NCBI GenBank assembly: GCA_017408585.1
Contig: JAFQUJ010000013.1
Location: forward strand, 1 to 47,138
Length of the DNA stretch: 47,138 nt
Reading direction: 5' to 3'
Source of the DNA: Clostridia bacterium
GTDB lineage: Bacteria > Bacillota > Clostridia > Oscillospirales > CAG-272
Shown: in pieces, positions 1 to 47,138 of the stretch
How the letters are laid out: every line of letters starts with the position of its first letter
How positions within the stretch are numbered: the stretch's first letter is position 1
Position numbers and translations under genes: made by a program
Notes under the pieces: generated by a model
What the model was told of the DNA's origin: nothing
Seen by the model: only the letters and a program-made list of their open reading frames with translations
Databases searched by the model: none

Positions 1-2
1 AT

Positions 3-599
3 AAACGAAACAAGAGTGCCTTTGTTTGGTTCGGTTCCAGAGCAAATCAAGTTAAGCTCGAAATTGGAAGCACAGTTCGTCCTGATCCTTATAGTAAAAA
101 GGAGATCAAAACTTATATACAAGAATATCTCGAAGAACAAGGCTTAAATGATGATATCGCTTTGTTTGAGCTTTCGACGGTTTCCTTGAATGTACTGAAC
201 ATCGAGCGTACTTTTATCGATAAGATTATGTCTGTAAAACGTCACGCAATTTGCGGTACACTCGGCGGAAAAGTCCGTCACATCTATGATGTGGTTCGTT
301 TATTCTCTCTGCCGGATATTCAATCGTTTTTGAGCGATACCGAGGAATTGAAGCGCCTTGTATCAATCACAAAAGAAACCGATTCCTTCTACCTTGGAAA
401 ACGCAACATTTCCGTAGATTATGATCCTGTGGGGGCATACGATTTCGACACGTGGGCGGATAAATTCGATGATACCGCACGAGATAATTATGAGCATCTT
501 CATGAAGAACTGCTTTACACCGATGAAAAACAAGACTTCGATAAAGCCATCGAGACATTTAGAAAGATAAACGCCATCTTGGTTACTATCGGAGAATAA
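3..599 (+). CDS. AbiEii-type nucleotidyltransferase toxin, 5'-truncated by window edge
   Basis: The frame is open from the window edge, so only the C-terminal part (about 198 residues) is present. Visible pieces fit the AbiEii/AbiGii toxin family (DUF1814, nucleotidyltransferase fold). A 'VKLEIGS' strand is followed by 'LNVLNIERTFIDKIMSVKRHA' in two parts (the conserved R-T-F-I-D-K helix), then 'VRHIYDVVRLF', which corresponds to the family's RHYYDL-type motif. In the family these proteins are the toxin half of AbiE type IV toxin-antitoxin systems, and the AbiEi antitoxin gene normally lies directly upstream, here outside the window. The catalytic G-S/D-x-D motif would also lie outside. A TTG at 162 is an internal codon, not a start. 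The family call is fairly secure; activity cannot be judged. Confidence 0.78.
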   Translation, partial: KRNKSAFVWFGSRANQVKLEIGSTVRPDPYSKKEIKTYIQEYLEEQGLNDDIALFELSTVSLNVLNIERTFIDKIMSVKRHAICGTLGGKVRHIYDVVRLFSLPDIQSFLSDTEELKRLVSITKETDSFYLGKRNISVDYDPVGAYDFDTWADKFDDTARDNYEHLHEELLYTDEKQDFDKAIETFRKINAILVTIGE

Positions 600-630
600 T
601 AGACTTAACTATCAATCCGTTGCGGCGGAT

Positions 631-813
631 TTGGCGGATATGATGTGGCTTGCCACGGGGCATATTGGGGCGGATTTATCTAAAACTTTTTCTAAAAAAT
701 CTTTAGAAATTGTTTTAGAAGCGGAAAATCTTGCACCGTCTACGGTTTCGGATTTTGAGAAAGACAAAACGCCGAAAATCCTTGATTTTGTCCTTGCAAA
801 ATTCAAGACCTAA
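631..813 (+). CDS. Unrecognised small ORF, possible gene remnant
   Basis: A 60-residue frame begins at ATG 631. The same frame is open without a start back to about position 598, next to the stop of the AbiEii gene. The product is lysine/alanine rich and mostly helical by appearance ('SKTFSKKSLEIVLEAENLAP'). I recognise no family. No convincing ribosome binding site precedes 631, and the upstream in-frame extension lacks ATG, so this may be the 3' remnant of a longer gene that was once translated with the toxin. It ends just before the TGATATCA palindrome and a strong terminator. Confidence that it is expressed is low. Confidence 0.25.
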   Translation: MADMMWLATGHIGADLSKTFSKKSLEIVLEAENLAPSTVSDFEKDKTPKILDFVLAKFKT

Positions 814-838
814 TCCCACCCCCTGCACTCTTATTTTT

Positions 839-854
839 TGATATCATGATATCA
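839..854. repeat. TGATATCA tandem palindrome (copy 1)
   Basis: Perfect TGATATCATGATATCA, i.e. two adjacent copies of the 8-bp palindrome TGATATCA, flanked by T on the left and A on the right. It lies between the end of the small ORF and a strong terminator. The same 16-mer occurs at seven other places in the window and once in degenerate form. It is a likely DNA-binding-protein site (see the RHH gene at 21154-21333). Confidence 0.85.
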
Positions 855-870
855 AAATTGATTAAAGGAA

Positions 871-902
871 AAAGAACAAGAGAATTTCTCTTGTTCTTTT
901 TT
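871..902 (+). terminator. Rho-independent terminator after the AbiEii region
   Basis: A perfect 14-bp inverted repeat (871-884 with 886-899, arms AAAGAACAAGAGAA / TTCTCTTGTTCTTT) runs directly into a T tract. It ends the AbiEii transcript; being A-rich on the left it could also act on the opposite strand. Confidence 0.8.
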
Positions 903-914
903 GATTTTGTATTA

Positions 915-1200
915 AATACAAGCCCGAATCATGCCTGCGGTGGCTCACCGGTGCTTCGCAAGTGCAGTGCTACGCAAGTGCGGAATGCAAAATGCGGAGT
1001 GAGGAATGAATTGTGCCTTTGGCACATGAATTGCAACTGCGTTGCATGAATTGAACGCAAGCGTTCATGATTTGCTACTGCGGAGCGTTTTGTTCGCCCA
1101 TAGGGGCTCCCTGTTGGCTGTCGAGCCACCTCGACCGAATTATGCCTGCACAGGCTCACCGCTCGGGAGAATTAATCAATTTAGACTAAATAAACTCGAA
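915..1200. repeat. Composite mini-hairpin repeat, copy A
   Basis: Non-coding stretch between the AbiEii terminator and the uxaC stop codon. From about 1010 it contains a run of short hairpins joined by ATGAATT/ATGATTT linkers: GTGCC-ttt-GGCAC, GCAAC-tgc-GTTGC, GAACGC-aa-GCGTTC and a degenerate GCTAC-tgc-GGAGC. The flanks ('TGCTACGCAAGTGCGGAATG', 'GGGGCTCCCTGTTGGCTGT') recur in other copies. The repeat extends to the uxaC stop codon at 1201. Confidence 0.8.
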
Positions 1201-2607
1201 TCATGGCTGGCGGTCCGCACCGCCGAAGAAGTAATTGATTGAGTTGTTATAGCAGATATCCTCGACAACCTTGCCGACGAGGGCGAGGTTTGAGGTCATT
1301 TCGCCATTTTCGATTAGCGTGCCGAGGTAGTTGCAGAGAATTCGACGGAAATAGTGGTGGCGAGGGTATGACAGAAGCGAGCGCGAGTCGGTGAGCATAC
1401 CAACGAATGCGCCGAGATGGCCTGTTGCGCAAAGGTCCTCGAGGTGCTTTTCCATACCGATTTTGTTATCTAAGAACCACCAAGCCGGTCCGTACTGAAT
1501 TTTTCCTCTTGCATCGGGAGCTTGGAAGCAACCGATAAGGCTCATAAGCTCAGAATTCATCTTTGGATTTAGGTTGAATAGAATGAGCCTTGGAAGAGCG
1601 TCCTCAGAATTTAGCCTATCCATTAGGCGAGATAGGAGCGAGGTGCTGTTTTGGTCGCTTATGCTATCAAAGCCCGTATCAAGACCGAGCGCATTTAGCA
1701 TTTTTGTGTTGTTGTTACGCATAGCGCCAAGGTGTAGCTCGCAAGAAATACCCTTTTTTGCGTAGAGCTTCATTAAAAAGTATGTTAGATAGCCCTTGAA
1801 TATCTTTACTTCGCACTCGCTTGGCTTAGCTCCGTTAAGAACCTTAACAAGAACCTCGTTTGCGTCTTCTCTGTTTGGAATTTCGTAAACTGCCTCAAGG
1901 GCGATATCGCTTGCAACCGTGCCAACACGCTTGAACGCATCAAGACGCATTTCAAGCGCGCGCTCGAGCGCATCGATAGAGTCGATTTTGAGAGTTTGCT
2001 CCTCGAGCTTGCAAATAAAGGTAAGGTAGGCTGAGGCGTCAATGTTCATAATCTTGTCAGCTCTAAAAGCGGGGATAACCTCGAATTTATAGCCACAGCC
2101 CTTGATTTTTTCAAAGGTTGAGAGGTCGTCGAATACCTCGTTGGTTGTGAAAACATGAGTTACATTTGAGCCTTCGATAAGGGAGCTTGGCGTGATTTTG
2201 TTCTTTAAAATGTAGGCGTTGCACTCGTCCCAAATTTTCTCGGCATTTTCGGCGTTGATTTCAAGCTCACAGCCGAAATACTCTCTTAGCTCTACCTGTG
2301 ACCAGTGGTAAAGAGGGTTGCCGAAGGCTGTGCCGAGCACCGAGCAATAGGTAATGAATTTTTCCTTGTCGGTTGCGTCGCCTGTTATAAAGCGCTCGTC
2401 AACGCCATAGTTGCGCATAAGACGCCATTTATAGTGGTCGCCTGCGAGCCAAATCTCGAAAATGTTGTTAAAGGGGGCATTTTCCAAAATCTGCTTTTCG
2501 GGCAAGTGACAGTGATAGTCAAAGATAGGCATTTTTTGCGCATAATCAAAGTAAAGACGCCTAGCTGTGTCGTTTTTTAGTAAAAAATTGTCTGTGATAT
2601 AGCTCAT
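1201..2607 (-). CDS. uxaC: Uronate isomerase (glucuronate/galacturonate isomerase)
   Basis: The enzyme isomerises D-galacturonate to D-tagaturonate and D-glucuronate to D-fructuronate, the first cytoplasmic step of hexuronate breakdown. At 468 residues it has the usual family length. The N-terminus shows the amidohydrolase-fold metal site 'FDYHCHLP' (about residues 29-36) and the family-typical 'IFEIWLAGDHYKWRLMR'. Start ATG 2607 has a good upstream GGAG. It is the last gene of the leftward uidA-like/uxaB/uxaA/uxaC run but is separated from uxaA by a 450-bp repeat block, so co-transcription passes through that block or it has its own promoter inside it. The last residues ('GGADRQP') follow the expected 'NYFFG' end and are encoded by DNA abutting repeat copy A, suggesting the original stop was replaced. 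Confidence 0.93.
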   Translation of the reverse strand: MSYITDNFLLKNDTARRLYFDYAQKMPIFDYHCHLPEKQILENAPFNNIFEIWLAGDHYKWRLMRNYGVDERFITGDATDKEKFITYCSVLGTAFGNPLYHWSQVELREYFGCELEINAENAEKIWDECNAYILKNKITPSSLIEGSNVTHVFTTNEVFDDLSTFEKIKGCGYKFEVIPAFRADKIMNIDASAYLTFICKLEEQTLKIDSIDALERALEMRLDAFKRVGTVASDIALEAVYEIPNREDANEVLVKVLNGAKPSECEVKIFKGYLTYFLMKLYAKKGISCELHLGAMRNNNTKMLNALGLDTGFDSISDQNSTSLLSRLMDRLNSEDALPRLILFNLNPKMNSELMSLIGCFQAPDARGKIQYGPAWWFLDNKIGMEKHLEDLCATGHLGAFVGMLTDSRSLLSYPRHHYFRRILCNYLGTLIENGEMTSNLALVGKVVEDICYNNSINYFFGGADRQP

Positions 2608-2639
2608 AATAATCTCCGTTATGGTTTGTGTAGTTTTTG

Positions 2640-3056
2640 TCGATATGATAATTTAGGCTTACTAGCCTCTCGCTTTGCCCTAGCAAAGCATATCGAGTCC
2701 GCAGGACATATCGTGCCTATGCGACTTCCTTCGGCGTGAATAGTTGCTGTGCAACATGAATTGGCTAACGCCATTAATTGACACTCTGTGTCATGAATTG
2801 CACACCTTGTGTGCATTAATGCTCCGTAGGAGCAAATCATGAACGCTTGCGTTCAATTCATGCAACGCAGTTGCAATTCATGTGTCAAAGGCACAATTCA
2901 CTCGACGCGGGTCGAGAGCCAAATTTCGATTTAATCAGTTCGCCTCCGGGGGCGTCCCCGGTCCGCATTGCGACTCCCTTCGGTCGCTTGCATGGCTACC
3001 ACCAGCCAATCGTTCGTCGCTTCGCTTGAACTCTTGGGGTGTACGCTCATCCGCAC
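2640..3056. repeat. Composite mini-hairpin repeat, copy B (reverse orientation)
   Basis: The 450-bp gap between uxaA and uxaC is filled by this repeat and holds no gene. Read on the minus strand it has the 89-bp block (2966-3054), then hairpins GTGCC/GACAC-type, GCAAC..GTTGC, GAACGC..GCGTTC, GCTCC..GGAGC, GCACAC..GTGTGC, GACAC..GTGTC, GGC..GCC, GTTGC..GCAAC, then two or three TCGATAT-linked hairpins (about 2650-2715). Unit order matches copies D and F. It ends two bases before the uxaA stop codon. Confidence 0.85.
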
Positions 3057-4433
3057 TTAAAGCGTTACTCCGTCCTTAAATATAGCGATTTCGTAGTAGC
3101 TATTAAGCTCGTTTTTAGTTGGTTTGCCCGATGCTGTGTCGATAATTAGCGAAAGAAGCTCGCTTGTTAGCTCATTCATGGGCTTGCCCTCGATAAGAGG
3201 AGAGGCATCAAAATCAATCCAAGCACGCTTTTTGTCGAAAAGTGGCTTATTTGTGGAAATTTTGATGGTTGGAACTGCTCCACCGAGGGGCGTGCCACGG
3301 CCTGTTGTGAATAAAATCATGTGCGCGCCGACTGCCATAAGATTGGTGCAAGCCACGATATCGTTGCCCGGGCCATTTACGAGTGAAAGACCTGCTTTTG
3401 TCATGGTGTCGCCATAATCGAGCACATCAACAACATCCACATGTCCGCCCTTTTGAACGCAACCGAGCGATTTTTCCTCGAGCGTGGTAATTCCGCCTGC
3501 CTTGTTGCCGGGTGAGGGGTTTTCATAGATTACTTGACCGTGACGCTCAAAGTAGTCCTTGAAATTATTGATAAGCGAAACGGTTTTTTCAAAGAGCGCC
3601 TCGGTTTTGCATCTTTGCATTAAAATCTGCTCTGCGCCGAACATTTCGGGGACTTCGCTTAGCGCACAGCTACCGCCATAAGCGCACAAAAGGTCGCAAA
3701 GTGAGCCGACCAAGGGATTGGCGGTAATTCCGCTATAACCATCGCTTCCGCCACACTTTAAGCCGATTTTAAGCTTGGATATGCTGATTTTTTCTCTTTT
3801 GAAGGTGTCGGCATACGCCTTTAAGGTGTCAATTATAGCCACACCCTCGGCAATTTCGTCCTCGCTTTGCTGACAGACAAGGAATTTCACGCGATTTTCG
3901 TTATAATCGCCCAAAACTGCCTTTAAGGCGTCGATATTGTTGTTTTCGCAACCAAGCCCGAGCACTAAAACGCCACCCGCATTTGGATGCTTTATCATTT
4001 GGCAAAGAATTTTTTGAGTGAGCAAGCCATCATCGCCCAGCTGAGAACAGCCATAGGGGTGCTCAAAGTGCATAGCGCCTGTTTTTTCGGCAAGCGCTCT
4101 TGCAATCTTGTTTACGCAACCGACGCTTGGAATTATCCAAATATCGTTGCGAATACCGACATCGCCATTTTCACGAATGTAGCCATCAAAAAACAGCTCA
4201 CCCTCGACACACGGTGGCTCGTAGCCCCTGTAATCGTATGTATAGCTCAGCCTTTCGCCAAGCCTTGTTTTTAGATTGTGGGTGTGAACAAGCTCGCCCC
4301 GTGAAATATCATCAGTCGCCACACCGATTGGGAAGCCGTATTTTATGACTGCTTCTCCCTTTTTTATGTCAAAAAGTGCGTACTTGTGTCCGTTTTCACG
4401 CACCTCGACTGAGTCAAGAGGATTAATTATCAT
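3057..4433 (-). CDS. uxaA: Altronate dehydratase
   Basis: Dehydrates D-altronate to 2-keto-3-deoxygluconate, the third step of the galacturonate branch. The protein (458 residues from the ATG at 4433) has an N-terminal SAF domain (about 1-90, 'INPLDSVEV', 'HTHNLKTRL') and a D-galactarate dehydratase/altronate hydrolase domain with 'NGDVGIRNDIWIIPSVGCVN', 'HPYGCSQLGDD', 'GLGCENN', 'GLKCGGSDGYSGITANP' and 'FTTGRGTPLGG'. The conserved cysteines and histidines of this Fe-dependent family are present. It ends in 'IFKDGVTL', the normal family C-terminus. I chose ATG 4433 because GAGGTTG lies 6 nt upstream; a TTG three codons earlier (4442) is less likely. It overlaps the end of uxaB by 11 nt, indicating translational coupling. 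Confidence 0.95.
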   Translation of the reverse strand: MIINPLDSVEVRENGHKYALFDIKKGEAVIKYGFPIGVATDDISRGELVHTHNLKTRLGERLSYTYDYRGYEPPCVEGELFFDGYIRENGDVGIRNDIWIIPSVGCVNKIARALAEKTGAMHFEHPYGCSQLGDDGLLTQKILCQMIKHPNAGGVLVLGLGCENNNIDALKAVLGDYNENRVKFLVCQQSEDEIAEGVAIIDTLKAYADTFKREKISISKLKIGLKCGGSDGYSGITANPLVGSLCDLLCAYGGSCALSEVPEMFGAEQILMQRCKTEALFEKTVSLINNFKDYFERHGQVIYENPSPGNKAGGITTLEEKSLGCVQKGGHVDVVDVLDYGDTMTKAGLSLVNGPGNDIVACTNLMAVGAHMILFTTGRGTPLGGAVPTIKISTNKPLFDKKRAWIDFDASPLIEGKPMNELTSELLSLIIDTASGKPTKNELNSYYEIAIFKDGVTL

Positions 4434-5694
4434 GCTTTTCAACCTCGCTTTTAAGGGGTGAGAGGTCCTGTCCCCAAAGCTCTATATCGCTTAGAATTTC
4501 GTCAAGCGATGCGCGCTTGATTTTCTTAATTATCGCCTCGTCATCTCTTGCAAGCCCACTCTTGTATAGCTTAATTAGCATAGCGAGCGAGAAAACGAGC
4601 GCCTTAGGGTAAGAGCCTGTCTTTTCCTTGTAGGCAATAATTGACGGGAGCACACGCACCTTAAATTTGCTAATCGAATTTAGCACGATTGCGTCGCACC
4701 TGTGGTAGATATAGGGGTTTGCAAAGCGCTTTAAAACATCGTCGGCGTACTCGCGCGCCTCGTCCTTGTCGCCATCAAGAGATGTGATTATCTCGTCAAG
4801 ACAGCGTGTGAGATGAGCGCGTAGAGTGTCGTTTTTAAGGCATTCGCCAACGCTTTGAATGCCCAAAATCAGCGCATAGGGTATCATTGAGGTGTGCGCA
4901 CCGTTTAAAATGCGAACCTTGATGGTGCGATAGGGGTCAACGCTCTCGACATATTTCACCCCGGAGCTTACCTCGTCAAGAGGTAGGCGCTCGTCGCGCT
5001 CGCCCTCGATTACAAATAGATGGAAATACTCGCTTGCGTTTACGCACCTGTCCTCGTAGCCGAGGTCGAGCTTGTCGCTTGGCTTGCCGGACACGATACG
5101 GTCAACGAGGGTGTTTCTAAATGAGCATTTTTCGATAAAATCTAAAAATCCGTCGCCAAGCCCCCAATCCTGTGCGTGCTGAATTACGATTTGCTTTAAT
5201 TTGGTTGCGTTTTGCTCAATTAGCTCACAGGGGACAATGAGCATGGGTGATAGCGCGCATCTGTATCTGCGATATAATAGAGCGCAAAGCTTTGCGGGGA
5301 AGCTATCGGGGCATTTACTCTCGGGTGAGGGGCACGCCTCATAGACAATTCCCGCCTCGGTGGTGTTGGAAATGATGACCTCTGTGTCGCTGTTTTCGGC
5401 AAGGGAGAGGAATTTCGAGTATTCCTCGCTTGCGCTCACCGATCCCATAATCGAGTCGATTAGGGTAATATCGTTATGCTCGCCATCGCGCGCAAGGTGT
5501 GTGTAGTTGTAATTTTGGTAAGAGAGCGGGTCCTCGCCTCTTGTCTTGGATCTTACAATGACAATGCCTGCGTCCATGACGCCCAGGTCGTTTGCCCTTT
5601 GAACGAGCCAATCAATGAAGCCACGAAGGAAAACTCCGCCACCAAATTGAATTATTTTTATCGGTCTATCCTTTTTTTCGGATGTTATTTTCAT
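4423..5694 (-). CDS. uxaB: Tagaturonate reductase (altronate oxidoreductase)
   Basis: NADH-dependent reduction of D-tagaturonate to D-altronate. The 423 residues show the Rossmann start 'IIQFGGGVFLRGFIDW' (about 14-29), then 'SNTTEAGI', 'CELIEQNA', 'LVDRIVSG' and 'ILNGAHTSMIPYA', which are hallmarks of the UxaB subgroup of mannitol dehydrogenase-like enzymes (the SNTTEAG and CELI forms argue for UxaB rather than the fructuronate reductase UxuB). Start ATG 5694 overlaps the stop of the upstream GH2 gene in an ATGA arrangement and has a GAGGAGC ribosome binding site. No UxuA or UxuB gene is in the window, so this locus carries the galacturonate and not the glucuronate branch. Confidence 0.93.
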   Translation of the reverse strand: MKITSEKKDRPIKIIQFGGGVFLRGFIDWLVQRANDLGVMDAGIVIVRSKTRGEDPLSYQNYNYTHLARDGEHNDITLIDSIMGSVSASEEYSKFLSLAENSDTEVIISNTTEAGIVYEACPSPESKCPDSFPAKLCALLYRRYRCALSPMLIVPCELIEQNATKLKQIVIQHAQDWGLGDGFLDFIEKCSFRNTLVDRIVSGKPSDKLDLGYEDRCVNASEYFHLFVIEGERDERLPLDEVSSGVKYVESVDPYRTIKVRILNGAHTSMIPYALILGIQSVGECLKNDTLRAHLTRCLDEIITSLDGDKDEAREYADDVLKRFANPYIYHRCDAIVLNSISKFKVRVLPSIIAYKEKTGSYPKALVFSLAMLIKLYKSGLARDDEAIIKKIKRASLDEILSDIELWGQDLSPLKSEVEKHDN

Positions 5695-7433
5695 TTTTGC
5701 TCCTCGCTCTTGAATTTGTGATATAGCTCTCTTACTGCAAAGAAGGCGCTCTTGGGATTTCTGTACTCGTCAACTATGCCCTTGTTATTAAAGCATCTAA
5801 CACGGTTGAGATCCATCTCGGCATAGGTTCTTATGTTGGCGAACTGCCAAACATAGAAGCCCTGTATCATAGGATCGTCGTGGAATAGAGTCAAGCAATA
5901 TTTTAGTAGCTGTGCCTGATACTCCTCGCTCCATTTAACAGAGTCAAAGTGTGAATGGAAGCCGGCAAGCGCCGCTGCGCCAAATTCGCTGAATATTACG
6001 GGCTTATCCGCCATGCCTCTTTTCTCTCTGCACGCACGGAACTCGTCAATCATATTCTTCCAGTCGTTAAGGTAGCCACCGTTGCCACCGCCATACCAGC
6101 CCTTGTAGTGATTTATACAAATGATATCGTCAAATTCAAGGCTGGGGTCATCGTTTGGGAACATTGATGCGTGAGTGATAAGACGATTGCCACCGTTTGC
6201 ACGAAGAAGCTCGTGATATTTTCTTGAAATCTCGTAAACACAGGGATACTGATATACCTCGTTGTGCATACCCCAAATTATAATTGATGGGTGATTGTAG
6301 TAGTAATAGCACATTTCCTTGTGCATAGTAAGCCCAAGCTCAACAATATCCTCGTCCTGAAGAGCCTTCTCGCTAAAGCCACCGCCCCAAATCGGGATTT
6401 CGCTCCAGAACAAAATTCCACGCTCGTCAAGCATATCAAGGAAAATCTTTGATTGTGGGTAGTGTGAGCCTCTTATGGTGTTACAGCCCAGCTCCTCGAT
6501 AAGATCAAGGTCACGCCTCATAAGCCCCTGTGGGAACGCAAAGCCCCAATCGGGGTGCTCCTCGTGACGATTTACGCCTCGTAGCTCTATTGTCTTGCCA
6601 TTGAGAAGGAGCTTTCCTTCCTTTACCTCGATTAGACGGAAGCCCACTCTATCAATTAGGTCGTCGCTTGAGGTGCTTACTTGTAGTGTGTAAAGCGTGG
6701 GGCTCTCACAGCTCCAAGGCTTTATGCCCGATAGCGTTTGCGATGGGGTGCGAACGATTTTTCTTTGTCTTGCGTCAAGCTGTATGGTGTCGCAATTTAA
6801 TTTGATATCGCCTAGGCGAATGTCAAGAGTGTCGCTTATACTCTTGCTTGATGCGTTATAAAGCTCTACCTCAAGTGACACCTCGGGTAAGGTAAGGTCG
6901 CTTGGATTTGGGAAGCTGTAAATTAGATGGCTTGAAATAACGCACAGGCCTCTTAGGCTCTCGGCGCTGACGCTACGAGCAATTCCGCCATAGTTAAACC
7001 AGTCAACTCTTGTCTGTGGAATTGACTTCTCGTCCTGCTTGCTATCAACTCTTAGCACGATGGTGTGGTCACCTGCGCTAATGTCGCTTACAATTATATC
7101 AAATGGAGAAAATCCGCCATCATGTGAGCCAACAAGCGCTCCGTCAAGGTAAACCTTTGCCCTTGTCATAACGCTCTCAAAGCTTAGAAGAAGGTCGCGT
7201 AAGTCATCGCCACAAAGGAAGAAATCACGCTTGTACCAGCAAACGCCCATGTAGTTTAGCTTGCCTAGCTCCGTGTTCCAACAGCCCGGAACGGTGATTG
7301 ATTTTGCGTCTTGTGGGAAATCAATATACCATTTCTCGCCCTCTCCTACATTTTGAGGGTCCATTACAAATTTCCACTCTCCGTCAAGGGTGAGTGTTTG
7401 TCTTTTTCTGTGTGTATTAAATGTTCTTTTCAT
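5691..7433 (-). CDS. GH2 beta-glucuronidase-like enzyme (beta-glucuronidase or beta-galacturonidase)
   Basis: A 580-residue GH2 enzyme with the sugar-binding (about 10-165), immunoglobulin-like (about 166-270) and TIM-barrel (about 271-575) domains. The acid/base is Glu392 in 'WGMHNEVYQ' and the nucleophile Glu483 in 'VIFSEFGAA'. The N-x-K motif that recognises the uronate carboxylate is present as 'FNNKG' (Asn549, Lys551), which separates glucuronidases from galactosidases. There is no signal peptide, so it acts in the cytoplasm on imported uronides. It is the first gene of the operon with uxaB and uxaA. Because those handle galacturonate, and an alpha-galacturonidase is divergent, the true substrate may be a beta-galacturonide; known GH2 enzymes of this group can use either. 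Start ATG 7433 has AAGGAAAG upstream. Confidence 0.88.
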   Translation of the reverse strand: MKRTFNTHRKRQTLTLDGEWKFVMDPQNVGEGEKWYIDFPQDAKSITVPGCWNTELGKLNYMGVCWYKRDFFLCGDDLRDLLLSFESVMTRAKVYLDGALVGSHDGGFSPFDIIVSDISAGDHTIVLRVDSKQDEKSIPQTRVDWFNYGGIARSVSAESLRGLCVISSHLIYSFPNPSDLTLPEVSLEVELYNASSKSISDTLDIRLGDIKLNCDTIQLDARQRKIVRTPSQTLSGIKPWSCESPTLYTLQVSTSSDDLIDRVGFRLIEVKEGKLLLNGKTIELRGVNRHEEHPDWGFAFPQGLMRRDLDLIEELGCNTIRGSHYPQSKIFLDMLDERGILFWSEIPIWGGGFSEKALQDEDIVELGLTMHKEMCYYYYNHPSIIIWGMHNEVYQYPCVYEISRKYHELLRANGGNRLITHASMFPNDDPSLEFDDIICINHYKGWYGGGNGGYLNDWKNMIDEFRACREKRGMADKPVIFSEFGAAALAGFHSHFDSVKWSEEYQAQLLKYCLTLFHDDPMIQGFYVWQFANIRTYAEMDLNRVRCFNNKGIVDEYRNPKSAFFAVRELYHKFKSEEQK

Positions 7434-7465
7434 TTTTTGCTTTCCTTAGATAATTATTCACTTTA

Positions 7466-7494
7466 ATTTTACCATAAAGAGCCATATTATTCAA
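7466..7494 (-). promoter_or_regulatory. Sigma-A-like promoter of the GH2/uxaBA operon
   Basis: On the minus strand: -35 TTGAAT (7489-7494), 17-nt spacer, -10 TAAAAT (7466-7471). About 30 nt separate the -10 from the start codon at 7433. It is divergent from the GH4 promoter about 45 bp away, so one regulator could control both. Confidence 0.55.
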
Positions 7495-7537
7495 TATTAT
7501 TTTAGTATTTTTATTAATACAGATTGACAAAAAACAC

Positions 7538-7566
7538 TTGATTTTAGTTTAAAAAAGGCTTATACT
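7538..7566 (+). promoter_or_regulatory. Sigma-A-like promoter of the GH4 gene
   Basis: -35 TTGATT (7538-7543), 17-nt spacer, -10 TATACT (7561-7566). A consensus TTGACA also occurs at 7524-7529 but has no good -10 at the right distance. The gene follows after AAAGGAG at about 7588-7594. Confidence 0.6.
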
Positions 7567-7601
7567 TTAAATATACAATTTATTCTTAAAGGAGAATTTT
7601 T

Positions 7602-8987
7602 ATGAGAATTGAAAATGGTAAGGCTTATGATGTAAAAATTGCCTATGTTGGCGGAGGCTCTCGTGGCTGGGCGTGGGGACTTATGAGTGACCTCGCACTA
7701 AACGAGGACATGAATGGCTCTGTGTATCTGTACGATATTGATTTTGAGGCAGCTAAGGCTAACGAGCATATTGGAAATATATATAATACTCTTGAGGGCA
7801 CAAAGTCTGAGTGGAGATATTTTGCAAGCAAGACTCCACGCGAGGCGATGACGGGCGCGGATTTTGTTGTAATTTCGATACTCCCCGGCACATTTGACGA
7901 AATGGAGAGCGATGTTCACACTCCCGAAAAGTACGGAATTTATCAAAGCGTCGGCGATACAAGTGGCCCCGGTGGAATTGTAAGAGCCATGCGTACACTC
8001 CCTATGTTCGAGGAGATTGCACGCTACATAAAGGAATTTTGCCCTGATGCGTGGGTAATCAACTATACAAACCCAATGACGCTTTGCGTAAAGTCGCTCT
8101 ATGATACATTCCCCGAGATTAAGGCGTTTGGTTGCTGTCACGAGGTGTTCGGCACTCAAAAGCTTCTGTGTCGCGTTCTTGAGGAATACCTCGGCATAAA
8201 GGCTACAAGAGAGCAAATAAAGGTCAATCCTGTGGCTGTAAATCACTTTACTTGGCTCACAAGCGCTAGCTATCAGGGAATTGATTTGTTCCCGTATTAT
8301 GCGCAGTTCTGCGAAAAGTACGCCGACGGACTCCCAAATCGAACCGATAACAACTGGATGAACAACCATTTTGCTTGTGCAGGCAAGGTAACATTTGACC
8401 TGTTCAAAAGATTTGGCTATATTTCTGCGGCAGGTGACAGGCATTTAGCAGAGTTCTGCCCCGGTAAGTGGTATCTTGAAAGCCCTGAGCGTGTTCGTGA
8501 AATGAAGTTTGGTCTAACCCCTGTTTCGTGGCGTAAGGACGATCTTAAAAACCGTCTTGAAAGAAGTCGCAAGCTCCTATCGGGCGAGGAAAAGCCGGGA
8601 TTGTGGGCGACGGGCGAGGACGGAGTAAAGCAAATGCGCGCTCTCCTCGGTCTTTGCGACCTTATAACAAATGTAAACATTCCAAATGTAGGACAAATTC
8701 CAAACCTACCTCTTGGCGCTGTTGTTGAAACTAATGCGATATTCCGTTCAAACGAGCTAAAGCCCGTTATGGCAGGCGAAATCCCTGCGTCAATCTACCC
8801 TCTTGTTTCAAAGATTTGCACCGAGCAGGAGGCTGTGTTCGAGGGAATTAAGAACAGAGATCTTGAGGCAATCTTCAACGCCTTCGCATCAGACCCACTT
8901 GTTACCTGCTCCCTTGACGACGCAAGAAAGCTCTTCTACGAAATGGTTGAAAACACTAAGAAATATCTTAAAGATTATAATCTTTAA
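7602..8987 (+). CDS. GH4 family alpha-galacturonidase, LplD-like
   Basis: GH4 enzymes use NAD+ and a divalent metal for redox-assisted hydrolysis. Seen here: the NAD-binding loop 'VGGGSRGWAW' (about 16-25), 'ILPGTFDEMESDVHTPEKYG', the metal-binding 'GCCHEVFG' (Cys178/179, His180), 'VAVNHFTW' (Asn214, His215) and 'AAGDRHLAEF'. The sequence follows Bacillus subtilis LplD, a characterised alpha-galacturonidase, along its length more closely than melibiase (MelA) or 6-phospho-glucosidases as I remember them. Length (461) fits. There is no signal peptide, so the substrate is imported galacturonides, for example from rhamnogalacturonan. The neighbouring uxaBAC genes would consume the product. The stop codon is directly followed by repeat copy C. 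Confidence 0.85.
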   Translation: MRIENGKAYDVKIAYVGGGSRGWAWGLMSDLALNEDMNGSVYLYDIDFEAAKANEHIGNIYNTLEGTKSEWRYFASKTPREAMTGADFVVISILPGTFDEMESDVHTPEKYGIYQSVGDTSGPGGIVRAMRTLPMFEEIARYIKEFCPDAWVINYTNPMTLCVKSLYDTFPEIKAFGCCHEVFGTQKLLCRVLEEYLGIKATREQIKVNPVAVNHFTWLTSASYQGIDLFPYYAQFCEKYADGLPNRTDNNWMNNHFACAGKVTFDLFKRFGYISAAGDRHLAEFCPGKWYLESPERVREMKFGLTPVSWRKDDLKNRLERSRKLLSGEEKPGLWATGEDGVKQMRALLGLCDLITNVNIPNVGQIPNLPLGAVVETNAIFRSNELKPVMAGEIPASIYPLVSKICTEQEAVFEGIKNRDLEAIFNAFASDPLVTCSLDDARKLFYEMVENTKKYLKDYNL

Positions 8988-9150
8988 TGCGGTGCTACGC
9001 AAGTGCAGTGCTACGCAAGTGCGGAATGCGGAGTGATGAATGCGAAATGAAATTGCTTCGTGAGAGTGTTGCAATTTTGGCTACACGAAAACGGGATTTG
9101 GCTGTCGAGCCTCCTCGACCGGAATTTGCCTTTCCCTCGCTAAGTAAAAA
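8988..9150. repeat. Composite repeat, copy C (degenerate)
   Basis: It starts at the stop of the GH4 gene. It has two copies of 'GTGCTACGCAAGTGC' and the 'GGCTGTCGAGCC' / 'TCGACCGGAATTTGCC' pieces seen in copies A and D. The ATGAATT-linked hairpins are lost or reduced. No gene in it. Confidence 0.65.
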
Positions 9151-9151
9151 C

Positions 9152-9178
9152 AAAAGGCACTCTTTTGAGTGCCTTTTT
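9152..9178 (+). terminator. Rho-independent terminator of the GH4 gene
   Basis: Stem AAAAGGCACTC / GAGTGCCTTTT with a TTTT loop followed by T residues. The gap from here to 9304 also has a weaker hairpin (AGAGAAC at about 9221, GTTCTCT at about 9247, then T-rich), which could serve as second terminator; nothing else was seen there. Confidence 0.8.
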
Positions 9179-9304
9179 CTGTTTGCTTTAGCCCTTGTAT
9201 CAATCCTACACAAACAAAGAGAGAACAAAATGGTGTAATCCGTAATGTTCTCTATTTTTTGTTGGTGAATTTTTTGCTTGCGTAGAGGCGAAGCTACTAA
9301 GAGC

Positions 9305-9634
9305 TTATTTGTTTTTCTCAAACTTTATCATGGCGCTAACAACGCTGTAAATTCTATCTCTTTCCGTAGGAGCTAGGGTGGAAATTGCCTCTGTCATTTC
9401 TGACGATTTTATACTATAACCCGTTGAAAGCACATCGGCAAGCAACAAATCCGCCGATACCTCTAATGCGTTAGCGATTGTGATAAATGTTTCGAGCTTG
9501 GGAATCTTTTCGCCTCTCTCTATCATTCCTGTATAGGTAACGCTAAGCCCTATCCTTTCGGCAAAGTCCTCTTGTCGCCAGCCCTTTGCCTCTCTATATT
9601 TTCTTATTCTCTTTCCAATAGATGATGTGTTCAT
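9305..9634 (-). CDS. XRE-family helix-turn-helix regulator
   Basis: A 109-residue protein with an N-terminal HTH_3/XRE domain (about 8-62: 'IGKRIRKYREAKGWRQEDFAERIGLSVTYTGMIERGEK' in family terms, with 'IPKLETFITIANALEVSADLLL' following) and a short helical C-terminal tail. It likely represses transcription and binds palindromic DNA as a dimer. It is divergent from the SLOG gene at 9824; three copies of an AACTAATAGTT-like palindrome lie in between and probably are its operators, giving autoregulation and control of the SLOG gene. Start ATG 9634 follows GAGAGG. Confidence 0.88.
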   Translation of the reverse strand: MNTSSIGKRIRKYREAKGWRQEDFAERIGLSVTYTGMIERGEKIPKLETFITIANALEVSADLLLADVLSTGYSIKSSEMTEAISTLAPTERDRIYSVVSAMIKFEKNK

Positions 9635-9646
9635 AATTACCTCTCA

Positions 9647-9737
9647 AACAATAGTTATTCTCCCTAACTAATAGTATAGATTAGCGCATCGCAATAATAC
9701 AGAATATATTTGGAAGACACCATAACTAATAGTTGAT
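9647..9737. promoter_or_regulatory. Three AACTAATAGTT-type operators between XRE and SLOG genes
   Basis: AACAATAGTT (9647-9656), AACTAATAGTA (9666-9676) and AACTAATAGTT (9724-9734, an odd-centred perfect palindrome). The third overlaps the -35 of the SLOG promoter; the second overlaps a minus-strand TATACT (9673-9678) that may be the -10 of the XRE gene. The spacing fits a repressor controlling both directions. Confidence 0.55.
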
Positions 9738-9761
9738 ATTTTTGGTAGTTTGTGATATAAT
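9733..9761 (+). promoter_or_regulatory. Promoter of the first SLOG gene
   Basis: -35 TTGATA (9733-9738), 17-nt spacer, -10 TATAAT (9756-9761). Operator 9724-9734 overlaps the -35. Confidence 0.65.
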
Positions 9762-9823
9762 TAGAATGAAAGCATAAGAATTTTAGACCTCGGAATAGAT
9801 ATGGTTAAAATGTGGGTGATAAA

Positions 9824-10291
9824 ATGTGGGTAGATAATACATACAGGGTGGCGCTTTTTGGCCATCGAGATTTTAATAGACACAGGGCTCTTGACAGGTT
9901 GCTCTGCCCTTTGTTGCGAGAGCTATTACGCTCAAAGCCCTTTGTGGAAATATATGTTGGGCGCAACGGAGAGTTTGATGTTTATACAGCCTCAATAGTT
10001 AAGGGCGTTCAAGGTGCGATTGGCAAGGAAAATAGCGAGCTTATTTGTGTTTTGCCATATCAAGAAAGGGATATGGAATACTACGAGAAATATTATGATA
10101 GCGTAATAATACCGGATTGTGTTGCTCGAGCGCACCCTAAGGGCGCAATAACGAAGCGAAACAGATGGATGGTTGAAATAGCAAATCTTATTATTTGTTA
10201 CATAGAGCGTGAATCGGGCGGTGCTTACACGGCGATAAGGTACGCAAAAAGCCTTGGCAAAGAGATAATCAATCTTGCACAAACGGAATAG
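9824..10291 (+). CDS. SLOG-fold protein (DUF1273/YpsA-like), copy 1
   Basis: About 155 residues. It has the SLOG-type start 'VALFGHRDF' (Rossmann-like, ligand loop), a middle 'IYVGRNGEFDVYTASIV' and the C-terminal 'AITKRNRWMVEIANLIICYIERESGGAYTAIRYAKSLGKEIINLA', given here in three recognisable blocks: 'KRNRWMVE', 'SGGAYTAIRYA', 'KEIINLA'. Family members bind nucleotides or nucleotide derivatives and occur as sensors in conflict systems and as YpsA-type cell-division-linked proteins; the exact role is unknown. A related protein is encoded at 35483-35902, also next to a small regulator. I chose ATG 9824, preceded by GGGTGAT; a GTG at 9812 is possible. Confidence 0.72.
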   Translation: MWVDNTYRVALFGHRDFNRHRALDRLLCPLLRELLRSKPFVEIYVGRNGEFDVYTASIVKGVQGAIGKENSELICVLPYQERDMEYYEKYYDSVIIPDCVARAHPKGAITKRNRWMVEIANLIICYIERESGGAYTAIRYAKSLGKEIINLAQTE

Positions 10292-10308
10292 CCTTCTTTT
10301 AATAATTT

Positions 10309-10324
10309 TGATATCATGATATCA
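10309..10324. repeat. TGATATCA tandem palindrome (copy 2)
   Basis: Perfect TGATATCATGATATCA 18 nt after the stop of the first SLOG gene and before its terminator, the same position relative to gene end and terminator as copy 1. Confidence 0.85.
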
Positions 10325-10402
10325 AAATTAACAAATAATGAAAAATAGTGAAATTTTTGCAAAACGCTCTTTTTTAAGGGCTTGCTTTTGCGTTTAATAT
10401 CA

Positions 10403-10434
10403 ACAAAAGCCACCTTTTTAAAAGGTGGCTTTTG
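10403..10434 (+). terminator. Terminator of the first SLOG gene
   Basis: Inverted repeat ACAAAAGCCACC..GGTGGCTTTTGT around an AT loop. It is nearly symmetrical and could act on both strands, but the gene to the right (ending at 10557) is leftward, so it may serve both. Confidence 0.75.
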
Positions 10435-10479
10435 TATTAATTATGCTTTATCAATTGACACTTTGTGCTGTGTTTCTTT

Positions 10480-10556
10480 TGGTGAAGCTTTTGCTTGCGC
10501 AAAAGTGAAGTTGCTACACACCAACGAAGCGTTGCACTTGCGAAGCATCGCATTCT
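10480..10556. repeat. Short degenerate composite repeat, copy I
   Basis: Contains GCTTTTGCTTGCGCAAAAG, 'GTTGCTACACACCAACGAAG' pieces and 'GCACTTGCGAAGCATCGCATTC', similar to the flanks of copies A and D. It abuts the stop of the leftward gene at 10557. Confidence 0.45.
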
Positions 10557-11351
10557 TTAATCATAAATCTCGGGAATGGTTTTGAGCCCGAGGTCTATGA
10601 GCATGGCGCGAATTGAGCACGCCTCGCGCTTAGCGCAGGCGGGGTGGTCCTTTTCTCTGTCGAAGGGTATGCGATTCATTATATGATAAATGAACACAAG
10701 GTCCGTTTCGTCCTTTGTTAGACGATAGCATTGATGCATCAAAAGCTCGTTCGTTTCGTCGAAGTCAAGTCTTAGACCGATTGCCACCTGTAAAAGCGTG
10801 AGCTTTGGAGCTTGGTCGCTTGGCTCGTTATATCTATTGAGCAGATTGGACCAACGCTTTCTGCCAAGTCCAATGGGACGCCAAACATCTGCGGGGTTAT
10901 CAATTCCCTTTTTTATCATGAAGTCGCAAATTAGCGCATTTAGAGTTTTGTGTCTTTCCTTGCCGAAGTGCATAAGGAACGCGCGAGTGTTCAGCGCACA
11001 AAGCGCAATTTCTGCCTCCTCCTTCAAGATGGGAGATGCGCTATGCTCGCTTACCGCCTCAATTTTTGAGAGGTCGAGCGCACTTGGAGCTTCACCGCTT
11101 ATTATCATTCTAAAAAGCGGAGCGCATTCCTCGAAAAAGCCATTATCCTTGTCAAGCGCATTTAAGCTTTGACCTAGAAGATTAAAGAACGCCTCGAGCG
11201 CGAGCTTGTCCTTTTTTGGAAGAGCCTGAGAATGAAGGAGCATTCCTGCGAGCCTTGAATACGCAAGCCTTGCCAGCTCCTCACCCTTGGCGAGTGGCGC
11301 TTTTTTTGAGGTATATTGACCCTTAAAGCTATTAAATTCTGTGCTTGACAT
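10557..11351 (-). CDS. Helical protein with C-terminal effector/HTH-like domain of unknown function
   Basis: 264 residues, no membrane segment or signal peptide. I recognise no named family for the N-terminal 140 residues, which are helical. From about residue 160 ('GLGRKRWSNLLNRYNEPSDQ', 'KLTLLQVAIGLRLDFDETNELLMHQCYRLTKDETDLVFIYHI' as two blocks) the pattern R..WS.L......P.K.T.L..AI.L.L...ET..LL...Y.L......D.I..Y.I matches, from memory, a helical domain seen at the C-termini of bacterial macro-domain and kinase-linked proteins. It is the last gene of the leftward cluster from 20021. CGGAGGAC precedes ATG 11351. Function unknown; a regulatory or adaptor role is an inference. Confidence 0.7.
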   Translation of the reverse strand: MSSTEFNSFKGQYTSKKAPLAKGEELARLAYSRLAGMLLHSQALPKKDKLALEAFFNLLGQSLNALDKDNGFFEECAPLFRMIISGEAPSALDLSKIEAVSEHSASPILKEEAEIALCALNTRAFLMHFGKERHKTLNALICDFMIKKGIDNPADVWRPIGLGRKRWSNLLNRYNEPSDQAPKLTLLQVAIGLRLDFDETNELLMHQCYRLTKDETDLVFIYHIMNRIPFDREKDHPACAKREACSIRAMLIDLGLKTIPEIYD

Positions 11352-11372
11352 TTTGTCCTCCGTGTTTAGATA

Positions 11373-12368
11373 TTAATAAGCAAGTGAGCCGTACATACCG
11401 ACGCACAATATAAGCATGGTGATAAGGAACAGCGCATTTAGGATATGAAGGAATATCCTTAAGCCCTTGCCGAGCCTTGACGATGAGATAAGTCCTTGAA
11501 TTATTGGGAATGCCATTGCGACAATTCCAAAAACAAGTCCAAAAACGGATACTGCGCCAAGAACGAGTGCGACAATAGCGATCACCCAGTTAAATGACAT
11601 AAAGCCTGAAAGAAGGCTAGATGTGGTTGCCCCGGCAGATGAAACGCCTGATGTAACGATGGAGCGAACGCTATCGGTAACTCTTGAAACTATGGTGTTA
11701 GTTTGGTTTGTGTTTGCCCTTGTGATAGCGTTCTCTGTTGCGCTCTCAATTATAGCCTCGTCAGCGCTTGTTAGTCCTGTGTAGCCGGCAGAGGTGGTCT
11801 TTAGCTCCTTTACGAGCTTAGCAAGAGCAGTAACCTCTCTTGTAAGAGCAGAAACCTTGTCGCCTACTGCAACAGCCTCGGTTGATGCAGAGCCGGCGCT
11901 TGTGCTGATGGCGTCAAGCTTGCCTTGAAGGGCATTTACTGCACCTGTAACCTTTGATATGTCGGTTAGGTCAATCTTTGAAAACGCCTCTGCAACAGCG
12001 TCAATGACGGAGCTCTCAATACGAGCAACGAGCGCATTCTCTGACGATTCGAGAAGCTCAACCTGTGAGCCTGCGCAGTTTACGCCACCAAAGCGATTGA
12101 TAAGGTGTGGGAACTTTGAGGAAATGTCAAACGCCTTCTCGCTTAGAAGACCCTTTTCCTCAATTACATCCTCGATAGCCTTTTTTATTGAGGTGATAGT
12201 ATCACCAGAAACATTTATCGGCGTGGTGTGAGTGTTAGAGGTGGTTTGAGTTACAATCTCGCCACCGTTATCGTTATTGCCCTGTGGATTGCGACCGCTA
12301 TCGGTGTCGATGGGCGCATTACCTGCAAAACGACCACTACCGGTTGTCTTTTTTGGTTTAGTTGCCAT
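11373..12368 (-). CDS. Membrane-anchored coiled-coil protein of unknown function
   Basis: 331 residues. The N-terminal 50 are disordered (Gly/Asn/Thr rich), residues about 55-230 are helical with Ala/Ser-rich heptads ('VSALTREVTALAKLVKELKT'), and two hydrophobic segments follow at about 259-289 and 303-326. The protein should be membrane-anchored by its C-terminus with a long soluble N-terminal part, most likely cytoplasmic. No named family recognised. It lies 12 nt after the Hsp70-like gene with a good AAGGAGAC before ATG 12368, so it is probably translated from the same transcript. It may be a client or anchor for the Hsp70-like ATPase; this is inference from position. Confidence 0.75.
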   Translation of the reverse strand: MATKPKKTTGSGRFAGNAPIDTDSGRNPQGNNDNGGEIVTQTTSNTHTTPINVSGDTITSIKKAIEDVIEEKGLLSEKAFDISSKFPHLINRFGGVNCAGSQVELLESSENALVARIESSVIDAVAEAFSKIDLTDISKVTGAVNALQGKLDAISTSAGSASTEAVAVGDKVSALTREVTALAKLVKELKTTSAGYTGLTSADEAIIESATENAITRANTNQTNTIVSRVTDSVRSIVTSGVSSAGATTSSLLSGFMSFNWVIAIVALVLGAVSVFGLVFGIVAMAFPIIQGLISSSRLGKGLRIFLHILNALFLITMLILCVGMYGSLAY

Positions 12369-12380
12369 GATGTCTCCTTT

Positions 12381-14882
12381 TTATAGCTTTTCGCCCTTGC
12401 TATTTGTGTTGAAGGGCTTATAAATTTCGAAATCGTCCGTATCTCTGTCCTCCGGACTGATTATTTTGAATGGGTCGAATTTTCTCTTCTCACGGCCACC
12501 TATCTTAAAGCACACATAGAGGTATTTATTTAGCTCCATCCAGTTGTCCTTTAATTTAAAGAAGTGTGATAGATTTACCTCGTTATCGGGTATTCTTCTA
12601 CCGCTTGCGTCAACTACATCAAGCTTATACATTTCGTTATTTTGATAGTTGAACACAGTAAGCTCTCTATCAACACCCTCAATAAAGGGCTGACAGAAGC
12701 TGAGTGGACGGCGAAGCTTTTGGAGAAGATAGATAATTGTGTTGTCACTATGGTTACTTGCTACAATGATAAGAGATGCGTCCTTCTTGAGTGAAATCTT
12801 GAATAGATTTTGGAAGAACACCTTGCCCGTGTCATCGCTTGGCCAACGGTGACCATCTCTTATGCCCTCATCGACTACCTCACGCTTAATTCCGTTTTGA
12901 ATGTAGTACATTTTTCTTGTGTAACGGTCAATAAAGAGGTCCTCGTAATCGGCATGGTCGATATCGTCGCTGTCGGCAACTATTTCACCTGTGTCGGCGT
13001 ATTTTAGATTTCCACCCTCGCTAAAGAAGAAGCGCAAATCTCTTTCGCCCTCGTCGAGCACATATTCCTCTATGTCGGTAGCCGAGTAATAGTAGGGGGA
13101 CAATACCTGTCCGTGCTCTACGCTGTTTACGAATGCGTGCATATGTATTTTTGTGAGCGAGCCATTTGTTTCGTTACAAACCACATACATACGAAGTGGT
13201 GGAGTAACATCTCTCTTTTCACGACCACCACGGAGCGCAAGACACGCACCGATTGCAATTCCGTTGAAGAAATTGATGCTTGTTTTAAGGTGGAGTGAGG
13301 TGTTGATTTGCTCTGCAAGCTCGACAATGTTAGGACGAACAAACTCTGCGCCCTCAGTTTGAATACGGTCAAGAATAATTCTCTTAAGCGCATCAATGTT
13401 ACTACTGTTACCAACAAATAGTAGCTTTGGAAGGCTCTTAAACTTGTATTTGGTAAAGTATTCAAGGGTGCTCTCTGCAACAGCGTCAAATCTGCCTAAA
13501 AGGCGCTTTTCTGTGCATATATCGTCATTGTCGAGTAGGTCGTCAAAGAACATATCAAGCTCCGGGTTTGGAGAGGGCTCGTAATAATACTCGTCCTTAA
13601 CCATTCCACGCTCATCAAGGAACGCTTCAAAAACAGGATTGCCCTTTGCAAGCTCCTCGAGATTGCGAAATTCGTCAAAGGTGATATATCTTAGCTCGTC
13701 GTCGTCCTCAATTCTTATATTAGGACGCTTGAAGATATGGAAGCGTGGTGACGCAATCGCCTCGGTGGTGCGATTTCTGCGAGTTATCGTCAAGGGGGAG
13801 CCGGGGTCAACCTTTGAAATGTCAACCTTTACATAGTAATCACTGCTCAAAAGCTCCTTAACTCCACGCGCCATTTGCTCGTGAATTGTTCCGTTTGTAA
13901 CGCCACAGCGAATTAGGTGCTCAATTAGGTCACCCTGTATCGCCTTATCGTATGAGTTACCTGCGCTGACATTAAAGCCCGTACCACTACTTATAATGAA
14001 GTTGCCCTCGTCGTCATAGGAGCGTGCGGTAAGTGGCTTAGACTTGCTACGCTGAACGAAGGTCCAGTCAGTTGTGCCTGCGCCAATATCTACAATAAAC
14101 GCTGTTTCGCCAACCGCAAGACCGCTTGATGAGTTGTTATGAAGCCATGCATAGCCGGCAAGAAGTGGCTCGGGAATACAGGTGCTGAGCATTTTAAGAG
14201 AGGATGCGGTTTTTGCGCTGATTTCTTTGACGGTCAGGTAAAAGCCATTCTTAACGCACTTCTTTAATTGCTCTGCGTATTCACTACCACAGCCGGGGGG
14301 AGTTCCTATTACGAATTTTACGCTTGTTACGCCTCTAAAGCGATCTGCATAGGCAGGGTTTCTTGCAGCCCTCATAAAGAGCTCCTTGAAATACATGGTT
14401 GTAAAGAACTCTGATGGCTCAAGCTTATACTCTGCGCTTGTGTCAGCAAAAACCTCGTAGCGATCTCCTATCTCGGCATCTGATAGCTTTAGATGCTTCA
14501 TAAGGATTGTTTTTACGCCTGCGGGAACAGTTGACGAGCCGAAAACTGTCTTGTTTTTCTCGCCCTGCTCGGAGCTTTTAGTTAGAAATTCCTCGTATTT
14601 TAGATACGCGTCAAGACCAACCACCCATTTTATGTCAACCTCGTCGCCCTCGTAAAACATTTTTTTACAGTTTAGCTGTGGGTTGCGGTTTCCGTCATTA
14701 TGGGGAAGGTATGGCAGTAGCGTGGGATCTGCAAGATCTCCAAACGGACAAATATACGAAGGAAATCTTTCAGCACCAGTTAAAATGGCAAATCTTTTAA
14801 GAGCGCCATTTTCGCCCTCCTCAGCACAAGCAATACTTGTGTGAGTTGTACCAAAGTCAATTCCAAAGACATATTTTGCCAT
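12381..14882 (-). CDS. Hsp70/DnaK-like actin-fold ATPase
   Basis: 833 residues. The N-terminal ATPase domain shows phosphate-1 'GIDFGTTHTSIA' (about 6-17) and phosphate-2 'FIVDIGAGTTDWTF' (about 261-274), plus 'VIGTPPGCGSEYAEQLK', the Hsp70 connector-type region. The C-terminal half (about 560-833) is unlike the DnaK substrate-binding domain: no recognisable beta-sandwich/lid or acidic EEVD-like end. It is therefore a divergent, non-housekeeping Hsp70 relative, as found in bacterial conflict or secretion-linked clusters. It overlaps the upstream membrane coiled-coil gene by one base (TAATG), so the two are translationally coupled. It may remodel the coiled-coil proteins encoded beside it. Family assignment is secure, role is not. 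Confidence 0.88.
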   Translation of the reverse strand: MAKYVFGIDFGTTHTSIACAEEGENGALKRFAILTGAERFPSYICPFGDLADPTLLPYLPHNDGNRNPQLNCKKMFYEGDEVDIKWVVGLDAYLKYEEFLTKSSEQGEKNKTVFGSSTVPAGVKTILMKHLKLSDAEIGDRYEVFADTSAEYKLEPSEFFTTMYFKELFMRAARNPAYADRFRGVTSVKFVIGTPPGCGSEYAEQLKKCVKNGFYLTVKEISAKTASSLKMLSTCIPEPLLAGYAWLHNNSSSGLAVGETAFIVDIGAGTTDWTFVQRSKSKPLTARSYDDEGNFIISSGTGFNVSAGNSYDKAIQGDLIEHLIRCGVTNGTIHEQMARGVKELLSSDYYVKVDISKVDPGSPLTITRRNRTTEAIASPRFHIFKRPNIRIEDDDELRYITFDEFRNLEELAKGNPVFEAFLDERGMVKDEYYYEPSPNPELDMFFDDLLDNDDICTEKRLLGRFDAVAESTLEYFTKYKFKSLPKLLFVGNSSNIDALKRIILDRIQTEGAEFVRPNIVELAEQINTSLHLKTSINFFNGIAIGACLALRGGREKRDVTPPLRMYVVCNETNGSLTKIHMHAFVNSVEHGQVLSPYYYSATDIEEYVLDEGERDLRFFFSEGGNLKYADTGEIVADSDDIDHADYEDLFIDRYTRKMYYIQNGIKREVVDEGIRDGHRWPSDDTGKVFFQNLFKISLKKDASLIIVASNHSDNTIIYLLQKLRRPLSFCQPFIEGVDRELTVFNYQNNEMYKLDVVDASGRRIPDNEVNLSHFFKLKDNWMELNKYLYVCFKIGGREKRKFDPFKIISPEDRDTDDFEIYKPFNTNSKGEKL

Positions 14883-15523
14883 TATTCGTCATCTCCGGAA
14901 ATGTTAATATCGTATTGAGCGATAACTCTCTCAATCTCTCTCATGTATTGGAAGCGAACTGCCTCGTCATTGATTTCGCTAATCTTCATAAGAATGCTCT
15001 TGATGCTGTCAATTGCCATCTTTGCCTCGTATTGAGCGATACGCTCAGCTCTGAACGCCTCGTTTTTATCGGTGTATTCCTCAAGCTCAAATAGGCTACC
15101 AAGAACTGCTCTTTCTCTTTCGAGCTTAGCCTCGAGTAGTGCGATTTTAGCAAGAGCCTTTTCAAGCTCACCGTTTGATGCAGGAGCGCTTGGTGCTGTG
15201 CATGAGCTCTTAGCGTTAAGGCCAAGAAGGAGTGATAGTGTGATTGCGCTTGTTAGGCAAACGACGCCCAGAACTGCGTAGTTAAGACCGCCTGCGGGAA
15301 GTAATGCGCCAACAAGGGCAACAAGACCTGATACGATAAGTGCGCCAATGCCAATATAGCTTACGAGCTTCAAAAGGTCAAAGGAGCTCTTTTTCTTTGA
15401 CTCTGCTTTAACCTCACGCACAGGAGCGCTTGGAGCTGTTGTAGCTACTCTGGGATCTGCCTTTTCTGACATAGGAGAGGGCTTCTTTTCCTCTTCTCTT
15501 GAGTTTAGATAGTTGTTTTCCAT
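14882..15523 (-). CDS. Two-TM membrane protein with C-terminal coiled coil
   Basis: 213 residues: a charged, Pro/Ala-rich N-terminus (1-48), two membrane segments (about 52-75 and 81-101) forming a hairpin, and a coiled coil from about 118 to 205 ('LEKALAKIALLEAKLERERA'). Both ends should face the cytoplasm. No named family recognised. GAAAGGAAT precedes ATG 15523. It is coupled to the Hsp70-like gene by a one-base overlap, so the two proteins probably are made in fixed ratio and may form a complex at the membrane. Confidence 0.75.
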   Translation of the reverse strand: MENNYLNSREEEKKPSPMSEKADPRVATTAPSAPVREVKAESKKKSSFDLLKLVSYIGIGALIVSGLVALVGALLPAGGLNYAVLGVVCLTSAITLSLLLGLNAKSSCTAPSAPASNGELEKALAKIALLEAKLERERAVLGSLFELEEYTDKNEAFRAERIAQYEAKMAIDSIKSILMKISEINDEAVRFQYMREIERVIAQYDINISGDDE

Positions 15524-15561
15524 AATTAAATTCCTTTCGTATATTTACTACTTTTTGTAGA

Positions 15562-18033
15562 TTATTTTACCTTTTTTGTTGGTGTATATACCTTATAGTG
15601 ATTTGCGGTGCACGATTTTATAAAATCGCACTCGGCAATCTCTATTGTGTTTCCTCTGTCGGAGAAGAAAATATAGGTTGTACCCTCCTCGAATGGCGGG
15701 GCGTCACAATGCTCTGCTAAAATGCTTGAAATTCTCGGAACGCGAGCATTTTTCGCCACCTTTGCGCCACCCTCAATTACCCAATGCTTATCAGTTGAGA
15801 TTAGGAATAGCTTTGAGCTTGCATCTGTCGATTTCGGCAAGAATATCGAGTATGCGCCATTTGAGTTTCGACGAAGCAATCTCGCCTCGTGCTTGGTGCG
15901 CCACTCCTTTATATCCTTTGCCATAGACATGAGCTCGGCTATCTCTTTAGCAGAGAAAGGATTTAAGCTAGCCCAGAACGCCTCGTCATATGAGCTGATA
16001 GGACGTCCCTTGTAAGATGCGTTTGGATTTATACGGAAGTATTCTTGACCACACGCCGAGCAAGCGCATCTATCTGCCCTTAGATTGAGCTCACTTCTTA
16101 CCTCAACAAAGCCACAATACGGGCAAGCGAACTCCTTGGTTACATTTCCACCATCAAGACGCATATCGTGTGGAAGGAAGTTGTGAGTATCCACGATAAT
16201 TGTAGTTGTATCTTCCTTTATTTTTGATAGCTCCTCTTGAACACCTGAAATGAGAGCCGCAAACGCAAGCCTTGCATTTCCGTTTTCCGGATTGGTAAGA
16301 GCTGTTTCGGTTTCTGAGAGCATTGTGCACATTTGCTCCTGCGAGAAGCAAATCGCCCTCGGGCCTGTGCTCTCAAGCTCGGCAACTCTCTCGGTGAGAG
16401 TCGAAACCGTATGAAGAAGGATATCAAATTTGCCTTGCATATATTCGATAATTTGGTCGCGATTGTCGCTTGCCTTCTTGCCAATTGACAAAATCTCGTT
16501 ATACATTTGCGCCATCTGCTCGCCAATGGTATTAAGTGATGCCATTATTGTTACATTTTGGGCGTGGAGCTTAGCGCACTCGCCTTCAACGACGCTGACA
16601 ATTCTGTCGCCCGTTTCGTCAAGCTTAGAGCTTAGCTCGTCAACCTTTTGGATAACAAGCTCCTTAATGCCCGAGCTAATCGCTGTTATCATTTCGCCGA
16701 TTTGGTTGCGTGCTTGGATAATTGAGCCCTCAATGCGCTCGCCTTGGACATTCATGCACTTTTGCAAGAATTCCTGAGTTGCGACAGTTTCAACGAGCTG
16801 TGTTGCCATATCGTGAATATCGCTTACATCCTCACCAATCTCGTCGGTGCGCTCCTCTAATGCGTTTAGATGCTCAACGGTTGTGGCAATAGCCTCGGTC
16901 ACCTGTGTCTTTAAAGCATCAAGACAGCCAAGGATTTTCGCCTCCTCCTCAATGCCCTTCATAACGGAATATGTAAGACCACACGCCGAGCAATGAAATT
17001 CGCCTGACGCCTCATTGAAATACAAGCGCTCGCCCGAGTATGAGCAATCGGGACATTTACGAGCCAAGAATTTAGGGCTAAACGCGCCAGAGCTGATTTC
17101 GGATAGGCTAATCTCGCCACCGCTTTCAGCGCCCATATGAGCGAGCCTTGTGCTGATAGCTCGTTCAATTGCGCCCTCAAACATTTCCTCAAGGCGCTCC
17201 TCGCTAACACCCTCATAGCCACATACAAAGCCCGCCATTTTATCCTCGAGCATTTCCATTAGGCCCTCAAATCTATCGCCCAAATCCTTATCGAGAATTT
17301 CTCTAAACAAGGATAGTAGCACCTGCTGACCTTGGTCAAGGTCACTTGCATAGCAGGAGCGAAGGAAGCTCTCTCTTGCTCCGTTTAGCATTTCGAGCAA
17401 CAGCTCCTTATCCTGCTGAACCATCTTTTCAGAGTAGAGCTTAGATAAATTTAAGTATTTTTCGATATTTTCCTTATACATATAGTCGGTAAAGAGTGCA
17501 ATTAGCGCCTTTCCGTCGCTACCCGACAAGGGAATATCCGGCATTTCAATTTCGCTTTCGTCGTTTACGGGAATAGGTGGTGGTAGCTGACCCTTTTTCT
17601 TAGCTCTTCTCACCTCACGCTCGTGGCGCTTTTCTTGCTTTTTACGCCTTTTAGCGCCTGCCTCCCATTCCTCGTATGCCTTTTCGCATTCGTCAAAGAC
17701 TATATGCGCCTGCGCAAAGAAGTCTATCTTGTCAAGCTCCGTCTCAAACGGACAATTATCCGTCGAAAACATTTTTCCGCTTGCCAAGTCCTCATAAACC
17801 TTAGCGCCTCTTTTAAGACGAGCTCTTCTCTCTCGTCTAGCCTGAAGGAAATTCTCAGGCATATTACTAATAAGCTCGCCTAAAACATTACCCGCAAGAC
17901 CGCCCAAAGCACCCGAGCAAGCCTCAACAATAGGTATTCCCGCCACCTGATCTATTACGACCGTTGAAACATCGATAGCGACATTAAAAGCGACCTTGAT
18001 TTTGTTCCAAAGTTTTGGTAAAAATGGATGCAT
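15562..18033 (-). CDS. Large zinc-ribbon and coiled-coil protein of unknown function
   Basis: 823 residues. N-terminal about 1-60 is amphipathic/hydrophobic with glycine zippers ('GALGGLAGNVLGELI'), possibly membrane-associating. A basic helical stretch follows (about 118-150). Zinc ribbon 1 has Cys327, Cys330, Cys348, Cys351; zinc ribbon 2 has Cys637, Cys640, Cys658, Cys661. Between them (about 365-560) lies a long coiled coil that resembles the signalling part of chemoreceptors in composition. The C-terminal 150 residues form an unknown domain. No named family recognised overall. There is no Shine-Dalgarno before ATG 18033; a 125-bp inverted-repeat element starts 4 bases upstream and may have displaced the native leader. 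Confidence 0.72.
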   Translation of the reverse strand: MHPFLPKLWNKIKVAFNVAIDVSTVVIDQVAGIPIVEACSGALGGLAGNVLGELISNMPENFLQARRERRARLKRGAKVYEDLASGKMFSTDNCPFETELDKIDFFAQAHIVFDECEKAYEEWEAGAKRRKKQEKRHEREVRRAKKKGQLPPPIPVNDESEIEMPDIPLSGSDGKALIALFTDYMYKENIEKYLNLSKLYSEKMVQQDKELLLEMLNGARESFLRSCYASDLDQGQQVLLSLFREILDKDLGDRFEGLMEMLEDKMAGFVCGYEGVSEERLEEMFEGAIERAISTRLAHMGAESGGEISLSEISSGAFSPKFLARKCPDCSYSGERLYFNEASGEFHCSACGLTYSVMKGIEEEAKILGCLDALKTQVTEAIATTVEHLNALEERTDEIGEDVSDIHDMATQLVETVATQEFLQKCMNVQGERIEGSIIQARNQIGEMITAISSGIKELVIQKVDELSSKLDETGDRIVSVVEGECAKLHAQNVTIMASLNTIGEQMAQMYNEILSIGKKASDNRDQIIEYMQGKFDILLHTVSTLTERVAELESTGPRAICFSQEQMCTMLSETETALTNPENGNARLAFAALISGVQEELSKIKEDTTTIIVDTHNFLPHDMRLDGGNVTKEFACPYCGFVEVRSELNLRADRCACSACGQEYFRINPNASYKGRPISSYDEAFWASLNPFSAKEIAELMSMAKDIKEWRTKHEARLLRRNSNGAYSIFLPKSTDASSKLFLISTDKHWVIEGGAKVAKNARVPRISSILAEHCDAPPFEEGTTYIFFSDRGNTIEIAECDFIKSCTANHYKVYTPTKKVK

Positions 18034-18036
18034 AAT

Positions 18037-18161
18037 GTTTGAGGGGTGATAAGCGTCGCAATACTGCGTTGGGCTTCACCCACGACCTTGTCGTACACTA
18101 AGTACGCCATCGCCCGTGGCTTCCAGTCCGTCTTGTCTTGCTTGCTTCTAACCCCTCAAAC
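18037..18161. repeat. 125-bp element with GTTTGAGGGGT inverted termini
   Basis: Ends are GTTTGAGGGGT (18037-18047) and ACCCCTCAAAC (18151-18161), perfect 11-bp inverted repeats. The middle carries an imperfect palindrome around GTACACTAAGTAC (about 18093-18105) flanked by CCACG / CGTGG. No coding capacity, so it is a MITE- or REP-like unit. It sits between a possible Shine-Dalgarno (AAGGAGAT on the minus strand, about 18191-18198) and the ATG of the zinc-ribbon gene. Confidence 0.6.
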
Positions 18162-18394
18162 TCTTTATTGCTTGAAAGAGGTTAGCCCCTATCTCCTTTT
18201 TATTTATTGATTTGTGGTTGAGCTTTGATAAGCTACATTCTTCTTTGTTGCTGTGGTGCGCCTCGAACAATTTGCTTCTAAAAGCTCAGGCCTCCTTCGA
18301 TTTTTTTAATATAACTACTTCTACTATTTCGTTGCTCCTCGCTGACGAGGAGCGCTATGTATGTGTGCGCCTATTAATTTATGGCGCTTTGAGG
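18162..18394. other. Non-coding stretch between element and small gene
   Basis: No convincing gene. Contains minus-strand AAGGAGAT (about 18191-18198) without a start codon at the right distance. No clear terminator or promoter was seen. Confidence 0.4.
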
Positions 18395-18763
18395 TTATTT
18401 ATTTTCTGCCCAGCGGTTTACGGTGTCCCAGATTTTTTCTGCGCCACTGACGACGGCAGTTGTGCCTTGGGGCTTATAGTAGCCCTCACGGATTTCGGCG
18501 AGCGCTTGCTCGATTTCGACAATGAACGGCTCGGAGTCCTCGCGAACGGTGATTGACGAGAGCCAATTCTTTGATTTCTTTAAGCAATCATATGCAAGCC
18601 TTCCAAGCTCCTCGACGCTCTCGAACACATCGGCGGTTGAAAGAAAGCTTGGTCCCCAATGGATTAGGTAATCGTCGATTTTTCCGCTGATTTTTGCAAC
18701 CCTTTGCTTTAACGCCTCAATTTTTTTAGCGGTCTGCTTTTTCTTTGAGCAAAAAAGTCCCAT
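18395..18763 (-). CDS. Small helical protein of unknown function
   Basis: 122 residues from ATG 18763, which has GAGGAAT upstream and lies one base after the stop of the protease gene, so the two are translationally coupled. (The frame is open further upstream, but that part overlaps the protease gene.) The start 'MGLFCSKKK' has a Gly2 and a Cys near basic residues, compatible with membrane-surface attachment, but no lipobox. The rest is helical ('KIEALKQRVAKISGKIDDYL', 'IVEIEQALAEIREGY'). No family recognised. A partner of the protease is the simplest guess. Confidence 0.65.
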   Translation of the reverse strand: MGLFCSKKKQTAKKIEALKQRVAKISGKIDDYLIHWGPSFLSTADVFESVEELGRLAYDCLKKSKNWLSSITVREDSEPFIVEIEQALAEIREGYYKPQGTTAVVSGAEKIWDTVNRWAENK

Positions 18764-18764
18764 T

Positions 18765-20021
18765 TTATTCCTCCTCGACACAAGCAAGAAGTGCTGAAAG
18801 CTCCGTTTTCGCCTTTGATGTATAAAGCGGAACGAACAACGATGCGCCTCTAACCAAGTCATTATCATTTAGATTTACGCTAAGCGAATGAACGCCGATA
18901 CAGCGTCCGTTTGCCAGCAAAAGCGGTCCACCGCTAGAGCCTGCGTTTGCAGGTGTATCGCATCTTAGATATGATGCGTGCTCGTGATTATAATCGAGCT
19001 GGATTATATGTCCAAACAACGGAACGAGTGATTTGCCAAGGTCATTACCCAAAAGCACGACATCAGCGCCAACTCTGGCTTCCTTTTTGCTCTCGACAAG
19101 TGTGATTTCGTCTGCTCCGTTAGCTCTTGCGGTTGGCACTACTATTTTACATAGTGCTATATCGAGCTCATATGATGGAGCGATGGGCGTTATTTGATAT
19201 TCCGAAACGCTATTTTTAAATGACGCTCTAAGTGCGAGTCTTGGCACGAGCGCTCCGTCTCTTTCCTCGTAGATGACATGGCGCGCGCAAAGCAAATAAA
19301 GCTCACTCTCGCTCTCGCCTTCCTTTTTACGAACAACAAAAGCAGTTCCTCTTGAGGAGCTTGAAAGCACCGCAAGCACACTTCCAAGTCGTTGGTCGGC
19401 AAGGTCGGAGCGTGACAGCGTCATATCCTCGGGCGTTGGAGCTGAGCAACGCTCGCACACAAGCACCTCGACCTCGTTTAGCTTAAGAGTAGTTTCGCCA
19501 TACAGCTCTTCCTTATAAGCCTTGAAGGCGCTATCGCTATCAATTGCGCTCTTAAATTCCTTTATGCTCGGCTCGTCAAGGTCGCTAAATATTGCATTTA
19601 GCTTTGGCAAAAGCTCTGCCCTTAGCACCTCGCCAATTCCCTTTCCGTTCTCGTCATAGGCATATAGGTAGTGGGCTGTTCCAAACGGAAGCTCCACCGT
19701 TTTCATAAAATCAACAAAGTATTTTTCCTTGAAGCGCTTTAAAATCATTATATCAAAGCGAGCGACGCCATTTACACGCCATAGCTCCTCTTGTGATCTG
19801 TTTATGTACTTAAAGCCCCATGGAATTTCTATTCTCGCGTCTGCTCCGTCAGCCTCGCGATAAACGCATAACTTGAAGCTCTTGCGCGCTTTATCAAAGC
19901 TTTCCTCGCACGCAAAGCCTGCCCCAACATAAAACGAGGCGTCCTTGTCGCTATTTGGAATGAAAAATTCAGCGTAAAGCACCCCCGACGGAAGCGGAAG
20001 CGATATTCTCTCCTTGCTCAT
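18765..20021 (-). CDS. Trypsin-like serine protease with novel N-terminal domain
   Basis: 418 residues. Residues about 1-205 form a domain I do not recognise, with 'VCERCSAPTP' (a Cys pair at about 189/192) at its end. Residues about 210-415 are an S1-type chymotrypsin-fold protease: His248 in 'CARHVIYEE', Asp287 in 'YELDIALCK', Ser363 in 'NAGSSGGPLL'. There is no signal peptide, membrane segment or PDZ domain, so unlike DegP/HtrA it should act in the cytoplasm. First gene of the leftward cluster, with AAGGAGAG before ATG 20021. Cytoplasmic trypsin-like proteases in bacteria are often effectors or processing enzymes of conflict systems; a second one is encoded at 24064-25221. Confidence 0.87.
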   Translation of the reverse strand: MSKERISLPLPSGVLYAEFFIPNSDKDASFYVGAGFACEESFDKARKSFKLCVYREADGADARIEIPWGFKYINRSQEELWRVNGVARFDIMILKRFKEKYFVDFMKTVELPFGTAHYLYAYDENGKGIGEVLRAELLPKLNAIFSDLDEPSIKEFKSAIDSDSAFKAYKEELYGETTLKLNEVEVLVCERCSAPTPEDMTLSRSDLADQRLGSVLAVLSSSSRGTAFVVRKKEGESESELYLLCARHVIYEERDGALVPRLALRASFKNSVSEYQITPIAPSYELDIALCKIVVPTARANGADEITLVESKKEARVGADVVLLGNDLGKSLVPLFGHIIQLDYNHEHASYLRCDTPANAGSSGGPLLLANGRCIGVHSLSVNLNDNDLVRGASLFVPLYTSKAKTELSALLACVEEE

Positions 20022-20057
20022 AATGCTCTCCTTAATTATATTTATATATACATAGTT

Positions 20058-20086
20058 ATTTTAACATAAATTATTAATATAGTAAA
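20058..20086 (-). promoter_or_regulatory. Possible promoter of the protease/Hsp70 cluster
   Basis: Minus strand -35 TTTACT (20081-20086), 17-nt spacer, -10 TAAAAT (20058-20063), 37 nt before ATG 20021. The -35 is weak (4/6). Confidence 0.4.
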
Positions 20087-20253
20087 CAAATTTTGACTTA
20101 TTTTTTAAAATTTGTGCAAATTATTCTAATTTCTCGACCTTTTGCACGCATTTCCACAAATTTTTTGTGCATTTTGCTAACAGCGTCAGACCACGGGGCA
20201 AAAAGCCTCATTTTATCTATATGAATATATATTATCACAACCATTTTATTCTT

Positions 20254-20273
20254 CGGTCGCATTTTTTGTGACA
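20254..20273. promoter_or_regulatory. 20-bp motif shared with the ESCRT-like operon, copy 1
   Basis: CGGTCGCATTTTTTGTGACA, identical to 28519-28538. The core GTCGCA-N5-TGTGAC is a near-perfect inverted repeat. It lies about 170 bp upstream of the putative promoter of the protease cluster. Confidence 0.6.
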
Positions 20274-20276
20274 ACA

Positions 20277-20790
20277 ATGCTTCGCAATGCGAAGCAAATG
20301 CAATGCTACGCAAGTGCGGATGTGCGTACACCCCAAGAGTTCAAGCGAAGTGAAGAACGATTGGCTGGTGGTAGCCATGCAAGCGACCGAAGGGAGTCGC
20401 AATGAGGAATGAGGAATGAATTGTGCCTTTGGCACATGAATTGCAACTGCGTTGCATGAATTGAACGCAAGCGTTCATGATTTGCTCCTATGGAGCATTA
20501 ATGCACACAAGGTGTGCAATTCATGACACAGAGTGTCAATTAATGGCATTAGCCGATTCGCGTGCGAAGCGCAATTCTTTTTGGTCGATATGTCCTAACG
20601 GACTCGATATGTTGCTAACGCAACTCGATATGTCAGCGTTGCTGACTCGATATGCTCCTGCGGAGCGTTTTGTTCGCCCACAGGGGCTCCCTGTTGGCTG
20701 TTGAGCCACCTCGACCGGAATTTGCCTCTCGACCCGCGTCGAGTGAATTGACACCTTGTGTCATGAAACTCTACACTCTCACAAGGCTAG
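20277..20790. repeat. Composite mini-hairpin repeat, copy D
   Basis: The most complete copy. The 89-bp block is 20316-20404. Then about 20420-20575 come hairpins with ATGAATT/ATTAAT linkers: GTGCC-ttt-GGCAC, GCAAC-tgc-GTTGC, GAACGC-aa-GCGTTC, GCTCC-tat-GGAGC, GCACAC-aag-GTGTGC, GACAC-aga-GTGTC, GGC-atta-GCC. About 20583-20668 are four TCGATAT-linked hairpins: GTCC-taac-GGAC, GTTGC-taac-GCAAC, GTCAGC-gtt-GCTGAC, GCTCC-tgc-GGAGC. Then a GGGGCTCCCTGTTGG segment and GACAC-ctt-GTGTC. No gene. Confidence 0.88.
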
Positions 20791-20806
20791 TCTCCTTATT
20801 AAAAAA

Positions 20807-20822
20807 TGATATCATGATATCA
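20807..20822. repeat. TGATATCA tandem palindrome (copy 3)
   Basis: Perfect 16-mer with A-rich right flank; first of the cluster around the RHH gene. Confidence 0.85.
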
Positions 20823-20914
20823 AAAATATAAGAGACTTGGGTATCAAAAACTCATGCAATTTGTGGCAATTCATAAGCTTTTTACAACAAGCGTTTCTAT
20901 ATTCTTGTTAAAAG

Positions 20915-20930
20915 TGATATCATGATATCA
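20915..20930. repeat. TGATATCA tandem palindrome (copy 4)
   Basis: Perfect 16-mer, 108 bp from copy 3. Confidence 0.85.
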
Positions 20931-21015
20931 AAAACAAAAGGGAGCGTAAGTGGATTTGCCGTGAAATTATAGGGCACTTCTCCTATTTTCAAAGAATCTC
21001 TATTTTGGAAACAAG

Positions 21016-21031
21016 TGATATCATGATATCA
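21016..21031. repeat. TGATATCA tandem palindrome (copy 5)
   Basis: Perfect 16-mer, 101 bp from copy 4. The stretch 21032-21118 after it holds nothing recognised. Confidence 0.85.
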
Positions 21032-21118
21032 AAATAATGGGGTTTGGGGGATGATTGTGGGACGGATTATTGGTCAATATGGATAAGGAAGCAAGGCTTG
21101 TTTTTAGAGTTAATGCAG

Positions 21119-21142
21119 AAAAAGCCCCTCTGAGTGAGGGGC
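21119..21142 (-). terminator. Terminator of the RHH gene
   Basis: Minus strand stem GCCCCTC / GAGGGGC (21136-21142 with 21124-21130) followed by five T residues, 11 nt after the stop codon. Confidence 0.8.
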
Positions 21143-21153
21143 GAAAATGTTTT

Positions 21154-21333
21154 TTATTTTTTCTTGGAAGCAAGATCCTTGAGAACGAGGTCGGTTATAT
21201 ATTCGTTAAAGCTATAACCACGAGTTTCTTCCTTTATCTCTCTTACTTTTTTCATAACCTTGGCATAAATTTCCTTCGGAAGTCTGACCGGTATCATAAT
21301 TTTTTGATATGTAGGCGTGTTTTGCTTGTTCAT
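21154..21333 (-). CDS. Ribbon-helix-helix (MetJ/Arc-type) DNA-binding protein
   Basis: 59 residues, start ATG 21333 with AAGGAGAT upstream. The N-terminal 'YQKIMIPVRLPKEIYAKVMK' is the beta-strand plus first helix of a ribbon-helix-helix protein, and 'YSFNEYITDLVLKDLA' is the second helix. RHH dimers insert the strand pair into the DNA major groove. MetJ, the best known relative, binds tandem 8-bp palindromic boxes; here six perfect and one degenerate TGATATCA tandem boxes lie within 600 bp of the gene, and a single box overlaps its own -10. It most likely recognises TGATATCA and represses itself. It has its own terminator, so it is monocistronic. The target specificity is inference. Confidence 0.82.
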   Translation of the reverse strand: MNKQNTPTYQKIMIPVRLPKEIYAKVMKKVREIKEETRGYSFNEYITDLVLKDLASKKK

Positions 21334-21376
21334 AAAAATCTCCTTGTATTTAATCGTAATTTAACTTGCTAATATA

Positions 21377-21405
21377 ATGATATCATACGCCCTAAGCCAT
21401 GTCAA
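21377..21405 (-). promoter_or_regulatory. Promoter of the RHH gene with TGATATCA box on the -10
   Basis: Minus strand -35 TTGACA (21400-21405), 17-nt spacer, -10 TATCAT (21377-21382). The -10 lies in the perfect palindrome ATGATATCAT (21377-21386). A full tandem box (21421-21436) sits 15 bp upstream of the -35. This is a typical autorepression layout. Confidence 0.7.
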
Positions 21406-21420
21406 TGCTTTTTTGATTTT

Positions 21421-21436
21421 TGATATCATGATATCA
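21421..21436. repeat. TGATATCA tandem palindrome (copy 6)
   Basis: Perfect 16-mer just upstream of the RHH promoter; flanks extend the symmetry to TTTT/AAAA. Confidence 0.88.
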
Positions 21437-21541
21437 AAAATACAGGGCCTGAGCAGGCGGGGCGGTGACGAGCAATGACATGGGTTCTCGCTTTGCTCCA
21501 TGAATTGTGCCTCTGGCACATGAATTGGCTGACGCCATGAA
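21437..21541. repeat. Composite repeat, copy E left part
   Basis: Diverged duplicate of 21755-21858 ('GACATGGGTTCTC', 'CTTTGCTCCATGAATTGTGC'), ending in hairpins GTGCC-tct-GGCAC and GGC-tgac-GCC with ATGAATT linkers. No gene. Confidence 0.7.
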
Positions 21542-21599
21542 TCGACACCTTGTGTCATGAAACTCTCCACTCTCACAAGGCTAGTACCTGTTTTTAAAA

Positions 21600-21615
21600 C
21601 GATACCATGATATCA
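21600..21615. repeat. Degenerate TGATATCA tandem palindrome
   Basis: CGATACCATGATATCA, two changes in the left box; it aligns with copy 3 in the duplicated segment. Confidence 0.6.
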
Positions 21616-21692
21616 AAAATATAAGAGATTCGGGTAGCAAAAACTCATGCAATAGCTTTTTACAACAAGCATTTCTATACACTTATTAAAAG

Positions 21693-21708
21693 TGATATCA
21701 TGATATCA
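21693..21708. repeat. TGATATCA tandem palindrome (copy 7)
   Basis: Perfect 16-mer aligned with copy 4 in the duplicated segment. Confidence 0.85.
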
Positions 21709-21738
21709 AAATTAACAAGAGATTTTAAAACAAAAAAA

Positions 21739-21754
21739 TGATATCATGATATCA
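21739..21754. repeat. TGATATCA tandem palindrome (copy 8)
   Basis: Perfect 16-mer aligned with copy 6 in the second duplicated segment. Confidence 0.85.
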
Positions 21755-21968
21755 AAAATACAGGGTCAAAGCAGGCAGGTCGGTAACGAGCAAGGACATG
21801 GGTTCTCACTTTGCTCCATGAATTGTGCCCTTGGCACATGAATTGGCTAACGCCATGAATTGCCTTCGGCGTGAATAGTTGCTGTGCAACATGAATTGGC
21901 TAACGCCACGAATTGCCTTCGGCATGAATAGTTGCTGTGCAACATGAATTGGCTGATGCCACGAATTG
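21755..21968. repeat. Composite repeat, copy E right part
   Basis: The first 104 bp duplicate 21437-21541. Then a tandem pair of about 60 bp, each with GCCTTCGGC, GTTGC-tgt-GCAAC and GGC-taac/tgat-GCC hairpins joined by ATGAATT/ACGAATT linkers. It ends at the terminator of the RuvB-like gene. No gene. Confidence 0.78.
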
Positions 21969-21969
21969 C

Positions 21970-22009
21970 AAAAAAGAGAGCTATCGGCTTGACCGATGCT
22001 CTCTTTTTT
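21970..22009 (-). terminator. Terminator of the ESCRT-like operon
   Basis: Inverted repeat AAAAAAGAGAGC..GCTCTCTTTTTT with an ATCGG/CCGAT inner stem, 11 nt after the stop of the last gene (22020). Symmetrical T/A tracts mean it could work in both directions. Confidence 0.85.
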
Positions 22010-22019
22010 GTTTATTTGA

Positions 22020-24050
22020 TTATTTTAGGCTATTTATAACATCCGATGAGTAGTCGCTGTCGCCACTATCGCCATTATCTCCGTCCTCGTCGCCGTTATC
22101 GTCGCCGTTATCGTCGTCGCTATCACTTGGGGCGTTATCGCCATCATCTGCGGGGGTTTCGTTTGCGGGTGTGTCGATAATTGGCTTTTCCTCTGCCTCA
22201 ATTGCATCGTCGATTACCTCGCTATCGGGCATATCGAGGCTTGCGGGGGCAAAGCCCTCGTCGTCCTCGGGAGTGGGGGTATAATCAACAGGGACATTGG
22301 GGTTTGGAGCGACATCAATAGGCGCTTCAATGGGAGCTTCGGGAGTTACATCAATAGGAGCTTCGGGAGTTACATCAATAGGAGCTTCGGGAGCGCTTAC
22401 ATCGCTTGGAGTGTCTGAATTCGGTGCATCTGCGCTGTCAGCGCCATCGTCACCATCAAGCTTTCTAAGGTGAGCGCGACCGAGGTCGGTAATTGCTCTA
22501 CCTCTGTTGATAATGGTAACAAAGCCGATTTTGATAAGGTACGGCTCAAACTTGCTCAAAAGCACCTTTACATCCATGCCCATCTTACTTGCGAGAGTGT
22601 CAGCGGAAACTACGCCGGCAGGGTCGGTTGCGATTGCACGGAGAATGTCGATATCAGTTTGCTCAAGACCGATTTCGTCAACGCCTCTAACCTTGAAATA
22701 TTCCTCGAGAATATCCTCGGTGATTACGCGAGTGTCGATATAGTCAGCCTCGGTGAGAAGTCCGAGAACGATAGCCTCAACCTCACGGATTGAGCAACGG
22801 CATCTGGCGATACATCTCTCGATTAGCTCGTCGCTGATTTGAAGCTTTTTAGATGCGAACTTTCTCTTGAAGATGAGCATTAGCTCGTCATGTGTGTAGT
22901 CCTTTAGAGTAAAGGTTAGGTTTTTACAACGGTCTTGAATCGTGTCGAGAACATCCTGTGGGTCGGTGGTAGCGCCGATAAATGTGAATGCCTCAATTGG
23001 AATGTTGTGGTTGTGACCGCTGTTATCCATATAAATGAACACTCTGCTTTGAAGAAGTGTCAAAAGCGATGACTGAATTTTCTTTGGAAGAGCGTGAATT
23101 TCGTCGATACCGATTACAACAGGCTCGTTTGCCATTGAAATGTTTTGAAGGAATGCAAGGAATTGCTTTTCAGAGGTGTGTGAGCTTTGGAATTGTGACG
23201 CGTCAATCCATTCAAATCTAACGCCCAGCTCGTTTGCGATAATTTGCATAAGAGTTGTCTTTCCAAGACCGCGATTACCAAATAGAAGAATGTTTGAAAG
23301 GTATTTAATGCCTCTCTTCTTCGCTACTGCAATCTCCTTCTTTAGACGCTTTACAATGTCGGCTTGACCGATAAAGTCGTCGAGCATTTGAGGAGCTTTA
23401 ATTCTGTTGGGGTCCTCTGCCTCCTCCTCTGCGACATAGCTATCGCCTGCATCGTCCTCGATTACGGGCATTTCAACCTCGCTCACAGTCTCGTCACCGT
23501 CATTTTCAGCCACAGGGGCGTAGGTTTCGCCCTCGCTTGCCTCGACGGGAGCGTCAGGTGTGACATCATCAACAGGAGTGTCGATGGGGGCTTCGGGAGT
23601 AGTATCAACAGGAGTTTCGGGAGCAACATCAATTGGCGCTTCCGGAGTAACATCAATTGGCTCTTCGCTCTCACCAAGGATATCGAACAATCCCGACGAG
23701 CCCTCGTCTGCGTCCTCGGATACAGGAGCAGAGCTTTCTGTCTGTGGTGGAGCAACGGGGGTGGCAGGAGTGGTAGCTACGGGCTCGGGCTTGGGAACAT
23801 ATTTGATTCCAAAGAACGCAAGCACTGCAGGGTCTCTTAGACCGTTTTGCTTCATTCTAGCCATGACATCGCTCATTTTAGCGTACAATTGCTTTGAGAG
23901 GATTTTCTCAACAATTGAGCCACGCTCAAATAGCTCCTCTACATATTTATAAAGCTTGTAGAGGTTTTCTATTGCCTCTGCGTCGTTTTCGCCGATAATT
24001 GTAGCATTACGAGCAGTAACATAGTACATTCTTAGTGTGTTTATATCCAT
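22020..24050 (-). CDS. RuvB-like AAA+ ATPase with MIT-like N-terminal domain
   Basis: 676 residues, twice the length of RuvB. Residues 1-85: helical domain homologous to the N-terminus of the next protease ('TAR..AI..N', 'E.LYK', 'IV.K', 'NG......V.AFF.I'). 90-205: acidic Pro/Ala-rich linker with EAPIDV-type repeats. About 215-460: AAA+ core with 'DDFIGQADIVKRLK', Walker A 'GNRGLGKTT' (258-266), Walker B 'IGIDEIHAL' (Asp316, Glu317) and sensor-1 'FIGATTDP' (357-364), all in RuvB style. About 465-530: winged helix as in RuvB. 535-676: more EAPIDVTP repeats and an Asp-rich tail. It is not the housekeeping RuvB (no ruvA beside it, extra domains). Last gene of the operon; AAAGGAG precedes ATG 24050. 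It may act on protein or DNA; unknown. Confidence 0.88.
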   Translation of the reverse strand: MDINTLRMYYVTARNATIIGENDAEAIENLYKLYKYVEELFERGSIVEKILSKQLYAKMSDVMARMKQNGLRDPAVLAFFGIKYVPKPEPVATTPATPVAPPQTESSAPVSEDADEGSSGLFDILGESEEPIDVTPEAPIDVAPETPVDTTPEAPIDTPVDDVTPDAPVEASEGETYAPVAENDGDETVSEVEMPVIEDDAGDSYVAEEEAEDPNRIKAPQMLDDFIGQADIVKRLKKEIAVAKKRGIKYLSNILLFGNRGLGKTTLMQIIANELGVRFEWIDASQFQSSHTSEKQFLAFLQNISMANEPVVIGIDEIHALPKKIQSSLLTLLQSRVFIYMDNSGHNHNIPIEAFTFIGATTDPQDVLDTIQDRCKNLTFTLKDYTHDELMLIFKRKFASKKLQISDELIERCIARCRCSIREVEAIVLGLLTEADYIDTRVITEDILEEYFKVRGVDEIGLEQTDIDILRAIATDPAGVVSADTLASKMGMDVKVLLSKFEPYLIKIGFVTIINRGRAITDLGRAHLRKLDGDDGADSADAPNSDTPSDVSAPEAPIDVTPEAPIDVTPEAPIEAPIDVAPNPNVPVDYTPTPEDDEGFAPASLDMPDSEVIDDAIEAEEKPIIDTPANETPADDGDNAPSDSDDDNGDDNGDEDGDNGDSGDSDYSSDVINSLK

Positions 24051-24063
24051 TTAAAATTCTCCT

Positions 24064-25221
24064 TTAGAAGCTTAGGTTGTGCTTTTTCTTCCACTCGTCA
24101 AGTAGCTTTTTAACCTGATTCATTGGTGTTGCGTTAGTAAAGCCCTGCGTTTTTACGCCATTTACAGACACAGTAAGCGACTTATTGATGCCGACTACAT
24201 ATCCGTTACGGTCAAGAACTGGGCCACCGCTACAGCCGGGATTTGATGGCGCTGAGAAAACAAGGTCGCCACAGTTGTTACAGGTGTAGCTTACAGTTCC
24301 CGTAAAGGGGGCAATTCCCTGCGATACGGGATTTCCAATTAGAACAACCGCTGCGCCGGGGCGAAGGGTGCTATAATCGGGGATTAGTGGTAGAGTTGCA
24401 AAGCTCGGAAGGCTTGATGGGGTAAATCGACAGAGCGCAACATCGTAGGTTTCGTCTGCGTCGATAAATTTAAGCTCATACATTCTTCTCGAATCGCTAA
24501 AGCACATATATATCTCGTCGTGGAATTGGTTCTTATATTTGTCCGCAACTACGACATGGTGGTTGGTGAGCAAGAAGCCCTTATCGCTTATGATAAAGCC
24601 TGTGCCTGCACCACCGGGAACATGGACTGTAACAACGCCCCTTATGCTCTTATCGTACACAGCCTCGCTCCATTCCTGGTCTGCCCTTGGCATAACAGGC
24701 GGAACAAGCGCCTCGGGCGCTTTTGGCGTGACTATGGGTGGCACAGAGATTGGCCTTGTGGGCGCTGTGCCGACGCTATCACCCTTTGGCGTGGAGCTGA
24801 TAGGTGGAGCTACCACCGGCTCGACAGGTGTCTCTACCTTAGGTGAGGTAGCTACGGGCTGAGTGGGTGTAGGCTTTGGTGTGACCGGTGTTGTAGGTCT
24901 TGGCGTGCTCTCGCTGGGTGGAGTTATCTTAACGGATTTGCCAACAGGCTCGCTTGGTGGTGTGGATACGATAGATATCTTGAAAAACGCACACACCTCC
25001 TCGTTAATTCCGTTCGACGAGAGAATGCTTATAACGCTCTTTATTTGGTCGATGGTGCTTCTGCACTTAGCCTTATCAACGATAGTTTTACACATTGGCA
25101 GAGTGTCGAGCAGATAGCCAAGACACTTGTAGAGCTGTTCACGACAGCCCTTTGGATTTTTCGCTATCGCAAATTCTCTTGCGGTCTTATACGCCAAAGC
25201 GAAGGGGTTTTGTGTAGCCAT
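24064..25221 (-). CDS. Cytoplasmic trypsin-like protease with MIT-like N-terminal domain
   Basis: 385 residues. Residues 1-85 are helical and align with the N-terminus of the RuvB-like protein. 88-182 is a Pro/Thr-rich flexible linker. 190-385 is an S1 protease: His222 in 'LLTNHHVV', Asp260 in 'TYDVALCRF', Ser331 in 'NPGCSGGPVL' (Cys in place of the usual residue before Ser), and 'CNNCG' at about 314-318. No signal peptide or PDZ domain, so it acts inside the cell. The layout (recruiting domain, long tether, protease) suggests it is brought to a scaffold by its N-terminus. It lies 14 nt from the Vps4-like gene and 13 nt from the RuvB-like gene; AAAGGAAT precedes ATG 25221. Confidence 0.88.
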   Translation of the reverse strand: MATQNPFALAYKTAREFAIAKNPKGCREQLYKCLGYLLDTLPMCKTIVDKAKCRSTIDQIKSVISILSSNGINEEVCAFFKISIVSTPPSEPVGKSVKITPPSESTPRPTTPVTPKPTPTQPVATSPKVETPVEPVVAPPISSTPKGDSVGTAPTRPISVPPIVTPKAPEALVPPVMPRADQEWSEAVYDKSIRGVVTVHVPGGAGTGFIISDKGFLLTNHHVVVADKYKNQFHDEIYMCFSDSRRMYELKFIDADETYDVALCRFTPSSLPSFATLPLIPDYSTLRPGAAVVLIGNPVSQGIAPFTGTVSYTCNNCGDLVFSAPSNPGCSGGPVLDRNGYVVGINKSLTVSVNGVKTQGFTNATPMNQVKKLLDEWKKKHNLSF

Positions 25222-25235
25222 GATTAATTCCTTTA

Positions 25236-26657
25236 TTAGTTTAGTCTGTTTTTAATGGATTCAATAAGGTCGAGAAGCGCCTTAATATCGCCCTCAAGCG
25301 AGTCGGCGTTAGTTCTTCTCTCCTCTTCCTCTTGACGCTCAAAATCAGCCATTAGGCGAGCCTGCTCGTCAAGATCCTCGATCCAACGCTTAACATGAGG
25401 CGGAACCTCCTTGCCACTTGCGATTAGGCCTCTTGCAACGCTCTCGTATTGAGCGAAGTATTCCTCAAGAGATTGTCCTGTCGCATAAGCGTCGTATCTA
25501 AATAGCTCCTCGTCGGAGGTTGAAAGTATGTAGTCCTTTAATACTGCCTCGCAGTCCTCGAGAGTAATTCCCACAGGTGGTGGAGCACCATTTGGCTTTA
25601 GATGGTAGAAAATCTCACGCTTCATGGCGAGGTTAGCCATCTGTCTGCACGCAGCCTTAATATCTGCGCCCGCATAGCCCTCAAAGCGTCTTGCAAGGAA
25701 GTCTAGCGTTACCTCGGGGGCAACAGGAATTTTAAGCTTTGCATTAGGGCCCATGCCGAGAGCGCCTGAAATAAGGTGCTTTCTAGCCACGAAGTCGGGC
25801 AGGGGCATATAAATTTTTGTTTCAAAGCGTCCGCCACGCATAATAGCGCTATCAAGCGCCCAAGGACGGTTTGTCGCTGCGATTATAATACGGAGCTGAT
25901 TTGGCTTTGTTGTAGCCATAAATCCGTCCATATTTGTAAGGAGCTGAGTAAATTGCTCCTTTGAATGCCTTGATTCGTCATCGTCACGAGAGGTTGCGAT
26001 AGAGTCGATTTCGTCAAAGAAGATAATACACTTATCAAGCTCTCTTGCCTGCTCGAACACCTCGCTTATAACCTTAGCGCCCTCGCCGACATACTTAGAC
26101 ATAACATCCTTTACCTGAACTACTGCAATCTTACAGCCAAGCTCACCTGCAAGGCACTTAACCGCAAAGGTTTTACCTGTACCGGGAGGGCCATAAAGCA
26201 ATACCTGAAGACCAACATCAGAGCGATATCTTTTATAGATTTCTGCGGTTTCGGGAGCGAATGGTGCGAAAATGTTAAGAAGGAATGCCTCCTTAACCTT
26301 TTGAAGACCGGCAATATCCTTTAGCTTTAGCTTTGGAACATCGTCGCTAAACCACTTTGTTCCTCCACCGCCCTCGCCGTTTGCGCCACCGCCACCGTTT
26401 GCACCGTTTCCTGTGCTGTTTGCGTTAGCGTTAGTGTACTTGCCTGCCTTGTAGTTGGCAAGGAAGTCCTGAGCCATCTTTCCACACGAGATATAAACAT
26501 TCTTCATCTCGGGGCGAATATCATTCTTTTGAGATTGCTCGGTTGCAATCTTTACAATCATGTTTGCAACGGGAACAGCCTCGTTATATTGCTTGGCTTG
26601 AAATTTAGCCTTAAAATCAGCGACATGCTGATTAAACATATCAAATATAGTTGCCAT
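25236..26657 (-). CDS. Vps4-like AAA ATPase with MIT-like N-terminal domain
   Basis: 473 residues. 1-72: three-helix MIT-like domain ('QYNEAVPVANMIVKIATEQS', then 'YISCGKMAQDFLANYK'). 73-100: Gly/Asn-rich linker. About 108-350: classical meiotic-clade AAA module with 'IAGLQKVKEAF', Walker A 'GPPGTGKT' (146-153), pore loop 'SKYVGEGAK' (177-185, compare SKWMGESEK in Vps4), Walker B 'IIFFDEIDS' (Asp195, Glu196), sensor-1 'ATNRP' (231-235) and arginine fingers in 'MRGGRFE' (Arg244, Arg247). The C-terminal 120 residues are helical. The order MIT-linker-AAA is that of Vps4/katanin. It should form a hexamer that threads or disassembles polymers, most likely those of the two upstream coiled-coil proteins. 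AAGAGG precedes ATG 26657. Confidence 0.88.
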   Translation of the reverse strand: MATIFDMFNQHVADFKAKFQAKQYNEAVPVANMIVKIATEQSQKNDIRPEMKNVYISCGKMAQDFLANYKAGKYTNANANSTGNGANGGGGANGEGGGGTKWFSDDVPKLKLKDIAGLQKVKEAFLLNIFAPFAPETAEIYKRYRSDVGLQVLLYGPPGTGKTFAVKCLAGELGCKIAVVQVKDVMSKYVGEGAKVISEVFEQARELDKCIIFFDEIDSIATSRDDDESRHSKEQFTQLLTNMDGFMATTKPNQLRIIIAATNRPWALDSAIMRGGRFETKIYMPLPDFVARKHLISGALGMGPNAKLKIPVAPEVTLDFLARRFEGYAGADIKAACRQMANLAMKREIFYHLKPNGAPPPVGITLEDCEAVLKDYILSTSDEELFRYDAYATGQSLEEYFAQYESVARGLIASGKEVPPHVKRWIEDLDEQARLMADFERQEEEERRTNADSLEGDIKALLDLIESIKNRLN

Positions 26658-26700
26658 ATAAACCTCTTATTTTAAGATTTGGCGAGCCGTTGGCTCTTGC

Positions 26701-26750
26701 TTGCCCAATTTATAAATTTGGAAAAAGGGCAAACAATAAATTGAATGCCC
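26701..26750 (-). promoter_or_regulatory. Alternative-pairing hairpins before the Vps4-like gene
   Basis: GGGCAA (26727-26732) can pair either with TTGCCC (26701-26706) or, as GGGCA, with TGCCC (26746-26750). On the minus strand the second hairpin is followed by CTTTTTCC, like a weak terminator. This could tune the ratio of scaffold proteins to ATPase; speculative. Confidence 0.3.
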
Positions 26751-26769
26751 TTGATCAAGTTTCGATTGA

Positions 26770-27531
26770 TTAAATAGTGCCGTTTCCGCCACCGTTTACA
26801 TCATCCATCATGCCAAGAAGGTCATTGATGCCTGCGCCACCGGCGCTAGCGCCACTATCACCTGCGGGAGCGCTTGGTGAAGGAGTAGCTCCTGCACCTG
26901 CACCGCCACCTACGGTAGCGCCTGCCATGTTAGTTGCGGGATTTGTAGCGGGAGTTGTAGCCTCTGCGGTAACAGGAGTGGTTGCTACGCCACCAAGTCT
27001 TGCAGCGATACGAGCCTCGCGTCTTTCTTGACATCTCTTGAGAGTGTCGGCATCGCTCTGTCTTGAGCCTGTGTAGATATCGGTAAATCTCTTGCCCTTA
27101 CCTGTTCTCATGTCATCACGCATGCCACGGATTTGCTGACGGAAGCGACCGAGCTTTCTTCTAAGAGCGTTAAAGCCCTTTGAAATGCCGGTAAGGCTGG
27201 GGATACCGCTGATAACCTTGTTACAGCCCTTAATGTATGCGGGGAGCTTGCTTACGCTATTGAAAGCAAGTGTGATATTTGCCATGCTACGAATAGAGGT
27301 TCTGATGTACTTGAACTCACGAGCCATGTCCTCCATGTCTGCTTGAACCTGGAGAAGCTCGTTTGAAAGCTCGTCATCGCCATTGAGCGCAGCCTCGTCA
27401 ATTTCGTTATCAAGGCTTCTTGCAAAGCTCTCAAAGGTGTTAACTGCCTCGTCTATCTCTACGATAGCGTTAGCAATCTTTTCCTTTATTTTGAGTTCCT
27501 TTTCCATTTGTCTTTCTTCTGCTGTTTTCAT
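26770..27531 (-). CDS. ESCRT-III/CHMP-like coiled-coil protein, copy 2
   Basis: 253 residues. 1-150 is almost all helix: charged alpha-1 (5-45), a second long helix ('ELLQVQADMEDMAREFKYIR', 58-77), then 'SMANITLAFNSVSKLPAYIK' (82-101) and a basic stretch 'GFNALRRKLGRFRQQIRGMR' (119-138). This run resembles CHMP1-type helices 2-4 in spacing ('SMAGVVKSM.....M', 'ISALM..F'). A basic motif 'ERREARIAARLGGVATT' (169-185) and a disordered Thr/Ala/Gly tail follow, ending in a short amphipathic 'GINDLLGMMDDV' (234-245) that could be an MIT-interacting motif. No signal peptide or TM. Homology to ESCRT-III is by pattern only. AAGGAGAAT precedes ATG 27531. Confidence 0.6.
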   Translation of the reverse strand: MKTAEERQMEKELKIKEKIANAIVEIDEAVNTFESFARSLDNEIDEAALNGDDELSNELLQVQADMEDMAREFKYIRTSIRSMANITLAFNSVSKLPAYIKGCNKVISGIPSLTGISKGFNALRRKLGRFRQQIRGMRDDMRTGKGKRFTDIYTGSRQSDADTLKRCQERREARIAARLGGVATTPVTAEATTPATNPATNMAGATVGGGAGAGATPSPSAPAGDSGASAGGAGINDLLGMMDDVNGGGNGTI

Positions 27532-27589
27532 TAATTTATTCTCCTTAAATAGTTAAACTTTGTAGGTTAGTAGCTTTCCTGTTAATAGG

Positions 27590-28279
27590 TCAGCTTGGAT
27601 TGGTGTTTGTGTTTGGAGTTGTATTTGCGTTAGTGTTTGTGTTAGGTGCAGTAACATCGATAGGCGCTTCTGCGGTTGCGGTTGCTCCGTATCTTCTCTC
27701 CAAGCGCTCTCTGCGTGCGTGTGCATCTGTATTGAGGCTTCTTGAGGTGCGTGCAACATCTCTTGTTCTTCTTCTTCTCTTGCTTGATGCCTCGATTTTT
27801 GCAAGGATACGAGCATTCTCTTGGCTGAACTTCTTCTCAAGCTTTTCTACAAGCTGTAAAACGCTTGAAATCTTGTTTACATCACCAACTAGAGCCGGGA
27901 GTCTTTTCTCGGGAATGTTCTTGATAACGAATTTGAAATCGCCTCTTTCATAGAACATACAAAGTGTCTTGTGAAGGCTATCAAGAAGGTTTGCGCTTCT
28001 TCTAAACTGTGTCAAAAGAAGTCTGTGGTCCTCGATTGTTGCCTCAAGAGTTTCTATTCTGTCCTGAAGGTCGTCGATTTCTGCAAACTCAGCGTCCGGA
28101 ATTGACTCAAGAGGTCTGCCTCCAATCTTTGCAGCAACGAGAGCGTCAAGAGTTGCAAGCTCGCTCTCCATCTTCTTAATTTGAGCGTCAACATCGTTTG
28201 CGCGCTTTTCGTAGTCCTCGCGACAATCAACAACAACGCCTATTTCATTCATCGCTCTTTCTTGTGGTGTTAATCTCAT
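27590..28279 (-). CDS. ESCRT-III/PspA-like coiled-coil protein, copy 1
   Basis: 229 residues, first gene of the operon; AAAAGGAG precedes ATG 28279. Helical hairpin-like region at about 20-100 ('VDAQIKKMESELATLDALVA', 'LQDRIETLEATIEDHRLLLT'), then 'LLDSLHKTLCMFYERGDFKF' and 'VNKISSVLQLVEKLEKKF', a basic stretch 'KRRRRTRDVARTSR', and 'HARRERLERRYGATATA' (187-203), which mirrors the motif of the next protein. The tail is Asn/Thr/Pro rich and contains one EAPIDVT, the unit repeated in the linkers of the RuvB-like protein. No TM. It resembles ESCRT-III/PspA proteins in length and helix order; I cannot exclude another coiled-coil fold. Confidence 0.58.
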   Translation of the reverse strand: MRLTPQERAMNEIGVVVDCREDYEKRANDVDAQIKKMESELATLDALVAAKIGGRPLESIPDAEFAEIDDLQDRIETLEATIEDHRLLLTQFRRSANLLDSLHKTLCMFYERGDFKFVIKNIPEKRLPALVGDVNKISSVLQLVEKLEKKFSQENARILAKIEASSKRRRRTRDVARTSRSLNTDAHARRERLERRYGATATAEAPIDVTAPNTNTNANTTPNTNTNPS

Positions 28280-28347
28280 GGTATTTTCTCCTTTTGTTTG
28301 TTTATGTTTTAGTTTTTAAATCAATTTTAATCACCTCGTATGCTCCT

Positions 28348-28390
28348 ATTATAGCGTACAAGGGGTGTGTGATGGTCACAAAATTGTGAC
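28348..28390 (-). promoter_or_regulatory. Promoter and operator of the ESCRT-like operon
   Basis: Minus-strand -10 TATAAT (28348-28353), no good -35 at 17 nt. Instead the inverted repeat GTCACAA-aa-TTGTGAC (28375-28390) is centred about 41 bp upstream of the expected transcription start, the position of an activator that contacts the polymerase. The repeat resembles the core of the shared 20-bp motif (GTCGCA-N5-TGTGAC). Confidence 0.5.
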
Positions 28391-28996
28391 AATTTATAAG
28401 TCTGCTTTACTACATTTCTCTTTCCTTATCATATGTGATTAAATTGTACGCGACAAGGTGCGCTTTACAGCGTTAACCTCGGTGTATGTAACCATTTTAA
28501 AGCATTCCAAGGCGAGTGCGGTCGCATTTTTTGTGACATATGATATTTTTTAAACGGATAATAAGAAAATTTTGTAAAACTATCACATAATAATATTAAC
28601 ATTTTAATAAATAAATGTCAAGAGATTTTGTTTGATTTCTACCTTATTAATATAAAAAATTAAAAAAATCAACATTTTTTCGCGCGATAAAGGCTCGTTC
28701 GACAAGCACCCCTAAAAACTTGCCAAAAAATGCCAAATAAAATATTATCATTTATTACCCGTTCTAAACGCTCAAAACAAAATTTTATTTGACAGCGCGC
28801 TTCGTCAAGCTTTGCCGTCGAGAAATGTTAAAATGGATATGGAAAAGGCAAAAGCAAGGTACAAGGGCTTGCTCTTGTCGCTTGTCTTTTCCGTCGCAAA
28901 TGCGACAAAATTTCAAGGGGCGCTCGCCTCGCTTGTGCTAGTGCGTGGGCGAGTGCTTTGCCTTGGCAAAAAAAGAAAGGAGAGGTAAGGAAAGGA
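28391..28996. other. Intergenic region between ESCRT-like operon and noc
   Basis: About 600 bp, AT-rich in the middle (28540-28680). It holds the 20-bp motif copy 2. A 51-codon frame at 28833-28988 ends just before the noc start but has no ribosome binding site; I do not call it. The promoter of noc was not identified with certainty. Confidence 0.5.
28519..28538. promoter_or_regulatory. 20-bp motif shared with the Hsp70/protease cluster, copy 2
   Basis: CGGTCGCATTTTTTGTGACA, identical to 20254-20273 and in the same orientation relative to the operon it precedes. It lies about 165 bp upstream of the -10 at 28348. Confidence 0.6.
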
Positions 28997-29824
28997 ATGG
29001 GTATTTATTACCAAAAAATGCCAAAAAGCAACGAGGAAGGAGTGATTTTATCAATAGAAATCAGCAAGATTAGCGCAAACCCAAATCAGCCACGCAGAGC
29101 GTTTCCCGACGATGCGATTTTGAAGCTGGCGGATAGCATTCGACAGTACGGAATTTTACAGCCCCTGTGCGTTAGACGCATGGGCGACGGGTACGAGCTA
29201 ATCTCGGGAGAGCGTCGCTTAAGAGCCTCAAAGGAGCTTGGAATGACTCATGTTCCGTGCGTTTTGATGGAGATTGACGAGTGTCAAAGCGCTGAAATTT
29301 CGATTATTGAGAACCTAATGCGTGAAGACTTGAACATATTTGAGCAGGCGATGGCTATCGAGGCGCTGATTGATACATACGGTCTTACGCAGGAGCAGAT
29401 AGCAAGAAGGCTCTCAAATAGCCAATCGTTTGTGGCGAACAAGCTTCGCTTGCTCCGTCTTAGTGAGAGCGAGCGTGAAAAAATTCTCGAAAATGGGCTA
29501 ACCGAGCGCCACGCGAGAGCACTTTTGCGCATTTTAGACCCCGAATTGCGTGATAAGGTGCTATCAAAAATCATCGAGGACGGACTTAATGTAAGTCGCA
29601 CCGAGGAGCTAATCGAGCAGATTTTGAGCAAAAATGACCCCAAAAGAGCCAAAAATCCTACGCCAATAAAGGATATGAGGTCGTTTTATGCGTCAATTGA
29701 TAGGCTTATAGACTCGGTCAAGCTTTCCGGAATAGACATAAAAAGCCGAATTGTCGAAAGCGACACCTTCACAGAGCTGACAATTCTTATTCCAAGCACC
29801 GACACAGAGCCGGCGACGGTGTAA
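28997..29824 (+). CDS. noc: ParB-family nucleoid occlusion protein, Noc-like
   Basis: 275 residues from ATG 28997 (preceded by GGAGAGG; an upstream ATG at 28958 lacks a ribosome binding site). ParB N-terminal domain: 'ISANPNQPRRAF', 'GILQPLCVRR', 'YELISGERRLRASKELG', the CTP-binding GERR box included, and 'IIENLMREDLN'. Central HTH: 'LTQEQIARRLSNSQSFVANKLRLLRL'-type region followed by 'LTERHARALL' and 'LNVSRTEELIE', which are closer to Noc than to Spo0J. Noc binds DNA near the origin and keeps division septa off the nucleoid; a canonical ParB is encoded separately at 33376. Its own sites differ slightly from parS in Bacillus, so which of the two binds the nearby repeats is open. Confidence 0.85.
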   Translation: MGIYYQKMPKSNEEGVILSIEISKISANPNQPRRAFPDDAILKLADSIRQYGILQPLCVRRMGDGYELISGERRLRASKELGMTHVPCVLMEIDECQSAEISIIENLMREDLNIFEQAMAIEALIDTYGLTQEQIARRLSNSQSFVANKLRLLRLSESEREKILENGLTERHARALLRILDPELRDKVLSKIIEDGLNVSRTEELIEQILSKNDPKRAKNPTPIKDMRSFYASIDRLIDSVKLSGIDIKSRIVESDTFTELTILIPSTDTEPATV

Positions 29825-30319
29825 ATCGAGTGAGGAATGAGGAGTGAGGAGTGCGGAATGCGTAATGAGGAATGCACACAAGTCGATATGTCCTAACGGA
29901 CTCGATATGTTGCTAACGCAACTCGATATGCGCTTCGTGCTCGATATGCTCCTGCGGAGCGTTCGGTTTGCCACCGGTGGCTCACCGGCTTCGTTGGTGT
30001 GTTGCAATTTTGGCCATACAAAAGCGGGATATGGCTCTCGACCCGCGTCGAGTGCGGATGTGCGCACACCCCAAGAGTTCAAGCGAAGCGAAGAACGATT
30101 GGCTGGCGGTAGCCATGCAAGCGACCGAAGGGAGTCGCAATGCGGAATGAATTGTGCCTTTGACACATGAATTGCAACTGCGTTGCATGAATTGAACGCA
30201 AGCGTTCATGATTTGCTCCTGTGGAGCATTAATGCACACAAGGTGTGCAATTCGTGACACGGAGTGTCAATTAATGGCGTTAGCCAATTCATGTTGCGCA
30301 GCAACTATTCACGCCGAAT
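29825..30319. repeat. Composite mini-hairpin repeat, copy F
   Basis: Starts at the noc stop. Order differs from copy D: first TCGATAT-linked hairpins (29880-29962: GTCC-taac-GGAC, GTTGC-taac-GCAAC, GCTCC-tgc-GGAGC), then the 89-bp block (30054-30142, about three changes relative to copy D), then ATGAATT-linked hairpins (30150-30318) ending in GGC-gtta-GCC and GTTGC-gca-GCAAC. It runs up to the first parS site. No gene. Confidence 0.87.
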
Positions 30320-30335
30320 TGTTTCACATGAAACA
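30320..30335. promoter_or_regulatory. parS: parS-type site 1
   Basis: TGTTTCACATGAAACA, one step from the consensus TGTTTCACGTGAAACA bound by Spo0J/ParB. Confidence 0.9.
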
Positions 30336-30378
30336 TCAAATTTCCACGAAAAAGGGCTAAAAAACAAGAAAAAGTGAT

Positions 30379-30394
30379 TGTTTCACATGAAACA
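30379..30394. promoter_or_regulatory. parS: parS-type site 2
   Basis: TGTTTCACATGAAACA inside a longer perfect 36-bp palindrome (30369-30404) whose outer arms are AAAAAGTGAT / ATCACTTTTT; the outer stem plus T tract could also terminate transcription. Confidence 0.9.
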
Positions 30395-30477
30395 ATCACT
30401 TTTTTAGTGCAAATTGAGCGTTTTTATAACAAAACAGTAAAACACCCCACCCCACCCGAAAGGTCAAAAGCCACTAA

Positions 30478-30493
30478 TGCTTCACATGAAACA
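30478..30493. promoter_or_regulatory. parS: parS-type site 3
   Basis: TGCTTCACATGAAACA, one additional change in the left arm. Confidence 0.8.
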
Positions 30494-30567
30494 ATCGCCT
30501 TTGATGTAAATTGCGTAATTTCTGTGACAAAACAACGAACACCCCCTCGCCCAAAGTCAAAAGCTAA

Positions 30568-30583
30568 TGTTTCACATGAAACA
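30568..30583. promoter_or_regulatory. parS: parS-type site 4
   Basis: TGTTTCACATGAAACA. Confidence 0.9.
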
Positions 30584-30706
30584 ATTGATACTAATTACCA
30601 CAATTGTCGCAAAACGGATTGCTTTTTCGTGGTTAAACCGTATTGCGTGCCATCGACACTCTCCCCTTCTGTACCGCTCTGAGTAAAGATTTCTTGTAAA
30701 AGTAAA

Positions 30707-30722
30707 TGTTTCATGTGAAACA
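30707..30722. promoter_or_regulatory. parS: parS-type site 5
   Basis: TGTTTCATGTGAAACA, the same site read on the other strand. Confidence 0.88.
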
Positions 30723-32437
30723 ATGACTTTGCCAAATCAACTGTTTTCTTCCAAGATGTGCCTGTAAATGCCTACAAAAGCGCCACTGCAAGCCGAGTTT
30801 TCCACATTCACGAGTAGGGGGCGTGGAAAAGAGGTTAAAAGAGGTTGAGGGGCAAAAAGTCGCTTGACAAAAGGGCTTTTAGGGCTTTTAAACGCCAAGG
30901 CTCACGAAAAAACAGACAAAATTGCTCGCAAGGTGTGGAAAACTCCCCTTGAAAGTGGAAATGTCAAGCAAATGTAAACAAAGTCAAGAAAACAGCCGAG
31001 AACGCCTAGAATCCGAACAGAGCTTGCTCCAAAAGAACTAGCTTGTAAAAGGAAATCCCTCGTTAATCTCCTCTTTACAGACGCTCAAAATAAGTGTGCA
31101 AAATAGCTTTGAATTGTGCGAGGCTCTCAAAAAATAGCATTTAACTATACTTTTTTAGCGAGAGCTTTAAGGTAAACCTACCAACAAATAAACGATTTTT
31201 AAGAAAATTTGCCTGTTTTTATACATATATAATTAAAAAGGAACAAAAAGGGGGGCAACAACTAGAAATTTATTTAAAAAACCTCTCTAAAAGGCTAGAA
31301 AAAGAGAGTCTGCGCCGGCGCTTGATGAGGCTTGAATGGTTTTTCTAGTAATTTGTATTTAAAATAGAGTCTTTTAAATGCTTTTGTAGCGTAAATTACA
31401 CCTAGCAAGAACAGAAATTTTTGGTTTGATTTTAATTTTCACATGAAATTTAATTATAAAAAGCATATTTTGGTGCGAGAAAATGACCCTTTAAATCTGG
31501 TTGGCGTGTATTTCTCACTTAGAAAAAACAGAGCTTTTGCGTTTGTATTGGGCTTTCGCATGGGAATTAGGCGCAGAGAACAGAATTTTCATGTTTGATT
31601 TTAAGTTTTTTACATGAATTGGGTACAAAAACAGAATTTTTGTGTTCGATTTTAAAATTTCTCATGAATTTTTTAGGCACAGAGAACAGAAATTTTCAGC
31701 TTGATTTGGAAAAAACGAGAAATTTTCACTTGATTTTTAAGGCATCAATTAGTACGGAAGACTTAAAATGAAAATTATTTTTGAGTGGATTTTATCTGAG
31801 CTTGAGAGCTTTTTAAATGCTTTTTGCGCGATTTTTGAGCAAATTTTGCAATTTTTTGGGGCATATCTGCCCCTACCAAATTTTCGCAAAACTAAATCGG
31901 CTTGGCAAAAGGGTTTTCGGGCTTTTGCCCTTTTTTAGCCTTATATTGCGCATTTTTATATATAAATATTGTGACTTTTTTCTCACACCCCTCTGATTTT
32001 GCATCGTAATTTTTTTGCGAATTTTAATGATTTTTTTGCGAATTTTCATGCGATTTTTTTAATTTTTGGCGTTTTTGAATTTTGTTTTCTAAATTTTTCT
32101 CGTGATTTTTTGGAAAAATTGGTGCAAATTTAGCCTTATTTTAAGGAAATTTTCTCTTTTGTTCAAGCTTGAAAATGACAAAAAATGACAATTTAAAGCA
32201 TGAGCCAAAGCAATTCTAACCCCACAAATGTCCATTAAGAGCCGATAAAGGAAGCTTAAAGAACCGTTAAAAGAGCCTTAAAAAAACCATTAAAGGAGCT
32301 ATTGAAGAGCAATTAAAAGGTCGTTGCTTGAAAAAATGGTTAGCTCTATTTTTTGCAAATGAGAGCGACACGGTCTTGGCAATTTTTTAATCCGGGTGCT
32401 TTTGGGGCGCTAAATTATAATTTTCTGTATTTGCCTA
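30723..32437. other. Long AT-rich non-coding region, candidate replication origin
   Basis: About 1.7 kb without a credible gene, between parS sites and parA. DnaA-box-like nonamers TTTTCCACA (30798-30806), TTTTCCACG (minus, 30822-30830) and TTTTCCACA (minus, 30934-30942) differ by one or two bases from TTATCCACA. AT-rich stretches that could unwind lie at 31195-31250 and 31940-32160. Degenerate direct repeats fill 31409-31740. dnaA itself is not in the window, so oriC assignment rests on position and sequence character only. Confidence 0.45.
31409..31740 (+). repeat. Iteron-like degenerate direct repeats
   Basis: Five related segments start at about 31409, 31576, 31627, 31682 and 31717. The shared pattern is GAACAGAAATTTT, then 2-5 nt, GTTTGATTTTAA, a T-rich spacer and CATGAATTT; the last two units lack the final part. 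Two units are also preceded by AGGC.CAGA. They may bind a protein at the origin, or be decayed duplications. Confidence 0.5.
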
Positions 32438-32467
32438 TTGACTTTTACAACGCGTGTGTGCTATACT
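32438..32467 (+). promoter_or_regulatory. Promoter of the parAB operon
   Basis: -35 TTGACT (32438-32443), 18-nt spacer, -10 TATACT (32462-32467). The leader of about 125 nt before parA is T/G-rich. Confidence 0.6.
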
Positions 32468-32596
32468 TTATATTAGAATAAGCTTTTTTGGTCGGGGTTT
32501 TTCCGACTTGATTTTGACCGATTTTTGAGGGCGGTCGTTTTTTAAAAGCGCAAAATGCCCTAAAATCGCGCTAAATCGACTGATATCGAGGTAACA

Positions 32597-33379
32597 ATGT
32601 CACAAATTATTTCCTTTGTAAACCAAAAGGGCGGAGTGGGAAAAACCACCTCTGCGATTAATACTGCGACGATGCTTTCGGTAAAGAATTTTAAGGTTTT
32701 GCTAATTGATATGGACCCACAGGGAAGCTCGACAAGTGGCGTCGGAATAATGAAGAGTCAGCCGAAAAATACCGCATATGAGGTTTTGATTGGCAAGTGC
32801 GATATTCGTAGCGCAATAATTGAAACGCGCTTCAAGAATTTGCACATTATTCCCTCGAATGTGTCGCTTGCGGCAGCGGATTATGAGCTAATCTCCGAGG
32901 TAGGTCGAGAGTTCTTTCTCAAAAAACAGCTCGCCACACTCATGAACAGTTGCTCATATGACTACATAATCATTGACTGTCCACCATCAATCGGCCTTAT
33001 AACGATAAACGCCCTAAGCGCAAGCAATTCAATAATAATTCCCCTTCAATGCGAATATTATGCGCTCGAGGGGCTTTCACAGCTGATGCTCACAATAAAA
33101 AAGGTTAAACAGCTCTATAATCCACGCCTATTTATCCTTGGCATATTGGTTACAATGTTTAACTCACGCCTCAAAATCTGCAATCAGGTTCACGAGGAGC
33201 TGAAAAAATACTACGAGGACAAGCTGTTTAAAACGAAAATTTCACGCACAGTAATGCTTTGCGAAGCGCCAAGCTATGGCGAGCCGATTTATTACTATGC
33301 AAAATATTCCAAGCCTAGCCTTCAATACGAGGCGTTGGCGGAGGAAATTATATCACGAACGGGAGGATTTTTAATATGA
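32597..33379 (+). CDS. parA: Chromosome partitioning ATPase ParA (Soj)
   Basis: 260 residues with the deviant Walker A 'NQKGGVGKTTSAIN' (about 8-21), 'LLIDMDPQGSSTSG' (switch I/Walker A') and 'YIIIDCPPSIGL' (Walker B). ParA dimers bind DNA non-specifically and work with ParB-parS in origin segregation. GAGGTAA precedes ATG 32597. The stop overlaps the parB start by 4 nt (ATGA). Confidence 0.95.
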   Translation: MSQIISFVNQKGGVGKTTSAINTATMLSVKNFKVLLIDMDPQGSSTSGVGIMKSQPKNTAYEVLIGKCDIRSAIIETRFKNLHIIPSNVSLAAADYELISEVGREFFLKKQLATLMNSCSYDYIIIDCPPSIGLITINALSASNSIIIPLQCEYYALEGLSQLMLTIKKVKQLYNPRLFILGILVTMFNSRLKICNQVHEELKKYYEDKLFKTKISRTVMLCEAPSYGEPIYYYAKYSKPSLQYEALAEEIISRTGGFLI

Positions 33380-34269
33380 AGAGAACAGGTCTTGGCAAGG
33401 GACTGGAATCCATCTTTGCCGATAACTATAATGAAAAGCCCGAGAGCAAGACAGGAGATGGCATTTCAAAAATCAAGCTCTCGCAAATTGAGGTAAAGAG
33501 CGACCAACCAAGAAAGTATTTCAACACCGAGGCGCTCGAGGCACTTGCTGACTCAATTTCACAGCATGGCGTTCTTCAACCGATTTTGGTGCGCTTAGTT
33601 GAAAGTGGCTTTTATCAAATTATCGCAGGTGAGCGCAGATATCGTGCAGCGAAGATGGCAGGCCTTAGCGAAATCCCTGCAATTATAATTGACGCAGACG
33701 ACCTCAAAACTGCTGAAATTGCACTTATTGAAAATCTTCAAAGAGAGGACTTAAATCCCTACGAGGAAGCGCAGGCTTATGCATCGCTTATGCGTGATTT
33801 TGGCTTGACACAAGAGGAGCTAAGCGCAAGAATCGGCAAATCTCGTAGCGCAATTGCGAACACGCTTCGCTTGCTCGACTTGCCCGACGATGTGCTTGAA
33901 ATGCTCAAAACGGGCGATATCTCGGCAGGCCACGCAAGAACCCTTTTGGGACTCAAAAACAAGGACGCTATCGTTGATGTAGCGCTCAAAATTCTTGAAA
34001 GCTCACTCTCTGTAAGAGATACAGAGGCGCTTGTTAAGAAGCTCAATCGCCTTTATGAGCTGTCAGAGCAGGATCCTGAGCCTGAGACAATCAAGGTTGA
34101 CTATGTTGGCGACCTCGAAAGACGCGCAAGGGAGCTTTTAGGACGCCAAATCAAGATTAAGGCTAAGGGCAAGAGCAAGGTTGTTCAAATCGAATTTAAC
34201 GATAACGAGGACCTCGAGGAGCTACTTGTTAAGCTCTGTGGCAAGGGAATTATCGAGGGCGTGCTATGA
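33376..34269 (+). CDS. parB: Chromosome partitioning protein ParB (Spo0J)
   Basis: 297 residues. 'KRTGLGKGLESIF' is the ParA-stimulating N-terminal peptide with the conserved basic/Gly pattern. 'SDQPRKYF', 'SISQHGVLQPILVR', 'YQIIAGERRYRAAKMAGL' (CTPase box) and 'ALIENLQREDLNPYEEA' follow, then the HTH 'LTQEELSARIGKSRSAIANTLRLLDL' region and 'GHARTLLGL'. The C-terminal dimer domain is present ('RRARELLGRQIKIKAKGKSK'). It should bind the parS sites at 30320-30722 as a CTP-dependent clamp. It overlaps parA and the next gene by 4 nt each. Confidence 0.95.
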   Translation: MKRTGLGKGLESIFADNYNEKPESKTGDGISKIKLSQIEVKSDQPRKYFNTEALEALADSISQHGVLQPILVRLVESGFYQIIAGERRYRAAKMAGLSEIPAIIIDADDLKTAEIALIENLQREDLNPYEEAQAYASLMRDFGLTQEELSARIGKSRSAIANTLRLLDLPDDVLEMLKTGDISAGHARTLLGLKNKDAIVDVALKILESSLSVRDTEALVKKLNRLYELSEQDPEPETIKVDYVGDLERRARELLGRQIKIKAKGKSKVVQIEFNDNEDLEELLVKLCGKGIIEGVL

Positions 34270-34736
34270 CCCTTCTTAGCACCTCGAAGTATCTGGGACC
34301 ACTCATCACAACTCAAATGATAGTTTGGGGCTTTTGCATTGGCGCAATTTTGGCGTTTACGCTTTACTTCTTCCAAGCCCATGTGCAAGGCTCGCTTGTG
34401 CGAAAATTGCTTAGCTGTGGCGTGGGCGCTGATAATGCAAAAACTCTTGACGAGCTTGGTAAAAATAATGCGTTTTTTAGACACTCCCTAAGGGATAATA
34501 GCACTCTTAGAAGAGTTGTTAGCGTTTATGGCGGAGCGCTTGTGCTTGATAGCGAGGGCGAGGCTGATTTCGCTCTTTCACGCTTTTATATCGACGAGAG
34601 CGCACTCGAAAAGGCGACAAAAAGGTTTACTCGTGATGTGAAGCTTTATATGTATATTATCGGGCTTGTGGCGTGCGTTGGCGTTGGAATTGGAATGCAT
34701 TTTCTGCTTCCGTTCATTCTGTCATTTTTGCCATAA
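34266..34736 (+). CDS. Two-TM membrane protein of unknown function, coupled to parB
   Basis: 156 residues with a membrane segment near each end (about 13-37 and 126-154) and a soluble 90-residue middle that should be cytoplasmic or external as one domain ('LLSCGVGADNAKTLDELGKN'). I recognise no family; membrane proteins of unknown function (for example DUF4446) often follow parB in Clostridia, but the match is not evident here. The start overlaps the parB stop (ATGA), so it is translated with the partition proteins and may link them to the membrane. Confidence 0.75.
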   Translation: MTLLSTSKYLGPLITTQMIVWGFCIGAILAFTLYFFQAHVQGSLVRKLLSCGVGADNAKTLDELGKNNAFFRHSLRDNSTLRRVVSVYGGALVLDSEGEADFALSRFYIDESALEKATKRFTRDVKLYMYIIGLVACVGVGIGMHFLLPFILSFLP

Positions 34737-34744
34737 GAGTCAAA

Positions 34745-34778
34745 AAAACGCACCCTGTGTCGAATTTAGGGGCGTTTT
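34745..34778 (+). terminator. Possible weak terminator after the parAB operon
   Basis: AAAACGC (34745-34751) pairs with GCGTTTT (34772-34778) around a 20-nt loop with a partial inner CCC/GGG pairing; no long T tract. Confidence 0.3.
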
Positions 34779-34860
34779 GATGGTAATTTAGTTCTTTTTT
34801 GCTTGCTTTTCTTCTTATAGCAAGAAAAAGCAAGAAAATTATAAAAAACAGGAGAAAAAA

Positions 34861-35439
34861 ATGAAGAAATTTTTTGCTGAATTCAAAAAATTTATCACCC
34901 GTGGTAATGTTCTCGACATGGCTGTCGGCGTTATCGTAGGTGGAGCGTTTACTGCAATCGTAAACGGACTTAGCAATTTCGTTTTGAAGCCACTTATCAA
35001 CTGGTTCTTGGCTGTTCTTCTCGGCAAGGACGCTCTTAGCGAGCTGTTCACCTTCCTAAGAACCGCATACACAGTTGACGCAGAGGGTCAAACAATTATC
35101 GACCTTGCTAACTCAATCTACATTGACTGGGGCTCACTCATCAATGCAATCATCAACTTTGTCATCACCGCGTTTGTTCTATTCTGCATCGTTAAGGCTA
35201 TTAATAACCTTAAAGAGCCAAAGCCCGGTAAGATATCCAAGGAGGATAAGCTTGCTATGAAGGCTAAGGGCATTAAGCTCAAGGATAAGGCAGCAGTTGA
35301 GGCGTACTTCGCTGAAAAGGCTGAGGCTGAGGAAAGAGCAAAGGCTGAGGCAGAGGAAAAGGCTCGTCTTGAAAGAGAGGCTAATCCAACAGCAGAGGAC
35401 CTTCTTAAAAAGATTTTGGTTGTTCTCGAAAACAAGTAA
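34861..35439 (+). CDS. mscL: Large-conductance mechanosensitive channel MscL
   Basis: 192 residues. The start 'FFAEFKKFITRGNVLDMAVGVIVGGAFTAIVN' region (amphipathic helix and TM1, with the pore-lining Gly/Ala/Val pattern) and TM2 'INAIINFVITAFVLFCIVKA' are typical. It protects the cell from hypo-osmotic bursting. The C-terminal part (about 125-192) is longer than usual and is a charged Glu/Lys/Ala coiled coil ('AEAEERAKAEAEEKARLERE') before the bundle end 'DLLKKILVVLE'. ACAGGAG precedes ATG 34861. Confidence 0.95.
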   Translation: MKKFFAEFKKFITRGNVLDMAVGVIVGGAFTAIVNGLSNFVLKPLINWFLAVLLGKDALSELFTFLRTAYTVDAEGQTIIDLANSIYIDWGSLINAIINFVITAFVLFCIVKAINNLKEPKPGKISKEDKLAMKAKGIKLKDKAAVEAYFAEKAEAEERAKAEAEEKARLEREANPTAEDLLKKILVVLENK

Positions 35440-35441
35440 AG

Positions 35442-35475
35442 AAAAAAGAGATTTGCGAAAGCAAATCTCTTTTTT
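35442..35475. terminator. Bidirectional terminator between mscL and the second SLOG gene
   Basis: AAAAAAGAGATTTGC / GCAAATCTCTTTTTT around GAAA; serves the two convergent genes. Confidence 0.85.
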
Positions 35476-35482
35476 ATGCGCT

Positions 35483-35902
35483 CTAAAACCAATCGTTAAT
35501 GACTCGTATTCCTTTTTTGCGTGCTTTTTCTAAAAGCTTATAAGAGCAAGAGGCATTATGCGTAACATACGATACGATAATGTCCGCTTTTTTTAGTAAC
35601 CATTCATTCCTTTTTACAATGGCGAGGTGGCGAGGAGCAAGCTCTTGGCCCTCGGGGAAAATTGTGTTCTCTTGCTTGCCATTTAAGGCGTGCTCATTTA
35701 TGTATGAGAGAATTATGCTATATCGCGCGCTTGATTTTTTGCAAAGCTCTTCTAAAATCGTTTGAACCAACAAATCAAAACGACCATTGTTGCCAACAAA
35801 AAACTCGTTCACGCCCTCGTTAATAAGCCTCTCAAGTGTAGATTGTAGGCTCGCTTTTATGGCGTCGGGAGCGTCCCTGTGTCCAAAAAATACGCAGTTC
35901 AT
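35483..35902 (-). CDS. SLOG-fold protein (DUF1273/YpsA-like), copy 2
   Basis: 139 residues with the same blocks as the protein at 9824: 'CVFFGHRDAP', 'EFFVGNNGRFDLLVQTIL', 'IVKRNEWLLKKADIIVSYVT' and a final 'KKGIRVIND'. The ligand loop and the N-G-x-F-D motif are kept, while the Ser-Gly-Gly near the C-terminus of copy 1 is replaced by 'NASCSYKLLE'. Proteins of this superfamily bind nucleotide-like ligands; no specific function is known for this group. It is divergent from the RHH gene at 36014, with palindromic operators between them. AGAGGT precedes ATG 35902. Confidence 0.7.
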   Translation of the reverse strand: MNCVFFGHRDAPDAIKASLQSTLERLINEGVNEFFVGNNGRFDLLVQTILEELCKKSSARYSIILSYINEHALNGKQENTIFPEGQELAPRHLAIVKRNEWLLKKADIIVSYVTHNASCSYKLLEKARKKGIRVINDWF

Positions 35903-35928
35903 AAGAATACCTCTTAGTTTATTAATTT

Positions 35929-35999
35929 AGTATACTTATTTTAAGTATACTATCAACATTATATCACAAAATAATCTTAAAATGTACTTAAAATAAGAT
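35929..35999. promoter_or_regulatory. Operators between SLOG copy 2 and RHH gene
   Basis: Site 1 at 35929-35951: arms AGTATACTTA / TAAGTATACT with a TTT centre. Site 2 at 35974-35999 includes ATCTTA / TAAGAT and GTACTTAAAATAAG, which resembles the core of site 1. Probably bound by the RHH protein encoded directly to the right. Confidence 0.6.
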
Positions 36000-36013
36000 T
36001 TTTTGAGGTATTT

Positions 36014-36208
36014 ATGAGAAATAAGAAAAACAAGCATTTGGGAATAGAGGTAGATCCCGAGCTACATTATAAGCTCCATTACATTTCAAAGTATTATGGT
36101 CGCTCAGCAAATGGGGAGATTTTGTTTTTGATAAGACAAGCGATAAGGGAATTTGAGCTTCAAGAGGGAGAAATTGAGTACCCACCAAAAGCTGACGAGG
36201 AAAAGTAA
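36014..36208 (+). CDS. Arc-type ribbon-helix-helix DNA-binding protein
   Basis: 64 residues. 'NKHLGIEVDPELHYKLHYIS' and 'YGRSANGEILFLIRQAIREFELQEGE' match the Arc pattern (strand, helix 1, the turn with R-S-x-N-x-E, helix 2). It likely represses itself and the divergent SLOG gene. TGAGGT precedes ATG 36014. It differs from the RHH protein at 21154 and its operators differ too. Confidence 0.8.
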   Translation: MRNKKNKHLGIEVDPELHYKLHYISKYYGRSANGEILFLIRQAIREFELQEGEIEYPPKADEEK

Positions 36209-36212
36209 AAAT

Positions 36213-36236
36213 GGCACTCGCTCGAGTGCCGTTTTT
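36213..36236. terminator. Terminator between RHH and GH10 genes
   Basis: Stem GGCACTCG / CGAGTGCC then GTTTTT; convergent genes on both sides. Confidence 0.8.
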
Positions 36237-36260
36237 ATTTATGTATGCTTGCATTGTAAA

Positions 36261-37613
36261 TTAAATAGTTATAGTTAAGCCGTTTTCGCTTTTGCTTGAT
36301 AGCGTGAAGGTCTTTTTTATCGTTTTTTCGTTTGAGGTGATTTCAATTTCGTAATCACCGTAAAAGCCCCTAAAATCCACACATCCCTCGCCATTTGAGG
36401 TCAAATCAAGCTCGGTGCGCCATTTTTTGTTAATTAAGTTATCAAGCACGAGATAAGCGGGCTTGGGAGTCAAATCAAAACGCAATAAGCCACCGTAATA
36501 GACATTTTCTCCAACGGACATATTTCCTTGCGACCACCTGATTGCCTCGGGAGTAGGATTTTCAACATAGGCATAGCCATCGACCAAATTCCAATAAATG
36601 ATTTGCTCCATTGCGGGATGCGAAAACCAAATTGTATATAAATATTCAAGTATTTTGCCTTGAATTTCCTCGTCGCGTGTATCGCTTGAATAGGCGGGGA
36701 TTGTAATCTCGGTTACCTGTAAAGGCTTTGAGAAGCCGGCGTATAAGTTCATATGGTCATAAAGACAAACGGGATTATAAAGATAGCTTGATTTGGTAAT
36801 TTCAGACTCCCTGCTTTCAAACACATGGAATTGCGCTCCGATAGCATCAATTCTTGCGCCCTTGAGCATATTCGCTTCGATGTAAGCGTAATAATTATCG
36901 GTTGAACGACAATTTTCGCCCCAAAACGCTTCCGTATATTCGTTTATAACAAGCTGATTTCTCGGAAAATGCCTTTCGGCGAGCTTAAAACACCATTCTA
37001 TGTAATCGTTTTCGTTATAGAACGCGGTTATGGCGGAATCGCGCCTCCAAAGCATTTCGTTGGTTACTTCAATAGTCGGAATTTTATCCGCATATCTGTC
37101 TGCGATTTCCTTGTATCTTTTTTCAAGCGCTTCCTTAATCTCATCAACCGTTGCATCGGATAGCCATCGGGGGAAGTGACGCTCATATGCAAGAGCGTGC
37201 TCTCTTGGCTCGATTCCGTTTTCCTCACAGTATTCCATACACAAATCAACGGGAGGACGGCGATAGTATTTTTCCGAATTTTTATCATATCTCAGCTTGC
37301 CCCTCTCCGGCTCGACGGAGCTCCAATAAAACGGAAGGGTAGCCATGTTGAAAATGCGCTTAAAATAGTCCTTATAAAGCTGATTTTTATCGTCGGTTTC
37401 AAGCTCGTCAAGCAAAAACAGGTTAGCGCCGAATTTGAATTCGTGCTGAAGCTGCTTGATTTTAATTTTCGCATCAGGTACGGTATTTCCGTTTTCGTCA
37501 ACTATAAAAACGGTCATATCCCCCTTGCGATATTTTTCGATGTTTGGATAAATCACATTTTCAAAAAAGCCCTCGTTGGCTTCAAAATGTTCAAGAACCT
37601 TTTGTCTGTCCAT
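36261..37613 (-). CDS. GH10 family endo-xylanase-like enzyme
   Basis: 450 residues. TIM barrel of GH10: acid/base Glu186 in 'IEVTNEML' and nucleophile Glu302 in 'LQVTEITIPA', with 'GAQFHVF' and 'IIYWNLVDG' (the W of the active site). The usual 'WHSQ' loop is changed to 'LAYERHFPRWL', so specificity may differ from standard xylanases. An N-terminal about 55 residues and a C-terminal beta domain (about 395-450) flank the barrel. No signal peptide: either intracellular, acting on imported oligosaccharides, or exported in another way. Downstream of and co-directional with the AraC-type regulator, 18 nt apart. TGAGGT precedes ATG 37613. Confidence 0.87.
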   Translation of the reverse strand: MDRQKVLEHFEANEGFFENVIYPNIEKYRKGDMTVFIVDENGNTVPDAKIKIKQLQHEFKFGANLFLLDELETDDKNQLYKDYFKRIFNMATLPFYWSSVEPERGKLRYDKNSEKYYRRPPVDLCMEYCEENGIEPREHALAYERHFPRWLSDATVDEIKEALEKRYKEIADRYADKIPTIEVTNEMLWRRDSAITAFYNENDYIEWCFKLAERHFPRNQLVINEYTEAFWGENCRSTDNYYAYIEANMLKGARIDAIGAQFHVFESRESEITKSSYLYNPVCLYDHMNLYAGFSKPLQVTEITIPAYSSDTRDEEIQGKILEYLYTIWFSHPAMEQIIYWNLVDGYAYVENPTPEAIRWSQGNMSVGENVYYGGLLRFDLTPKPAYLVLDNLINKKWRTELDLTSNGEGCVDFRGFYGDYEIEITSNEKTIKKTFTLSSKSENGLTITI

Positions 37614-37631
37614 AATAATACCTCATTAAAG

Positions 37632-38399
37632 CTAAGTGGTGTGCTTTTTTATGTATTCCGTGGGTGAAACACCTGTTTGAGCTTTGAATTGCTTGCTGAA
37701 AAAATACACATCGGAAAAATTACACATATCAGCAATTTGACTAACAGAATATCTATGTGTCATCAAAAGCTCGCAAGCATAATTCACCTTCTTTTGAATT
37801 ATGTATTTTTTAACCGAAAGCCCGAATTTCTTTTTGAACAATCTTTTCAGACACGATTCGCTTATACCGCAAACAGACGCCAAATAGGCGTTTGTCAGGC
37901 TTTTGTACAAAAAGCTTTGTTCTATTTCATTAACTGCCGGAAGGATTTTTAAATATTGCTCAGCGGGCAAATAATTGCTTTTTTGGATGCTCGAGAGAAT
38001 TTTATATAGCAAGGACAGGCTTTCAAAATAATATCCTTCTCTTTTGCTGTTCCAAACAGAGAATATCTTTTTGAACAGAGAGCCGATGTATTCATTGTTG
38101 CCGGATCTCACAGCAAAAGCAACATCTGATATCGGCTTATCGGTGCTAAAGAAAATGTCAATACATTCGCCTAATTTTGAACGCTCTATTTCATATTTAG
38201 AAGCAGTTCCGCAGGGAAAAAAGCGTATAGTATTAGGCGATACCTTCAAGACAGTATTACCAAAATAGACTGTATACTCTCCCGAAAAATCAAAGACCAA
38301 TTCATTAAATTCAAGCGTGCTTGAATATTTTTCCGTGGTTTGTTGCTTTTTAAACAAAAGAACACGCTCTATTTTGGTAACAATAAAATCATCTTTCAT
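37632..38399 (-). CDS. AraC-family transcriptional regulator
   Basis: 255 residues with an N-terminal cupin-like sensor (about 1-150, 'FSGEYTVYFGNTVLKVSPNT') and a C-terminal double HTH (about 160-252: 'YLASVCGISESCLKRLFKKK', 'SVSQIADMCNFSDVYFFSKQ', 'GVSPTEYIKK'). Proteins like this activate carbohydrate genes on sensing a sugar. It heads a two-gene transcript with the GH10 gene and is divergent from the secreted LRR gene; both are possible targets. TGAGGTGAT precedes ATG 38399. Confidence 0.9.
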   Translation of the reverse strand: MKDDFIVTKIERVLLFKKQQTTEKYSSTLEFNELVFDFSGEYTVYFGNTVLKVSPNTIRFFPCGTASKYEIERSKLGECIDIFFSTDKPISDVAFAVRSGNNEYIGSLFKKIFSVWNSKREGYYFESLSLLYKILSSIQKSNYLPAEQYLKILPAVNEIEQSFLYKSLTNAYLASVCGISESCLKRLFKKKFGLSVKKYIIQKKVNYACELLMTHRYSVSQIADMCNFSDVYFFSKQFKAQTGVSPTEYIKKHTT

Positions 38400-38570
38400 A
38401 CAATCACCTCATATAAGATTATAAATTATTTTTGTAAAAATTGCAACTTGACTAAACTATATTATAAAAAACAATGGTCCAAAAATACAAATTGACCTAA
38501 AAATCCATTTAAAAAATTATTTTGATATATTATAGTAATAATGAATAATTATTTGAATAAAGGAGCTTTT

Positions 38571-40526
38571 ATGAAAAGAAAATTGTTTTTAGCCTGTTTA
38601 ATAGCGGTAATGCTTGTCCTCGTGCTTGGGATTTATGTAAGCGCAGAGGAAATAAGCACGCCGAGCTATGACAGGACATACACCATTGATAATGTAAGCT
38701 ATCCTCTTTGGGAACAGGATAGCGAGGGCAATTACCACCCTTTAATCTGGTATCTGAATAGCGATAACGAAATGTGTAGCGTTTGGGCTGACGGTCAAAA
38801 AAACGCAAGGGGCGCATATGTAGAGCTTGCTTGCTCGGGAACTCAGCTTTCAAAGGTGACGGTTCGTGAAAGCAACGGAGCGACCTATGAAAGTCACAGC
38901 TCGTTTGTTTTAGTCAATTTGAACGGTGTGGAGCTGACCTATCAAGGAACCAAATACCCTGTTAAGTATATACGCTTTTCAGTTTTTCACACAGACACCG
39001 CCACTAACGGTAGTACATCCTATTACTATAACGAAAACAGCGTATTAAAAGTAGTTTTTTTACCGCAAACTATCAGCCAAATAGGTTATCACGATGGCAA
39101 GGTGGTTCAAGGTGCGGCGAATACTATATTTTATTCGTTTTCTAATTGCACGGCTCTTGAATATGTTGAGTTTCATTCCAATACCGTACTTAACGATAAT
39201 ACACTAAACAGGGGAGGCTTTACAAATTGCAAATCATTAAAGGCAATCTCGCTTCCCGATAGCATTAAAATATTTGGAAATGCTGCATTAGCCGGTTGCA
39301 CAGCCTTAGAGGCGGTGTATCTCCCAAGCTCGCTTGCGACTCTTAGTAGCGCAGGAGACCCGTTTGTAAACAGCGACAATATGTACTTTGTAAGCAGTCC
39401 GTTTACAATGAATTCGGCAAACGATGTGCCGAGCAAGCCCGAGCTGTACTATTTTCCGCAAGAGCTTACAAGCTTTGGAGCGGCGGTTCTTCCTTCCAAT
39501 GTAAACAAGATAGTGGTAATTAGTGAAAAGGTAACATCACACTCAACAAAAATGTTTGCGCTCTCGGGCGTTGAAACTGTGGTTTATCTTGGCAATATGA
39601 CATCCTTTAGCTTAACGAAAGCGCAAAGCACCGCCTTAAATGTTCTTATGCCTAACACAACTAATGTGCCGACGGTGTCAGCTACGGGAAACACCAACGG
39701 CTCTGCGGTATATCTATGCAAGATGGGCAAAAGCTTCGTATTTGACGAAGGCGCTTGGAAGGATGAAGCAGTTCACATTGAGGATCCGAGCAAATCGTTT
39801 GTATCAAAAGAGGCTAACTGTGTGGATAATGCCAAAAAGGCTACGACCTGCTTCTGCGGAGCATATATAGGAGAGGTGGAAATAGAAAATTCACGCGATA
39901 GCGAAAAGCACGATTTGGAAAACGCAGCAGTAGTAAATATTACATATGCCGATTTTACTAAAACGGGCTACAAAACACTCAAATGTAATAAATGTGATCT
40001 CGGAATTAAATCGGGGGAAGCACAGCCGATTTTTATTTGCAGTGGCTATTCGACGAACGCAGATAATAGCGGAATTGCAACAGGCTTTTACATCGATCAC
40101 GATAGTCTTTGGGAATACGAAAGCGTTAATGGCAAAAAGATTACCTTCGGGGTTGTAGTGTTCAATCCAAAATATCTTGATGCTGATACAATATTTACCT
40201 CTGACGGAAAAATTAACGCAGCTAAGGGTGCGCTTCAGGTGGAGCTGGATCTTACATATTCGCATTGCAATATCTCCGTTTTCGGAATGAGTATTGATAA
40301 TGCGGAGCACGCTTCGCTCGAGCTTGTCTTCGCAGGCTATGCCTATGAGGGAGAGGATAGGGAGAATGTCCAAATATTCCAAAAGGATTACGCAGGCTTA
40401 TCAAGCTCGCCAATGGCAAGCAAGGTTACAAGAGGAAGCGATGTTCTTTATACGATAAAGATTCAAAGCGTAATCAATCCCACTCAAATGACAACAGGCA
40501 AAGAGGGCTTGGAAGAATTCAAATAA
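38571..40526 (+). CDS. Secreted BspA-like leucine-rich-repeat protein
   Basis: About 651 residues from ATG 38571, preceded by AAAGGAG. Signal peptide 'MKRKLFLACLIAVMLVLVLG' then 'IYVSA|EE'. About 150-330 shows BspA/LRR_5 repeats ('FSNCTALEYVEFHSNTVLND', 'FTNCKSLKAISLPDSIKIFG', 'LAGCTALEAVYLPSSLATLS'). About 380-470 contains a Cys-containing segment ('CVDNAKKATTCFCGAYIG', 'LKCNKCDLGI') common in gut Clostridia surface proteins. The C-terminal 150 residues are a beta-rich domain I do not recognise. There is no LPXTG or SLH anchor. It probably acts on the cell surface or in the medium; divergent from the AraC gene. Confidence 0.85.
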   Translation: MKRKLFLACLIAVMLVLVLGIYVSAEEISTPSYDRTYTIDNVSYPLWEQDSEGNYHPLIWYLNSDNEMCSVWADGQKNARGAYVELACSGTQLSKVTVRESNGATYESHSSFVLVNLNGVELTYQGTKYPVKYIRFSVFHTDTATNGSTSYYYNENSVLKVVFLPQTISQIGYHDGKVVQGAANTIFYSFSNCTALEYVEFHSNTVLNDNTLNRGGFTNCKSLKAISLPDSIKIFGNAALAGCTALEAVYLPSSLATLSSAGDPFVNSDNMYFVSSPFTMNSANDVPSKPELYYFPQELTSFGAAVLPSNVNKIVVISEKVTSHSTKMFALSGVETVVYLGNMTSFSLTKAQSTALNVLMPNTTNVPTVSATGNTNGSAVYLCKMGKSFVFDEGAWKDEAVHIEDPSKSFVSKEANCVDNAKKATTCFCGAYIGEVEIENSRDSEKHDLENAAVVNITYADFTKTGYKTLKCNKCDLGIKSGEAQPIFICSGYSTNADNSGIATGFYIDHDSLWEYESVNGKKITFGVVVFNPKYLDADTIFTSDGKINAAKGALQVELDLTYSHCNISVFGMSIDNAEHASLELVFAGYAYEGEDRENVQIFQKDYAGLSSSPMASKVTRGSDVLYTIKIQSVINPTQMTTGKEGLEEFK

Positions 40527-40561
40527 AAATCGGTCGGTTTTTATATCGACGAACAGAAAAC

Positions 40562-40607
40562 AAATAGCAAGAATAGAGGGAGCTTCCCGTTTATTCTTGC
40601 TATTTTT
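40562..40607 (+). terminator. Terminator of the LRR gene
   Basis: AAATAGCAAGAATA / TATTCTTGCTATTT with an inner GGGAGCTTCCC stem and following T residues. Confidence 0.85.
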
Positions 40608-40617
40608 GTTTTTGCGT

Positions 40618-40720
40618 TTAATTCACGCCCACAGGGCTATTCATGCGACTTGTCGCAATTCGTGACGCAAGGCGTCAATTCATGGCGTCAGCTAATTCAC
40701 AAGCGCTCGTCCGACGCGCC
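40618..40720. repeat. Short mini-hairpin repeat, copy G
   Basis: Hairpins GCCC-aca-GGGC, GCGAC-ttg-TCGC, GACGC-aag-GCGTC and a GGCGTC-type unit, joined by ATTCATG/AATTC linkers. Different stems from copies A-F but the same format. Its end overlaps the last codons of the glycosidase gene. Confidence 0.7.
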
Positions 40721-42571
40721 GACAAGCAAGAAATAATAGTTATCGGCAAGGTAATTATAGCCACAGGGGTTGCCCTCCTTAGTGCGCCAATCTATGCTTT
40801 GACAGTAGCCGGGCATAAGACCTGTGTGCGTAAATTCCTTTTCGTAGGTGTTGAGAATGGTAAAGAAAATCTTGTCTGCCTCGTTCTTTAAGCCTGTTTT
40901 ATACATAGCTTTAAGGAAGCAATAGCCATTCATGCCACTAAGACCGCCGTTTTCGTAGCGTCCCCAATCGGTCATGCAAGGCCAATCACCCGTGTCTGCT
41001 TTACCGATTGGCTCGACATTTCCGGGAATACCATAGCGAAGGTCGCCATAGCCCTGCTCGTCCATCTTTTTTAGCAGGCTTTGGAGCATTTGTCTGCCTA
41101 AATCCAAAGGCACAAGCCCCTCATTTATCGCCATAGCGCAAGCGAAGGTGAACGCATAATCATGCACCTGCCCATCACGGCTTATCCACCCTGCCATAAG
41201 AGAGGTTTTGGGGTTGTAGAAGGTGTCAAAGAAGGAGCGCTCGAATTTATCCAGAAAATCAATATAGCCCCTTGCCTCGTCTGCACGCCCGATTTTGACA
41301 AGAAGCTCGCTAAGCTCCACAAACGCCCTATGACATAGGCAATTAAAGTAAATATCCTTATGCCCAAAGGCGAAATTATCCCACCAGTTGCGCTGACGAT
41401 AGCCCAGCTCGCTCTCCTGCTCCATGTAATCGCCGGGGAAGGTCACCTCTATAATTCCGTCGCTGTCTGTGTCGAGCGACATAAGAAAATCAAGAGCTTT
41501 TTTCGCATAGGGAATAAGCCTTTTCGCAAAGGGCAAATTCCAGCTTGCAATTCCCGCAAGCGCAATCACCGCGCTCGGCGTAGAGTCGATAAAATCACAC
41601 ATGGGCCTTGCTTTTGGCTTGTCATAGTAATCAAAATTCACCTCGCCGTCGGGGGCTTGGCACTTTTTGAAGGACTGCTCAATCTGTCTTTCAAACACAG
41701 AGCGAATGAGGGCAAAAAGCTCGTTTTCGCCACCCATAGCTCTTAAAAGGTCGCTCTTCATGTGAACGCTTAGATGCCCCGTACCGTTTAGATAAATGTT
41801 GTCACCCATATCAAAGCGCTCACGATTGAGGGCAAAGGAGTTGAGCCAACAGCGCTTAAAGCCATTATAGCGAGGGTCGTCCTCGTTTTTAAGAGCCGGA
41901 TATTGCTCGGGGAGCACCTTAAAGCTCAAATTCACACACTCGTGCGAGGATTTCGTCTTGATTGTTATTTTTGACGAGCCGAAATTAAGAGCATACATAT
42001 CCCTGTGACCCACATCGTAATTAAGATAGCCTAGGCTAAGCCCCGAATAATCACCCGATTTTGTCAGCTCCTCGATAGCGTAAGCGTCATCACAATCGGC
42101 GCTGATTTCAAGCAAGCCAAAATCGGGAAAATGAACGATAAGTGGCAGGGCGTATTTGGTTTTAAACAAAACGAGGGGGTTCTTGCTCCTCATATGGTGA
42201 GGCGCTTTTTTCACGCTCTGCGACCAAATTGTAGGCGGAGCAGTTTTAATAGATAGATTGATGGTAAACAGGTCGCCCCTCGGCGCTCCCTTCAGCGCAA
42301 GCGTCATTTTTCTTTCTCCGTCAAAGGCGTACTCGGCGCTCTCACCGTTTTCGCCCTTAAAGGTGACTAAATTGTCGCAAAAATCGACACATCTCGGCGC
42401 TTTTTTCTTAAAATTGCCAATTGTCGCTCCGTGCGAGGGAAGCATCAAATTAAAGGTTGTGTGACGGTCCTTCTCGCGCCCACCCGAGTCAATTCCCATA
42501 AAGGCAAGGCGTGCGTTTTCCGTGTCAATTGCGACGGAGATAAAGTCGCTGTTAAAGGTAGCATATTTCAT
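40697..42571 (-). CDS. (alpha/alpha)6-barrel glycosidase-like protein, family not assigned
   Basis: 624 residues: an N-terminal beta-sandwich (about 1-235) and a C-terminal (alpha/alpha)6 six-hairpin barrel (about 240-615) with 'CDFIDSTPSAVIALAGIASW', 'DTDSDGIIEVTFPGDYMEQE', 'RQRNWWDNFAFGHKDIYFNC' and 'GLSGMNGYCFLKAMYKTG'. The Asp/Glu-rich loops in these segments are candidates for catalysis. No signal peptide, so cytoplasmic. I cannot assign a CAZy family. The last residues 'GASDERL' come from repeat copy G sequence, so the native C-terminus may have been altered. GGGGGG before ATG 42571 is a strong ribosome binding site. Confidence 0.75.
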   Translation of the reverse strand: MKYATFNSDFISVAIDTENARLAFMGIDSGGREKDRHTTFNLMLPSHGATIGNFKKKAPRCVDFCDNLVTFKGENGESAEYAFDGERKMTLALKGAPRGDLFTINLSIKTAPPTIWSQSVKKAPHHMRSKNPLVLFKTKYALPLIVHFPDFGLLEISADCDDAYAIEELTKSGDYSGLSLGYLNYDVGHRDMYALNFGSSKITIKTKSSHECVNLSFKVLPEQYPALKNEDDPRYNGFKRCWLNSFALNRERFDMGDNIYLNGTGHLSVHMKSDLLRAMGGENELFALIRSVFERQIEQSFKKCQAPDGEVNFDYYDKPKARPMCDFIDSTPSAVIALAGIASWNLPFAKRLIPYAKKALDFLMSLDTDSDGIIEVTFPGDYMEQESELGYRQRNWWDNFAFGHKDIYFNCLCHRAFVELSELLVKIGRADEARGYIDFLDKFERSFFDTFYNPKTSLMAGWISRDGQVHDYAFTFACAMAINEGLVPLDLGRQMLQSLLKKMDEQGYGDLRYGIPGNVEPIGKADTGDWPCMTDWGRYENGGLSGMNGYCFLKAMYKTGLKNEADKIFFTILNTYEKEFTHTGLMPGYCQSIDWRTKEGNPCGYNYLADNYYFLLVGASDERL

Positions 42572-42601
42572 ATGTAATCCCCCCTGTGCTTTCTCATTTT
42601 C

Positions 42602-42630
42602 ATGATATCATATAAGGCTCAAAAAATCAA
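42602..42630 (-). promoter_or_regulatory. Glycosidase promoter with TGATATCA box on the -10
   Basis: Minus strand -35 TTGATT (42625-42630), 17-nt spacer, -10 TATCAT (42602-42607) within the perfect palindrome ATGATATCAT (42602-42611). This repeats the arrangement of the RHH promoter at 21377-21405 and suggests the same repressor. Confidence 0.55.
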
Positions 42631-42736
42631 GCGATATATAAAATTACACGCGCCCACGCCAAAAAATGAAGCAAGGTGTTGCTTTTGAGGCTCAAATATG
42701 ATAAAATGTAAGCAGAAAAATCGTAAGAGGTGCGAA

Positions 42737-44728
42737 ATGGCAAACGAATTTTTACCAATAACAAGAGAAGAATGTGAAGAAAGGTTCGGGGGAGCGCCCG
42801 ACTTTGTATATGTAACGGGTGACGCATATGTGGACCACCCGTCCTTTGGCACAGCCATAATTTCAAGAGTGCTTGAGAGCGCAGGCTTCAGCGTTGCAAT
42901 ACTCTCCCAGCCTGACTATAAATCGTGCGAGGAATTCAAGCGCTTTGGCAAGCCTCGCCTTGGCTTTTTGGTAAGCGCAGGCAATATTGACTCAATGGTT
43001 GCGCACTATACCGCATCAAAGAAAAAGCGCTCGTATGACTATTATTCTGCCGGTGGCAAGATGGGTAAGCGCCCCGACCGTGCAGTTATCGTGTATTGTA
43101 ATCGTATTCGTGAGGCGTATGGAGATGTACCGATTATTATTGGCGGTCTTGAAGCGTCACTTCGTCGATTTGCTCACTACGATTATTGGGATAACAAGAT
43201 AAGACGCTCAATTTTGGTCGATAGCCGAGCCGACATTCTCACCTATGGCATGGGCGAGAGCATAATTTTAAAAATTGCCAAGCTCTTAGAGCGAGGCGTT
43301 CCCGTCAAGAAAATACGAAACGAGAGGGGCTGTGTCTATCTTTGCGACAGAAACGACCCTGTAAATTACCCCGTTGCCGAGGAGTTTGACTTCAATGTGA
43401 TAAAGACCGATAAGGTCGAATACGCAAGGGCGTTTGGCGTTCAATACAAAAATCAAGACGCAATAAGCGGTAAGGCGATAGTTGAATATTACGACAACAA
43501 AAAGCTCGTTCAAAATCCACCGGCGTTCCCCTTGGAGCGTGAGGAGCTTGACGCAGTTTATGCTCTTCCATATATGAGAACATACCACCCTGTGTACGAA
43601 AATGAGGGTGGAGTGCCTGCAATTGCCGAGGTTAAATTCTCAATTACGCACAATCGCGGTTGCTTTGGTGGGTGCAACTTCTGTGCGCTCGCATTCCATC
43701 AAGGGCGTAGCGTTCGCTCCCGTAGCATTGAAAGCGTGCTCGCCGAGGCTAAAATTATAACGGAAATGAGCGATTTCAAGGGCTACATACACGATGTTGG
43801 CGGTCCTACTGCTAATTTTAGATACCCTGCGTGCAAAAAACAGCTTGATAGTGGCGTTTGCGCGAACAGAAAGTGCCTTGTGCCAACCCCTTGTCCAAAT
43901 TTGATAGCAGACCATAGCGAATACATTGAGCTTTTGGAGAAAATTGAGGCTCTTCCCAAGGTGAAAAGGGTATTTATTCGCTCGGGAATTCGCTTTGACT
44001 ATATGCTTGCCGATAAGAGCGACGCATTTTTCAGGCGTCTTGTAAAGCACCATGTAAGCGGTCAATTAAAGGTTGCGCCCGAGCATTGTAGCTCGAATGT
44101 GCTAAGATATATGGGCAAGCCCGATATATCAGTTTATAATCGCTTCCGTGAAAAGTATTTCAAGCTCAGCGCAGAGTGTGGACTTGAGCAGTATGTCGTT
44201 CCATACCTTATGTCCTCGCACCCCGGTAGCACCTTAAATGATGCAATTGAGCTGGCCCTGTATCTAAAAAAGATAGGCTACACGCCTGAGCAGGTGCAGG
44301 ATTTCTATCCAACCCCGGGAACTGCCTCAACGGTTATGTACTACACGGGTATAAATCCACTTGATATGAAAAAGGTGTACGCCCCCGACGATTACAGAGA
44401 AAAGCTCATGCAAAGGGCGCTCCTTCAATATCGTCGTCCGGAAAATCGCAATCTCGTGCGTGAGGCGCTTATGCGTGCAGGGCGTGAGGACCTTATCGGC
44501 TATGGCCCGGAGTGCCTTGTAACGCCGGATGGAAGAGTGCAAAGGCGAGGTGCGGATGTGCGTACACCCCAAGAGTTCAAGCGAAGTGAAGAACGATTGG
44601 CTGGTGGTAGCCATGCAAGCGACCGAAGGGAGTCGCAATGCGGAGTGAGAAATGAAAGAAAAGGCAAAAAGCCCTCTGCCTCGGCACGCAAGGGAACTAA
44701 AAAAACGACAAGCAAGAGAAAAAAATAA
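42737..44728 (+). CDS. YgiQ-family radical SAM protein
   Basis: 663 residues from ATG 42737 (AGAGGTG upstream; an ATG at 42698 has none). N-terminal B12-binding-like region ('[20 protein letters not shown]', '[18 protein letters not shown]'), then the radical SAM CxxxCxxC motif as '[13 protein letters not shown]' at about residue 310, '[20 protein letters not shown]' and '[18 protein letters not shown]'. These mark the YgiQ (UPF0313) family, whose reaction is unknown. The C-terminus is unusual: after '[17 protein letters not shown]' about 30 residues are encoded by the 89-bp repeat block (44552-44640), followed by a Lys/Ser/Arg-rich tail. Confidence 0.9.
44552..44640. repeat. 89-bp repeat block inside ygiQ (copy H)
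   Basis: Base-for-base identical to 20316-20404 by eye; also at 2966-3054 (minus) and 30054-30142 with a few changes. Its flanks (TGCGGAGTGAGAAATGA) also resemble other copies. Length plus flanks keep the ygiQ frame open. Confidence 0.9.
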
Positions 44729-44757
44729 AAAAATTTTAGTCATATGTAAAAAAACTC

Positions 44758-44787
44758 TTGACAAAACGCATATTATGTGTGTATAAT
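44758..44787 (+). promoter_or_regulatory. Promoter of rpmH
   Basis: -35 TTGACA (44758-44763), 18-nt spacer, -10 TATAAT (44782-44787); both hexamers are consensus, as expected for a ribosomal protein gene. Confidence 0.8.
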
Positions 44788-44874
44788 ATAACTTGTCTTG
44801 AAATCGAGAAGATAAATTGGCTTTAAATTGATGCTTATATAGCTCCAATTTATGAAAATTAAGGAGGTGCAACT

Positions 44875-45009
44875 ATGTTAAGAACTTACCAACCTAAGAA
44901 GCGTCAGAGAAAAAAGGAACATGGTTTCAGAAAAAGAATGAGAACAGCTGACGGAAGAAAAGTTTTGAAGAGAAGACGCGCTAAGGGCCGTGCTAGACTC
45001 ACATACTAA
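44875..45009 (+). CDS. rpmH: Ribosomal protein bL34
   Basis: 44 residues, '[20 protein letters not shown]' then '[20 protein letters not shown]', the near-invariant bL34 sequence. AAGGAGGTG precedes ATG 44875. It is the first gene of the origin-proximal rpmH-rnpA-yidD-yidC-jag order. A strong hairpin terminator follows, so most transcripts should stop there and give excess rpmH mRNA over rnpA. Confidence 0.97.
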
Positions 45010-45053
45010 TTTCGCACGCATAGCTCGGTCAGCGTAGCTGATAGCTTAAAGTA

Positions 45054-45090
45054 AAAAAAGAAGCTGTCGATTGGCGACAGCTTCTTTTTT
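45054..45090 (+). terminator. Terminator or attenuator between rpmH and rnpA
   Basis: Stem AAGAAGCTGTCG / CGACAGCTTCTT with an ATTGG loop and a T tract. A small TCAGC-gta-GCTGA hairpin precedes it (about 45029-45041). Confidence 0.85.
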
Positions 45091-45170
45091 AAAAGCAAGG
45101 GGTTAAGCTCGCCCCTCTAAATAAGAGCTAAGTATTGTCAAGTGTAGCGATTGGGCTACAAGAGGTGCAT

Positions 45171-45560
45171 ATGAAGCATATTGCCATTGGTGAAAACCAT
45201 CTATACTCGAAGGCTTACGCAAAGGGAGAAAAGTTCGTCGGCAGATTTGTCGTTGTCTATATCTTAAAGGACTTTAAGGCGACAAGACTCATGAATGCCA
45301 ATCCCGAAAAGAAATATCTAAACCGAATAGGACTTACCGTTTCAAAGAAGCTGGGAAAGGCTCATATTAGAAATCGTGTTAAAAGAATTTTGCGTGAGGG
45401 ATTAAGACAAACAGAAACGGAAAATAATCTAAAAAAGGGATATCTTATCGTGCTGGTCGCAAGGGCCGGCGCAATCGACGCAAAAAGCGACGATATTAAG
45501 ACAGACCTAACAAGAGCCTTTAAGGCTTTAAAATTCATAAGAGATGAAAAAAATTCTTAA
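45171..45560 (+). CDS. rnpA: Ribonuclease P protein component
   Basis: 129 residues from ATG 45171, preceded by AAGAGGTG; an in-frame TTG at 45135 is unlikely. '[20 protein letters not shown]' with 'RILREGLR' is the RNR motif that binds the P RNA. The N-terminal '[14 protein letters not shown]' is the central-cleft strand. It assists 5' maturation of tRNA. The end overlaps yidD by 17 nt. Confidence 0.96.
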
Positions 45561-45801
45561 ATTTTTCATAAACCTATACCGCAAGCTTATCTCGCCACTT
45601 TTGCCGAATGCGTGTCGCTTTACGCCGACCTGCTCGGAGTACGCATTAGAGGCGCTTGACAAGCATGGCGCAATAAAGGGCTCGCTCCTTGCCATTTGGC
45701 GAATTTTGAGGTGCAACCCCTTCTGCCGAGGCGGTTATGACCCTGTTCCCGACAAATTCACTTTTAAAAGGGAACAGACACAGGAGAACAAAAATGATTG
45801 A
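45544..45801 (+). CDS. yidD: Membrane protein insertion efficiency factor
   Basis: 85 residues; '[20 protein letters not shown]', '[20 protein letters not shown]' and '[17 protein letters not shown]' are the family hallmarks, with all three Cys positions. It aids YidC-dependent insertion at the inner face of the membrane. Overlaps rnpA at the 5' end and yidC (start 45794) at the 3' end by 8 nt. Confidence 0.97.
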
Positions 45802-46798
45802 TTTTTTAGCGAAATTACTTGGTTATGTAATGAGGGGCTGTTCTTGGCTTACAGGTAACAGCTATGTTCCTGCGCTTTTGCTGTTCGCTCTTGCAATGCA
45901 ATTGCTCCTTTGCCCGTTTGGCATTAAGCAACAAAAGAACATGGTAAAGCAGGCGTCGCTTCGTCCTAAGGAAATGGCGATTAGAAACAAGTACAAGGGC
46001 AGAACTGACCAAGTGACAATGAAAAAGCTTCAAAACGAGATTATGGAGCTTTATCAAAGAGAGGGATATAGCCAATTCGCAGGCTGTCTTCCAATGCTTT
46101 TACAGCTTATTATCATCTTCCCACTTTATCAAGTAGTTATTCGTCCGCTCGAATTCGTTGGTGGACTTAGCGAAACGGTTTGCAACGAGCTAACAGCCTA
46201 TGTTCAAAGCCTCGGCGTGACTGTAAGTGGAAACGCAGCGCAGGTTCAGCTCGCCTCATGGCTTGCAAAGGGAAATGCTGTCGTTGCAACGGAGGGTGTT
46301 ATTTCTCAAGCATCAGTTGATGCAATCAATGGCATGACAAACATTCCAATCGTGTCGCTTTTCGGCGTTGACCTGGGAGTTACTCCTTGGGAGGCTATGA
46401 GAATGCCCGGAATTTGGTGGCTTGCCATTATTCCTGTTCTCAACCTTGGACTTATGTATGTATCGCAGTTCTTGTCAAAGAAGCTTTCATACCAAAACCC
46501 ACAGGCAGAGCAAATGAACAATTCATCAATGAAGATTATGATGTATGTTCTTCCACTTATGACCATGTTTATCACCTTTGGCTTTGCAGCAGCTATCGGT
46601 ATTTACTGGATTTTTAGAACACTTCTTTCAATGCTTCAGCAGTTCATCTTCGCTAAGGCTATGCCTTATCCAACCTTTACAGAGGAGGACTACAAGAAGG
46701 CAGAAAGAGAGATGAAGGGAACAAGAAAGAACAAGAAATCGAGCGCTGAATATGTTGTTCAGCCGGGCGAGTATCGTTCACTTCACCACGACGACTAA
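45794..46798 (+). CDS. yidC: Membrane protein insertase YidC (Oxa1 family)
   Basis: 334 residues from ATG 45794, preceded by CAGGAGAAC. Short Gram-positive type without the large periplasmic domain. TM segments at about 22-42, 95-118 (after '[20 protein letters not shown]'), 200-225 and 245-290. The conserved positively charged hydrophilic-groove arginine is in '[14 protein letters not shown]'. A 60-residue insertion after the second TM ('[20 protein letters not shown]' onward) is typical of Clostridia forms. The basic C-terminus 'KGTRKNKKS' can bind ribosomes. Confidence 0.95.
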
Positions 46799-46804
46799 AT
46801 TTAT

Positions 46805-46817
46805 GTGGCAATGCCAC
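46805..46817 (+). other. Isolated mini-hairpin between yidC and jag
   Basis: GTGGC-aat-GCCAC, a 5-bp stem with 3-nt loop, the same format as the units in the composite repeats but single. Confidence 0.4.
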
Positions 46818-46833
46818 AAGCAGAGGAAAAGAA

Positions 46834-47138
46834 ATGAAATTTGATTATAATGTAACGGGTAAGACCGTTCAGGAGGCATACAATAGAGCAGTTACTCTCT
46901 ATTCAAGCTATGGCGAGATTGTCAACTATGAGATAATCTCACAGGGCAAGAAGGGCTTCCTCGGCATTTTCGGCGCTCAGCCTGCTGAAATCAAGGTTAC
47001 AGTTGACGATGGCAAGGGCGAGGTAACACCTAGCGCACCAACTACTGCTCCGAAAAATACCCCTAAAAAGAAAAAGAATAACAATAGTAACAATAATAGA
47101 AATAACAATAACAATAACAATAATAACACTAACAATAG
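46834..47138 (+). CDS. jag: Jag/SpoIIIJ-associated RNA-binding protein, 3'-truncated by window edge
   Basis: 101 codons visible, frame open at the edge. Residues 1-52 are the Jag N-terminal domain ('GKTVQEAYNRAV', 'IISQGKKGFLGIFG'). It is followed by a linker that turns into an Asn-rich tract from about residue 80 (AAC/AAT codons in a run), where in most homologs a Glu/Lys-rich linker leads to KH and R3H domains; those lie beyond the window. GAGGAAAAG precedes ATG 46834. Known to act with YidC; also called KhpB/EloR. Confidence 0.9.
   Translation, partial: MKFDYNVTGKTVQEAYNRAVTLYSSYGEIVNYEIISQGKKGFLGIFGAQPAEIKVTVDDGKGEVTPSAPTTAPKNTPKKKKNNNSNNNRNNNNNNNNNTNN

Follow-up and report, generated by a model that had tools for sequence, protein, structure and literature searches.

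A conserved five-gene operon from a Clostridia bacterium with a candidate ESCRT-III-like protein and a Vps4-like AAA ATPase

Layout and conservation of the operon

Here, we present an analysis of an operon on the contig JAFQUJ010000013.1 of a Clostridia bacterium (below, the window is this whole stretch of 47,138 nucleotides). The operon, its expression signals, and neighboring genes that may belong to the same system are as follows; numbers beginning with L denote loci.

28348-28390, minus strand: putative promoter/operator, perfect −10 TATAAT and palindrome GTCACAATTTTGTGAC
27590-28279, minus strand: gene 1, CC1, 229 aa
26770-27531, minus strand: gene 2, CC2, 253 aa
25236-26657, minus strand: gene 3, Vps4-like AAA ATPase, 473 aa
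24064-25221, minus strand: gene 4, trypsin/HtrA-type serine protease, 385 aa
22020-24050, minus strand: gene 5, RuvB-like AAA+ ATPase, 676 aa
21969-22011, minus strand: intrinsic operon terminator, with hairpin limits taken from the fold
18765-20021, minus strand: second trypsin-like protease, 418 aa, heading the neighboring leftward gene run and without the N-domain shared by genes 4 and 5; putative member
18395-18868, minus strand: 157-aa protein, possible accessory gene, relative in L034
15562-18033, minus strand: 823-aa zinc-ribbon coiled-coil protein, possible accessory gene, relatives in L032, L034, and, weakly, L062
12381-14882, minus strand: 833-aa protein, possible accessory gene, weak similarity (E ~8e-5) to an HSP70-like protein of L062 and a 604-aa protein of L058

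The analysis confirmed the five genes, their exact positions, and their conservation. An earlier note on this DNA had described five leftward genes with short spacings and their own ribosome binding sites; consistently, open reading frames lie at exactly these minus-strand coordinates, genes 1 to 5 are separated by 58, 112, 14, and 13 bp, and a purine-rich Shine-Dalgarno-like stretch precedes each of the five ATGs. The single terminator downstream was likewise recovered as a strong hairpin with a U run (−27.7 kcal/mol, z −7.6). The proposed single promoter was confirmed in part only: its −10 element TATAAT (28353-28348) is perfect, and so is a palindrome, GTCACAA-TT-TTGTGAC (28390-28375; both sets of positions counted by hand), but no good −35 box was seen by this TATAAT, and the site is absent from the output of the promoter scan. 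Based on Pfam, gene 3 encodes an AAA protein (1.9e-39), gene 4 matches Trypsin_2 (7.2e-20), and gene 5 matches RuvB_N (1.1e-21) and RuvB_C (1.8e-13), while genes 1 and 2 of the window match no family above the curated cut-off. Hydropathy analysis gave 0 transmembrane segments in the five proteins. As a side observation, the window operon lies near genes that we read by eye as parA/parB, rnpA, and yidC.

The gene for CC2 adjoins the AAA gene in 15 of 15 loci, i.e., in the window and in 14 further loci, whose titles include six Clostridia, one Alloclostridium, and one Alphaproteobacteria. This holds for all eight loci found via the AAA gene (by BLAST for seven and by a phmmer link for L038); the AAA gene is present in all five new full-length loci found via the CC2 profile, and the distant later locus L073 has the pair too. 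As in the window, CC1, CC2, AAA, trypsin, and RuvB genes are contiguous in 6 of the 14 further loci. The gene order is thus conserved, and the expectation that coiled-coil and Vps4-like genes occur together withstood a neighborhood survey that could have refuted it.

Relationships of the encoded proteins

By sequence similarity, the most likely identity of CC2 is that of a divergent member of the ESCRT-III (Snf7) proteins. Snf7 was the top Pfam match for four of the five further CC2 relatives scanned (2e-5 to 0.0027), with scores of 24.7, 23.6, 23.4, and 17.8 bits that are all below the curated cut-off of 27.3. Three of these scores exceed 21.2 bits, the background maximum that Snf7 reaches across 391 genomes of the class to which the window belongs; the score of L061 (17.8 bits) lies under it. 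Snf7 was absent from four reversed and two shuffled control sequences, the latter being two of the four that were made. Because the four Snf7-positive sequences are close kin (73-87% identity to the first of them), they amount to about one observation. Neither the window CC2 (P0002) nor L058 nor the CC2 consensus matched Snf7 in the Pfam scan, Snf7 was not among the families listed for a nine-member P0002 alignment (best 25 of 40), and the Pfam Snf7 model had no match in the window's own genome.

With the widest CC2 profile, the best of 177,635 PDB sequences was CHMP2A (positions 9-128 on 10-134) in a collinear alignment with the hairpin turn in register and a large composition bias, and an earlier 14-row profile had CHMP2A in third place (9-131 on 10-130). 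The E-values for CHMP2A, 0.036 and, for the widest profile, 0.016, are weak, and PDB searches with A1, A10, and the single L059 and L073 sequences gave no ESCRT-III protein among the matches listed. In its architecture, CC2 has a variable linker followed by a conserved short C-terminal tail, which is DIDAITAMIDEE-like in most relatives. This tail is the most conserved block, with a mean pairwise identity of 41.6% versus 21.5-32.8% elsewhere (25.9% in the linker), based on 11 of 14 rows after leaving out the near-identical L060-L062. In ESCRT-III proteins, an MIT-interacting motif at the C-terminus follows a flexible linker, and the conserved CC2 tail may be its counterpart.

CC1 is a helical protein with a family motif around IPEKxLP. 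We considered it as a second CHMP-like or ESCRT-III protein, and this is unsupported: the profile comparison of CC1 with CC2 gave a probability of 9%, Snf7 was not among the families listed for nine CC1 members (best 25 of 50), and the complete family lists of seven more members do not contain it. Of the two CHMP-like proteins suggested previously, gene 2 is retained as ESCRT-III-like, but gene 1 is not.

The AAA protein comprises a small N-terminal helical domain, a linker, one AAA domain, and a C-terminal part. By sequence, it groups with Vps4, and not with FtsH or p97, in a small tree: in 33 sequences compared against FtsH and p97 only (10 of 24 FtsH sequences kept; katanin, spastin, PAN, and CdvC left out), its family clusters with human and yeast Vps4 with a UFBoot value of 100. 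The family carries PWxLD and IYxPLP signatures, and the Vps4-type pore-loop string SKYVGEGAK pointed out earlier is present; GGRF is found where Vps4 has RRRF. In bits, the NCBIfam models rank CDC48 (173.8), proteasome-activating nucleotidase (159.9), FtsH (159.3), and CdvC (144.6), and a search of the PDB with the AAA profile placed p97/CDC48 on top with no Vps4 among the best 60. The NCBIfam CdvC model aligns to position 364 of 370, into the part after the lid; because the p97 D2 alignment extends there too, this C-terminal alignment is unspecific for Vps4.

The suggestion that three of the proteins carry MIT-like domains was not supported. The Pfam MIT model, although it matches in Sulfolobus, had no match in the window's genome, and hhalign comparisons of the N-domains with three Vps4 MIT domains gave 3.8%, 2.1%, and 0.8%. 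A Pfam-type MIT domain is unsupported in the AAA protein, for which Pfam was silent and hhalign gave 3.8%; the pattern of its first N-domain helices is TPR/MIT-like only. Between protease and RuvB-like protein, the N-domains are homologous and form one family (profile comparison 97.8%, E 8.8e-13), and their joint model found no other open reading frame among 997, bar one marginal match (E 0.012). Neither N-domain model matched in L073, and the AAA N-domain has no detectable homology to those of the protease (20.7%) and the RuvB-like protein (0.5%). Accordingly, of the tethered protease and RuvB-like ATPase proposed before, the N-terminal domain common to both stands, but not its identity as MIT. 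Gene 5 has the ATPase and winged-helix domains of RuvB, Walker motifs included; because its score of 172 is far under the equivalog cut-off of 282, we regard it as RuvB-like and not as RuvB. What survives of the ESCRT-like operon of the earlier note is an ESCRT-III/Vps4-like pair (genes 2 and 3) in one conserved operon, together with a protease and a RuvB-like ATPase that have an N-terminal domain in common, without the three MIT domains.

Distribution, genomic context, and possible function

Of 57 genomes near the window, a single one, its own, has the window CC2, and the CC2 profile matched in one of 391 genomes from the class of the window, besides three partial matches in open reading frames of 609-1207 aa (E 1e-5 to 6e-4); these, and likewise one match in a 623-aa open reading frame (E 5e-4), were left out of the counts as chance coiled-coil similarity. 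Relatives of CC2 occur in 10 of 270 genomes near that of L059. In tblastn searches of plasmids and phages with the AAA gene, no place covered 80% of the query, and the best 15 of 1998 and 15 of 93 records were other AAA proteins or unannotated places; no relative of the system was found in the viral contigs scanned. An integrase of one family lies close upstream in L033, L039, and L059 and a different one in L037, a T4SS coupling protein is encoded in L034 and, ~14 kb on, beside L039, and the companions change across loci (LRR, HSP70-like, zinc-ribbon, and transmembrane proteins). Given its rarity, the integrases or conjugation gene next to it in some genomes, and its changing companions, the module is most likely a mobile-element-borne stress or conflict system; we infer a partly mobile, defense-like module with variable cargo. 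Dispersed repeats flank the operon in the window, and we rejected them as element ends because further copies lie at ~1, 2.8, and 44.5 kb.

On balance, we lean toward the operon being a bacterial ESCRT-III/Vps4-like module with docked enzymes that serves as such a system. CC2 would be the ESCRT-III-type subunit and polymerize; by the Vps4/CdvC paradigm, the AAA ATPase may read the CC2 tails via its small N-terminal helical domain and disassemble or remodel the polymer. CC1 would regularly accompany it as a helical partner and might act as nucleator or adaptor. The protease and the winged-helix RuvB-like ATPase could be docked to the same assembly by their shared N-domain, such that proteolysis and cargo activity would be gated by the polymer forming where damage or invasion occurs. 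More tentatively, we speculate that this is a true bacterial ESCRT-III and Vps4 on mobile elements of Clostridia-type bacteria, in which a defense or stress polymer at damaged membranes gates proteolysis and the shared N-domain wires in the protease and the RuvB-like ATPase.

Iet-type defense systems (IetAS) pair an AAA ATPase with a serine protease. We consider it unlikely that the operon encodes a comparable soluble quality-control or defense machine, in which the AAA protein feeds the protease and CC1 and CC2 are non-ESCRT-III coiled-coil scaffolds. PADLOC IetA models do match the AAA protein (2.3e-36), the window protease retains its motifs intact, and CC1 lacks an ESCRT-III signal; however, the IetA match is confined to the AAA core, CC2 has its Snf7 and CHMP2A signals, and the CC2-AAA pair persists in the 3 of 15 loci that lack the trypsin gene (L034, L038, and L073). 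An improbable alternative is that the operon serves the mobile elements themselves, be it in transfer, in segregation, or in conflict between elements, and that the RuvB-like ATPase acts on DNA. Its RuvB_N and RuvB_C domains, the integrase directly upstream in L033 and L059, and the T4SS coupling protein in L034 and L066 would fit, but in 3 of 15 loci no RuvB-like gene was found (a contig end cuts two of these loci), and neither integrases nor coupling proteins of these families flank the window copy. Finally, a housekeeping membrane-remodeling or division system comparable to archaeal Cdv, for which the ESCRT-III/Vps4-like core and the proximity of the window copy to the putative parA/parB, rnpA, and yidC genes could be cited, is likewise improbable, with the very patchy spread and the integrases and T4SS gene near some loci counting against it.

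Comparison with known systems

According to the survey by Makarova et al. 2024 (PMC10936438), systems that combine ESCRT-III and Vps4 are confined to archaea and eukaryotes; human cells bend and cut membranes with such machinery. If the preferred ESCRT-III/Vps4-like reading is confirmed, this machinery would exist in bacteria too, and a conserved bacterial operon with both components would shift that boundary. The operon would also offer a small test system for the remodeling of ESCRT-III-like polymers by an AAA ATPase and reveal a means to tether other enzymes to a polymer, and its spread, which is patchy and in part next to mobility genes, would set ESCRT-like machinery among candidate bacterial defense or mobile-element functions.

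As in archaeal Cdv (CdvB and CdvC), the gene for a putative Snf7-type helical subunit with a variable linker and a conserved C-terminal tail lies just upstream of that for a Vps4-like ATPase, in which one AAA domain follows a small helical N-terminal domain. Unlike Cdv, the operon is bacterial and very divergent, has no detectable MIT domain and GGRF for RRRF, and adds CC1 as well as a trypsin-like protease and a RuvB-like ATPase that share an N-domain. In bacteria, PspA/Vipp1 proteins belong to the helical hairpin superfamily of ESCRT-III, as CC2 probably does, and their genes sometimes neighbor AAA ATPases (PMC11237479). In contrast to them, four relatives of CC2 match Snf7, the complete lists for L059-L062 do not contain PspA_IM30, and a Vps4-like AAA gene is the constant neighbor of CC2. 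The bacterial operons of Ravi et al. 2024 similarly combine a gene of the Snf7 or PspA clade with one for a classical AAA ATPase (PMC11237479); they include a TM-anchored Snf7 homologue, an ABC transporter, and PBPB/OmpA genes, or alternatively a TPR/6TM gene in place of snf7, but the parts of that paper drawn on here describe no trypsin-like and RuvB-like partners. Operons of NTP-dependent conflict systems also bring AAA+ chaperones and trypsin-like peptidases together with adaptor domains and variable effectors; their core, however, consists of MoxR-vWA and others, and RuvB has 0 occurrences in the text (Kaur et al. 2020, PMC7159879). Among 10 window proteins searched with PADLOC 2023, the CC2-AAA core gave no specific match to a known anti-phage system; the matches in the window fall on unrelated systems, in their AAA, protease, or coiled-coil regions.

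A conserved and rare five-gene operon

The operon in the window is real, conserved and unusual. It consists of five leftward genes, located exactly where the earlier note had placed them:

27590-28279, minus strand: gene 1, CC1 (229 aa)
26770-27531, minus strand: gene 2, CC2 (253 aa)
25236-26657, minus strand: gene 3, a single-AAA ATPase
24064-25221, minus strand: gene 4, a Trypsin_2 protease
22020-24050, minus strand: gene 5, a RuvB-like ATPase with a RuvB winged helix

The genes are separated by 58, 112, 14 and 13 bp (in gene order), and each of the five starts is preceded by a ribosome-binding-like stretch. The anticipated terminator is strong; the anticipated promoter has a perfect -10 element and an upstream palindrome but lacks a good -35 element. 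The window is contig 8 of a 1.48-Mb genome that is 69% complete.

Using the AAA protein as query in one scan of 84,980 species genomes, we found eight loci (47-55% identity), in all of which a CC2 relative is encoded immediately upstream of the AAA gene (by BLAST in seven; by phmmer in L038). Searches with CC2 profiles added five loci, in all of which CC2 adjoins the AAA gene, and in L073, a distant locus found later, the genes for CC2 (E 5.5e-9), the AAA protein (E 3.1e-97) and the RuvB-like protein (E 7.4e-71) are consecutive. The expected co-occurrence of CC2 and the Vps4-like gene is thus borne out, the two being adjacent in 15 of 15 loci, window included; the five-gene order is contiguous in seven (window, L032, L033, L035, L036, L037 and L039) but not in the rest. 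The trypsin gene is present in 12 of 15 loci (none in L034, L038 and L073), as is the RuvB-like gene (not found in L038, L058 and L061; the L058 and L061 stretches reach the contig end). For CC1 there is a phmmer link in nine loci and a weaker, family-level one in L059-L062 (hhalign 78%); in L038 it is assigned by position alone, and in L073 it was not found. Gaps are shorter than 60 bp in 42 of 51 cases (14 loci measured). All 14 loci examined have intact AAA Walker motifs; of the 12 proteases, 10 show each of the three motifs sought, the histidine pattern used having missed L060 and L062. The most divergent locus, L073, encodes a second AAA-like ATPase (448-1752) directly upstream of its CC2-AAA-RuvB core, and L034 carries a partial CC1 duplicate (8049-8399, 116 aa) between a gene for a T4SS coupling protein and the intact CC1.

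The module is rare. No clear CC2 relative was found in 390 other genomes of the window's class or, with P0002 (the window's CC2) as sole query, among 56 near relatives of the window's genome. Around five other carriers, CC2 occurs in 7/151, 6/199, 1/197, 10/270 and 1/241 genomes (carriers counted; one chance-like match excluded in the 197-genome set). Among the titles and abstract openings listed by full-text searches, a scope that leaves out most subscription papers and bioRxiv, no bacterial operon combines ESCRT-III/Vps4 with both a protease and a RuvB-like gene; the bacterial PspA/Snf7-AAA associations that we noted in PMC11237479 differ in kind from the operon described here.

CC2 and the AAA ATPase as a probable ESCRT-like pair

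The earlier note read the operon as ESCRT-like, with two CHMP-like proteins and a Vps4-like ATPase. The centre of this idea, gene 2 with gene 3, is probably right on the sequence comparisons, but its extension to gene 1 and to MIT domains is unsupported. P0002 alone matched no Pfam family above cut-off. Snf7 is the best Pfam match for the CC2 relatives of L059 (E 2e-5, residues 8-180 on model positions 3-168 of 171; sole match), L060 (E 4.5e-5), L061 (E 0.0027; sole match) and L062 (E 5.1e-5), all under the curated cut-off. In Pfam, Snf7 did not match the L058 CC2 or the family consensus, nor did it match four reversed and two shuffled controls. Three of the relatives (24.7, 23.6 and 23.4 bits) exceed the top background Snf7 score of 21.2 bits in 391 genomes of the class, but L061 (17.8) does not; because the four positives are 73-87% identical to the first of them, they are nearer one observation than four. 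Among PDB entries, CHMP2A came third with the 14-row CC2 profile A6 (E 0.036) and topped all 177,635 with the wider profile A13 (E 0.016, 9-128 on 10-134), the hairpin turn being in register; no ESCRT-III was among the matches listed for profile A1, profile A10 or either of two single sequences. Taking the Snf7 and PDB results together, we consider it likely that CC2 is of ESCRT-III ancestry. The most conserved block of CC2 is its tail, ~13 residues after a variable linker, which might act like a MIT-interacting motif.

In a 33-sequence maximum-likelihood tree, whose small panel lacks katanin, spastin, PAN and CdvC, 14 AAA domains of the system and five related ones fall together with the Vps4 proteins of human and yeast (UFBoot 100) and are separated from the two p97 domains and from ten FtsH. 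By NCBIfam scores, CDC48, PAN and FtsH all rank above CdvC, and among the 60 PDB matches shown, p97/CDC48 is at the top and Vps4 is absent. Because plain model scores ignore shared derived features, our cautious preference is for the tree. In the arginine-finger region the sequence is RGGRF, versus RRRF. The N-terminal ~70 residues have a TPR/MIT-like pattern with designed TPR repeats as the best PDB matches; neither Pfam MIT nor hhalign detected MIT homology there, and the MIT domains proposed for genes 3, 4 and 5 are not upheld. The proposed mechanism would comprise polymerization, membrane contact, tail recognition and disassembly.

The five related AAA domains, in the tree the nearest to the operon's AAA outside the system, are C-terminal in long proteins from five same-genus species (L002-L006); one whole gene of this type was scanned (L063:8206-12117, 1303 aa) and encodes MORN repeats.

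An N-terminal domain common to the protease and the RuvB-like ATPase

Over their N-terminal 85 residues, the protease and the RuvB-like protein belong to a single family (hhalign 97.8%, E 8.8e-13). A combined model, run on the 997 ORFs in 15 stretches, matched only protease and RuvB-like genes, with the exception of one marginal match (E 0.012); the domain was not found in L073. No other result speaks as clearly as this common domain for a possible docking of the two enzymes to one partner. Makarova et al. 2024 (PMC10936438) count the winged helix among the components from which most ESCRT systems are built; the winged helix in the RuvB-like protein may be a parallel.

Mobility, cargo and surroundings

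The distribution of the system is patchy and partly mobile. A recombinase of a single tyrosine family is encoded near the operon in three loci: L033 (207 bp upstream of CC1), L059 (278 bp upstream of its first gene) and L039 (separated by one gene). In L037 the integrase is a different one, and the window has no integrase of these families. A T4SS coupling protein is encoded upstream in L034 and ~14 kb downstream of the operon in L066, which continues L039. The accompanying cargo varies by locus (LRR, HSP70-like, zinc-ribbon coiled-coil and TM proteins), and two LRR genes (L059:6500-9754 and L062:4525-7113) have sub-threshold TIR_2 matches of 20.4 and 21.9 bits (cut-off 28). The system might serve in conflict or stress.

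Two further features of the window are as follows:

10557-20021, minus strand: second gene run (trypsin-like protease, zinc-ribbon coiled-coil, TM proteins and a weakly HSP70/actin-like protein)
991-1149, 2728-3064, 20312-20745, 29882-30318 and 44550-44656: dispersed intergenic repeats

Three window neighbors have relatives beside the operon elsewhere, namely the 157-aa protein (L034), the 823-aa protein (L032, L034 and, weakly, L062) and the 833-aa protein (weakly, L058 and L062); the second run may therefore belong to the system. The repeats are ~50-300 bp long, roughly 76-97% identical and in both orientations. By eye, the palindrome TGATATCATGATATCA recurs in intergenic DNA at about 839, 10309, 20807, 20915, 21421 and 21693, several copies lying just downstream of the operon. 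Also by eye, ORFs 28958-29824 (plus strand) and 33376-34269 (plus strand) look ParB-like, and the first adjoins the operon, apart from the ParA-like ORF at 32597-33379.
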